Shown here piece by piece: positions 1-42,642 of a DNA stretch of 42,642 bases. The stretch is from an uncultured Gammaproteobacteria bacterium (GTDB lineage: Bacteria; Pseudomonadota; Gammaproteobacteria; Arenicellales; JAANXG01). The position numbers and the translations under genes are program-made. The stretch is from the NCBI GenBank assembly GCA_947259175.1, contig CAMYKW010000029.1, positions 1-42,642 of the forward strand, in the 5' to 3' direction. Positions within the stretch are counted from its first letter, which is position 1; each line of letters starts with the position of its first letter. Below the pieces are notes generated by a model, which was given only the letters and a program-made list of their open reading frames with translations, was not told where the DNA came from and made no database searches.

Positions 1-95
1 TCAAGCCATAGCTACGGCTATGACTTTCGTTCCAGTCCGGCGTTCAGCCGCCCCTGTCCTGCGCCAGCTTCCCGGATACTGATGTAATATGCGGG

Positions 96-1349
96 CTAGA
101 TCCGGTCGCGACGCGGCGCGAACTCGATGCGCTTTCGCAACAAGACGTCAGCGTCCGGGTTGCGAGTCGAACGTAAAGTCGCCGTCAACCGTAAAGTTCC
201 ATCGGCCGATTTGGACACCTCAATCTCGCCGAAGTTGGTTTCTCGCACGAATCCCTGTCGATGCTCATTCCTCCAATCGTACCCGCACACACTGAGCCAG
301 CGGCATCGCAGCCTGTTGAGGCCGCTCGCGGTAATTTCGTAAAGGGGAAACTCAAACTCGTAGCGCTTGGCTTTTGGGTCCGGTGTATACCTGCTGATTT
401 CGGCGCCGTGGATATCGCCGGTCAACAGCACCACCCCTTGCGCCCGGGTTCTTCCGATCAACGACAGCAAGCGGTCCCGCTCGCCGGGATACTGACCCCA
501 GGAATCCTTCTTGCCGTCCGTGCGCAGCACCTGGGTGCTCGACACGATCAAGTGCAGATCTACTTTTTCATCTTGCAGGTGGTCCCGCAACCAACGCCAT
601 TGGGTTTCATCCATAATCCTTGGGTTTCCGGGACACTGCTCGGGGTCCTGCCGGCCGGAACGCAGATCCAGGACCAGCAGTCGAATCGTCACGCCGTTAC
701 GCTCGTATTGATGTTGGGTGTAAACCGCCTCTCCTCCCGGAACCTTCGATGTCGTCGGTTCTCCCAGGAACCGCAACAGTTCGGCTTTGCGCTCGCTGAT
801 GGTAAGCACACGGAAGGGGTTCTTGTCTGAACGGAGACACTTCACCGGTGCGCAGCCCTTATCGGCAGCGGATGTGTCCCCACAGATCTTCAAATCACCC
901 ACGAGGTCATTTCCCCCGAAATCGTGATCGTCCCAGACACCGACAATTTGGCAGCCCGATGCCCTGCATTTTTCTTCGAAGACCCGGTATTCACCGGATT
1001 TAACCGCGTCGTAGGCATCCTTGAGAACTTTCTGCCGCTTTGTGTCCGCGTATACGATATCGCCCCCCCACACCCAGACGTCAGGGTAGCCGGACCCGGA
1101 GACGGCGCTGAAGTAATTGTCGATATTCTTCCAGTATGACTGCGACGCCTTCCAAGTCCACGGCTTGTGAAATGTCTTTTTATGCAGATTGCACGATCCA
1201 AAAGCCACTCGCAGCAGTTGCGTATCCCCGCCCGTGTACGGCTCGTCGTTAACGATCTTGTGGGGAAGGGAATAACATCCGCTTAGTAGAAGTGCGAGGC
1301 TGATAGCCGTTTGGGCAGTTATTAGTCTCATGATATCGGCCAGCGCCAT
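96..1349 (-). CDS. PhoD-like metallophosphatase, predicted lipoprotein
   Basis: Predicted envelope phosphatase of the PhoD / calcineurin-like fold, which hydrolyses phosphate mono- or diesters using a bound metal cluster. Seen: a hydrophobic leader ending in LLLSGC (lipobox cysteine near residue 25), then AFGSCN near 50, WVWGGDIVYAD near 95, GVWDDHDFGGND near 137 and a late TGDIHGAE motif, which are the expected metal-ligand blocks in order. The 417-residue length fits the family. An internal ATG six codons later would give a more typical short leader (MRLITAQ...). It begins 7 bp after the phospholipase-D-like gene on the same strand, so the two are probably co-transcribed, suggesting a shared role in phospholipid or phosphodiester turnover (inference). 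The substrate cannot be read from sequence. Confidence 0.88.
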   Translation of the reverse strand: MALADIMRLITAQTAISLALLLSGCYSLPHKIVNDEPYTGGDTQLLRVAFGSCNLHKKTFHKPWTWKASQSYWKNIDNYFSAVSGSGYPDVWVWGGDIVYADTKRQKVLKDAYDAVKSGEYRVFEEKCRASGCQIVGVWDDHDFGGNDLVGDLKICGDTSAADKGCAPVKCLRSDKNPFRVLTISERKAELLRFLGEPTTSKVPGGEAVYTQHQYERNGVTIRLLVLDLRSGRQDPEQCPGNPRIMDETQWRWLRDHLQDEKVDLHLIVSSTQVLRTDGKKDSWGQYPGERDRLLSLIGRTRAQGVVLLTGDIHGAEISRYTPDPKAKRYEFEFPLYEITASGLNRLRCRWLSVCGYDWRNEHRQGFVRETNFGEIEVSKSADGTLRLTATLRSTRNPDADVLLRKRIEFAPRRDRI

Positions 1350-1356
1350 GGCAAAC

Positions 1357-2400
1357 CTATAAGTTTCGTATCCTGTCGATCTCCAGCCGCGCCGCGGTAG
1401 CGATGGCGCTTTGCGCTTTTTTTGCCGCCGCCTTGGTCTCTTCGTTGTCGCCCACGATCAGGATGTTTTCGTCGTTCGACTTATTGGCCGGCCCGGTGTA
1501 ATTGAAGCTGCCGAAGATCGCGACGTTGTCGTCAATGGTCATCAGCTTGTGGTGCAGCTTTCCCAAGCCGCCGGTCTGGCCGACCATCTTGATGCCCACG
1601 CCGGCGTCGACCAGCACTTTTTTCGCGGCCCATTTCTGATTGGCCTGTCGCCGGTCGAGCACGCCGTTCACCGCGATACCGCTGTTATGGGCAGCGATGA
1701 GCGCCTCATCGATGCCGGACGACTGGGCAAAGGTAAACACCGCGAAGTCGATGCGCTGCCTGGCCTTCAAGACCTGCTTCATGATCTCCATTTCCGGCCC
1801 GTGATCCGGTGCGAACAACGGCTTCACGCGCATCCCCGATACCTGGCTTTCTCTCGGCTTTTCCTCCCGGTCGACGCTCAGTTTGCCGAATCTTCCCTGC
1901 TGGATCTCCCGGAACTCCTTCTTGTACGCGTTGGCGACCTCGGCGTCTTCGATCACGACGATATGGTTCAAGTTCTTGGTCACCCCGGTGGTGGTGAAGT
2001 TGGTCGATCCGGTCAATACCGAATTGCCGCGGATCATGAACTTCTGGTGAAAGATCTTCGAATTGAAATCGCTTTTGACGTCCACCGTGGCGCGCAGGAT
2101 GGCGTTGAACAGCTCGCGGTTGATCTCATGGGCGCCGCCCGGCTGGAACGGGTCGTCGGGTATCGACTTGGCCAACAGGTAATCCTGCTCGAGAACCAAG
2201 TCGATGGTGACCTTACGCTGACGCGCGCGAATAATGGCCCTGGCGATCTCGGGATGATCGATTTCCTGCACCGCAATCCACAGCTTCTGCCTCGCTTTCG
2301 CCGCATCGATAAAGGCGATAATGGGATTCAGCAGATCATCCGGCCCGCCCTGCTCCACCGGACCCAAGTAAACCGCAACGTTACCTCTTTGAATCGGCAT
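1357..2400 (-). CDS. Phospholipase D-like (HKD) protein
   Basis: Two-domain phospholipase-D superfamily protein of 347 residues. The second motif HHKLMTIDD (near residue 283), followed by IFGSFNYTG, is a complete HxKxxxxD. The first, HQKFMIRGN (His near 118), followed by VLTGSTNFT, has glycine where the aspartate usually sits. The two halves normally form one active site through a phospho-histidine intermediate acting on phospholipids or nucleic-acid backbones. No signal peptide is visible, so a cytoplasmic location is likely. The ATG is preceded by a strong GGAGGAG ribosome site 5 bp upstream. It is the first gene of a pair with the PhoD-like gene. Family membership is clear; phospholipase versus nuclease activity is open. 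Confidence 0.88.
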   Translation of the reverse strand: MPIQRGNVAVYLGPVEQGGPDDLLNPIIAFIDAAKARQKLWIAVQEIDHPEIARAIIRARQRKVTIDLVLEQDYLLAKSIPDDPFQPGGAHEINRELFNAILRATVDVKSDFNSKIFHQKFMIRGNSVLTGSTNFTTTGVTKNLNHIVVIEDAEVANAYKKEFREIQQGRFGKLSVDREEKPRESQVSGMRVKPLFAPDHGPEMEIMKQVLKARQRIDFAVFTFAQSSGIDEALIAAHNSGIAVNGVLDRRQANQKWAAKKVLVDAGVGIKMVGQTGGLGKLHHKLMTIDDNVAIFGSFNYTGPANKSNDENILIVGDNEETKAAAKKAQSAIATAARLEIDRIRNL

Positions 2401-2438
2401 GTGTGCTCCTCCGCGTGATGGAAAGTTTCAATCACTCC

Positions 2439-4688
2439 TCAGTCATTGTCGCTGACCAGAATCGCCAGCGAACGTCCCTTTACCCGAATGCGGTCGCCGG
2501 CGTCGGGGCAGGCGGTCTGCCATTGCGCCGGATCACAGAAATCGTGCTCGTCCGCGAACCAGGAGCGCGCCAGCATTTTCCAGTCCCCTTGCGACCACTG
2601 GTTCAGATTGGTGACGTCGAAAGCCCGCCAGTGCTCGTTATAGATCACCATCAGGTCCGGCTCCCCAGCCTGGCCCCACCAGATCACCGCGAGCTGACTG
2701 GGTGAGCCGGTGCCCGGCCCTTCCCACGTGTAGGTGAACCGGCCGTCGTTGCCGGCGCCGTTAGCCACGTCGCGCACGTAGCGCGCAAACTCGGCGCGCC
2801 GAAAATGACCCCAGCGCTTGCGCAGGCCGATCAGCGCTCGAGTCCAGTGAAACAGCTCGGTTCCGTACACCGGACCCTCGGGTGACTCGCTGTTGTCACC
2901 GTCTTTCAGGCGCCAGTCGAGCCAGTTGACGTGGTTTACCGCGGCATCGCCGCTGACGGACTCGTAGTTATAGGTGTTGTGGGCGTGTTCCCCCGCACCC
3001 GCCTTGGTGCGGCCGAACTCGTCGCCCTGCAGCAGCAGGGGCACGCCCTGCGAGGTCAACAGCACGCCTGTCAGCAGCTTGGCGCGTTCGCGGCGCAGGT
3101 TCTCGTCGCCGCCGCTGTCCCAGCAGTTGTGCGACCCGCCGCTGTCGTTGTAAACCGTGCAATCGCGCAGCGTATAACCGTCGTGCACCGCGAACAGGTT
3201 CAGCGAGCGCCACGGCCGGCTGGAGGCCGGAGCGCCGTAGCCGTCGCTGACCGAACCATAGCCTTCGATGAGCTGCTTGAAGGCGCGCCGGTCCTGCAGC
3301 GCGGAGCTGGAGAACAGCCGCGCCTTGTCGCGGTAGCGCCCGAGCCATTTGGCCCAGCGGTTGTTGCGATGATCCCACGGTCCGCTGTCCATGAAATCCC
3401 ACCACACGCCGCCGTTGTCCCAGGGCTCGGCGTGCAGGTGCGCGGCGTTGAAACGCGCGTCGTTGTCGATCCAATCGGCGGCGCTGTCGGACCCATCCGC
3501 CAGGATGCGCGCGAGGTCGAAACGAAAACCATCGATGCCGTAGGCACGGTGCCACAGGTCCAGGGAATCGTTCACCAGCCGTTTGGTGTAGCGGTCGTCG
3601 GGGCCGATGAAACTGACGTCGTTGCCGGTGCCGGTGGCGTTCCAGAAGAACAGGCCGTCCGACGTCGCGCGGTAGGTGCGTATGTTGGCCAGGCAGCGCA
3701 GGTTGTAACACTTGGCTGCCAGGCGTCCGTCTTGAACCCAGGGCTTGCCCTCGGCGGTATGGTTGTAGACCACATCCAGGAACACCGCGATGCCCCGGTC
3801 GTGGAACGCCTTAACCAGCTGCTTGAGCTCGATCACCTGTCGTCCCGGTGCGTGGGCGTAGCGCGCCTCCGGGGCGAAAAAGTTGGCGGTCATATAACCC
3901 CAGTGATTGAGGCGGTCCGCGGCGTTGCCGGTTTCTTCGTCGTACTCCATCACCGGCATCAGCTCCACCGCGTTGACACCCAGTTCCGTCAGATGATCGA
4001 TGCCCGCCGTCAGTCCGCCGGGTGTCGTCAGCCCGCCGGTCGCCAGACCGACGTAGGTGCCGCGCAGCCCGGGCGTCAAGCTTTGCAGCCGCGCGGTGTA
4101 ATCCTGCACGTGCAGCTCGTAGACAATCAGATCCTGCGGCGCGATCCGCACATGCCCGGGGTGCGGGTCCGTGCTGTGGTCGTAGACCAGTGATTTGCCG
4201 CCGCCCGCGTAGACCGGCGCGCTCGCATCCACCCACGGCGGCCCGGTGAAAAACGCGGAATAGCGCACGTTTCGGGTCTGATAGGCGTACGGATCGTTCA
4301 CCGGATAATTCGGATTGAACATGTGGCCATAGCGGTCTTCGACGGACACCTCGTTGCGACCGGCCGCCCGGTACATGTAGAACAAACCGGCGCCGGCGCC
4401 GTCTCCCCGGACCTTGATCCGCCAGTCGCCGCCATGGCGTCGCATGGGAACGATAGTGGCGGGACTGACGGCTTGGGCATCGGCGTAAAGGAGCAGATCG
4501 ACGGCGGTGGCGTCCGGCGCATACACGGCGAAGTGCACCCAGTCTTCGGCGTCGATATGCGCCCCGTAGCGTGTTTCCACGCTATCACCGGTTTCCAGGG
4601 CATAGAGGTTGGCGAATGACAACGGCAGCAGCAGCACCGCGAGCACACCGTCCAGCCTCCGGGATAAGGGGTTTCTTTTAGCGTTCAC
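2439..4688 (-). CDS. Secreted GH13 isoamylase / glycogen debranching enzyme
   Basis: A glycoside hydrolase family 13 enzyme expected to cleave alpha-1,6 branches in glycogen or amylopectin. The order is: signal peptide (hydrophobic VLAVLLLPLSFANLYA), an N-terminal CBM48-like beta-sandwich (WVHFAVYAPDATAVDLLLY), then the TIM barrel with its four conserved regions: DVVYNHT (near 306), GFRFDLARIL with the nucleophile Asp (near 390), HAEPWDNG with the acid Glu (near 420) and FAVHDGYT (near 500). The length (749) matches bacterial isoamylases and GlgX. The start is GTG with GGAGG 8 bp upstream. The leader favours export, unlike cytoplasmic GlgX, so an external or periplasmic polysaccharide is the likely substrate. 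Its end lies about 40 bp from the phospholipase-D-like gene, with room for co-transcription. Confidence 0.9.
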   Translation of the reverse strand: MNAKRNPLSRRLDGVLAVLLLPLSFANLYALETGDSVETRYGAHIDAEDWVHFAVYAPDATAVDLLLYADAQAVSPATIVPMRRHGGDWRIKVRGDGAGAGLFYMYRAAGRNEVSVEDRYGHMFNPNYPVNDPYAYQTRNVRYSAFFTGPPWVDASAPVYAGGGKSLVYDHSTDPHPGHVRIAPQDLIVYELHVQDYTARLQSLTPGLRGTYVGLATGGLTTPGGLTAGIDHLTELGVNAVELMPVMEYDEETGNAADRLNHWGYMTANFFAPEARYAHAPGRQVIELKQLVKAFHDRGIAVFLDVVYNHTAEGKPWVQDGRLAAKCYNLRCLANIRTYRATSDGLFFWNATGTGNDVSFIGPDDRYTKRLVNDSLDLWHRAYGIDGFRFDLARILADGSDSAADWIDNDARFNAAHLHAEPWDNGGVWWDFMDSGPWDHRNNRWAKWLGRYRDKARLFSSSALQDRRAFKQLIEGYGSVSDGYGAPASSRPWRSLNLFAVHDGYTLRDCTVYNDSGGSHNCWDSGGDENLRRERAKLLTGVLLTSQGVPLLLQGDEFGRTKAGAGEHAHNTYNYESVSGDAAVNHVNWLDWRLKDGDNSESPEGPVYGTELFHWTRALIGLRKRWGHFRRAEFARYVRDVANGAGNDGRFTYTWEGPGTGSPSQLAVIWWGQAGEPDLMVIYNEHWRAFDVTNLNQWSQGDWKMLARSWFADEHDFCDPAQWQTACPDAGDRIRVKGRSLAILVSDND

Positions 4689-5134
4689 ACATGTCGCCTC
4701 CGCCCTGCGACCGCAGTCCTGCCTCGTTTGGACCGTGATCCACTTTGATTGAACTGCCTTGTACTACGGACGGCAACCCGTCTGCAAATCACGCCGCCGG
4801 GCGGCGGCGCGACGCGGACGGCACCGGCTGGTACTGTCCTGCGTGTGTGTGCATCGCATAAGAAACGTTAGCGGATGTTGTCGCTCACAACCCAGCGCGT
4901 ATTGCCCTCGGCCACGCTGTATTGTGGGTTGGTGACGTCGTACGATGGGTCGAACGAGGCTAACGCCGTATCAAACAGGCGTGGTGGTGGTAGCAGTGAA
5001 AATCACGGGACCAAGGTTTGATCACACCAAGCATGGCCAAACCGTCGGCGACGTCGATCCAAGAATTCCGCTGATGCCGCCGCAGGACACTGGGGTCCCG
5101 CGGCGCATCGAGTTATAGCGTGTAGCGGGAACGC
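4689..5134. other. Intergenic region with a possible gene remnant
   Basis: No complete gene. On the minus strand, bases 4996-4868 read as an open frame with normal-looking codon use, ending LFDTALASFDPSYDV, then TNPQYSVAEGNTRWVVSDN and a TAA stop. A TGA lies just upstream in the same frame and there is no start codon, so this looks like the 3' remnant of a lost gene. I do not recognise the family. The upstream region of the isoamylase must lie in the first part of this gap; I could not identify a convincing promoter. Confidence 0.35.
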
Positions 5135-5713
5135 TCAGCCGAAGTTGCCGGCGATAAAATCCCAGTTGATGATCTTCCAGATCTCTTCGAGATACTTGGG
5201 CCGCGCGTTGCGGTAGTCGATGTAATAGGCATGCTCCCACACATCGACGGTCATCAGCGGCGTCAGCCCGTCGCGCAGCGGATTGCCGGCGTTGGATGTA
5301 TTGTGGATGTCTACGCCGCCGTCGGCGGTCTTGACCAGCCACGTCCAACCGGAACCGAAATTGGTGGCGGCGGCCTGGTTGAACGCCTGGCGGAACGCGT
5401 CCACGGACTCGAAGCGCGCCTTGATCGCATCGGCCAACGCGCCGCCGGGTTCACCGCCGCCGTTCGGGCTGAGGCAGTTCCAGTAGAAGGTGTGATTCCA
5501 CACCTGCGCCGCGTTGTTGAAAACGCCGCCGTCCGCCGAGCGGATGATGTCCTCCAGGCTGGAATTCTCGTACTCGGTGCCGGGGATCAAATTGTTCAGA
5601 TTGGTGACGTAAGTCTGATGGTGCTTGCCATAGTGATAGTCCAGCGTCTCGGCAGAGATCACCGGCGCCAGTGCATCGCGATCGTAGGGCAATGCGGGTA
5701 GTTCGTGGGTCAT
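5135..5713 (-). CDS. sodB: Iron superoxide dismutase
   Basis: Cytoplasmic superoxide dismutase (superoxide to H2O2 and O2). The N-terminus [18 protein letters not shown] and blocks [37 protein letters not shown] and [19 protein letters not shown] are close to Escherichia coli SodB, including the three His and one Asp metal ligands; the Phe-Tyr-Trp and Gly-Gly context points to the Fe type. The start is the ATG with AGGAG about 4 bp upstream, giving 192 residues, the usual length; an upstream in-frame ATG eight codons earlier would bypass that ribosome site. The gene appears monocistronic. An OxyR-type regulator gene lies about 3 kb away, an associated oxidative-stress neighbour. Confidence 0.97.
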
Positions 5714-5986
5714 GAAAAATCTCCTTACTTTATACAATGAACTAACGGTTGCCGCGCCGAGACTGCCCTCGCCACGCGGCGGTAGAATTTAGAGCCAAGG
5801 TCCAGTGCACGCGCCGTTAAGGCGGCAACCAACCGGCCCTGGCGGTATAACTGGTGGTCTGTCAGCGACATCGACGCGGCGAACTGCAGGTACGCTGCGC
5901 GCCCGGCGGCCGCGCCGATCCTCGGGGGCGGATGGTAGCCAAGACCCACCGTGCTTTCAAATGCGGCGAAAGTCGGCGCCCAGGGC

Positions 5987-6925
5987 TTATCCAGCTTGCA
6001 CCGGATTGACGTAGGCGAGCGCCTCCGCGTCGAAGGCGATGGGCGCGTCAATCCCGAACATCTGCCAATTCACCTCCGAATCGCAGGTATTACCTTGCGT
6101 GAGCATGCTGAGCTGATCGCGGGTGACCGGGAACAGCGCGAACCGATCGAAGAACGTCGCCACGGTATGTACCGCCCACACCGGTACCGGCACCGTCGGT
6201 TTGGTCACGCCCGCGACTTCGGCAATGAGACCAATAATCTCCCGCCACGACACCCTGCGCGGACCGCACAATGGATACACCACACCGAGAGTCTCGGGCA
6301 GATTCAGGCTGTTGACCGCCACCGTGGCCAAGTCGCGCACGTGAATCGGCGCCATTTCAAAACCACCTGCATCCAGCGGCAGCACGCCGTCAAAAAATAG
6401 CGGCGCCGGCAGCGGCGAGCGAATCACGTCCCGATAGAGTTGTTGCGCAAACTCGGTGTTGCCGCGCGGGTCACCGAAAATCAGCGACGGGCGTAACACC
6501 GTCCAGTCCAGGCCCGTAGTGCGCAGCGCTTCCTCCGCCATGTATTTGGTGCGCTGATACCCGGTCCCATGGGCCTTGACGCCGTTCGCGCTCATCAGCA
6601 GGAAACGGGTCACGCCTTCGGCCTCGGCGATGTCCATGGCGCGCCGGGCGCCCTCGAAATGCAGCGCTTGAAATGTGATCCCCCGATTTGGGAACTCACG
6701 GATGATACCGATATTGTAGATCACCGCGTCGCTGTTTCTGACCGCATCGCGCAGCGCTTCGTCGTCGCCGATGTCCCCGGGCACCAACCAGCAGCGTTCC
6801 GGCTGATAAACCTTCGATTCGCTGCCGCGCCTTACCAACACCACCGGGTCGTGCCCCTGCTCGAGCAATTGTTCCACGATGTAGCCGCCGACAAATCCGG
6901 TGCCGCCGAGTATTGTCACCCTCAT
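5987..6925 (-). CDS. NAD(P)-binding NDUFA9-like epimerase/reductase
   Basis: Atypical short-chain dehydrogenase of about 312 residues, resembling the complex-I NDUFA9-like / NmrA-like branch. It starts at MRVTILGGTGFVGGYI, giving a GxxGxxG dinucleotide site at the extreme N-terminus; FLLMSANGVK and the YxxxK of GYQRTKYMAEEAL sit at the catalytic positions. The ATG overlaps the stop of the upstream SRPBCC gene by 4 bp (ATGA), which fixes the start and shows translational coupling; an in-frame extension upstream lacks family character. Pairing of such epimerases with START-like lipid or ligand binders suggests a cofactor, lipid or quinone-related reaction, but the substrate is unknown. Confidence 0.88.
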   Translation of the reverse strand: MRVTILGGTGFVGGYIVEQLLEQGHDPVVLVRRGSESKVYQPERCWLVPGDIGDDEALRDAVRNSDAVIYNIGIIREFPNRGITFQALHFEGARRAMDIAEAEGVTRFLLMSANGVKAHGTGYQRTKYMAEEALRTTGLDWTVLRPSLIFGDPRGNTEFAQQLYRDVIRSPLPAPLFFDGVLPLDAGGFEMAPIHVRDLATVAVNSLNLPETLGVVYPLCGPRRVSWREIIGLIAEVAGVTKPTVPVPVWAVHTVATFFDRFALFPVTRDQLSMLTQGNTCDSEVNWQMFGIDAPIAFDAEALAYVNPVQAG

Positions 6926-7449
6926 GCCGGCAACTCTCGCATGGGCGTCTCCGGTTGGGCCGCGCCGTTGGATGCCGGCGCGTCGCCGCAACCGAACATG
7001 CTTGCGATGACATCGCGGCGATAATCGAAAATGTGTTCCAGATTCGGCCGCACATAGAGGCGATGCGCCAGGTCCCGCGGCATGCCCGCCAGGCACAGCG
7101 GCAACGCATAGCGCACACAATCGTGCATGAGGGTCTCTTTGCCCAGCCGTTCGAAGGTGTGCGAGTGGTGCCAGAATGAATACGGTCCCATGATTTGTTC
7201 GTCCACGAAGTGCAACGGCGGTTCGTAAGCGGTAATCATACTGCGCCAGCGCACTTCCATGCCCACCATGCGGATGGTGTAATCGATGATCCGCCCCCGC
7301 TCCATGGCAATCGGGCTCGGCGTCAATACGCGAAACGCCAGCGAGGGCGGCGTGATCAGGGCGAGATTCTCCGCCTTGGTAAAAAAAGGAAAAACGTTGT
7401 CCAGCGCTTTGGTAATGACCTGCTTGCGATTCAATGTGTAGATACGCAT
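6922..7449 (-). CDS. SRPBCC (START-like) ligand-binding protein
   Basis: A 175-residue START/Bet v1-like fold protein. It begins with the typical first strand (YTLNRKQVITKALDNVFPFF), followed by a helix, FRVLTPSP, VRWRSMITAYEPPLHFVDEQ, and HTFERLGKETLMHDCVRYALPL, the alternating strand pattern of polyketide-cyclase/dehydrase-like SRPBCC proteins. These bind hydrophobic ligands in a large cavity; some are enzymes. It lacks a signal peptide. It is the first gene of a two-gene unit with the epimerase, which overlaps it by 4 bp, so a common substrate or a channelled product is likely (inference). Confidence 0.85.
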   Translation of the reverse strand: MRIYTLNRKQVITKALDNVFPFFTKAENLALITPPSLAFRVLTPSPIAMERGRIIDYTIRMVGMEVRWRSMITAYEPPLHFVDEQIMGPYSFWHHSHTFERLGKETLMHDCVRYALPLCLAGMPRDLAHRLYVRPNLEHIFDYRRDVIASMFGCGDAPASNGAAQPETPMRELPA

Positions 7450-7509
7450 GACGGCTCTAGCCCACCCGGCGATGACCGGTCGTTTAAAGAGTCACTCCCC
7501 CGAGTACGG

Positions 7510-7539
7510 CGGGATATTTAATGGTGGGAGAATATCCCG
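7510..7539. promoter_or_regulatory. Perfect 9-bp inverted repeat, 12-base spacer
   Basis: CGGGATATT and AATATCCCG form exact inverted arms in the short gap between the SRPBCC gene (minus) and the secreted-protein gene (plus). No T-run follows, so an operator or structured 5' region fits better than a terminator. It is placed to serve either divergent promoter. Its binding factor is unknown. Confidence 0.4.
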
Positions 7540-7667
7540 TCCGGAGGCGAAACGCCAAACCGCAGTGACCGGCGTGCTGCGGCACAGCGGCCACAATTAA
7601 TTAGCACCCAGACTCCCGGTCGTTGCTATGATTATCCGCAGGACCCAAGTGGAGTGAGGAGATCGGC

Positions 7668-8261
7668 GTGGTTAAGCGTCTGCTGGTGTTGCTGTTGGTC
7701 GTTACAGGTAGCGCCGCGGCCGGCGATGGAATTCCCCTGCCGTTTACGGGTTTATACCTAAGTCCGGGGGGTACCGCACGGGAGAAGTCAGGCGCCGATC
7801 GTTGGCGTGAGATTGCTCAGGACGTGGGGATGCGGATCGTGAAGGACGCCGAAATAATCGAATTGCAGCTGCGGATTACCGTGACTGCATCGCCGGATCC
7901 CGACCGTGGTACGCCATACGCCATCGCCAACACCATGTGGCTGGTGAAAAGACCGCACCCGTCAGCCCCCGCTGGGTCCGGGAGGGTGGATTTTGATGTT
8001 TACAAGACCGACCGCGCCACCGGGCGCTTCGACGACGTTGGCGACGGCTATTGCCGGGGGACCGAGTGCCGTTATGAATACGTCACGCACAAGCCGGGTC
8101 ATCAACAGCGTTACCGCAGCCACCTGACCTGGAAGCCGCAACACGCCGGGTCGGAATTCAGGCAAATCGGCGATTTGTCCGTCAAAAGTGCCGCCGACAC
8201 CGGGTGGGTCGTTTACAAGACGTGGGACAATCAGTTCAGGCGCAAAACCCGGGAACGGTGA
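7668..8261 (+). CDS. Small secreted protein of unknown function
   Basis: A 197-residue protein with a clear signal peptide (VKRLLVLLLVVTGSAAAGDG), so it is likely periplasmic or secreted. The start is GTG with GAGGAG about 9 bp upstream. The mature part is beta-rich with no motif I recognise; it contains a single CRGTEC pair near 127-132 that could form a disulfide, and a basic C-terminus (FRRKTRER). It is followed at once by the damaged oxyR-like gene in the same frame. I cannot assign a function. Confidence 0.72.
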   Translation: MVKRLLVLLLVVTGSAAAGDGIPLPFTGLYLSPGGTAREKSGADRWREIAQDVGMRIVKDAEIIELQLRITVTASPDPDRGTPYAIANTMWLVKRPHPSAPAGSGRVDFDVYKTDRATGRFDDVGDGYCRGTECRYEYVTHKPGHQQRYRSHLTWKPQHAGSEFRQIGDLSVKSAADTGWVVYKTWDNQFRRKTRER

Positions 8262-8441
8262 TGCGCGCGGGCTCACCCGCGCGCGCCATATCGCCAGGAC
8301 CATACGCACCGGCATACGATCCGCAGCACGCCACTGTGGGTCGTACCGGCATGCCGGCTCCGGTATGCGGCGGTCAGGCCGCGGCGCGCCGCGGACGCAT
8401 GCTTCATATCCCAATCGGCGTTTTCCGTTGCTATCCGCGAG

Positions 8442-9236
8442 TTGGAATCGGTACTGAATATTCAACTCGTCGACCGCACCCGCAAGCAGGTGACCATCAC
8501 CGCGATCGGCAGCGATATAGCCACCCAGGCGCGACTGGTGCTGCGCGATGCGCAATCGATGGTGGAAACGGCGCGCCACCAGCGCGAACCGTTGGCCGGC
8601 CGGCTGTCGCTCGGCGTCATACCCACCATCGCGCCGTTTCTCTTGCCGCGCTTCATGCCTGCGCTGCAAACCGCTTATCCCAAACTGCAACTGTATCTGC
8701 GCGAAGACATGACCGCGGTGCTGCTGGAGTCGCTGCATGACGGGGAGTTGGATTTGGTGCTCATGGCCCTGCCCTACGAGTTGCGTCATGCCGAGGTCAT
8801 GACCTTGTTTCGCGACCCATTCCGGATCGCCTACCGCAAGGGCACGCAGCGCGTCGATCCCAAGCGCTATCGCTTCAACCGGCTGCAGCGAGACAGCGTG
8901 CTGCTACTCAAGGACGGCCATTGTCTGCGCGACCATGCCCTGGCCGCGTGCAAGCTGCGCCAATCGGAAAAATTGCGCCGGTTTAACGCCACCAGCCTGC
9001 TGACCCTGGTGCAGATGGTCGACGCCGATTTGGGCATCACCTATCTGCCCGCCATGGCCGAAGGATCAGCGCTGCTCGCCAATACGCGGATTCAAACCCA
9101 GCCGCTGGACAAAAACGCATACCGCGAGATCGGGCTCGTTTGGCGACGCGGCACCGGCCGCGAGCAGGAGTTCCGCGCACTTGGCGCGTTCATTCGCAAA
9201 CACAAGCAAAAGTCGGCAGCGCGCGCAAACCCATAA
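8442..9236 (+). CDS. oxyR: OxyR-like LysR regulator with damaged N-terminus (probable pseudogene)
   Basis: The C-terminal effector domain of a LysR-family regulator closely resembling OxyR: RLSLGVIPTIAPFLLPRF, then DGHCLRDHALAAC, in which the two redox cysteines are nine residues apart as in E. coli Cys199/Cys208, then ITYLPA. OxyR senses H2O2 through that disulfide and activates defence genes. The only in-frame start is TTG at the left coordinate, but homology continues upstream in the same frame: codons 8355-8441 read LRYAAVRPRRAADACFISQ then SAFSVAIRE, a winged-helix HTH in which about five residues between LRY and AADAC are missing and for which there is no ATG, GTG or TTG start. As read, no full DNA-binding domain can be made. 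Decay, an assembly error or a non-standard start could each explain it. Confidence 0.75.
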   Translation: MESVLNIQLVDRTRKQVTITAIGSDIATQARLVLRDAQSMVETARHQREPLAGRLSLGVIPTIAPFLLPRFMPALQTAYPKLQLYLREDMTAVLLESLHDGELDLVLMALPYELRHAEVMTLFRDPFRIAYRKGTQRVDPKRYRFNRLQRDSVLLLKDGHCLRDHALAACKLRQSEKLRRFNATSLLTLVQMVDADLGITYLPAMAEGSALLANTRIQTQPLDKNAYREIGLVWRRGTGREQEFRALGAFIRKHKQKSAARANP

Positions 9237-9299
9237 GCGGTCAACAATTTAAGCAGATGACTTTCGGTTGCGCTCGATCCGAGATCAGCGGCGATGGAC

Positions 9300-10727
9300 T
9301 CAGGGATTGATGGTGATTTCGTAGTCACCGCGTTGTGGCGGCGGCGGCAGATGACCCTCGCGCAACGCGTCCAGCAGCGGCATCGGATCGCACTGAAATC
9401 GAACCGTTTGCGCGGCATCCTTGAGGATGGCGTCCTGGGAGGCGATCTCGAAACTCAGTACGTCATTCAGATGAGGAATATCCAGTGATTGGGCGCACAG
9501 AAAGTCCGCGAAACCGCGCACCTCGGCGGATGCGAACTGCTCCGGTCGCTGCGTGTTCCAGAACGCTTTGAGCAATTCCATCACCCGCTCCTCACCCAGA
9601 TTCAATACCAGCAAGCGGTAGGTCAGCGTCAACAGCGACACGACCATGCCGCCTCTGACGGACGTGACGAGTTCCTGATACACAGGGATGCCGGGATCGG
9701 TGGACAGCCTTTTCGCCACCGGCGTGTCGGGTGGCCAGCCGATGGCCAGACGGCTGACGGCCTGTTCCCAGTCAACCGGGGAGATCTGATTTTCTGTGGC
9801 GGCGGGATGCCGTGTGGGTCCGTGCCGATCGGTGCGCGGTGCGGTAAGAGATTCATGCCGCTGATCCCACAACGAACGAATGTCGGCCATCTGCGCGAGC
9901 AGATCGTCTGTGCTCAAGGACTTGATGGGCAGGTAGTCTTCGATGATTTCAAAGATAACCGCCTTCAAGTTCGGCAACCGCGGAAGAATCTCGCCGGTCA
10001 ATTCCATGAGCGGACGCGGCACCAATCCGGAATGAGCATCCAGCCAATGATCGCGAAGCCTGTCGCCCCCCGCCAGGTGCACCTCCCAAACACGCTCGAG
10101 CGGCATTTCCGCGAGTGCGTCCAACATCGTTTGCCGCCCGTTTCTTTCATTGGCCCACAGGTTGTGCAGATCGAGCAGGATGCCGCAGTCCGCCGCCTCG
10201 GCCACAGCAGCAAAGAACGCGCCGTCGGACATCTCGCCGTCGTGACGGGAAAGATAATTCACGCCGGTCTCGAAGGCGAACGGAACCGGCAACTCACGTT
10301 GCAGCTTGCGGATGTTTGCCGCGGCCAGATCGACGGTTTGCCGGGTTTGCAGCGGCGGTAGCAGGAAACCGGTTGTATGCGGCCCGCGCGGACCGGCGAC
10401 CTTGTTGAAGCTCAGGTGCTCGCTCGCCCAGGGCGCCCCCAACGTCTCGATCGATTCTATGAAAGGCGGCAATTGCGCCGCGTCGGGAGGCACCGTGCCG
10501 CCGATGGCAAAGCCGACGCCGTGGACAATTTTTGCCTGGGGAAATCGGGTAAAGCGCGCAAATGCATCGGGATCCAGCCGGTAACTCGGATTCGGCGGCT
10601 GTCCCTTGAACCAGAACGTCTGGGGTTCAATCTCTATGACGTCGATGATGTCTCGCCCGGCCTCGAGCACCGGCTCTAAGCCGGGCGAGTAAACAATACC
10701 AACGCCTAGCGCCGGCAGGTCGTTCAA
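9300..10727 (-). CDS. DUF692/MNIO multinuclear iron oxidase with fused C-terminal domain
   Basis: Residues 1-290 match the DUF692 (MbnB/TglH-type) TIM-barrel family, whose characterised members use clustered iron to oxidise cysteine or neighbouring backbone in peptide precursors. Seen in order: GVGIVYSPG, IVHGVGFAIGG, SEHLSF, FETGVNYL, GILLDLHNLWAN, VWEVHLAGG and LDAHSG, carrying the expected His/Asp/Glu ligands. After a Pro/Thr-rich linker, residues about 330-475 form an alpha-helical domain ending DPMPLLDALREGHLP. Characterised MNIO enzymes usually act with a separate partner protein, so this may be that partner fused in cis (inference). The start is TTG, overlapping the stop of the upstream small peptide gene (TTGA), so the two are translationally coupled. 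Confidence 0.87.
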   Translation of the reverse strand: MNDLPALGVGIVYSPGLEPVLEAGRDIIDVIEIEPQTFWFKGQPPNPSYRLDPDAFARFTRFPQAKIVHGVGFAIGGTVPPDAAQLPPFIESIETLGAPWASEHLSFNKVAGPRGPHTTGFLLPPLQTRQTVDLAAANIRKLQRELPVPFAFETGVNYLSRHDGEMSDGAFFAAVAEAADCGILLDLHNLWANERNGRQTMLDALAEMPLERVWEVHLAGGDRLRDHWLDAHSGLVPRPLMELTGEILPRLPNLKAVIFEIIEDYLPIKSLSTDDLLAQMADIRSLWDQRHESLTAPRTDRHGPTRHPAATENQISPVDWEQAVSRLAIGWPPDTPVAKRLSTDPGIPVYQELVTSVRGGMVVSLLTLTYRLLVLNLGEERVMELLKAFWNTQRPEQFASAEVRGFADFLCAQSLDIPHLNDVLSFEIASQDAILKDAAQTVRFQCDPMPLLDALREGHLPPPPQRGDYEITINP

Positions 10728-10948
10728 CCTAGCGGGCCACCGGCTTCGATTTTGAGTTTTTCATCCACCGAGAATTGTCGCTCGAAGTCCCAACGAATAT
10801 CCCAACCCGAGCAACAGGCCAGGCAGCCTAGCCGCCCAAGAATATCCTTTTGCACGCGCTGCAACTTGGTCAAGTTGAAAGCGACAGATGCGGGAACCGA
10901 GACACGAACGACGTTGTTGGCGACAGGTGCTTTTATTTCTCTTGCCAT
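10724..10948 (-). CDS. 74-residue Cys-motif peptide, candidate RiPP precursor
   Basis: Small protein of 74 residues translationally coupled to the DUF692 enzyme. The ATG has AGGA a few bases upstream; an in-frame extension upstream lacks a ribosome site and reads as noise. The N-terminal 35 residues (AREIKAPVANNVVRV, then NLTKLQRVQKDILG) look like a leader with an amphipathic helix. Then comes GCLACCSGWDIRW, with Cys42, Cys45 and Cys46, and a charged tail. MNIO enzymes modify cysteines in such ribosomal peptides, so the CxxCC segment is the likely target. There is no signal peptide. I do not recognise the precursor family, and the product could bind metal, act catalytically or be a signal. 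Confidence 0.8.
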   Translation of the reverse strand: MAREIKAPVANNVVRVSVPASVAFNLTKLQRVQKDILGRLGCLACCSGWDIRWDFERQFSVDEKLKIEAGGPLG

Positions 10949-11134
10949 GTTCCTAATCCTCTTGTCCTGTTGATGGTGTATTTTAAAATCGCCGTCAATC
11001 ACAACCCATCGACGGCGCGATGTGAATATCCTAGAAAAATACTGCGAAATGCAAGCCGTCGCTGACCAACGGTTATTTTTGTGGAGGAGTCGGCGGCTGA
11101 AGCGCCGCGCCTTACCGCGGAACAAACGGCGCGG

Positions 11135-11890
11135 CTATTTAATGTGGCATTTACTGCAAATGCCGAAGGCGGTGCCGCGTAGAAACATGACGTCCTCCAC
11201 GGTGGGGCCATTATGGGGGTCGTGGCAGGACGAACACTCGATGCCGGCTTGTCCCACGGCGGGGCCTTTGGTGATATTACCCGAGCCGTCGTCGCGGTAT
11301 AACTGGATCCCAAGCACCGTCGGATCGGCCACCCAATCGGTTACCACCAAATTGGCGCCATTGGTGACGGTATTATAGGTGCTGGGGGTATTGTTGAAAG
11401 GATACGGCATCGCCACCGGATGGCTGTTTCCAAGGCTGCCGGTGACCGTGGCGCTCTGATTGATCCCGGTGATGGTCGTATTCAACAACGGCGCCGCCGG
11501 CGTCCCACCGTTCCACCACATCAATTCGCCGACCGCCACGCTGCCATCGTGACAGCTCAGGCACTTCGCGCTCGCGCCCCGGTAGGTATCGCCTTGAAAC
11601 GTGGGATAGGTGGTCCCGGCGATGGTCTGGACGCTGTCCCAGGAGAAGGTGTTTGCGGACAGCTGATGGTTCCACAGCAAGTCCTGGGTCTGGGCCCGGT
11701 GCGGCGTGTGGCAGAACGTGCACAGACCCGTGGGCGGGTTGCCGAGGCCGGAAAAGTCGTGCGCCGTACCCACAATGCCGTCGCCGGGGGCCGCTGCGCT
11801 CACGCCCGGAAACAGGGGCGCGACACAAACGAGCAACAATCCGAGGGCGCCCCGCACAATTTGTGTCATGGCCAAAGCCCATCCTCTCAT
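11135..11890 (-). CDS. Periplasmic tetrahaem c-type cytochrome
   Basis: Exported electron carrier of 251 residues. The signal peptide (ALGLLLVCVAPLFPGVSAAA) is followed by four CxxCH haem-attachment sites: CTFCH (about 57), CLSCH (about 110), CSSCH (about 219) and CSKCH (about 245, nearly at the C-terminus). SHPVAM near 156 could supply a distal ligand. This pattern resembles the cytochrome proteins with paired CxxCH motifs found with respiratory or metal-reduction genes. Two start codons seven codons apart are possible; the leader works with either. It lies 186 bp upstream of the peptide/MNIO pair on the same strand. An 8-bp GC-rich inverted repeat (11104-11111 with 11128-11135) sits at its stop codon but lacks a following T-run. 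Confidence 0.88.
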   Translation of the reverse strand: MRGWALAMTQIVRGALGLLLVCVAPLFPGVSAAAPGDGIVGTAHDFSGLGNPPTGLCTFCHTPHRAQTQDLLWNHQLSANTFSWDSVQTIAGTTYPTFQGDTYRGASAKCLSCHDGSVAVGELMWWNGGTPAAPLLNTTITGINQSATVTGSLGNSHPVAMPYPFNNTPSTYNTVTNGANLVVTDWVADPTVLGIQLYRDDGSGNITKGPAVGQAGIECSSCHDPHNGPTVEDVMFLRGTAFGICSKCHIK

Positions 11891-12469
11891 TTAGCTGTTT
11901 TCTCCGGCGGATGCCGCATCGCGTTCCGTGGCTCATGTCGGTCATCGGCGTCTCCCGCATGCGGCGATCCGCTGGTTTTCGCTCAGTATAGACAATAGAC
12001 AGCCTATGGCGAATCGCCTGTTTTTTTGTCCGGTTAACCGCGGTACGCGGCAATCGACCGGAATCCGCTATTCCATGCGGTATTTCCCTGCAAGTGTCGA
12101 CCATCGGCTGGCGCTGCTCAACGTCGGCATTGGCTTCGACGTGACATACATCAATAAGTTCGCGGCGCACGCCGGACTCGTACCGCGGCCGGCGCAGCAC
12201 GCACTACCGTTCGCGTGCCGTATCCGGTCTCGATGCGGTCGACACGTCAGCCACCCTCGCCCCGTAGCTTGTCTCACTCGTACTGTTCGCCCGCCTTGCC
12301 AATCAACAGCGAAGTCGGCCGGCCACCGGCGGGCAGCGCTTCAGTCGTCACCCACGTGAACGGCGCTTATACCCAGCGCGTGAATATGGAATAATGACCG
12401 GCGGCGCGTGCCCGCGTGCGGCAATGCAGATCATAACAGCGCGAACAACAATCAAATCGAGGTGTTGGT
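11891..12469. other. Intergenic region, divergent promoters expected
   Basis: About 580 bases between the minus-strand cytochrome and the plus-strand papain-like gene. Open frames run through it on both strands, but none has a ribosome site, a recognisable motif or plausible codon use, so I call no gene. It must hold the cytochrome promoter (around 11900-12000, where the sequence turns AT-rich) and the promoter for the protease gene (around 12380-12460). Confidence 0.4.
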
Positions 12470-14374
12470 GTGGCTGATCACGATCATCCCAACTATCGCG
12501 GCCAGGTCCTGGATGCCGCCAAAGATCCCTTAGACCTTCGCGATTTGTATTACGAAGGCAGCCTCAATGAACTCAAGCCCTGGGTAGACAATCGCGGCAA
12601 GGTGCCCTTCATCGCGAACCAGGAAAAAGAAGGCGCGTGTACCGGGTTCGCATTGGCGGCGGTGGTGAACTACCTGCTGCACAATCGCGCGGGGGCGTCG
12701 CAGCTCAAGCGCAGACAAGGCGCGAGCGCGCGCATGATGTACGAGATGGCCAAGCGCTACGACGAGTGGGAGGGTACGAATTACGAAGGCTCGAGCGTGC
12801 GCGCGGCAGTGAAAGGCTGGCACAAACACGGTGTGTGCCCGGAGTGGCTGTGGCCCTATAAGACCGACGAGAAGAGCGGCCGTTTGACCAAGAAGCGGCA
12901 GGAAGCCGCCCTCGACATCCCGTTGGGCAACTATTTCCGTGTGCGTCACCTTTATATCAGCCAACTGCACAGCGCCATTTGCGAGGCGGACATTCTCTAC
13001 GCCAGCGCCTCGGTGCACAGCGGCTGGTTCAAACCCGACCCGGATACCGGACGTATTCCGTACCGCGCCGACAAAAACGGCGGCCACGCGTTTGCCATTG
13101 TCGGCTACGACTCCGAGGGTTTATGGATACAAAATTCCTGGGGCCGCGGCTGGGGGCTGAACGGATTCGGCCATCTCTCCTATGACGACTGGTTCGAAAA
13201 CGGCTATGACTGCTGGGTGGCGCGGCTCGGCGCCAAAACGACCAGCGTCGCGTTGGCGGAAGGCGGGCCCCTGGGACGGGCGCTATCGTTCAACTACATT
13301 CCCCACGAGGCGGTGGTCATGTCCACCATCAAGCCCCACTTCGTCAACCTGGGCAATGACGGTCACCTCTCGCAAAGCGGACGCTATCAGACCGACGATC
13401 TCGATCTCAACGATATAGTCAGAACCGTGCTGGACACGACTCGGAAATGGCCGGGTAAACGCAAGATCCTGCTATACGCCCACGGGGGTTTAAACACGGA
13501 GAAGGCCTCCGCGACCCGCGTCGCCAGCATGCTGCCGTATTTCCTGCAAAACCAGGTCTATCCGATACATTTCATGTGGGAAACCGGCCTGTGGGATTCG
13601 ATCAAGGGAATCGTCGCAGACGCACAGCGCCACCGGCGGTTCGGCGGCGTGTGGGATGAGGCCAAGGAGAGATTTCAGGATCTGGCGGACGAAGCGATCG
13701 AACTCGCAAGCCGCCAACTGGGGCGACCGATCTGGTCACAAATGAAGGACAACGCGAGAGGCGCCGTGGATCATCGCTGGGGCGGCGCGTTTAAACTGGC
13801 CAAGAAACTGAGCAGTCTGCGAAAAGCCGGCGCGCCGGACTTCGAATTACATCTGGTGGGCCACAGCGCCGGGAGCATCCTGCTGGGGCACCTGATGCGG
13901 ACGCTGATCGATATGAAGATACCCGTTCAAACGATCAGCCTGTTCGCGCCGGCATGCTCGATTCAATTCTTTGAGGACAAATTCCTGTCCCACCTGAGCG
14001 GCAAGGCGGGGACGACGCGCCTGACCATCTTTAACCTGCGCGACGAAATCGAACGCAAGGACCATGTGGCGAAAATCTACAACAAGAGCCTGCTGTACCT
14101 GGTTTCCGAGGCGTTTGAACGCGAACGCAAACTCCCCCTTTTGGGCATGCAAAAGCATGTGGAAGCAAGCAATGTTCTGTCGCTGTTGTTCGGCAAGCCC
14201 AAGAAGCTGACCAAGCACACGGCGATCTATGCCCACGACCGGGTATCCGTGACGCTCAAATCGAGCGCCGAGAGTCACGGGGGATTCGACAACGATGTGG
14301 ACACCCTGAACTCGACGCTGCGCATTATCACGCGCAAGAAGCGACTAAAGTTTCCGTTTAAAGACACCGGTTAA
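12470..14374 (+). CDS. Papain-like (C1) protease fused to an alpha/beta hydrolase
   Basis: A 634-residue two-enzyme fusion. Residues 40-250 are a papain-family cysteine protease: IANQEKEGACTGFALAAV gives Gln51 and Cys57, GGHAFAIVGYD gives His206, and WIQNSWGRGWG gives Asn222, a complete catalytic set. Residues about 330-600 are an alpha/beta hydrolase: ILLYAHGGLN, then LHLVGHSAGSILLGHL with the nucleophile Ser near 465. There is no signal peptide or transmembrane segment and no propeptide is apparent, so it should be cytoplasmic. The start is GTG with GAGG upstream. It ends five bases before the oppositely oriented DUF2235 gene. Coupling a peptidase to a lipase/esterase-like domain suggests a toxic or self-digesting effector or a processing enzyme; the substrate is unknown. 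Confidence 0.88.
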   Translation: MADHDHPNYRGQVLDAAKDPLDLRDLYYEGSLNELKPWVDNRGKVPFIANQEKEGACTGFALAAVVNYLLHNRAGASQLKRRQGASARMMYEMAKRYDEWEGTNYEGSSVRAAVKGWHKHGVCPEWLWPYKTDEKSGRLTKKRQEAALDIPLGNYFRVRHLYISQLHSAICEADILYASASVHSGWFKPDPDTGRIPYRADKNGGHAFAIVGYDSEGLWIQNSWGRGWGLNGFGHLSYDDWFENGYDCWVARLGAKTTSVALAEGGPLGRALSFNYIPHEAVVMSTIKPHFVNLGNDGHLSQSGRYQTDDLDLNDIVRTVLDTTRKWPGKRKILLYAHGGLNTEKASATRVASMLPYFLQNQVYPIHFMWETGLWDSIKGIVADAQRHRRFGGVWDEAKERFQDLADEAIELASRQLGRPIWSQMKDNARGAVDHRWGGAFKLAKKLSSLRKAGAPDFELHLVGHSAGSILLGHLMRTLIDMKIPVQTISLFAPACSIQFFEDKFLSHLSGKAGTTRLTIFNLRDEIERKDHVAKIYNKSLLYLVSEAFERERKLPLLGMQKHVEASNVLSLLFGKPKKLTKHTAIYAHDRVSVTLKSSAESHGGFDNDVDTLNSTLRIITRKKRLKFPFKDTG

Positions 14375-14379
14375 TCTGA

Positions 14380-15990
14380 TCACCACCACGGCGCCGGCAG
14401 CGTCTCTCGCCAGAACCCCTGATAGCGCCGCTCCAGTTCATTCTTGAGCAGGATGTCCAGGGCATACAGATAGATCGGAATCAACACGATTATCAGCCCC
14501 AGTAGAAAATTCGAGAACAGCGGTGCGAGAATCGTCTCGTACAAGGCCGTACCGACAAACGGCACGAACGAAGACACATACTTGGCCGCGGTCATCAGGC
14601 TGTTCGGTTCCCCGCTGCCGGAGTCAGAGAAAGCCCCCACGACGCCGCCGATCACAAAAATCAACAGGGTTGCCAGGGCGAAACCGGCGTGCAGCAGGCG
14701 CCGATATTTTACCAGCCGCGGCTGTTCATACAGGCCTTGATTGTGGGTCCATCCGTGGTTGCACAAGCGCAGCAGTTCCGCCTGGTGCGCCGGCGTTTCC
14801 CCTATGTTGCCGGCGTCGTCGACCACCGGCTCAAACGGCCCCAGGTTTCCCGGCGCGTAGTCTCCGGTGCGGGCAACAATCCTGCGGAAGGCGGAGACAT
14901 GAACGCGCACCGGATCGACGCCGTTATCCGCGCACAACTTCTCAACGGTACGCGGTGCATAGCGATAGTACACTTTGAATCCCGACCGTGAGTCGTACAT
15001 CTTGTCGTGCACGTTTTCCGCGGCTGTGAATTCCTGTTTCTTGATGTCGCTGAAGCGCAGTCCATGTTTTTCGGCCATCTTGATCATCCAGTTCAGCGAA
15101 ACATGGGCCATCCCCTGCTTGGGGTATCCACCGCCCACGTTGGAATGCACACCCGGGAACCAAACCTGGTTGATGCGCTCCCGGTCCCGTGGGGCCGCCT
15201 CGTCGAACATAAGCGGGTGAAACGTGCGCCGCTCGTCATCGATCGCCAACGCGTGACAGGCCCGGTTGATCCATGGACTCAACTTGCGATCGGGAAACTT
15301 AAAATGATAAAGATTTTCGTTCCACAAATCGGCGATCTCATCCACCGGGAAGCCGACCGCGTCGACCGAATCCCACACGCCCATGAACCGGACCGGAACG
15401 ATGCGTTCCTCAACGAAGTCACCCTCGACAAATTCGTAGTCGCCATATTGCTCACGTTCGACTTGCACCCCATAAGCATGCCTGAACTCTTCAATGGTGG
15501 GACGTTTGACTCCGAAAACTTCCTCGATCTTGTACCACAGCCTGGTCAGGCGCGCCGCGTACTTACGGCGATACGCCCGATAGCCGGTTTTGACCAGACG
15601 TTCCAATGTTTTGTCGTCCGGACAATGACTCCGGTCCAGAATACCGCAGGAGGTAATGAAGCCGGCGAGGGTGCGCACCGTGAACGCGCCGCGGCTGAAA
15701 CCGAATACATAAACATGGTCGCCGGGCTCATAGTTCTTGACCAGCCGCGAGTACAGGTGGCGCACGTTGCGGCTCAGGCCCAGGCCCACTGCGCCGCCCA
15801 GCATCTTCAGCAGCTTCAGCTGATCGGTACCCACGCCGTCGTCGTAGAACGCCAGTTGTTCGACGCCGTGCTGCCCGGTCTTGAACCCGTTCAGGTCAAC
15901 GCTCTGATAGATACGCCAGACGTTGGTGTTGTTTCCCTTGCCGCCGGAATTCCCGGTGCCATCGGAGCACAGAACGATATGTTTGGGCAT
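14380..15990 (-). CDS. DUF2235 alpha/beta hydrolase with C-terminal membrane segments
   Basis: A 536-residue protein of the DUF2235 family, which includes Tle1-type phospholipases and many uncharacterised hydrolases. Seen: HIVLCSDGTGN at the N-terminus, VYVFGFSRGAFTVRTLAG with nucleophile Ser99, WDSVDAVGFP and the family signature WFPGVHSNVGGGYP. The C-terminal 120 residues contain two hydrophobic segments (AGFALATLLIFVIGGVVGAF and FLLGLIIVLIPIYLYALDIL), so it is probably anchored in the inner membrane with a short basic/aromatic tail. No VgrG, PAAR or immunity gene is nearby, so a secreted type VI effector role is not supported. A perfect FNR-type palindrome lies about 90 bp upstream of the start. 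Confidence 0.88.
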   Translation of the reverse strand: MPKHIVLCSDGTGNSGGKGNNTNVWRIYQSVDLNGFKTGQHGVEQLAFYDDGVGTDQLKLLKMLGGAVGLGLSRNVRHLYSRLVKNYEPGDHVYVFGFSRGAFTVRTLAGFITSCGILDRSHCPDDKTLERLVKTGYRAYRRKYAARLTRLWYKIEEVFGVKRPTIEEFRHAYGVQVEREQYGDYEFVEGDFVEERIVPVRFMGVWDSVDAVGFPVDEIADLWNENLYHFKFPDRKLSPWINRACHALAIDDERRTFHPLMFDEAAPRDRERINQVWFPGVHSNVGGGYPKQGMAHVSLNWMIKMAEKHGLRFSDIKKQEFTAAENVHDKMYDSRSGFKVYYRYAPRTVEKLCADNGVDPVRVHVSAFRRIVARTGDYAPGNLGPFEPVVDDAGNIGETPAHQAELLRLCNHGWTHNQGLYEQPRLVKYRRLLHAGFALATLLIFVIGGVVGAFSDSGSGEPNSLMTAAKYVSSFVPFVGTALYETILAPLFSNFLLGLIIVLIPIYLYALDILLKNELERRYQGFWRETLPAPWW

Positions 15991-16077
15991 CGTCGTATCT
16001 TCTCCCTAGTGATTCACTAAACTCGTAATTCGCATCCCCCGCAAACCGCATATCTCATTTTCTCGTAACGGACACGT

Positions 16078-16091
16078 TTGATTGCAATCAA
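16078..16091 (-). promoter_or_regulatory. FNR/Anr-type operator and promoter for the DUF2235 gene
   Basis: TTGATTGCAATCAA is a perfect match to the FNR consensus TTGAT-N4-ATCAA. On the minus strand an extended -10-like TGAGATATG lies at about 16057-16049; a transcription start near 16043 would place the palindrome at about -41.5, the classic activating position for FNR. The downstream gene begins at 15990, leaving a leader of about 50 bases. This implies induction of the hydrolase at low oxygen (inference from position). Confidence 0.6.
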
Positions 16092-16164
16092 GCTCAATGC
16101 AGTCGACGTTGGTATCTGCGCCATGTCACGTCTCCAACGCGGCCCGGCGCAGGACGGGACCCGG

Positions 16165-16521
16165 CTACGCCGGTATCGGGACGCCGGCCAGGGTGGCGAC
16201 CTTCGCCAGCAGCTTCAACACGCCGCTGGCCGAGTCGAGCACCTGCTTGAATTTCCTCAAGTTGTTCAGCGCCTTTTCAAGTTTACCCACCGCCGAGACC
16301 AAGTCGTTTTCCAGGGATTTGAGTTGGTCGGCGATCTGCGCGAGTTGCACATTCTCCAGCTTGCGGATCGCAATATTAACGTGGACCAACGTCCTGCCTG
16401 CGGCTTCCTTCTCCTTTTCCGTCATTTTGTCCAGCGCAGCCGCGGCTTCGGACTTGAAAAAACCGTTGCGCACGGCGCGCAACTGCTTCAAACACGCATC
16501 ACGTATTTCAAAAGGCGCCAT
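16165..16521 (-). CDS. Small coiled-coil protein
   Basis: A 118-residue, almost wholly helical protein with no signal peptide. Heptad-like spacing of hydrophobic residues runs through IADQLKSLENDLVSAVGKLE and NNLRKFKQVLDSASGVLKLL, predicting a coiled coil; the tail (AKVATLAGVPIPA) is hydrophobic. It is preceded by a very strong GGAGGTGA ribosome site, so it is probably highly translated. It follows the lipoprotein gene by 28 bp and shares its strand, so the two likely act together, for example as an envelope-attached complex. Family not recognised. Confidence 0.75.
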   Translation of the reverse strand: MAPFEIRDACLKQLRAVRNGFFKSEAAAALDKMTEKEKEAAGRTLVHVNIAIRKLENVQLAQIADQLKSLENDLVSAVGKLEKALNNLRKFKQVLDSASGVLKLLAKVATLAGVPIPA

Positions 16522-16549
16522 GTCTCACCTCCGCGGCGGTGCAAAGTCT

Positions 16550-17443
16550 CTACAGACCTGCAGCCAAGCCGGCCAGCCGTTGAATATCCTGGATCATCAA
16601 CGCCAGGGCATCGCTGTCGAGCTTGTTTTCGACCAGGGCGACGAAGGCCAGCTTCAGCTTGTGGGATGCACTGATTGCCTGGTCGAGTTCCGCAATCGTG
16701 ACGTTCCTGTCGAGCCAATCGGCGCGGCGCTGACCCCAATCTTCCGGCAGCGCGTCCGCACCCACGAATGGCGCGGCGATGAGGCGTTCGCGGTAGTCAT
16801 CCGCAATCAACTCCAGATCCGCCAGCAGTTGCGCCCGCACCGCCTCGAGCACGGCGCCGTGCACATCGATGGAGCGGCCGACGGTGTCCGCGGTGTCCTC
16901 GAGTACTTCATCGAGAAACGCGCGTTGCCGGCTGGCGACGACGATGGCCACCGCCTGACCGAGAAAATCGGCGACGCTTTGATCGCCAATTTTCTCGGTC
17001 GCTAGATCTTTGTTCAGGGCGCCCAGTGCGTTAGCGAAACCAGTCGCCGATTCGCCCAGGCTGGTGGCCTGATCGCGCGTGGCCAGGGCGGCGATGGCCA
17101 GGAAATAGTTCTCCAAAAGACGCGTATGCCTGCCGACATCGGCCATCACTCGCATGCGCGCTTTGGTAACGTCGTCGTGATCGTTGAGGGCCTCACGGCG
17201 GAAGTCAGGATCCGAGACCAGCTCCCTGCTCATCAAGAGTACGCGATTGTCGGCTTCGACGCTGGTTCTCACCGAGGCGTCGAGCAAGGTGTGGATGCTG
17301 CGCGTGTAAGCGGTACCGGCGGTCGCGAAGCGATCAAACTGGGCAAGCCTCGCGGAGGGGCAGCCCGCCATGACCACACCGAGGACAATGATCAGCCACG
17401 CCCATGCGGCGCGCTTGACCACTATAGCTGAACGGTGTCGCAT
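16550..17443 (-). CDS. Helical lipoprotein of unknown function
   Basis: About 297 residues from the ATG at MRHRSAIVVKRAAWAW; a longer frame exists upstream but would bury the leader. The N-terminus is a lipoprotein signal, LIIVLGVVMAGC, with the lipobox cysteine near residue 28 and no Asp at +2, so outer-membrane sorting is possible. The mature part is rich in long helices with charged and alanine positions (for example FLGQAVAIVVASRQRAFLDE), with no catalytic motif. It is followed closely by the coiled-coil protein. It may be a periplasmic scaffold or sensor; I do not recognise the family. Confidence 0.8.
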   Translation of the reverse strand: MRHRSAIVVKRAAWAWLIIVLGVVMAGCPSARLAQFDRFATAGTAYTRSIHTLLDASVRTSVEADNRVLLMSRELVSDPDFRREALNDHDDVTKARMRVMADVGRHTRLLENYFLAIAALATRDQATSLGESATGFANALGALNKDLATEKIGDQSVADFLGQAVAIVVASRQRAFLDEVLEDTADTVGRSIDVHGAVLEAVRAQLLADLELIADDYRERLIAAPFVGADALPEDWGQRRADWLDRNVTIAELDQAISASHKLKLAFVALVENKLDSDALALMIQDIQRLAGLAAGL

Positions 17444-17704
17444 CAGTGGAATCCCGGTCCTGTTGTATTGATCCACTCGAAGCCAGCGCGGGCCTGGTTT
17501 GCTTGCAAACAATCCGCAAATCGAATCGGCCGAAATTCATCATCCGTCTTTAATCGCCAGCGGTCAAGAACATGGATCAAGTTCGGGTCCACCTATGTCA
17601 TCGCGTACAAAACACGGCGCCGGGATGTTGCACACCCCGGCGCGGCCCGGCTTAAGCAGGCCGCGCCGGAGTTCACGAATCACGCGCGCATGCGCGGGAA
17701 TAGG

Positions 17705-19597
17705 TCACCCGACATAGTCAAGCAGCGCCTGTACGTTGATCTTTCCGTAGCCGAAGCCCGGATCCCAAACGCGGCTGGTATTCGCATCCCGCGTCGCGGT
17801 GATGCGGAACCGCTGCTTGATTTCCTCCGGGGTCAGCGTGGGTTCGCGCTCCAGCATCAGGGCGATGATACCCGCCACCAGCGGTGTCGCCATGCTCGTC
17901 CCCTGGATGGTGATGTATCCGGCGGTCGGGTGGTGACGCGGCGTGTAGCTGGGACTGCTGGCCATCGTGCTGTTGTCCGCCAGCGCCGCGGTGATGTATT
18001 GCCCCGGCGCCGCAATGTCGGGTTTTTGCGCGCCGATGCGCGTGGGGCCGTGGCTGGAGAAGTTGGACAACTGCCCCACCTGCAGACTGTCGGCCACCAG
18101 CATCCCCTGGGTGGTGTCGAATTGATTCTTGCTGACATAGGAACCCACGACAATCGCGCGCTCTTCGGTGCCAGGCATCCCCACCGACAGGGCGGGATCG
18201 GTGAAACCGGGAAAAAAGGCGCTCGCGTTTGACGGGTCGCTGGTGGCGCCCCAGGCGTGGACCGTACCGTGCACGACGGATGTCGCGCTCAAACGTATAT
18301 TCCACTGGAAGTTCGGGGTGCCGGCAACCAGCAGCGTCAGGTTCTGGTCACGGTTGATGGGGTCCTCGCGCCAGTCGGCGCGGAACGCCCCGAATACCGT
18401 GGAATGCACTTCACCGTCCGGCTCGACCAAACTGCCGTCGGGCGGCTCGATGCGGATATCCACCTGGTCGTCGCGGGGTATCCATACGTCAATGGCCTGC
18501 AACGTCGGATCGTTGATGCGCACCGGTATCAGCAAGTCCTGGTTGGCGACCAATTCGCCCTGCCAGTGCACGCCGTCATTGCCTTCGTTACCCGCGGCGA
18601 CCACGACGATCCGGCCCGGACCGGATTCGCGCGCAATGACGTTCTCGATGGCCGAAGTGCCGTCATGGGCGCCAACATGCCCGCCCAGGCTGAGACTGAC
18701 GACCGCCGGCCGGCTGCCGGCATCTCTGAAGAAGCGGCGAATTCCCCATATCGTATGGGTGTCCAACAGCGGTTCGCTGCGCATGGCCATGATCGCCGCC
18801 TGCGGGGCAACGCCGCGAAACACCCCGGAGGAGCCGCTGCCGTTGCCCACCGCAATGGACGCACAATGGGTGCCGTGGCCATGCGGGTCGCCCTGGGGAA
18901 TTTGCCTCGAGCCCTGTAAGGCGTCGTTGATGGCGTTCTCGCTGAAGGTATCGAATGTGGAAATATCACTGTCGTTGGGCTGCTGCGCATGGACAAACAG
19001 CTCGAGCCGCGTCGAATCATCGGTGTTGCGAAAATCCGGATGCGACCAGTCCAATCCGGAATCGACGATCCCGAATACGACGCCGTCGCCATTGAGGTCG
19101 TGGACATTCAACGCGTCCTCCAAGTGCGTCGCCTCGCCTCGGGCTTCATCCAGCCGCGGCAACAGCACCCGCGCGGCTTCGGCGCGTTGCACGTGGCCTA
19201 ACCGGTCCAGCTTTCCCACCGAGGTTACCGGAATATTGGCGATGAACACCTCGCCACTCTTGACCCGAGACGTGACCTTGCCGCTCTCCTGTTTTATCCA
19301 TTCCAGCATCTCCTGTTGACGACCGGGCTTACAGATGAGTTTTAGAGTGATCATCTCGCTGGGAGCGACGGCCTCTCCCTCCGCCAGATGCACTTGTTTA
19401 GCGGCCACCGCGTTCAGCGGAATGCGGCCGCGCCGCTGGGCCTTGCGTTTCGCCGCATGCACGAGATAAGCCAGCTCGCTGTCCAACACCGTTTTGCGGA
19501 TCTTCAACACACGACTTACCTTGGATTGAGTCGTCTTTTTCTTGGAAGTTTTCTTTTTGCCGCTTGCCTTGGATTTTTTAACACGCTTCTTGGCCAT
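17705..19597 (-). CDS. Subtilisin-like (S8) serine protease with Lys-rich N-terminus
   Basis: A 630-residue subtilase with a full triad: GIVDSGLDWSHPDF (Asp179), PHGHGTHCAS (His241), VVVAAGNEG (oxyanion Asn) and GTSMATPLVAG (Ser near 568). Residues 1-35 are extremely lysine-rich (KKSKASGKKKTSKKKTTQSK) with no signal peptide, so the protein is cytoplasmic or nucleic-acid-associated rather than secreted. Residues 83-145 resemble an I9-type propeptide (MITLKLICKPGRQQEMLEWI). A beta-rich insert lies between the His and Ser blocks. The ATG has AAGGAG 6 bp upstream. A separate I9-like small protein is encoded just upstream on the same strand, and could be a folding helper or inhibitor. Confidence 0.93.
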   Translation of the reverse strand: MAKKRVKKSKASGKKKTSKKKTTQSKVSRVLKIRKTVLDSELAYLVHAAKRKAQRRGRIPLNAVAAKQVHLAEGEAVAPSEMITLKLICKPGRQQEMLEWIKQESGKVTSRVKSGEVFIANIPVTSVGKLDRLGHVQRAEAARVLLPRLDEARGEATHLEDALNVHDLNGDGVVFGIVDSGLDWSHPDFRNTDDSTRLELFVHAQQPNDSDISTFDTFSENAINDALQGSRQIPQGDPHGHGTHCASIAVGNGSGSSGVFRGVAPQAAIMAMRSEPLLDTHTIWGIRRFFRDAGSRPAVVSLSLGGHVGAHDGTSAIENVIARESGPGRIVVVAAGNEGNDGVHWQGELVANQDLLIPVRINDPTLQAIDVWIPRDDQVDIRIEPPDGSLVEPDGEVHSTVFGAFRADWREDPINRDQNLTLLVAGTPNFQWNIRLSATSVVHGTVHAWGATSDPSNASAFFPGFTDPALSVGMPGTEERAIVVGSYVSKNQFDTTQGMLVADSLQVGQLSNFSSHGPTRIGAQKPDIAAPGQYITAALADNSTMASSPSYTPRHHPTAGYITIQGTSMATPLVAGIIALMLEREPTLTPEEIKQRFRITATRDANTSRVWDPGFGYGKINVQALLDYVG

Positions 19598-19660
19598 GAC
19601 GTTCTCCTTTTGGTGTCAATTTGAGTTACCGGCGAGCGTATCGCCCGCGAACCGAATGGT

Positions 19661-19933
19661 TTACAGCTTCGTCTCCAGACGCCGAGGGGTCGACAGCGCA
19701 ACCACCCAGGAAAATTTCGCGATCTTGTTCAGAGCCTGGGCGTTCGATACCCCCGTGACCACGCCCGGCCCCGCGCTTTGCACTTCAAGCCCCGCGTTCG
19801 CCAACGATTCGACCGCGGCATCCGCGTCCTGGCCGTGCGCCAAGTGTACGAGCACGGTTCTTTTCAGATCCGCTGCTGCTGCGTCGACCCATCGTTTCAA
19901 TTCCGGAGATAATTTGTTCACCGGTGTGGGCAC
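19661..19933 (-). CDS. I9/propeptide-like small protein, possible protease chaperone or inhibitor
   Basis: A 90-residue protein starting at GTG with GGAG 8 bp upstream. The segment LKRTVLVHLAHGQDADAAVE, then LANAGLEVQSAGPG and IAKFSWVVALSTPRRLE, follows the strand-helix-strand pattern of subtilisin propeptides (inhibitor I9 fold), ending in a strand that in the family docks to the protease active site. It precedes the subtilase by 63 bp in the same orientation, so a role as intramolecular-chaperone-like or inhibitory partner acting in trans is likely. No signal peptide. The assignment rests on pattern and context rather than an exact motif. Confidence 0.7.
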   Translation of the reverse strand: MPTPVNKLSPELKRWVDAAAADLKRTVLVHLAHGQDADAAVESLANAGLEVQSAGPGVVTGVSNAQALNKIAKFSWVVALSTPRRLETKL

Positions 19934-20212
19934 GGTTCATCTCCAGTTCGCACTGTTTGTATCCACCGATTATATTGAAGTTTGCCTGCCACCGGATAAA
20001 TTTGAGGTGCAGCCGATCACTCCAGCGGTCACGGCGATCGGTTTAATGACATATCAGCGCGGCGGTCGTTCGGCTTAGCGCATGGCGACGCCATATTCCG
20101 GATGAAGGATCGGTGAGTACAAGGCCGGAGATTCGTTGCATGAATTTGCCGATTGACATGATCGTGGACAACATAGAAGAATCGTTCTTTTGCGCACAGC
20201 GCATGGATAACC

Positions 20213-21478
20213 ATGGAACCCCTACCGAATTCCAACGAGCAACTGCAATTCCTTAAGCAAAGCAAGTTATTCGAAAACGCACCGCATTCCGTGCTGGCCG
20301 ACATCGGCAGAATTGCGACAACCGTGTCGGTGAAGGCCGACGAGCGGATCATGGAAAAAGGCGATGAGGGAACATCGATGTACATCATTGTCGACGGCCA
20401 GGTGCGGGTACACGATGACGATCTGGTCCTCACACGCTTGGGAAAGGGTGATGTATTCGGCGAGATGGCGGCTTTGGATTCCGAAGTGCGCAGCGCCTCG
20501 GTCACCGCCGAAGTCGATACCATTTTATTCCAACTGGAACAGAGCTCGATGTACGAAATCGTGTCGCGCCGCCCCGAGGCCGCCAAGGCGATCATCCACT
20601 TGTTGTGCCAGCGCGAAAAGAGCATCGTTCACGACGTCACCGAACGGTCATTCAAGGTCCGCGCGCTGGAACGGGAATTGGAAATCGGCCGTGACATCCA
20701 AGCCAGGTTTCTGCCCGAGAACCTGCCCCAGGTGTCGGGCTGGGAAATCGCCGCCCGCCTGGAGCCCGCCAGGGAAGTGGCTGGTGATTTCTATGATGCG
20801 TTTCATATTAACAGCAACAATAGAATCGGTCTGCTGGTGGGCGACGTGTGCGGCAAGGGTGTCGGCGCGTCACTGTTCATGACGCTGTTCCGCAGCTTGA
20901 TTCGCGCGACATCGCTGTCGGTCGACTTCATGGGATGGACTGCATCCGGCACCGGATTGTCCACAGCCGAACACAGCGCTGCGCCCCGCTCGATAACCGA
21001 TCGGCAGACGCTGGAGGACAGCGTGACCGGCACCAACAACTATGTCGCTCGCACACACGCCAACACCAGCATGTTCGCATCCATGTTTTTTGCGCTGCTC
21101 GATCCGGAGACCGGCTCGCTCATATACATCAACGCGGGGCACGAGGAACCGGTAATTTTCGCGGCGGACGGATCGACGCGGCGACTGGCGACAACGGGAC
21201 CGGTGGTGGGGATATTTCCCAATGCCGAATTTAAGATTCAATCGGCGCGGCTGGACCCGCAGGACGTATTAGTAGTATTCACCGACGGCGTCACCGAGGC
21301 GGCCGACACCGCGGGCGGGCGCTACACCGAGGAACGATTACTGAAGTTCTTGCGCAACACCGTGGACCGCACGCCGGCGGAACTGTTGAGCAGCATGATG
21401 ACCGATATCGAAGCCTTCGCCAGCGGCGCACAACAATACGACGACATTACCCTGCTTGCAGTAAGGCGATCCGCATGA
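20213..21478 (+). CDS. SpoIIE/RsbU-type PP2C phosphatase with cyclic-nucleotide-binding domain
   Basis: A 421-residue regulator. Residues about 15-130 are a CRP-like cyclic-nucleotide-binding domain (IMEKGDEGTSMYIIVDGQV, GDVFGEMAALDSEVRSASV). A helical linker (VRALERELEIGRDIQARFLP) leads to a PP2C_SIG phosphatase: EVAGDFYDAF, LLVGDVCGKGVGASLFM, YINAGHEEP, and FTDGVTEAAD supply the metal-binding Asp residues. Such enzymes dephosphorylate STAS anti-anti-sigma proteins. The next two genes encode exactly a STAS protein and an RsbW-like kinase, so this is the signal-input phosphatase of a partner-switching module, with ligand binding expected to gate it. The arginine that contacts cAMP phosphate is within the VRSAS turn. 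No strong ribosome site precedes the ATG. Confidence 0.92.
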   Translation: MEPLPNSNEQLQFLKQSKLFENAPHSVLADIGRIATTVSVKADERIMEKGDEGTSMYIIVDGQVRVHDDDLVLTRLGKGDVFGEMAALDSEVRSASVTAEVDTILFQLEQSSMYEIVSRRPEAAKAIIHLLCQREKSIVHDVTERSFKVRALERELEIGRDIQARFLPENLPQVSGWEIAARLEPAREVAGDFYDAFHINSNNRIGLLVGDVCGKGVGASLFMTLFRSLIRATSLSVDFMGWTASGTGLSTAEHSAAPRSITDRQTLEDSVTGTNNYVARTHANTSMFASMFFALLDPETGSLIYINAGHEEPVIFAADGSTRRLATTGPVVGIFPNAEFKIQSARLDPQDVLVVFTDGVTEAADTAGGRYTEERLLKFLRNTVDRTPAELLSSMMTDIEAFASGAQQYDDITLLAVRRSA

Positions 21479-21573
21479 TGCAACACGCGCAGAGGGACGC
21501 CGACAAGACAACTCAGGGAATTGGCGGTACACTTCGACACTTTTTATTGACTGAAAAAGGGAGGGCTAAAACA

Positions 21574-21948
21574 ATGACATCAACGTTACGCATCGCAGTA
21601 TCCCAGGAACAAGGCAACACGCCGGTAACCGTGTTTCGCCTCACGGGAGACATCGACGCCAACACGCAATCGGACCTGGAATCCAAGGCCGAAGAAGTCA
21701 TCGGCGCGGGAACCCAGAATCTGCTGCTCGATTTGAGCGAGGTGACGTACATGGGCAGCGCCGGTTTTCGCGCCATGCACGCTATCGCCGGAAAACTCGG
21801 CGATGAACAGTCGGCAACGGCAATCAAGTCATCTCACCTCAAACTATTGAACCCGTCCGCCGAGGTAAGCAAGGTGATCAAGACGCTCGGGTTTGATAGC
21901 TACCTGGACATATACGACGACATCAACAAGGCGGTTAACTCTTTTTGA
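21574..21948 (+). CDS. STAS-domain anti-sigma factor antagonist (RsbV-like)
   Basis: A 124-residue single STAS domain. VTVFRLTGDIDANTQSDLES is the first strand-turn-helix, and LLLDLSEVTYMGSAGFRAM holds the conserved serine that a partner kinase would phosphorylate; phosphorylation blocks binding to the anti-sigma factor. The start is the ATG after GGGAGGG; an in-frame extension of 33 codons upstream lacks STAS character. It sits between the PP2C phosphatase and the HATPase gene, the standard order of a partner-switch operon. The target sigma factor is not encoded nearby, so output may be elsewhere in the genome or non-transcriptional. Confidence 0.92.
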   Translation: MTSTLRIAVSQEQGNTPVTVFRLTGDIDANTQSDLESKAEEVIGAGTQNLLLDLSEVTYMGSAGFRAMHAIAGKLGDEQSATAIKSSHLKLLNPSAEVSKVIKTLGFDSYLDIYDDINKAVNSF

Positions 21949-21970
21949 TCCGCCGTTGGCGGCACCCGGG

Positions 21971-22402
21971 ATGCCTGGGAAACAGCGCCTCGATATAGAG
22001 GCGCAATTAGATAATCTAAGCACAGTCAGGCGCTTTATTGAGGAATCTTGCCGAGAATTCGGCGCCCGTGACGGGGTAATTTCAGACCTGCGGCTCGCCG
22101 TCGATGAAGCGGTGACGAATATCATTATCCACGGATATCAAAAGCAGGGCGGAAACATACACATCGAGATCGAGCGGGATGAAAAGGCGCTGATCGTCCG
22201 CTTGCGCGACGACGCCGTCGTATTCGATCCCGCGTCCCGCTTCACGGCCGGGCCGCCCACAGCACAGGCATTCGAGTCGCCGGGAAAGTTGGGCATTCCG
22301 CTGATACAAAGAACAGTCGACCACATCGACCACCGCGTCACCGAGAGCGGCGGCAATGAACTGACACTAAAAAAACGTAACGGGGACATATTTCGCAGCT
22401 GA
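21971..22402 (+). CDS. RsbW-like anti-sigma factor / serine kinase (HATPase_c)
   Basis: A GHKL ATPase of about 143 residues. LRLAVDEAVTNIIIHGY is the N-box with the Mg-binding Asn, LRDDAVVFDP is a G1-like box, and ESPGKLGIPLIQRTVD the G2-like loop. It is expected to phosphorylate the upstream STAS protein and to sequester a sigma factor or other target when the STAS protein is phosphorylated. The start chosen is ATG at MPGKQRLDIEAQ, 22 bp after the STAS stop; an upstream frame overlaps the STAS gene. It completes the three-gene switch. Confidence 0.9.
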   Translation: MPGKQRLDIEAQLDNLSTVRRFIEESCREFGARDGVISDLRLAVDEAVTNIIIHGYQKQGGNIHIEIERDEKALIVRLRDDAVVFDPASRFTAGPPTAQAFESPGKLGIPLIQRTVDHIDHRVTESGGNELTLKKRNGDIFRS

Positions 22403-22528
22403 CGGCGCGGCGCCGCTGTTCACCGGCGGGCGGAATGCCGCCCCGGCATGAAGCGATCAAGCGTGTTCACGTTGCGTCGCGCCACGCAGGGAATGTCGGC
22501 TGTTACCGCGAATCGGCCGGAACAGGTG

Positions 22529-23563
22529 TTACTGCGCGATTTGCTTGACCAGGGTATTGAACAGCGCCCCTATCGGGCCCGCCACCAGTGGACTGATCAT
22601 GGCGACGATCGGCGCCAGCTGCGTGCCCGGCGACACCGTGAGCCCCTGTTGCGCCAGCCACTTCTCCTGGTCCGCCACCGACGTGTCGGGTTGCTCGCTG
22701 CGATACAATTCGAGCCCCCGGGTGCGCAGGTACATCGCCGCCGGCACATACGCCGCGATGGTAATCAATGTGAACACCGCACCCCAGTATGTAGTGACGC
22801 CCAGCGCCATGCCCACGATCGCGCTGTCCTCGGTGACATCCATGAACATCGACGCCGGCCAGCGCATCCACGCGCCCATGTTCACCACGCCGGTCACCAG
22901 CATGATCGAGCCGACATACAGAACGCTTCTTAGCCGCGCCATATAAATGCCGGCAACACATTTATCCGGATGCCTTACATCGAATGGCAGGCTCACCGTG
23001 CTGCTTGCCGCGATCAACAGAAATATTGACGCCACCATGGAAATCAAAACCACGATATACGCCACCCACCATATATCCGACGACAAATAAGCGTCGGGGA
23101 ACATTCGCGAGTGGTTTAACAACCTCATCGTCAAATCGAAATTCAGCTTCTTGACGTTGGTCGGCACCAGGTGCAGATAGCCCAGGTTCGCAATCACCAG
23201 GAACATGCCGATCGCCACCCCTTGCGCGAATCTCCGCCCACGCAGGCAGCTGCGCATAGTCAGCAGTGAGACCAGGATTGCCGCGCCGCTTGCGACCAGG
23301 AACGCTACGCTGGATGCAAACCACAGGAACCGGGCCCGCACTTCGCTGGTGACATTAAACGCCAGTCTTTGTGCGCTTCCGGTTTCAAACAATCTGTCCA
23401 GGTGCTCAAGGTAGCCTTCGTCCGGCGACAGACTGCGTTCAAACAACAGGTTCGCAACGGCAAGCACCGAAAGCGGCGCAATGAGAAACAATAGGTGGCG
23501 GTAACGCGCAAAGAATGTTTGCGGCTGGCTCTCGGCGGCGTATGTCACTGCGGGTTTTTCCAT
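22529..23563 (-). CDS. Polytopic membrane protein of unknown function
   Basis: About 344 residues from the ATG at MEKPAVTYAAESQ; a longer frame upstream is Arg-rich and unlikely. Six or seven transmembrane segments are visible, for example HLLFLIAPLSVLAVANLLF, FLWFASSVAFLVASGAAIL, GVAIGMFLVIANLGYLHLV, WVAYIVVLISMVASIFLLIA and LYVGSIMLVTGVVNMG. The C-terminus (QLAPIVAMISPLVAGPIGAL) is also hydrophobic. No catalytic motif is seen. It is convergent with the partner-switch operon and divergent from the alpha/beta hydrolase. Function unknown. Confidence 0.83.
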   Translation of the reverse strand: MEKPAVTYAAESQPQTFFARYRHLLFLIAPLSVLAVANLLFERSLSPDEGYLEHLDRLFETGSAQRLAFNVTSEVRARFLWFASSVAFLVASGAAILVSLLTMRSCLRGRRFAQGVAIGMFLVIANLGYLHLVPTNVKKLNFDLTMRLLNHSRMFPDAYLSSDIWWVAYIVVLISMVASIFLLIAASSTVSLPFDVRHPDKCVAGIYMARLRSVLYVGSIMLVTGVVNMGAWMRWPASMFMDVTEDSAIVGMALGVTTYWGAVFTLITIAAYVPAAMYLRTRGLELYRSEQPDTSVADQEKWLAQQGLTVSPGTQLAPIVAMISPLVAGPIGALFNTLVKQIAQ

Positions 23564-23904
23564 GCCTATTCGGACCGGTTGTCGACAGGCGCGTTTATAC
23601 AGGCTGCGGCCGTTTTTGACCCTACCGCAGCGTGTACGCACTTGGGCGAAATCCGGCGCAGGTAGCGTATCGTTCCGGAGTTTAAACGAGAAACCGGGGA
23701 GATGACGAGGATGAAATTGATCAGCGGCACCGGGACACCGGGCGGGGGGCGAAGATATACTCGCTGCCGATGACAGGCGCCACGGATCGCCGCAACCGGC
23801 CGCATGTCGAAAGTGGGCCTATTCGCGCCGCGATGCGATTGCGGCTGACAACAAGCCGTATCGAGGGTCACAACCAGCCTGACGGTGCAACTGAACGGGT
23901 CATT
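23564..23904. other. Divergent intergenic region
   Basis: About 340 bases between the membrane-protein gene (minus) and the alpha/beta hydrolase gene (plus). It should hold both promoters; I could not pick convincing -35/-10 pairs. The hydrolase frame is open back to 23770 (ATG), so part of this stretch may belong to its coding sequence. Nothing else recognisable. Confidence 0.35.
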
Positions 23905-24888
23905 ATGCGAATTCATATAACCACCGCCATCGGCAACTTCAAAGACAAAGCCGTTGCCAGGGGCGTTTGGTGGCGATACGCCGCCTGCTTGAGCGCTCAT
24001 GTTTTTTTGACCAGCTGCGCGATGTTCGACGCCAACACACCGCGCTGGGAGGACTTCGCCGGCTCGCCCCCAAGCACGAGCACGATAAATCTCAACCACC
24101 AACAAACCGGTCACGGTGACCCGGTGCTGCTGATACACGGATTCGGAGAAAGCGCTTACACCTGGCGCCATGTTGTCCCTCACCTGGCCCGGCGGTACCG
24201 CGTCATTGCCATTGACTTGAAGGGTTTCGGCGACTCGCCCAAGCCGCGGGACGGCGCCTACCACATCTATGAAAACGCGCGCGCGGTGCTCAAGTTCATA
24301 ACTGATCATGACTTGCGCAATATCACGCTGGTAGGACATTCCCTGGGTGGCGGCGTAGCGCTGGTCGCCGCGCTGTACCTGGAAACGCAGTCGCCGAATC
24401 GGCTGTCGCGTCTCATCCTCATCGACAGCATCGCCTACCGGCAGACCTTGCCGCTGTTTATTCGCGTTCTGGCGACCCCCGGTGTCGGGCCGCTGCTGGT
24501 TCGACTGCTGCCCGAAAGGACCCAGGTCAAGTCCATCCTGAAACTCGCCTACCACGATGATGACGCAATTCCGGACGATGCGATTGATACTTACGCCCGC
24601 CTGCTCGCGAGTCCCGGCGCAAAAGAAGCCGCGTTGCAGACCGCACGCCAGATCATCCCGGCGGACGTGGAAGATCTGTCCCGAAAATACGCGGACGTTT
24701 CGTCGCCCACGCTGATACTCTGGGGACGGGAGGACCGGATCGTGCCGCTGTGGGTCGCGGAACGGCTCAACGCCGCTGTTCCCGATTCGCGTCTGGAGGT
24801 GCTGGATGATGTCGGCCACGTGCCCCACGAGGAGGACCCGTCCCGGACGCTCGAGGTGATAGACGCTTTTTTGCGCGAGCCCAGGTAG
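23905..24888 (+). CDS. Alpha/beta hydrolase, possible lipoprotein
   Basis: Hydrolase of about 327 residues: PVLLIHGFGESAYTWRHVVP (oxyanion HG), LVGHSLGGGVALVAAL (nucleophile Ser), ILWGREDRIVPLW (acid Asp) and VGHVPHEE (catalytic His), a complete triad typical of esterases and C-C hydrolases. The N-terminus holds a hydrophobic stretch ending FLTSCAM that could be a lipobox, so it may be membrane-anchored. The start is uncertain: ATG at the left coordinate gives a 35-40 residue leader; an in-frame ATG 45 codons earlier is also possible. It is monocistronic, followed 155 bp later by the caspase operon. Confidence 0.85.
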   Translation: MRIHITTAIGNFKDKAVARGVWWRYAACLSAHVFLTSCAMFDANTPRWEDFAGSPPSTSTINLNHQQTGHGDPVLLIHGFGESAYTWRHVVPHLARRYRVIAIDLKGFGDSPKPRDGAYHIYENARAVLKFITDHDLRNITLVGHSLGGGVALVAALYLETQSPNRLSRLILIDSIAYRQTLPLFIRVLATPGVGPLLVRLLPERTQVKSILKLAYHDDDAIPDDAIDTYARLLASPGAKEAALQTARQIIPADVEDLSRKYADVSSPTLILWGREDRIVPLWVAERLNAAVPDSRLEVLDDVGHVPHEEDPSRTLEVIDAFLREPR

Positions 24889-25043
24889 GGCAACCGACCG
24901 ATGCCGTGCGGCCGCTGCATCCTGTGTAAGGACTTATAGCGTGGCCCGGATTCGTTGCAGTGGACTCGTTGGCGTGAATACAGTAATTTTGTCCGGCCGG
25001 CGCGCAATACAGTTAAACGGGACAGGACACGGGGAATCGCATC

Positions 25044-26819
25044 ATGGCGGATAAGGCCGCAGTAATCATCGGGGTCGACAAAACGGGTGGACTGCCGAAG
25101 CTCAACTCCGCCGCCGCCGGCGCCAGCGCGGTTGCGGATTGGTTGCAAAGCGAAGGCTACGAGGTCAAATGTCTCACTGATAAATCCGGCCCGGTGCACG
25201 CGCGCGACATCGAAGACGCCGTCGCCGAGCTCGTCACGGTACCGCCCCGGTATCGTCTGCTCGTTGTGTACTTCTCGGGCCACGGCTACTGGCACGCGCG
25301 CGCGGACCTTTGGTTGTTGAGCGGCGCGCCGACAAAAGCAAGCGATGCGATCAATCTCGACGGCGCGATGGATCTTGCGCGCTATTCGGGCATCCCCAAT
25401 GTCGTATTTATTTCCGATGCCTGCCGTTCGATTCCCGACTCGCGAGCCGGCGCCAGGGTTACGGGAATCGATGCGTTCCCCAACCATGCGGATATCAATA
25501 CCGTCTCGAAGATCGATGTGTTCAAGGCCACCAGCGAAGCGCGCTCCGCCTACGAAGGCGACATAGGGGGAAAGCCGCACAGTATTTTAACTTACGCATT
25601 GATGAGCGCGTACAAACAACCCCAGCCCGCGATGATCCACCCGATCACGGCCGGCGGCACGCGACTCTATGTCGTCCCCAACCGCGAACTCGAGACCTAC
25701 CTGCAGGAAAAGGTCAACGACATTCTGGCGGATATCGATATCAATCTAACCCAGAATATCGAGGCCAATGTCCCTTCCAGCGACGATGTATACATCGCAC
25801 GCGTGGGTGCGCCGACACAGCCACTGTCCACCGCACCCACCGGCGGCGCCGGACCGGCGCGCGCCGCCGCGGCTTCGCCGGGACCGAATCCCGGGCGTGA
25901 CGCCGCCGAAACTATTGAACGAACGCTGACCGGCGCGCCCGGTGCGCCCGTCGGGATCGACACGGGGGGAGCGCTGGCCGTGTCGGAAGCGGCCACCGAG
26001 GAAAAACTGCACTCGCGCCTGCCGAACGCGGCGGTGGATCATATGGAGTCCACGGTGGGTTTTACCGTGCACGGCGCGCGGGTCGTCAACGCGGTAACCA
26101 CCAAAGGCGAGGACAACGCCAGCGTCGAGTTGCTCGATCAGGGCAACGGCGCCGACGCCGCTGCGGTCATACGGCTGTGGGACGTGCGTCCCGCCGTGTC
26201 GGTCGCGGTTCAGCTCGAGGACGGCCGGTGCGCGGTACTTGCGGGTTTCAACGGCTACATCGGCCACGCGAGCTTTGACGACCAGGGGCTGGCGAATGTC
26301 AGTTACATCCCCTCCTCGAACCACTGGCGGTGGCAGATGTATGAAAACGAAAAGGCGGCCATCGACAGGCTGCGCGCCCTGGTGGCGCTGGCGGTGGACA
26401 ACAATACGTTTCAGATCCGCTCGGACCGGGAAGCCGATGCCCTCGGCCAGAGAATCCGCATGGGTAAAGGCATCGATCCGACTCTGGGTCTGTACGCGGC
26501 CCACGCCTACTCGCAGGCAGCCAAAGACAACAGCGTGCGCAGCGTGATGAATTACATGCGCGGGGATTTGCAGGCGGACCTGTACGACATCTGGGTCCTC
26601 GCCTTCCGCCGTCCGCACACCGAGTCGGGGGATTACCCGCGCGCGCCGCTATGCCCGATGTTGACCCAGACGTGGAACCTATTACGGCCGCGCGACATCA
26701 CCCTGCCTCCGGTGCTGGAAGCGGCGCTACCGCACTTGTGCAACTCGCTATGGACGACATTCCAACCCGAGGCCGGCGCATCCATTATGCAAGCCATCGA
26801 TACAGGAGAATTACAATGA
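25044..26819 (+). CDS. Caspase-like (C14) cysteine protease with long C-terminal region
   Basis: A 591-residue protein. Residues 1-225 are a caspase/metacaspase-like domain: AVIIGVDKTGGLPKL (first strand), LLVVYFSGHGYW (catalytic His80) and NVVFISDACRSIP (catalytic Cys127), all in register. A Pro/Ala/Gly-rich linker (about 255-300) follows, then an uncharacterised region of about 290 residues containing LWDVRPAVSVAVQLEDG and MYENEKAAIDRLRALVAL. There is no signal peptide, so it acts in the cytoplasm. Prokaryotic C14 proteases are usually regulated effectors of immunity or cell death, or processing enzymes. Its stop overlaps the start of the next gene by 4 bp (ATGA), indicating coupled translation with the alpha/beta hydrolase. 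Confidence 0.9.
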   Translation: MADKAAVIIGVDKTGGLPKLNSAAAGASAVADWLQSEGYEVKCLTDKSGPVHARDIEDAVAELVTVPPRYRLLVVYFSGHGYWHARADLWLLSGAPTKASDAINLDGAMDLARYSGIPNVVFISDACRSIPDSRAGARVTGIDAFPNHADINTVSKIDVFKATSEARSAYEGDIGGKPHSILTYALMSAYKQPQPAMIHPITAGGTRLYVVPNRELETYLQEKVNDILADIDINLTQNIEANVPSSDDVYIARVGAPTQPLSTAPTGGAGPARAAAASPGPNPGRDAAETIERTLTGAPGAPVGIDTGGALAVSEAATEEKLHSRLPNAAVDHMESTVGFTVHGARVVNAVTTKGEDNASVELLDQGNGADAAAVIRLWDVRPAVSVAVQLEDGRCAVLAGFNGYIGHASFDDQGLANVSYIPSSNHWRWQMYENEKAAIDRLRALVALAVDNNTFQIRSDREADALGQRIRMGKGIDPTLGLYAAHAYSQAAKDNSVRSVMNYMRGDLQADLYDIWVLAFRRPHTESGDYPRAPLCPMLTQTWNLLRPRDITLPPVLEAALPHLCNSLWTTFQPEAGASIMQAIDTGELQ

Positions 26820-27685
26820 GAATACTGATGATTCATGGTCGTGCCCAAGGGGGCAAGGATCCCGACGAGCTCAAGGCGACTTGGATCGACACCTTAAAGC
26901 AGGGTTTTCAGGCTGCCGGCATACCGTTGCCGGACAATATTGAATTTGATTTTCCCTTCTACGCCGACAAGTTGGATCAGTATACCGAACAGGCGAGCCT
27001 GCCAACGCCGGACGAGGTGGTCACCAAGGGACCGGGACAGGACCGGGAATTTGAACAGTTCATGCAGTCGGTGTTGGACGAAATGAAAAACCGCGCCGCT
27101 ATTTCGGACGACGACGTCGCCGCGGAGATGGACGACGGCGACGTCCAGGAGAAAGGGATACAGAACTGGGGCTGGGTGCAGGCCATCGCCCGCGTCATCG
27201 ATAAACACCTCATCGGGGCGTCGGATTTCACCATCGAAACGTTCCTCAAGGACGTTTTCCTGTATGTGAACAAACCGGCGGTCTCCCGCGGCATCAACAA
27301 GATCGTCGAGGAGAAGCTTACCGACGAACCGACCATCGTCATCGGTCACTCCCTGGGGTCGGTGGTCGGCTACAAATGCATCATGGACAACCTGGACAAG
27401 CTAAAGCTCGTCAAGTACATCACCATCGGCTGTCCGCTGGGAATTAAGGCGATCAGCAGCAAACTCGGCCTGCTGCAGAATCCCGGCGGCGCCAACGGCT
27501 GGTACAACGCCTACGACGAACGCGACGTGGTCGCCCTCAATCCCCTGAATAACACCTATTTCCCCACCGATCCGGCGATCGTCAATAACAACGGCGTGGA
27601 CAACCAGACCGACAACCGCCACGGCATCATCGGCTATCTCAACGACGCCGAGGTGGCGAAGCAGATCGCGGCCGCACTGGGCTGA
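26816..27685 (+). CDS. Alpha/beta hydrolase coupled to the caspase gene
   Basis: A 289-residue cytoplasmic hydrolase. MRILMIHGRAQGGKDPDEL gives the oxyanion-loop HG, PTIVIGHSLGSVVGYKCIMD the nucleophile Ser elbow, and NRHGIIGYLND near the end the candidate catalytic His; YNAYDERDVVALNP may carry the acid residue. It resembles lipase/esterase-like enzymes that act on soluble or membrane substrates. The start is fixed by its 4-bp overlap with the caspase stop and by AGGAG 7 bp upstream; an upstream in-frame extension runs inside the caspase gene and is rejected. The tight coupling suggests equal amounts of the two products. Confidence 0.9.
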   Translation: MRILMIHGRAQGGKDPDELKATWIDTLKQGFQAAGIPLPDNIEFDFPFYADKLDQYTEQASLPTPDEVVTKGPGQDREFEQFMQSVLDEMKNRAAISDDDVAAEMDDGDVQEKGIQNWGWVQAIARVIDKHLIGASDFTIETFLKDVFLYVNKPAVSRGINKIVEEKLTDEPTIVIGHSLGSVVGYKCIMDNLDKLKLVKYITIGCPLGIKAISSKLGLLQNPGGANGWYNAYDERDVVALNPLNNTYFPTDPAIVNNNGVDNQTDNRHGIIGYLNDAEVAKQIAAALG

Positions 27686-27806
27686 GGTGTGGGCGGATCG
27701 ATCAACGGCGCGTCGAGCTGAATACTCAGGCGACGCGGGTTTGCGCAACCGTGCCTAATCGGTCGTTAGTTACGCACGATCCGCGACACAGCGGGGAAAC
27801 TTGCCA

Positions 27807-29291
27807 ATGAATACTCCGCTCGTCGCGCCCGACTGGTACGGCCGCCTCAATGTAACCGGGCATCGTCCTGAAACGCAGCCGACGCCTGCGAGCGGTCTGT
27901 GGATGATCGTCTACGACGACTGGTTCGATCAGGAGAAGCGCGCCGGTGACTCCGCACTGTTTGATGAGGTGTTTGCGTTCCGGCGCCATGTGCAGGAGAA
28001 ATTCCCAGGCGCCTTGAGTTTCGAATTCCTGCCCTTGATCTTCGTGCGCGGTTCCCAGGCCGACGTCCAGTCGTTGACCGGCGTGCCCCGCTTCAGGTAC
28101 GCGATTCCCCAGACCGTGGATGTCGCGGACTACCTGCCGATTCTGCAAGGGATCAACGCGCTGCGCTCGGAAACCGGGCACCAACTCTATGAGTGGCAGG
28201 AATTCGTCAACAGCGGCGGTGAGCTTCCCGACGATAAGTTTGTCGGCGGCCAAATGCCGACGCGGGAGTACCCGCCGCCGCTCGACGCGAAGCACATCGT
28301 AGCCGACACTTCGACTCCTCGTGCTGCGTCCCCGGCGTGGATGCCGGTGATCAACCTCAGTCTCGGGCCGATGCTGCCGGAGAGCCCCGCCAATCCGGTG
28401 TTGTTTGCATTGAGCGCCGCCGCCAACACCCACCTGGTGGTGGTCGCGGCTGGCAACGCCGGCGCGCGGGCCGATTCCCCCGGTGTGAATCCGTGGGCGC
28501 CCGCCGGCGCCGCCCTGGTGGTTGGCGCCAGCGAAGACGACGCCGGTACCAAGCTCGCCGAGTACTCATCCAGAGGCAAACCGGAAGATCAACGCAACCA
28601 TCCCGACGTGATTGCTTGGGGTTCGTCGGCCTTGGGCGCCGAACAGGGCACCAGCTTTGCCGCGCCGCGGGTATCAAAGCTCGGTTGCGTCGCGGCCGCG
28701 GCGGCGTTCCAGGCGGCGAGGGTACTGGATGAAGTCAGCGGCCGACCCGCGGGTATACCGCTGGTGGGGTGGGGATTGATCGATACCGGCAGCGAAACCG
28801 CGGCGCTGCCCGCACGCGACGGCGCGTCGGTGCTGCCGTTCGGCGGCGTCCGCGAGCAGGTGCTGCGCGATGCGTGTCACTTCGCGGTGAAAGCCGGCGC
28901 CGAATTTCACTTTTTTTTGAACGGCGCCTTGCTGCGATCGATGATTCTCAAGTCGGCGCGACCGATGACCGGGTACGGCCGCCACGAAGTCGGCGCCGGG
29001 TTTGTCAGTGAAGAAGCGTTTCTGGATTGGCTCGCCCGACAGAGCGTCGGCGAGTTCCTGGAACCGTTCGGACCCGTCGACAAGATACCGGCATCGAGCC
29101 GACGGATGCCGCTGTTCGACCGCGATGCGCTGGCCGAGCTGGCCGCCGCCGTTCGGCGATCGCGACCGACGTGGTTTTTCGATTACCAGCGCCAGCGCTT
29201 CGGCGTGAACCGAACCCCCGCCGAAGGCGAGCTGCGGCTGCCTTCGTCCGGCAGGGGTTACGCCCACGCGATTCACGTGGCCGCCTCCTGA
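27807..29291 (+). CDS. Subtilase-like protein lacking Asp and His motifs
   Basis: About 494 residues. The centre has the C-terminal half of an S8 fold: MPVINLSLGPMLP, LVVVAAGNAGARADSPG (oxyanion Asn), VVGASEDD, EYSSRGKPE and EQGTSFAAPRVSKLG (Ser). Upstream, where the DSG and HGTH motifs should be, there are none; the nearest strings (DVADYLP, IVADTSTP) do not fit. The protein therefore probably cannot work as a normal subtilisin and may be a pseudo-protease scaffold or binding subunit, unless residues come from a partner. The N-terminal 120 residues (LWMIVYDDWFDQEKRAG) and a C-terminal 200 residues are unrecognised. It follows the caspase/hydrolase pair by 121 bp. An in-frame TTG two codons upstream is an alternative start. 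Confidence 0.8.
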   Translation: MNTPLVAPDWYGRLNVTGHRPETQPTPASGLWMIVYDDWFDQEKRAGDSALFDEVFAFRRHVQEKFPGALSFEFLPLIFVRGSQADVQSLTGVPRFRYAIPQTVDVADYLPILQGINALRSETGHQLYEWQEFVNSGGELPDDKFVGGQMPTREYPPPLDAKHIVADTSTPRAASPAWMPVINLSLGPMLPESPANPVLFALSAAANTHLVVVAAGNAGARADSPGVNPWAPAGAALVVGASEDDAGTKLAEYSSRGKPEDQRNHPDVIAWGSSALGAEQGTSFAAPRVSKLGCVAAAAAFQAARVLDEVSGRPAGIPLVGWGLIDTGSETAALPARDGASVLPFGGVREQVLRDACHFAVKAGAEFHFFLNGALLRSMILKSARPMTGYGRHEVGAGFVSEEAFLDWLARQSVGEFLEPFGPVDKIPASSRRMPLFDRDALAELAAAVRRSRPTWFFDYQRQRFGVNRTPAEGELRLPSSGRGYAHAIHVAAS

Positions 29292-29491
29292 TCAAGCAGG
29301 TGGCGTAGTGCACGAAATTTGGCTTGCAGCCAACCGCACAGGGCATGCGCGGGTGAAATCCTGACAAGTTTCGTAAGAGATTGTGTGCGCGACGGTAGCG
29401 GCGGAATCCTCCCGACGGAAGGCATGGTCCCGCCGTTGAACTCATACACGCTAAAGCGCATACTGCACCGGGTACGGACACGGAGAACGAA

Positions 29492-29689
29492 ATGTCGACG
29501 CTGCTCGGATCGCTTCACAAGCGCTTCAAGCGAAGATCCACCGAGGTCATCGATTCTGAGCTCCTAGGGGAACTTTCGATTCCGATTACGGCCGCAGTGG
29601 ACCCGCCCTTTTTGCGTTGGAGGACAGTCTGTCTCAGACAAGGAATTCACGACCAGAATCAAAACCGCAATCGTGAGCAAGGAGACTGA
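29492..29689 (+). CDS. Possible small basic protein at the head of the Cys-rich gene cluster
   Basis: A 65-residue open frame with GGAG 6 bp before its ATG, ending just before the next gene, whose ribosome site (AAGGAG) lies in its last codons. The N-terminus is basic (GSLHKRFKRRSTEV); there is no recognised motif and codon use is mixed. Position and ribosome site favour a real gene; sequence character does not settle it. Confidence 0.35.
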   Translation: MSTLLGSLHKRFKRRSTEVIDSELLGELSIPITAAVDPPFLRWRTVCLRQGIHDQNQNRNREQGD

Positions 29690-29691
29690 CC

Positions 29692-30153
29692 ATGTACCAC
29701 TCAAATGCCATGTATTATCCAACCCCCTGCCACCCCTGGCCACCCTGCGACCCTTGCGGGTGCGCCCCGTGCTGTTGCGGGCCGGTCACGCTGCCCGCGA
29801 ACACCTGGTGTCCGCCGCAGGCTTACACCCTTCCGGTGAGATTCCCGGTGGTCGTGCCAAAGGAAGTATCAGTTGACAGCAGCGCCACTCTCGCCACGGC
29901 GGAGGCGCTCATCGGCGGTAACTCTCAAGCGCATTTAACACTGGAGTATCTCCCCGATGCGACGGCAACCACGCGAACAATTGACGTGACCATCGAAGCG
30001 GACGGATCAACCTCGAGTTGGAGCGAAACCACGATCACCGACGGTTATCAGGTCAAATCCGATTTCATCGCCGTTGCCCCCGGGTCAAAGGTCACGCTCA
30101 ACGCCACCAATGTGGCGGCGCGTCTGCGCTGGTGTGAAACCGTTTGCTGTTAA
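29692..30153 (+). CDS. Cys/Pro-rich protein with ARLRWCE beta-domain
   Basis: A 153-residue protein of two parts. Residues 1-40 are rich in Cys and Pro (eight cysteines, for example CDPCGCAPCCC). Residues 75-153 are a beta-rich domain: AHLTLEYLPDATATT, TDGYQVKSDFIAVAPGSKV, and NVAARLRWCETVCC at the very end. The same domain, with the same ARLRWCE terminus, ends the next protein. No signal peptide is visible, so reduced cysteines in the cytoplasm or metal binding are likely. The gene has AAGGAG upstream and is 22 bp from its paralogue. I do not recognise the family; a structural or metal-binding role is inferred. Confidence 0.82.
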   Translation: MYHSNAMYYPTPCHPWPPCDPCGCAPCCCGPVTLPANTWCPPQAYTLPVRFPVVVPKEVSVDSSATLATAEALIGGNSQAHLTLEYLPDATATTRTIDVTIEADGSTSSWSETTITDGYQVKSDFIAVAPGSKVTLNATNVAARLRWCETVCC

Positions 30154-30175
30154 TTCTTACCAGGAGAGTGACACG

Positions 30176-30826
30176 ATGTACACCATGAAACCCAGTCGAT
30201 CTTTTTACTCCGGGTCGCATATGCACGCACATCACCATGCCGGGGCACCGATGCCCATGCACGGCTATCACCCCCACGCCGGCCACGGCTTTTGTCACTC
30301 GTGCTGCCACCCGCGCACGAAGTGCTGCTGCGTACGAAGGGATTGCCGCAAGGAAGCGAAAGAGCTGTTGGTCGAATCGACCGTGGCACTCGGCGACAAG
30401 GGCGCCGTCGCCACACACAACATCGAGCATCATATCCAGATCATGACACCGGTGCTGGCCACCATCACGGAACCACTTGCGGAGGAGGCGGTGGAAGAAA
30501 CCGGCACACCGGCCACTACCATTGGACGATTAGTGGGATCGCGCCAGAAGGCCAAGGCCGGATTGGGCAAGGCGTTTATAGGCGGTGGCTGCTGTGTCCA
30601 CCTGTCCATCGAATACGCGCCGACCAAGGCCGCGGGTCCCCACGCCGTCGCAGTAATGGTCGTCGACAGCGACAACACCGCGCTCATCTGGGTGAAGCTG
30701 GCGCAAGCTGATGACGGCTATCAGATTAAAGAAGGGATCATCGCCACCAAGCCCGGCGCCCACGTAACGATGCTGGTCGTCAATATGACCGCGCGGCTGC
30801 GCTGGTGCGAAATATTCAGCTGCTAG
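30176..30826 (+). CDS. His/Cys-rich paralogue with ARLRWCE beta-domain
   Basis: A 216-residue protein. Residues 1-60 contain 11 histidines (HMHAHHHAG, HGYHPHAGHGF) and seven cysteines (CHSCCHPRTKCCC), a likely metal-binding patch. A middle helical part (RKEAKELLVESTVALGDKGA) is followed by CCVHLSIEYAP, DDGYQIKEGIIATKPGAHV and the terminal TARLRWCEIFSC, aligning with the preceding protein over about 75 residues. The start is the ATG after CAGGAG; an in-frame extension upstream overlaps the previous gene and is rejected. The two genes arose by duplication, with different metal-rich N-termini. No enzyme motif. Confidence 0.83.
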   Translation: MYTMKPSRSFYSGSHMHAHHHAGAPMPMHGYHPHAGHGFCHSCCHPRTKCCCVRRDCRKEAKELLVESTVALGDKGAVATHNIEHHIQIMTPVLATITEPLAEEAVEETGTPATTIGRLVGSRQKAKAGLGKAFIGGGCCVHLSIEYAPTKAAGPHAVAVMVVDSDNTALIWVKLAQADDGYQIKEGIIATKPGAHVTMLVVNMTARLRWCEIFSC

Positions 30827-30850
30827 AAGAAAACACGCTTGGAGAAGGAT

Positions 30851-31396
30851 ATGGCCACGAAAAAGACTGCCAAGAAAACCCAACGCAAACCGGCGGCGGC
30901 GGCGAAGGCGGCCCCAACCGCAGCCGCGTTTCCAACCACCGGTCAGCCGGCCGCGGGCCTCGGCGCCAGTTCCACGCCCGCCATGGGCACACCCTGGGCG
31001 GGCGCCGGGGGCTGGATGCCGCAGGCGCCGGCGATGCCGGCCGGCTGGATGTCCCCGCCGTGGTCGGCAAATCCCTACGCAGCCGCCCAAGCGGCGCTGC
31101 CGACGGCAATGGGCGGTGCGGCGGAGCAAGCAGCGCCGATCTCCCAGGGCATCGGATCGGCGTTGCGGCTCGCGGTGGATTTGATCAATGCCAGCCTGGC
31201 CGGCGGCACCCGTCTGCTGGCCGGGACCGCCTACCCATCGCCTTACGGATATGGCGGCGGCGCACACGCGCATGGTTGCTGCCATGACGGCTGCGGCGGC
31301 TGCGGCTCCAGTTGTTGTTGTGAATACGTCGACTGTTGCAGCGTGTGCGGCAGCGGCTGTGGGTGCTGCACACCCAGCGTCGGTAATTGTTGCTGA
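30851..31396 (+). CDS. Lys/Ala-tailed protein with Cys-dense C-terminus
   Basis: A 181-residue protein in three parts: a lysine/alanine-rich N-terminus (ATKKTAKKTQRKPAAAAKA), a Pro/Gly/Trp-rich middle with an amphipathic helix (ISQGIGSALRLAVDLINASL), and a C-terminal 40 residues with 15 cysteines (HGCCHDGCGGCGSSCCC, then CCSVCGSGCGCC). ATG with GGAGAAGGA upstream; an upstream in-frame TTG is less likely. The HGxCHDxxGC motif after a helix recurs in the 86-residue protein further along. Lysine-rich tails also begin two other proteins of this region and could bind DNA or a polyanion such as polyphosphate (inference). Confidence 0.82.
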   Translation: MATKKTAKKTQRKPAAAAKAAPTAAAFPTTGQPAAGLGASSTPAMGTPWAGAGGWMPQAPAMPAGWMSPPWSANPYAAAQAALPTAMGGAAEQAAPISQGIGSALRLAVDLINASLAGGTRLLAGTAYPSPYGYGGGAHAHGCCHDGCGGCGSSCCCEYVDCCSVCGSGCGCCTPSVGNCC

Positions 31397-31442
31397 ACAA
31401 AATCGGTGCCGACCGCCGCAGCACAGGACGAGGCGCCGCTAC

Positions 31443-31470
31443 CTTGCGATGCGCTGACGCGCATCGCAAG
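31443..31470. other. Perfect 12-bp hairpin with TGAC loop
   Basis: CTTGCGATGCGC and GCGCATCGCAAG pair exactly around a 4-base loop, in the 201-bp gap between the Cys-dense protein gene and the next gene. There is no T-run after it. It could be an mRNA processing or attenuation structure that lowers expression of downstream genes, or a REP-like element. Confidence 0.5.
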
Positions 31471-31597
31471 CTGAGTTACGCGCACTCGCCGCGCCTGAGT
31501 CCTAGAGCGATTGATGAGTGCGTGCGGCGGCGCCCGGGATAGTGACAGTCGGTCCGCGGCTCGCTGCCCGGGCCGATATGGTATGAAGGAGTAAAAC

Positions 31598-31813
31598 ATG
31601 CCGTCTCATATGAATTTAAAAATTCGGCTTGGACCTCTGGTGACGCTCGAAGTCAGCGGTGACAACTGTGAAGAGCTGCGCACCGCCCTGGACGGATTCA
31701 AACCGCTGAACCAGCAAATAGACGCGATGTGCAGCGACCTGGCGGAGCGCATGTATCCGGAAGAATCCGGGCTGCCCGAACAACGCGATGACGGTGAGGA
31801 GGATGCGTCATGA
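31598..31813 (+). CDS. Small acidic protein
   Basis: A 71-residue protein preceded by a strong AAGGAG 7 bp upstream. Residues 5-25 form two strands (NLKIRLGPLVTLEVSGDNC) followed by a helix (CEELRTALDGFKPLNQQIDA), and the C-terminus is acidic. No known domain. Its stop overlaps the next start by 4 bp (ATGA), so it is translationally coupled to the following gene and likely its partner in the cluster. Confidence 0.75.
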   Translation: MPSHMNLKIRLGPLVTLEVSGDNCEELRTALDGFKPLNQQIDAMCSDLAERMYPEESGLPEQRDDGEEDAS

Positions 31814-32244
31814 AGTTCAAGGCCTATGGAAGAATGCAAAGCGCACCGACGGTAGAGCTCGACGCCAAGATCGATCCGCTCAAGTTGGATACCACCGCCG
31901 GCGGCTCATTACAGGGTCAGGTAGGACCGTTCGTCGCGCGGGTGGGGGAAATTCCGATCCGGGTGACCGTCCCGTTCCTGCGCAGAAGACGGCCGGTGCT
32001 CGCTTCCGTCGGCGGCTTCCGCATTAAACTCGACGCCGTTCAGCTCGAGGTGGCGAGCGCCGCAGTCGACATCAAGGGGGTGGTGGGCGCCGATGGCATC
32101 GACATGAAGGCGAACGCAAAAGTGGACTGCGACACGGATATGAAGGTCAAGGGCTGGGCCTCCGGGCAAGTCAATCTGCCCACGGTGGATTTGGGCGAAG
32201 AGCCTGAGCCCGAGCCCGAGGACGATGAGGCGGAAATCCAGTAG
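31810..32244 (+). CDS. Beta-rich protein with acidic tail
   Basis: A 144-residue protein starting in a 4-bp overlap with the preceding gene. It shows regular alternating strands (KIDPLKLDTTAGGSLQGQVG, GGFRIKLDAVQLEVASAAV, GADGIDMKANAKVDCDTDMK), a basic RRRR turn and a Glu/Pro tail (GEEPEPEPEDDE). The pattern suggests a beta-barrel or beta-sandwich that may assemble. No signal peptide, no enzyme motif, family not recognised. Confidence 0.75.
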   Translation: MKFKAYGRMQSAPTVELDAKIDPLKLDTTAGGSLQGQVGPFVARVGEIPIRVTVPFLRRRRPVLASVGGFRIKLDAVQLEVASAAVDIKGVVGADGIDMKANAKVDCDTDMKVKGWASGQVNLPTVDLGEEPEPEPEDDEAEIQ

Positions 32245-32265
32245 GCCTGGGGTGAGGTTACCGCG

Positions 32266-32976
32266 ATGAGAGACATTGGACACCCGTGCCACCCCTGTCA
32301 TCCGCCGGTGGTTCACCATACGGTGGTCTGCCGCCATCAGGTGGAGGTCGAGGTGCTACCGGCCGCCGCCGAGGTGTTTTTCGCCGACGAGCGCTATACC
32401 AACCCGTGGGATACCCAGATACGGTTTAAAGCCGTCGTCTACAACGCGCCGACGAGTGATGTCACCTGGGAGGTGACCGACCTTGGGGGCGGTCCGGGCG
32501 CCGGCAGCATCGACACGAGCGGCTTGTACACCGCGCCGCCGAAGGGCGCCCTCACCCATGGACATACCGACATCGTCGTCGCCACCGCGGCGGCGGACCC
32601 GATGCGCCGCGCCTACGCCTTCGTAACTCTGGTGGGTTTGGGACCGGAACCCGAACCCGACCCGACGCTGGAGATTTTCCCGCATACGGCGACCTTGTAC
32701 TATCACCAAGGCCACGACAACCAGTACATCGACACGAGCAACAAGAGCCATCGCTTTCGCGCCCTGCTCAAATATACGCCGTTGACGGGCGTGGAGTGGA
32801 GCATCAACGGTGGTAGTTGGACGCCGGACGGTCTTTACTTTTTCTACCAAACCCCCAACAGCGGTTCATCACCCGCGACTGCCACTGTGCGAGCACGCCT
32901 CACCGGCGACAGTTCGGTGCAGGATGAAGTGGAAATTACTTTACTCAATTATGAATGGCCGGGCATTAAGCCGTAA
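32266..32976 (+). CDS. Two Ig-like domains behind a Cys/His N-terminus
   Basis: A 236-residue protein. It begins MRDIGHPCHPCHPPVVHH, a small metal-ligand-rich tip of the kind seen in its neighbours, followed by two bacterial Ig-like (BIG-type) repeats: VTWEVTDLGGGPGAGSIDTS then GLYTAPP, and VEWSINGGSWTPDGLYF. The two repeats are joined by an acidic EPEPDP linker. Such domains usually mediate adhesion or assembly; here there is no signal peptide, so the assembly would be cytoplasmic. GGTGAGG precedes the ATG. Confidence 0.8.
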   Translation: MRDIGHPCHPCHPPVVHHTVVCRHQVEVEVLPAAAEVFFADERYTNPWDTQIRFKAVVYNAPTSDVTWEVTDLGGGPGAGSIDTSGLYTAPPKGALTHGHTDIVVATAAADPMRRAYAFVTLVGLGPEPEPDPTLEIFPHTATLYYHQGHDNQYIDTSNKSHRFRALLKYTPLTGVEWSINGGSWTPDGLYFFYQTPNSGSSPATATVRARLTGDSSVQDEVEITLLNYEWPGIKP

Positions 32977-33009
32977 CCGCAGCGCAATCTTGAACGAAGG
33001 AGCACCCTC

Positions 33010-33780
33010 ATGGGCAGCATAAGTATAACCAATGATCCGGTCAATATCAGAATAAAGGATGACTCCAAGCTCACGCTCAAAAACGACTCCGCATTAACGA
33101 TTAAAGACGATTCCAAACTCACGCTGCAACGCGTCAAGGACATTGATCCGATCGCCACGCATATCAAGGAAGTCAACAACATCGACCCATTTTCCATCGA
33201 ATCGTTTCACGTCGATGAGATCAGGAACATCGAGCCGATCCAGATTGCCAAGTTCAACGTCACCAACCTGCCGCCGGTCAATGTCAGTCTGCGCCAGCTC
33301 CCTCAGGTCGACATGAACGTGCGCACCCTGCCGCCGATCTCGGTCGGCACCCATCAGGACTTTTGCATCCCATCGAGCTACACGCTGCGCGCCCAGTTAC
33401 TCGGTTTTGAGCTGCTCAGGCTGCACCTCAACGGACAAACCTCGGTGATTCCAAAGGAGCGGGCGCGGCGGGAGCAGGCGCGCACCGCCGATAAGAGCTT
33501 CCCGGTCACCAGCGTCGCTGGAAACCCGGCGATCCCGTCGATTCGCGAGGAGACCGGCGATACGACCGAGTCGTCACCGCACGCGTTGCACCATGCGTCC
33601 GTGGCCCACACGCCGCAGAAGCATCTGCAACACCTCCCCCAGGGAGAATCCGCCGTGCATGGCGCCGCGCCCGCGGCACCCGGCGCCTTGTCGTTCGGGC
33701 TTCCGCGAATGTCTTTCAGTATTGCCGACGCCGGCGCCGGTGAGGCCGAGTCGGACAGTCAAATATCCAGTGGAGAATAA
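33010..33780 (+). CDS. Beta-repeat (solenoid-like) protein
   Basis: A 256-residue protein. Residues 8-40 contain three near-identical short repeats of the form I/L-K-D/N-D-S-x-L-T-L/I, the DNA repeating with them, followed by a longer run of 12-15 residue steps with the x-I-x-P-I/V-x-V signature (NNIDPFSIESFHVD, RNIEPIQIAKFNV, LPPVNVSLRQLPQVDM) that looks like a beta-solenoid or stacked strands. A single cysteine in HQDFCIPSS precedes a helical and then low-complexity C-terminus rich in His, Ala and Pro. No enzyme motif, probably structural. AGGAG 7 bp upstream. Confidence 0.8.
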   Translation: MGSISITNDPVNIRIKDDSKLTLKNDSALTIKDDSKLTLQRVKDIDPIATHIKEVNNIDPFSIESFHVDEIRNIEPIQIAKFNVTNLPPVNVSLRQLPQVDMNVRTLPPISVGTHQDFCIPSSYTLRAQLLGFELLRLHLNGQTSVIPKERARREQARTADKSFPVTSVAGNPAIPSIREETGDTTESSPHALHHASVAHTPQKHLQHLPQGESAVHGAAPAAPGALSFGLPRMSFSIADAGAGEAESDSQISSGE

Positions 33781-33782
33781 TC

Positions 33783-34043
33783 GTGAACCATTGCCATCCC
33801 CATACGACGTGCGAAACACCCATGGCGGCACACCAACCGAACCTGGTGGACGTGCTGGGCGGCGCCATCAACCTGGCCACTACGGTGCTCTACGGGCAGG
33901 CCAGAGTCCTGCGGTCCATCGTCGAAGGCGCTGTGTGGCACGGAGAATGCCATGACCACATCGGCTGTTGCTGCCACCACGCGCACCATGTTGTCCACGT
34001 TAAGTGCGTCCCTGAGACCTATGACTGTAGAAGGTGTTGTTGA
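33783..34043 (+). CDS. Small Cys/His-rich protein with central amphipathic helix
   Basis: An 86-residue protein that starts at GTG with GGAG 8 bp upstream. It contains ten cysteines and ten or more histidines: NHCHPHTTC at the N-terminus, then a helix (LVDVLGGAINLATTVLYGQA), then HGECHDHIGCCCHHAHH and CRRCC at the end. The helix and the HGxCHDxxGC block match the C-terminal part of the Lys/Ala-tailed protein, so the two are paralogues over that region. A metal-binding or disulfide-cross-linked component is likely. The next gene follows 3 bp later. Confidence 0.78.
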   Translation: MNHCHPHTTCETPMAAHQPNLVDVLGGAINLATTVLYGQARVLRSIVEGAVWHGECHDHIGCCCHHAHHVVHVKCVPETYDCRRCC

Positions 34044-34046
34044 GCC

Positions 34047-34784
34047 GTGGCCAGGAAAACTGCAAAAGTGACAACCACCAAATCCAAGACTACGGCGAAA
34101 ACCGGAAACGCTTCCACCGGGCGCGGGCGATCGGCGGGCAAACAAAAAGCCGCCGCGGCATCTGCCGAAAAACACAACGACACATCCCATACCTATGTGG
34201 AGCAGATTGAAGAAATGCTGAACAAGGGCATGGATTTAACGGAAGCGGGAGTCGGCCTGGGGGTCAACGTCGTCACGCGGTTGAGCTCGATCTTCAAAAC
34301 CCAGGTGGTGGACAAGCTCATCAACGAGCAAACCCTGGGCGCCATCTCCACTCTGGCATCGCAACCGGCCGCGCCCCAGCCTCACCCCGCGGAAATGCCG
34401 CCGGAGCCAGGCCACGAGGCCTCGCAGCAAGACACGGTGCAGCAAGACGCGAATTTCCTGATGAACCGTCTCGGCGCCCATCCGGGCGGCCCGGTGTCCA
34501 TATCTTTCTCGATCAATAACGATTCCATGGCCGAGAAAAAACAGATCAAGTTGAGCATCGAGGACTTCCGGGGGCAAGGGCAGCAAATTCCGATCCCCGC
34601 AAATGCGTTCTCGGTGACGCCATCCAGGAAATCGATTGCACCGATGGATTTCGAAAAATTTGTTTTCAAAGGCGCCATCCCTGCGGATGCGCCGAACGAC
34701 ACCTACCATGGAGGCATTGTGGTATCGGATGATGAGCAATACCGGATACCGGTGGTCCTGGTCGTCACCGAATCCAACGATTGA
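34047..34784 (+). CDS. Lys/Thr-tailed protein with helix bundle and beta-sandwich
   Basis: A 245-residue protein starting at GTG. The N-terminus is basic and low-complexity (ARKTAKVTTTKSKTTAKTG), then long helices (YVEQIEEMLNKGMDLTEAGV, VVTRLSSIFKTQVVDKLI), a Pro/Gln linker, and a C-terminal Ig-like sandwich (VSISFSINNDSMAEKKQIKL, YHGGIVVSDDEQYRIPVVLV). The basic tail resembles those of the Cys-dense protein and the subtilase, suggesting a shared polyanionic target. No signal peptide and no enzyme motif. It is the last large gene of the cluster. Confidence 0.78.
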   Translation: MARKTAKVTTTKSKTTAKTGNASTGRGRSAGKQKAAAASAEKHNDTSHTYVEQIEEMLNKGMDLTEAGVGLGVNVVTRLSSIFKTQVVDKLINEQTLGAISTLASQPAAPQPHPAEMPPEPGHEASQQDTVQQDANFLMNRLGAHPGGPVSISFSINNDSMAEKKQIKLSIEDFRGQGQQIPIPANAFSVTPSRKSIAPMDFEKFVFKGAIPADAPNDTYHGGIVVSDDEQYRIPVVLVVTESND

Positions 34785-34908
34785 CGGTGGATCCCCAGCA
34801 TGATGCGGATTCTGGACGCTCCGCGGGCCGGCCGGTGAAAACCAGACAGCGATGGTTAATACTCTCAATTGAAATGAGCGTCATCCACGTGAGTGGGAAG
34901 GAGCAGCG

Positions 34909-35085
34909 ATGGCTGTAAATGTACTGACATCTTTTACCCGGGTCATCAACAAGACTGTTACCGAGATCTTGGATAACGGGGTGATAGACAAGGCGACTGA
35001 CGCCCTGGGCACTTTCGTCACCGCCGGGGTAACGGCGATCAAGGAGGTCACGGAGGAAGAAAAAACCAACGGCAACGGAGAATAG
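34909..35085 (+). CDS. 58-residue helical protein at the end of the cluster
   Basis: A short gene with GGAAGGAG 6 bp before the ATG and a TAG stop. The product (NVLTSFTRVINKTVTEILDN, then VIDKATDALGTFVTAGVTAI) is one or two amphipathic helices with an acidic tail, similar in character to the helices of the two preceding proteins. It probably packs with them. Short but well supported by ribosome site, codon use and spacing. Confidence 0.7.
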   Translation: MAVNVLTSFTRVINKTVTEILDNGVIDKATDALGTFVTAGVTAIKEVTEEEKTNGNGE

Positions 35086-35127
35086 CGCCAACTCTCGAAG
35101 CAGGCTTTGGGGTTGAACTTCAATCTG

Positions 35128-35150
35128 CGCGTCCACGCCCCGGGGACGCG
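35128..35150 (+). terminator. GC-rich hairpin after the cluster
   Basis: CGCGTCC and GGACGCG form an exact 7-bp stem 43 bp after the last cluster gene, in the gap before the oppositely oriented VOC gene. The following bases are only moderately T-rich, so it is a weak intrinsic terminator at best. Confidence 0.35.
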
Positions 35151-35300
35151 GTGCGCGTTTGCTGAGCAGACGCCGACATTTCCTTCAAGCGGCTGACATC
35201 AGATCAACTGATCGGCACATGATCAATCTGTGCGTGTGCTATTTTTTTCGCCGCTTTGTGCAGGTATTGAGGCGATTGTATTGCACAAAAATACGAGCGC

Positions 35301-35681
35301 TTATTCTTGGGCAGGAAAATCGATATGAATGTGGTTCCTGTCCGGGTCCCATAAGTTGATCTGGACAAGGTTGAACGAGGAAAGATCCGCACGCCGGTAA
35401 TGCTCTTCCATGGCCTGCAATTTCGCCTCAAATTGGGCGAGGCCAGTAGCGGAGAATGCAAAGTGCTCAAGCTTCAGGCCGGCCTCTGATCCAACTCGAG
35501 GAGTGCCGTCAACGCCAACCAGATGCACAGCAGCCGCATCGCCAACGTACATCCACGCGCCAGGAAATGAGAAGTTCGGGCGATCTCCCCTGCGCATACC
35601 GAGAACATTTGTGTACCAGTCGATCATAATATCGAGTTGAGTGGTACGTAAATTAACGTGGTCGAGTTTTACAATCTGCAT
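35301..35681 (-). CDS. VOC-family (glyoxalase/bleomycin-resistance-like) protein
   Basis: A 126-residue single-copy vicinal-oxygen-chelate protein. MQIVKLDHVNLRTTQLDIMI is the first beta-alpha module with the metal His, GLKLEHFAFSATGL the second, and LWDPDRNHIHIDFPAQE the terminal strand with the second His and Glu ligand. These proteins act as metal-dependent lyases, dioxygenases or drug binders; nothing identifies the substrate. Codon use is more AT-rich than the genes to its left, and a dispersed repeat lies 30 bp upstream of its start, so this marks the edge of a different genomic segment. Confidence 0.88.
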   Translation of the reverse strand: MQIVKLDHVNLRTTQLDIMIDWYTNVLGMRRGDRPNFSFPGAWMYVGDAAAVHLVGVDGTPRVGSEAGLKLEHFAFSATGLAQFEAKLQAMEEHYRRADLSSFNLVQINLWDPDRNHIHIDFPAQE

Positions 35682-35710
35682 CGCGACTATCCGATAGAGT
35701 TTGCTACCTA

Positions 35711-35726
35711 AAAAGGGGTCGGTGAC
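35711..35726 (+). repeat. Dispersed repeat copy AAAAGGGGTCGGTGAC
   Basis: An exact 16-base match to the arms of the palindromic repeat at 41568-41651. This is a lone arm in an AT-rich gap between the VOC gene (minus) and the cyclase gene (plus). REP-like repeats with such GGGGTC cores are often left by REP-associated transposases; none is encoded in the window. Confidence 0.75.
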
Positions 35727-35864
35727 TCTTTGTATTTTAATTCCTTAAGTTGTAACAACGAAACATATTAGATTGTTCTTATAAACGGTCAATTGTCGAG
35801 TTGTCGGTAAATATAGGCACCGTAGTACCATAGGCATACCTCCAATTCTCTTTAACATCTGACG

Positions 35865-37760
35865 ATGGCTGAAGACCGTCTGCCTCGCAAACTTGTCGCG
35901 ATCCTGCATGCCGATGTCGCGGGGTATAGCCGCCTGAGCGGAGAAGACGAAGACACCACTCATCGCCGATTGAAGGAATCCCTGACCCTGATTTCCACTA
36001 CCGTTGACCGGCATAACGGCCAGGTTGTGAACTACGCCGGCGACGCGGTACTCGCGCGGTTCGATGCCGCCGTCGACGCGCTGGCCTGCGCCACCGCCAT
36101 TCAGAAAGTACTCAAGGACCGCAACTCCAATGTGCCCGATGAGAGAAAAGTGGAATTTCGCATCGGCGTAAACCTTGGTGATGTGATCGAAGATCAAGGT
36201 GACATCTACGGCGATGGTGTGAATGTCGCCGCCCGCCTGGAACGGCTAGCCGAGCCCGGTGGGATCTGTATTTCGGAAGCCGTGCACACTGCGGTCGGGA
36301 ACAAGCTGTCCGTCGGGTTTGCAGACATTGGCGAACAGCAGGTTAAGAACATCGAGAAGCCGGTGCGTGTTTACCGCGTTCTCTTGGCAGCGGAGGCCGC
36401 GAGCAAAGCGGTTATTCAGCCCCGGCTACGAAAGGGGGGGTCGTGGCGATGGTTCGCGGTGGTCTCGAGTGTGATCGTGTTCGTTGCCGTGGCCGGTATA
36501 GTGGTGTGGCAGCAATCGTGGCGAAGCGCCGTCGCACCGCCAGCGGTGGAGGGCATCGCACATTCGCTACCCGATAAACCCTCTATTGCCGTATTGCCCT
36601 TTACCAATATGAGTGGAGATCCGGATCAGGAGTATTTCGCTGACGGGATTACCGAAGACCTCACCACAGATCTTTCCAAACTATCAGGATTGTTCGTCGT
36701 CGCCCGCAATTCAAGTTTCACATATCGGGGGAAGGCTTTGGATTTGCGGGAAGTTTCGCGCGAACTTGGAGTACGCTATTTGCTGGAGGGAAGCGTACGA
36801 CGCCGGGGAGAACAAGTTCGTATTAATGCACAGTTGGTAGACGGGGTCACCGGAGGACATTTATGGGCTGAACGATTCGATGGTGCGATGTCGAACATTT
36901 TCCAGTTGCAGGATGATGTTAATCAGAGCATCGTAGAAGCCCTTGCCGTCAGTCTTACGCTCACTGAACGCGAGCAACTCGATAGAGTTGAAACTGTCAG
37001 TTCTGCTGCATACGATGTATTGTTGCGTGGATTAGAACAATTTCATCGCTCTTCTCGCGAGACAACGCTTGAGGCGAGAACATTGTTCAAGCAAGCAATC
37101 GAGTTAGATCCGAATTATGCGAGAGCATATGCGAACGTTGCACTAACCCATGCGTCGGATGTTAATTTCCTTTGGACGGATAACAAGGAGGAGTCAATTC
37201 GACTCGGGTTGGAGTACGCGGCGAAGGCAATTGAACTTGACGACAGAATCCCTCAAATCTACTTCACTCGAAGCGCACTATACTTAGCACAACGAAAGCA
37301 CGACGCCGCCATCGAGGCAGCCCGTCGGATCATAGAGGTTCATCCGAATTACGCGGACGGTTATGGAATGCTCGCTTTTGCTTTGTGTTTTGGAGGATAC
37401 CTTCCGGAAGCACTTGAAGCCATTAGAAAGGCAAAGAAGATAGATCCGCAGTTTACCTACCTGGATTTGGCACTTGAGGCCCGCACACTGTTTTTATTGA
37501 AACGTTACGACGAGGCAGTTGGCATAATCGAAGACAGCGTGTCGCGAAATCCCGCTTACGATCGGACACAGCTACTACTTGCTGCGATTTATGCGCAGAT
37601 GGGTAAACTAGAGGACGCCTCTTGGGCGGTCGAGGAGGCAATGCTGATTAAACCAATAATTTCTTTGGAATACGAGCGGCGCGAGGCGTACTACAAAAAC
37701 GCGGAGGACTTGGAGCATTACATTAGCGCCTTACGCAAAGCGGGCGTCCCTGATACGTAG
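35865..37760 (+). CDS. Adenylate/guanylate cyclase with TolB-like and TPR domains
   Basis: A 631-residue class III cyclase receptor. Residues 8-170: LVAILHADVAGYSRL (metal Asp), VVNYAGDAVLARF (second Asp) and GVNLGDVIEDQGDIYGDGV. A transmembrane segment (WFAVVSSVIVFVAVAGIVVW, about 195-215) separates it from a TolB/FlgO-like domain (SIAVLPFTNMSGDPDQEYFA, YLLEGSVRRRGEQVRI) and then TPR repeats to the end (FKQAIELDPNYARAYAN, AAKAIELDD). The cyclase is cytoplasmic and the rest periplasmic. The product is likely cAMP, which could be read by the cyclic-nucleotide-binding phosphatase in this window (inference). Third-position GC falls clearly in the TPR half. Many proteobacteria carry several paralogues of this architecture. 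Confidence 0.9.
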   Translation: MAEDRLPRKLVAILHADVAGYSRLSGEDEDTTHRRLKESLTLISTTVDRHNGQVVNYAGDAVLARFDAAVDALACATAIQKVLKDRNSNVPDERKVEFRIGVNLGDVIEDQGDIYGDGVNVAARLERLAEPGGICISEAVHTAVGNKLSVGFADIGEQQVKNIEKPVRVYRVLLAAEAASKAVIQPRLRKGGSWRWFAVVSSVIVFVAVAGIVVWQQSWRSAVAPPAVEGIAHSLPDKPSIAVLPFTNMSGDPDQEYFADGITEDLTTDLSKLSGLFVVARNSSFTYRGKALDLREVSRELGVRYLLEGSVRRRGEQVRINAQLVDGVTGGHLWAERFDGAMSNIFQLQDDVNQSIVEALAVSLTLTEREQLDRVETVSSAAYDVLLRGLEQFHRSSRETTLEARTLFKQAIELDPNYARAYANVALTHASDVNFLWTDNKEESIRLGLEYAAKAIELDDRIPQIYFTRSALYLAQRKHDAAIEAARRIIEVHPNYADGYGMLAFALCFGGYLPEALEAIRKAKKIDPQFTYLDLALEARTLFLLKRYDEAVGIIEDSVSRNPAYDRTQLLLAAIYAQMGKLEDASWAVEEAMLIKPIISLEYERREAYYKNAEDLEHYISALRKAGVPDT

Positions 37761-38396
37761 GTCAACTCATCGTAAGCTATTCAATGACGGTCCTAATCGA
37801 AGAAGCGGACATCCATAAGCCCGGCGTACAACTTCCGTTTAGGATCGGTGGAGCATTGGGGTTGCGGCACAGCAACTCGTTTTGATGTTACACAGGAAGA
37901 TCCGCAATAGGCACTCTCCGGACGAATGGGTTTTATTCTCGAATTGCCTGCTTTGGGCTGCCAGTGAGTGTTGTCGTCGTTATTGATGAAGGCATCGTGG
38001 ATGAACGCAAACCGTGACCGCTACGTGTCTCTGTTATCACATCTTCAGGGATCAACTCTTGATTGGTAGCAATGAAAGACCTCGCGAATGACTCCGTGAA
38101 TTTATTTGCCACGGCCCACGGGGTACACTTTACGCCGGGTTGCCGGGACGCGTTGCAGGTTATTCCACCTCGCGGCGCGCAGGCGTTGACGCGAAGCACA
38201 AAACACAGCATTCCGGGACGCGCCAACCTTTGATCAATAGGACAAATAGCCGCGGCCCGGGCCCGCTGGCATTCTCGGCGAATCCACATCTTATGACCGC
38301 ACGTTGTGTGCCCGCCGATAGGCGCTGCTTCGCAGCATGGCATTGGCGGGCAACATTTTGATCAACTGGGAGCACAATCCTTTAACCCGTATAGCG
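37761..38396. other. Intergenic region without a clear gene
   Basis: About 640 bases. A minus-strand open frame (37933-38343) and fragments on the plus strand exist, but I recognise no domain, start or ribosome site. It may hold decayed accessory DNA. Upstream of the next gene an alternative start lies at 38337. Confidence 0.35.
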
Positions 38397-40187
38397 ATGA
38401 ATATTGAACGGCGTATAGGAATTTATCTATTCTTCGTGTCGGTGTGTTTGGCGACTCAGATAAACTGGGTCATTCGGCATGAGCAGTATGATTCATTGCT
38501 GACCAGGAGTTCGTTAGCCATTGCGGTGGGTGTCGCGCTAACGCGACTTGCGGTATATCTCGTGGAGGCAGCCGCCGGAGACGATGCGGATATCACCGTC
38601 CGCAAGTTGTCGTTGATTCTTACGCCGGGCCTGTTGTTCTTGTTTTTCCCTTTTCACTCCTTGGCATTATGCCGATGGCGCTACGATTGTAATTATGCGG
38701 ATGATGTTTTTATCGTATTGCCGATTGCGATTTCATTATCACTGGGGACCATACTGGCGATCGAGCATCGCAAACACTTTGGCAAAGACAAGATTTTTGG
38801 TTTCTTCCAATCGTTGATTCCAGTACTGCAACGCCATGGGTTCTGGATCGCTTGGTTCCTAGCGTGTGTCGTCCTCGTTGTCAGGGGCTGGGATCGATTT
38901 ATACATCCCGAGCCGTTTGCCGAAGGGGCGAAACAATTCATCGGGGCGGCACTGAACGACGGTTGGATCAGTCTTACCCATCTTTATGACGGTTTCCTGC
39001 ATACGGTTCCGCGACTCATCGCACTCGTTGCGGTCGAGTTGATGCCAATAAAATACATTCCTCATTTTACGGTAACCGTGTGTTACATGATCGCAGCGGC
39101 GACCACAGTGTATATCGTGCGCGATTGCTTTCGATGGATCATTCCGAGTGACTTCTTCCGTTTTGTGTTTGGCGTCGTCCTGTGCCTAGTGCCCGGTCTC
39201 ATCGAAGTACTAGGCAATCTACCCAATATCCACTATCTGCTGTTCATACTGCTTGGTCTAATGGCCCTACAAGACATTGAACATGAGTTTCGCAGTTGGG
39301 AACTGGCAACGGCTGGTCTAATTGTTCTTTCAACGGGAATGTCCGTTGTGTTCTTGCCCTTGGCCTTAGTTCGCGTCGTCTGGCTGATGCGATATTCACT
39401 AAATACAGCCCGGCCATCAATACCATATCGGGAATTGCTGCATCGTCACCGGGGTGCTGTGATCTTCTTTCTTATCATTTTGACACCTTCGGTTCTGTTG
39501 ATGTTTGGACAGTTGCTGGGAGCAATACCGCAAGCCAAGGTACTCAACCCGGTCACCTTGGAAATAGCGGATTTGTTCATCGGATTACAGAATATCTTCG
39601 TTGTGTACTTTGTGCTGCATCCGTTCGCCGGCACGGTAGTTGTGACCGAAATTATATTTTTCCTGCCGCTTTTCGTATTGTTCATTGTTTTCCTGCCGTT
39701 TCTGTCAATACTCTCATATCGCCTTTACGCAGAACACCGTCCACAATTGATTTTCATCAGCGTGTGGCTTCTTGGAATATTGCTCATTCCAGTGATGATC
39801 TTCTTTTTCCGACCGTCTGGTTTCGCGCTGTTTATGTTTGATAAGGAGTGGCATAGTTTTGGCTGGTGGATGCGTTATAACTACATATTTTCGGCGGCAG
39901 GCGTGCTGCTATGGTTAATGGTGCTCAGGCCGAAACGCCCTATGAAGCCCATTCAACACCGCACCGTTGTCACCTGGGTCATTCTGCTTTCGTATGTATT
40001 TCAAGCTCAGTACTACTTTAACGTGGGCAGGTACGGGCAAGAAGCATTTTGGTCTCAGACCAGCGACGCGCTGAGACAGTCAGTACAGACGGGATGCCCT
40101 AGAACCGTGGTGGTGCGCGCACATCCCGATCCCAATTGGTGGAATTTCACGTATCATAGCCCGAAATCAAATCTACGGTGCGAATGA
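38397..40187 (+). CDS. Polytopic membrane protein, possibly surface-polysaccharide related
   Basis: About 596 residues with roughly 11-13 transmembrane segments, such as LSLILTPGLLFLFFPFHSLA, FWIAWFLACVVLVVRG, FFRFVFGVVLCLVPGLIEVL, FFLPLFVLFIVFLPFLSIL and VWLLGILLIPVMIFFF. No catalytic signature is obvious; the topology resembles membrane glycosyltransferases or oligosaccharide polymerases. The ATG at MNIERRIGIYLFFVSVC begins the first segment; an in-frame ATG 20 codons upstream is possible. It is AT-rich compared with the rest of the window and followed by a family 9 glycosyltransferase, which supports a polysaccharide role (inference). Confidence 0.78.
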   Translation: MNIERRIGIYLFFVSVCLATQINWVIRHEQYDSLLTRSSLAIAVGVALTRLAVYLVEAAAGDDADITVRKLSLILTPGLLFLFFPFHSLALCRWRYDCNYADDVFIVLPIAISLSLGTILAIEHRKHFGKDKIFGFFQSLIPVLQRHGFWIAWFLACVVLVVRGWDRFIHPEPFAEGAKQFIGAALNDGWISLTHLYDGFLHTVPRLIALVAVELMPIKYIPHFTVTVCYMIAAATTVYIVRDCFRWIIPSDFFRFVFGVVLCLVPGLIEVLGNLPNIHYLLFILLGLMALQDIEHEFRSWELATAGLIVLSTGMSVVFLPLALVRVVWLMRYSLNTARPSIPYRELLHRHRGAVIFFLIILTPSVLLMFGQLLGAIPQAKVLNPVTLEIADLFIGLQNIFVVYFVLHPFAGTVVVTEIIFFLPLFVLFIVFLPFLSILSYRLYAEHRPQLIFISVWLLGILLIPVMIFFFRPSGFALFMFDKEWHSFGWWMRYNYIFSAAGVLLWLMVLRPKRPMKPIQHRTVVTWVILLSYVFQAQYYFNVGRYGQEAFWSQTSDALRQSVQTGCPRTVVVRAHPDPNWWNFTYHSPKSNLRCE

Positions 40188-40363
40188 CCGCCTCGTTTGT
40201 CGGGATTGAAAGGTCACTAAGGAGCAATGCCGTGAATAATAATATCGATTGACAGCGGCAGGTATCCAAAACACCATCGGACGCGAGTTTCCGCCTCCAG
40301 CACGAGAGCGCGCAAGATAGTAACCCCGAAAACACGACAGCTTTTCGTTATTGATAAACCACA

Positions 40364-41602
40364 GTGACTCCGGAAACGATACGCCTCATCGATAAGTGGC
40401 TTGGCAGGCCTGTGTGTTTCGCCCTCACCGGCATCAGGTACGTTGCGGAGAGGAAGCCTGTACGGCGCGGACCGACAAAAATCTTGTTTTTGAAATTGGT
40501 CGAGCAAGGCGCGACGGTGCTGGCGTACTCCGCCATAAACAGAGCGGTTAAGATGGTAGGGCGCGAGAATGTGTTCTGCGCGGTATTCGCGGAGAATCGA
40601 CATATTCTTGATGTCATGGATGTCATACAAGCGGAAAACGTGATTGAGCTCAGGCATGACAACATAGTGAAATTCGCCTCCGACGTTTGGTCCTTTATCA
40701 CCACCTGCCGCAAGCACCACATCGACGCCATCGTGGACATGGAATTCTTCTCGCGGGCATCCGCAATCCTTGGTTTTCTAAGCGGCGCCGGCATGAGAGC
40801 CGGCCTGCACCGATTTTCGAGTGAAGTACCGTATCGCGGAGACCTTCTCACCCACAAAATTCAATACAACCCGTTCCTGCATACTTCCAAGGCTTACCTG
40901 CAATTGGTCGAATCCCTGGTTAGCGACCCGGCGCAGGTCCCGATGATGAAATTACCACACGAATTGATCACTGTGGAGGTGCCCCGTTTTAACCCGGTTG
41001 ATAAAGAGAGAGACCGGGTGTTAGCGCTTCTAAGCGACAAACTCGGACAACCACCCGAGCGCCCCATTGTCATCTTCAATCCCAATGCAGGAGATATGTT
41101 GCCGCTTCGCAAATGGGACAGTAATAAGTTCGTAGGCTTGGGGAAAAAATTGGCGGACGCAGCGGATTGCACCATAGTCATTACCGGCGCTTCCACTGAG
41201 CTACAGGAAGCGAAACGCGTCGCACAACGAATCGGGAAAAACTGCGTCAGCGTCGCCGGAGACACTTCTCTGCGAGACCTGATAATCCTGTATACGATCG
41301 CGGACCTGTTGATCACAAACGATAGTGGACCAGGGCACTTCTCCGCTCTGACGGACATCAAGACCATCATTTTGTTCGGTCCCGAGACCCCGGGGCTATT
41401 CGGTCCGCTAGGAACAAACCAATATGTCATATGGAAAAACCTCACGTGCAGTCCCTGCGTCAACCCGTTCAACCATCGTTTCTCGCCGTGCACGGATAAC
41501 GTTTGTATGCAGAACATTTCTGTTGAAGAAGTGTACGAAAAATCGATACAACTACTTCGTCTGAGGGAAAAGGGGTCGGTGACGAATGAGAATCATTTAT
41601 AG
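40364..41602 (+). CDS. Glycosyltransferase family 9 (heptosyltransferase-like)
   Basis: A 412-residue GT-B enzyme of the ADP-heptose/LPS heptosyltransferase type. KILFLKLVEQGATVLAYSAI is the first Rossmann motif; IVIFNPNAGDMLPLRKWDSN and TIVITGASTELQEAKRVA build the second domain; LLITNDSGPGHFSALTDIKT is the donor-binding block with its usual NDSGP. A cysteine-containing loop (CSPCVNPFNHRFSPC) lies near the end. The start is GTG. The last ten or so residues (KGSVTNENHL) are encoded by the first copy of a repeat, so the original C-terminus was overwritten. Likely role: surface polysaccharide assembly with the upstream membrane protein. Confidence 0.87.
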   Translation: MTPETIRLIDKWLGRPVCFALTGIRYVAERKPVRRGPTKILFLKLVEQGATVLAYSAINRAVKMVGRENVFCAVFAENRHILDVMDVIQAENVIELRHDNIVKFASDVWSFITTCRKHHIDAIVDMEFFSRASAILGFLSGAGMRAGLHRFSSEVPYRGDLLTHKIQYNPFLHTSKAYLQLVESLVSDPAQVPMMKLPHELITVEVPRFNPVDKERDRVLALLSDKLGQPPERPIVIFNPNAGDMLPLRKWDSNKFVGLGKKLADAADCTIVITGASTELQEAKRVAQRIGKNCVSVAGDTSLRDLIILYTIADLLITNDSGPGHFSALTDIKTIILFGPETPGLFGPLGTNQYVIWKNLTCSPCVNPFNHRFSPCTDNVCMQNISVEEVYEKSIQLLRLREKGSVTNENHL

Positions 41603-41651
41603 GAAAAAGGGGTCGGTGACGAATGAGAATCATTTGTCACCGACCCCTTTT
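41568..41651. repeat. Tandem repeat plus long palindrome at the glycosyltransferase 3' end
   Basis: A 31-base unit starting AAAAGGGGTCGGTGAC occurs at 41568-41598 and again at 41605-41635. The second copy is completed by GTCACCGACCCCTTTT (41636-41651), so bases 41605-41651 form a near-perfect hairpin: a 16-bp outer stem, a G-T pair, and an inner AATGA/TCATT stem with GAA loop. The hairpin ends in TTTT and can act as a terminator for the glycosyltransferase gene. A lone 16-base copy lies at 35711. It resembles REP elements; no transposase is present. Confidence 0.8.
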
Positions 41652-41739
41652 GTAATTGGCTCATTCAGCTAGTGTTCATGCAACTTGTTTTAATATTACG
41701 GTCAACCAACCAAGGAAAACCAGAGCGGGAGATAGGCAA

Positions 41740-42324
41740 ATGAAACACGGATTACTCACTCTCGTCACGTTGGCGGCGCTGGTCGTTACTCAGGTAACGG
41801 TCGGCGGCGCGCAGGCGGGTGGACACCACAAGCGGCACGGACCAGGGTACTCAGGTGGCCACTACAAAAGCCACGGCGGCCACTACAAAAGCCACCGCGG
41901 TCACTATTCCGGCCACCGAGGTCACCGCCACAAGCGTCGCGGTCATGGCGGCCGGTACCGCTACGACGACAGCCACAAGTACGATTATCTGTTGGGCGGA
42001 TTGCTCCTCGGCGGGGCTGCGACGTACCTGTTGTCTCAGCCGCGCTATGTCGAGCGCCAAAGTGTCGGCTACCAGCCGGCACCGGCTGTGGCGGTAAATC
42101 CGACGGTGGGCTCGGTTCTGGAGTACAACCGCACCGGCCAGGCCACAGCGTGGCAGGACCCGGACACGGGAAAGAACTTCACTACCACACCCGTCCGTAC
42201 CCACATGACGTCGGCGGGTCCGTGTCGGGAGTACATCATGTCGGTTATGATCGGTGGTCAGGAACAGCAGGCCTATGGGACGGCGTGTCGCGAGAACGAC
42301 GGTTCCTGGAAGTTGCAGCGCTGA
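41740..42324 (+). CDS. Exported His/Gly-rich repeat protein
   Basis: About 194 residues. A signal peptide (MKHGLLTLVTLAALVVTQV) leads to a 60-residue region of repeats such as GGHYKSHGGHYKSHRGHYSG, very rich in His, Gly and basic residues, then a hydrophobic glycine-rich segment (YLLGGLLLGGAATYLLS) and a C-terminal domain with CREYIMSVMIGG, AYGTACRENDGSWKL. That last part resembles the C-terminal domain of 17-kDa-type surface antigens. The ATG has GGGAG about 8 bp upstream; a longer frame upstream is rejected. The His-rich part may bind metals. The surface antigen gene follows. Confidence 0.83.
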   Translation: MKHGLLTLVTLAALVVTQVTVGGAQAGGHHKRHGPGYSGGHYKSHGGHYKSHRGHYSGHRGHRHKRRGHGGRYRYDDSHKYDYLLGGLLLGGAATYLLSQPRYVERQSVGYQPAPAVAVNPTVGSVLEYNRTGQATAWQDPDTGKNFTTTPVRTHMTSAGPCREYIMSVMIGGQEQQAYGTACRENDGSWKLQR

Positions 42325-42369
42325 ATAAGTCGCTCGACAGTGTGGGTCAGATTAGGAGACGTTAAAGAG

Positions 42370-42642
42370 ATGATGTATTTGAGATTTTTGGTTGCAATTC
42401 TTTCTGTGTCGCTCATGGCCGGCTGTGCCCAGACCGGGCCGAAGGAACAAGCAGGTGCCGCCGCCGGCGCCGTGACGGGTGCGGCGCTCGGTTACGGCCT
42501 TGGGAAGGGACATCGCGATCAGACTGCCGCCATAGTGCTGGGCGCCTTCCTCGGAGGCCTGGTCGGACAGCGGATCGGTCAGCAGCTCGATGCCGCAGAT
42601 CAGGTGATGGCGCGCAATTCCGTCGGTTACGCCCTGGAATAC
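42370..42642 (+). CDS. Glycine-zipper 17-kDa-type surface antigen lipoprotein, 3' end cut
   Basis: Start and 91 codons of a gene that runs past the window edge. The ATG (or the next one) has AGGAG upstream. The leader LVAILSVSLMAGC is a lipobox with Cys near residue 19, followed by a glycine-zipper segment (AAAGAVTGAALGYGLG, IVLGAFLGGLVGQRIG) that inserts in membranes, and a start of the soluble domain (MARNSVGYALEY). This is the pattern of rickettsial 17-kDa antigen and related outer-membrane lipoproteins. It probably shares a transcript with the His-rich protein. Confidence 0.85.
   Translation, partial: MMYLRFLVAILSVSLMAGCAQTGPKEQAGAAAGAVTGAALGYGLGKGHRDQTAAIVLGAFLGGLVGQRIGQQLDAADQVMARNSVGYALEY

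Follow-up and report, generated by a model that had tools for sequence, protein, structure and literature searches.

The closest described counterparts of the gene set reported here are the coats of PHA granules (PhaP, PhaF, PhaM; the carbonosome), Ena appendages and BclA/ExsF-type exosporium proteins, encapsulin nanocompartments, and caspase/alpha-beta-hydrolase conflict operons. The DNA-binding part of the phasin PhaF is rich in lysine. According to an excerpt of PMC5658603, this domain is joined to a granule-binding amphipathic helix, the helices of PhaP1 have hydrophobic moments of 0.34-0.40, and the phasin families listed for Pfam are PF05597, PF09361, PF09602 and PF09650. The cargo classes of encapsulins include DyP peroxidases and polyprenyl transferases (PMC8346489, in excerpt).

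The window, by which we mean the whole stretch of 42,642 nucleotides analysed from an uncultured gammaproteobacterium, carries ten plus-strand ORFs, g2-g11, at 29692-35085, where the initial annotation had placed them:

g2, 29692..30153, plus strand: Cys-rich N-terminus and C-terminal beta jelly-roll domain ending ARLRWCETVCC
g3, 30176..30826, plus strand: His/Cys-rich N-terminus and paralogue of the g2 jelly-roll domain
g4, 30851..31396, plus strand: Lys-rich N-terminus, amphipathic helix, Cys-rich C-terminal tip
g5, 31598..31813, plus strand: small acidic protein
g6, 31810..32244, plus strand: beta-rich (by eye), acidic tail
g7, 32266..32976, plus strand: Cys/His N-terminal tip and probably two Ig-like domains (number by eye)
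g8, 33010..33780, plus strand: short repeats (beta-like by eye) and a conserved core, PxxYxxxxxLLGxE...GxxxVI
g9, 33783..34043, plus strand: amphipathic helix and Cys/His-rich tip
g10, 34047..34784, plus strand: Lys-rich N-terminus, amphipathic helix, C-terminal domain Ig-like by eye
g11, 34909..35085, plus strand: short amphipathic helical protein

Third-position GC exceeds that of the other codon positions in nine of these genes (0.68-0.77), g5 being the exception (0.62 versus 0.67 at position 1), and by eye most start codons have a GGAG, AGG or comparable stretch in front of them. The ORF that had opened the annotated range (29492-29689) is doubtful, with a third-position GC of 0.59 and a best match of only E 0.43 in six other loci.

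None of the ten proteins has a Pfam or NCBIfam match at curated cut-offs, and the claim that they contain no recognised enzyme domain holds for g2-g11; it fails for the sets of their relatives, which include or adjoin lipid or isoprenoid enzymes. A candidate assignment of g6 as an FAD-binding protein (NCBIfam, E 0.0012, 17.8 of 675 bits) was dismissed. In PHROGs, which has no cut-offs, g7 matches an Ig-domain family (E 6e-4), and all other matches of g2-g11 have E-values of 0.035 or worse. This one PHROG for g7, and inspection by eye for g10, are at best suggestive of the Ig-like and solenoid-like structure proposed earlier. Helices in g4, g9, g10 and g11 have hydrophobic moments of 0.42-0.47 (g4 0.42, g11 0.47), only slightly higher than the maxima reached in control proteins (SpoIIE 0.37, hyd 0.37, caspase 0.34); the best-moment window of g10 is not its most hydrophobic helix.

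Other features named in the initial annotation, namely Cys/His-rich tips, paralogy within the set, a shared ARLRWCE domain and the absence of signal peptides, were borne out. Cysteine makes up 7.2% of g2 (with eight residues among the first 40), 5.1% of g3, 8.3% of g4 and 11.6% of g9, compared with 0.0-1.1% of eight flanking proteins. The paralogy of g2 and g3 is clear (35% over 101 aa, E 1e-15), that of the g4 and g9 helices likely (hhalign P 4e-5, probability 70%, 23 columns). ARLRWCE is kept in all six g2/g3 proteins found, two of which have the variant ARVRWCE, and by eye no N-terminus of g2-g11 bears an apparent signal peptide. The second motif singled out, HGxCHD, fared differently: it is present in g4 and g9, but the homologues of neither protein conserve it. 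As cysteine and histidine together account for 25.6% of g9, 13% of g3 and 10% of g4, the set might encode a particle for metal storage or handling, in which these proteins would bind zinc, copper or iron within a shell of the beta proteins. We regard this as very unlikely, given that homologues of g4 and g9 retain only some of the Cys positions, that no metal transporter or sensor was recognised in the cluster with Pfam or NCBIfam, and that the enzyme neighbours of the relatives point elsewhere.

The jelly-roll domain of g2 is the only part of the set that could be modelled, with AlphaFold block means of 79-90 pLDDT over residues 61-150; the g8 model has a mean pLDDT of 33, and we therefore make no statement on the g8 fold. 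VIA-align rows for the g2 model comprise GITRL, C1q, TNF-family proteins and BclA, and also unrelated sandwiches, and a fold missing from this list is not thereby ruled out. BclA (2z5w) aligns with a Z of 7.6 over 94 residues (rmsd 2.6), where a Z near 8 is, per VIA-align, the level of a common arrangement; unrelated proteins score equally high. Foldseek places ExsF (9h3d) at rank 29 (E 5e-4, TM 0.28), and the g2/g3 profile has no match among PDB sequences at E up to 10. In both proteins a Cys-rich N-terminus precedes a predicted jelly roll with cysteine near its C-terminus, and connector cysteines of Ena bond to other subunits (PMC8619143, in excerpt). The set could accordingly be read as a cross-linked fibre or coat, built in the cytoplasm and displayed outside or on a resting cell, like Bacillus endospore appendages or the BclA nap. 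We consider this unlikely: the resemblances to ExsF and BclA are offset by the commonness of the arrangement and by the missing PDB sequence match, no export signal is seen by eye, and this reading would leave unexplained the amphipathic helices, the Lys tails and the enzymes encoded next to the relatives' sets.

A distant genome carries homologues of all ten genes on one strand within 6.7 kb (locus L007), with no E-value above 1e-6. The eight flanking genes tried, among them the caspase and the subtilase, have no L007 homologue at E 1e-3, and none of 500 shuffled cluster proteins matches this locus. Because all ten genes recur there and the flanking genes do not, the ten genes form one unit, as judged by sequence comparison. 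At a second locus, L015, whose contig starts just upstream of g7, eight members were found (g7, g8, g9, g10, g11, g2, g3, g4); the two loci are not independent, since genomes G331 and G339 are related. Homologues of g2, g4 and g9 are present at both loci. Identities are 42% (L007) and 48% (L015) for g3, 47-52% for g7, and 39% (L007) and 36% (L015) for g10; for L007 they are 43% over 54 aa for g5, 36% over 137 aa for g6 and 34% over 50 aa for g11. Between g10 and g11, both L007 and L015 encode a flavoenzyme that passes the cut-off set for TIGR02032, the NCBIfam model of the geranylgeranyl reductase family. A further L007 ORF (6823-7749), which by motif resembled an isoprenoid synthase, was unsupported by Pfam, NCBIfam, PDB or comparison with the synthetase of locus L016 and is not counted. 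The ten-gene set is rare and patchy, and it looks accessory in the window's genome; g10 is missing from five genus-mates (74-97% complete).

Upstream of the set, and outside the ten-gene module, lie three genes that had been suggested to form one system with it:

caspase, 25044-26819, plus strand
alpha/beta-hydrolase-like protein (by eye, GHSLG), 26816-27685, plus strand: no Pfam match above cut-off
subtilase-like protein, 27807-29291, plus strand: detected match spans only the part around Asn and Ser

That set and trio make one protease-triggered structure, assembled or cut in a defence or cell-death response, has little probability. In the window the two are neighbours on one strand, five genus-mates (74-97% complete) lack g10 and five lack the caspase, and caspase-alpha/beta-hydrolase pairs are described in conflict systems (PMC7159879, in excerpt). 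However, the trio stands beside the set at none of the six other loci: L007, with the whole set, has no homologue of caspase, hydrolase or subtilase, and tblastn found no match to the trio in L008, L015, L016, L021 or L026. Furthermore, 400 bases separate the subtilase from g2, and among 18 genomes searched, which took in G331, G339, G102, G104 and G539 and left out G196, the caspase was found only in that of the window. Since trio and set both look accessory in the window's genome, judging by the genus-mates that lack g10 or the caspase, they may have been acquired together there. The trio itself looks like a separate conflict-type operon. Its caspase scores 35 of 140 bits with the EACC1-type caspase model, below cut-off, and no NTPase or EACC1 core component was identified; PADLOC, run with five of the ten cluster proteins included, matched only the caspase and the subtilase. 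All that was found in family member L057 is the upstream pair of hydrolase and membrane protein.

The g8 family is common to all seven loci (one alignment of seven) and ties L007 and L015 to four further loci with reduced, diverged sets, in which Ig-like labels denote Pfam matches below cut-off. Locus L026 has, in order, g8, an Ig-like protein, a helix+Cys+Ig-like protein, a helix+Ig-like+Lys-tail protein and, about 80 bases further on the same strand, a PHA synthase. This enzyme matches PF07167 (E 4e-55) and solved PHA synthases (E down to 5e-88), scores 594 bits with the NCBIfam class II model, under the cut-off of 855, and is the only PhaC_N match of its genome. L016 keeps the same four protein kinds in order, followed by a further helix+Lys-tail protein, a polyprenyl synthetase (PF00348, E 5e-27) and a TIGR02032 flavoenzyme. 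The matches of this flavoenzyme to solved FADH2 halogenases are almost as good as its match to the archaeal lipid reductase; by such comparisons, TIGR02032-type flavoenzymes need not act on isoprenoids. In L021 the first three kinds precede an alpha/beta hydrolase and a cholesterol-oxidase-like GMC enzyme (E 4e-71, 240 of 850 bits), after which come a Lys-rich protein, a product of unknown kind and a DyP-type peroxidase. This last passes its NCBIfam cut-off (106 against 100.5 bits) and falls short of the one in Pfam. L008 has no clear hydrophobe-related enzyme, and the DUF362 gene linked to the set there lies on the other strand. Five of the six loci outside the window thus have a probably hydrophobe-related enzyme in the gene run.

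Profile links between the window and the reduced sets are weak (g10 P 0.12, g7 P 0.08, g4 P 0.91; g9 P 0.03, probability 1.5%), although the layout of g10 recurs in proteins of L008, L016 and L026, and the helix+Cys+Ig-like family has no match in the window's genome. Apart from g8 the links are weak, and we therefore speak of the same module beyond L007 and L015 on the basis of g8 and layout.

A phage or plasmid origin was considered and rejected, the members searched having no relatives among viral contigs (g8, g7 and the g2/g3, g10 and helix+Cys+Ig-like profiles), plasmids (g8, g3, g7, two helix+Cys+Ig-like proteins and the subtilase) or phages (g3). Promoter-like sites number 5 (a single one on the plus strand) where 2.2 (sd 1.6) would be expected, and terminator-like sites 4 where 6.5 would be; we base no conclusion on either. 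Positions 20000-42642 contain no Rfam match and, as to other repeats, weak pairs only, and the window as a whole has no tRNA.

We propose, with about an even chance of being right, that the ten genes encode structural proteins of an intracellular body, likeliest the layer covering a hydrophobic inclusion, which would be a granule of PHA, lipid or isoprenoid type. A coat of an internal storage body or mini-organelle is suggested because distant relatives adjoin greasy-polymer or terpenoid genes, and the best reading of gene context and domain layout is a phasin-like, cross-linkable coat with exchangeable enzymes. The earlier idea of a self-assembling, possibly cross-linked intracellular structure fits, given a conserved all-structural set, Cys/His tips, a modelled jelly roll and probable Ig-like domains; its unity with the caspase operon is not supported. 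In such a coat the short amphipathic helices (g4, g9, g10, g11) would rest on the hydrophobic surface and the Lys-rich ends (g4, g10) may bind a polyanion, e.g. nucleoid or polyphosphate. The jelly-roll (g2, g3), Ig-like (g7, g10) and g8 repeat proteins would form an outer lattice, which the Cys/His tips (g2, g3, g4, g7, g9) might lock through metal ions or disulphides. In the relatives, a hydrophobe-metabolism enzyme encoded in the same gene run would work on or in the body. The conserved gene set, its sequence features and the enzyme neighbours in relatives are observed; surface binding, lattice, cross-linking and what the body holds in the window's host are inferred. No hydrophobe enzyme is encoded in the cluster of the window itself, and the 124 bases that separate g10 from g11 contain none. 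Genomes G102, G104, G331 and G339 have no PhaC_N match, and the body therefore cannot be PHA everywhere; the window's genome has two such matches, away from the cluster, and at least one occurs in each of 11 relatives that lack g10.

A bolder version, tentative and on the whole improbable, is that this is a new bacterial organelle: a portable cross-linked coat, reused by distant bacteria around polyester, isoprenoid and sterol-like contents, the enzyme being exchanged at a constant position along the gene run. If the coat reading is true, bacteria would own, in addition to phasins, a portable kit for coating hydrophobic inclusions, one for isoprenoids included, which could supply tags for placing enzymes on droplets, and imaging strains that carry the set would be a direct route to such bodies. 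At the least, about ten nameless protein families are defined, and gene context connects some of these with lipid enzymes.

With phasins and PHA granule coats, the set shares a putative amphipathic helix with a basic end and the use of several small structural proteins. The reduced relative L026 directly adjoins a PHA synthase, whereas the window's set does not, and the relatives differ from these coats in their varying enzymes and in four carrier genomes without a PhaC_N match. None of the four phasin families is matched by g2-g11 at E up to 1, nor by the scanned proteins of relatives at E up to 0.1. To our knowledge, no granule is known to contain jelly-roll, Ig-like, g8 or Cys/His-tip proteins, and we know of no bacterial granule coat for isoprenoids; the literature searched yielded no paper joining phasins, alone or together with PHA synthase, to Ig-like domains, or phasins or granules to geranylgeranyl (reductase). 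Neither g2 nor g3 has a Pfam match at E up to 1 to DUF3992, the Ena family, which is counted in PMC12921279. With Ena and BclA/ExsF-type proteins, g2 and g3 share a Cys-bearing N-terminus and a predicted jelly roll, the fold match being at the level of a common arrangement, but the set differs in its helices, Lys tails and Ig-like proteins and in the lipid enzymes of its relatives. Caspase/alpha-beta-hydrolase conflict operons are resembled by the upstream trio, whereas the ten genes have no sequence link to the trio or to defence models (five of the ten compared). The L016 synthetase best matches a family-2 encapsulin cargo model, far under its cut-off (79.5 vs 450 bits), and Pfam, NCBIfam and PHROG matches of the ten proteins, all from sequence models, include no HK97-fold shell protein. 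With encapsulin nanocompartments the set shares the idea of a compartment, for which it brings many coat genes in place of one.

Ten short genes (g2 to g11) lie on the plus strand between 29692 and 35085 of the window, with good coding support from third-position GC for nine of them and weaker support for g5; an additional eleventh ORF at 29492 is doubtful. None of the ten proteins reached a curated Pfam or NCBIfam cut-off, and PHROGs yielded no more than a match of g7 to an Ig-domain family (E 6e-4). Cysteine content is 5.1–11.6% in g2, g3, g4 and g9 versus 0.0–1.1% in the eight flanking proteins, and, consistent with the paralogy proposed in the initial annotation, g2 and g3 are paralogues. 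GC content is 0.56–0.64 within the cluster and falls to 0.48–0.56 after it (35000–42000), a possible island border. This downstream stretch also holds four copies, with at most one mismatch, of the 17-base motif AAAAAGGGGTCGGTGAC (35710–35726, 41567–41583, 41604–41620 and 41636–41652). Three of these form a direct plus inverted cluster at 41.57–41.65 kb; 0.01 copies are expected with up to two mismatches. The motif looks like a small dispersed repeat.

When genome_contigs was scanned, g10 gave no match and g8 identified a single locus, L007, from the metagenome-assembled genome 'bacterium isolate DBS2-1.bin101'. Between 8476 and 15147, L007 encodes homologues of all ten cluster genes, each with an E-value of 1e-6 or lower and all on the same strand, while none of 500 shuffled cluster proteins matched there. 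The gene order is g5 g6 g7 g8 g9 g10, flavoenzyme, g11 g2 g3 g4, which places the g2–g4 block at the opposite end of the set compared with the window. This order is repeated from g7 onward in L015, a locus from a genome (G339) related to that of L007; its contig starts 70 bases before g7, so that L015 says nothing about g5 and g6. Both loci are about 31–60% identical to the window across the aligned parts, and the set has therefore stayed together for a long time. By these sequence comparisons, the ten genes are one unit. Just before g5, L007 also encodes a protein (7679–8404) whose C-terminal tail is strongly rich in Lys and Arg and which has no NCBIfam match; it may be an extra module member.

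The suggestion that the cluster forms one system with the caspase, alpha/beta-hydrolase-like and subtilase-like genes upstream of it (25044–29291, plus strand) was not borne out: L007, with its complete set, contains homologues of none of the eight flanking window genes at E 1e-3, and the simplest view of the trio is that it forms an accessory operon of its own adjoining the cluster. The caspase scores above the Pfam cut-off and resembles, below cut-off, the EACC1-associated type; in conflict systems, caspases are found together with alpha/beta hydrolases (PMC7159879). For the subtilase-like protein, the alignment to solved subtilases is confined to residues 179–288 (the Asn and GTS-A-P serine part), and since this comparison did not find the Asp and His regions, its earlier label of pseudo-subtilase is plausible. 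Further upstream, a SpoIIE phosphatase with a cNMP-binding domain, a STAS protein and a HATPase (20213–22402) constitute a partner-switching regulator. The membrane protein and alpha/beta hydrolase at 22529–24888 are also neighbours in a member of the same family (L057, 9393–11293; 51% and 60% identity), in a 19.9-kb stretch with no homologue of the trio or the cluster.

The module is rare. In a search of 60 genomes, whose relatives of the window's genome include five genus-mates and seven family members, g10 was found only in the window's own. The g8 family was detected in 2 of 274 genomes of the class by single-sequence search and, with a small profile, in 2 of 146 relatives of carrier G331, 2 of 114 relatives of carrier G102 and 2 of 398 genomes of the phylum, each count taking in a known carrier. 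A second family, belonging to the reduced sets described below, combines a helix, a Cys motif and an Ig-like part with a terminal motif resembling H-x-W-Y-D-H-F; searches detected it in 3 of 369 genomes, the window's own not among them, and in 3 of 279 in another sample; the samples behind all these counts overlap. Such a scattered distribution points to transfer or recurrent loss, and an unsystematic look found no mobile gene linked to the module.

Four genomes from the same class as the window have the g8 family in a reduced set, in which the Ig-like labels reflect sub-cut-off Pfam matches and appearance.

Reduced sets, in order of transcription
L016: g8, Ig-like protein, helix+Cys+Ig-like, helix+Ig-like+Lys tail, helix+Lys tail, polyprenyl synthetase, TIGR02032 flavoenzyme
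L026: g8, Ig-like, helix+Cys+Ig-like, helix+Ig-like+Lys tail, PHA synthase
L021: g8, Ig-like, helix+Cys+Ig-like, alpha/beta hydrolase, cholesterol-oxidase-like GMC enzyme, Lys-rich protein, an unknown, DyP-type peroxidase
L008: g8, Ig-like, helix+Cys+Ig-like, helix+Ig-like
L008, other strand: Lys-rich DUF362 protein, epimerase (by eye), weakly SRPBCC-like protein

The four protein kinds are related across these loci by tblastn, some of the weakest pairs being without a match. The DUF362 protein adjoining the module in L008 (11104–13614) has a Lys-rich N-terminus of about 90 residues.

Judged by sequence, g8 is the only tie between the window type and the reduced sets. Its alignment of seven sequences has seven invariant columns; pairwise E-values go down to 3e-29 among reduced sets but only to 0.002–0.014 for the window versus L026. 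The first single-sequence match had an E-value of 7e-4, and the locus in G104 reaches 4e-12 with a three-row profile. Profile comparisons gave no significant result for g10 against the helix+Ig-like+Lys proteins (P 0.12, though the same helix was aligned) and no support for linking g9 with the helix+Cys+Ig-like family (P 0.03, probability 1.5%), g7 with the Ig-like family (P 0.08) or g4 with the helix+Ig-like+Lys family (P 0.91). The parallel order after g8 (helix+Cys, helix+Ig-like+Lys, enzyme) stands as an observation rather than as a test.

In five of the six loci other than the window, two of which come from related genomes, a probable hydrophobe-metabolism enzyme follows the structural genes; in L007 and L015 it is the flavoenzyme after g8, g9 and g10, and the window cluster has no enzyme at the corresponding place. 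A helix, a Lys tail and a PHA synthase in one gene run point to a granule, the geranylgeranyl reductase family flavoenzymes and polyprenyl synthetase to isoprenoids (although for the L016 flavoenzyme the match to solved halogenases is nearly as good), and the cholesterol-oxidase-like enzyme to sterol-like substrates. For the L016 synthetase (6402–7343), the best NCBIfam model, far below cut-off, is the family-2 encapsulin cargo polyprenyl transferase. The content cannot be PHA throughout, since a PhaC_N search gave no match in four carriers (G102, G104, G331 and G339); the window's genome has two matches, both away from the cluster, and all 11 searched relatives lacking the module have at least one. 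The common factor of the enzyme neighbours is a hydrophobic body. Because the granule, isoprenoid and sterol pointers share it and PHA is not general, the best explanation, to which we give roughly even chances, is that the module forms a coat for hydrophobic inclusions and that its enzymes are exchangeable.

The g2 model combines a disordered, Cys-rich N-terminus (residues 1–53, pLDDT under 50) with an eight-stranded sandwich (57–150; block means 79–90 across 61–150). Its top VIA-align row is GITRL (Z 8.6, rmsd 2.6, 90 residues), followed within one unit by a protease domain, Cry1Ca, C1q (Z 8.0), other TNF-like domains and BclA (7.6). Against viral structures the best rows include giant-virus collagen-like proteins at low TM-scores, to which we attach no meaning. 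As modelled, the domain may fairly be called a jelly roll of TNF/C1q appearance, from which function does not follow; domains of this type often form trimers.
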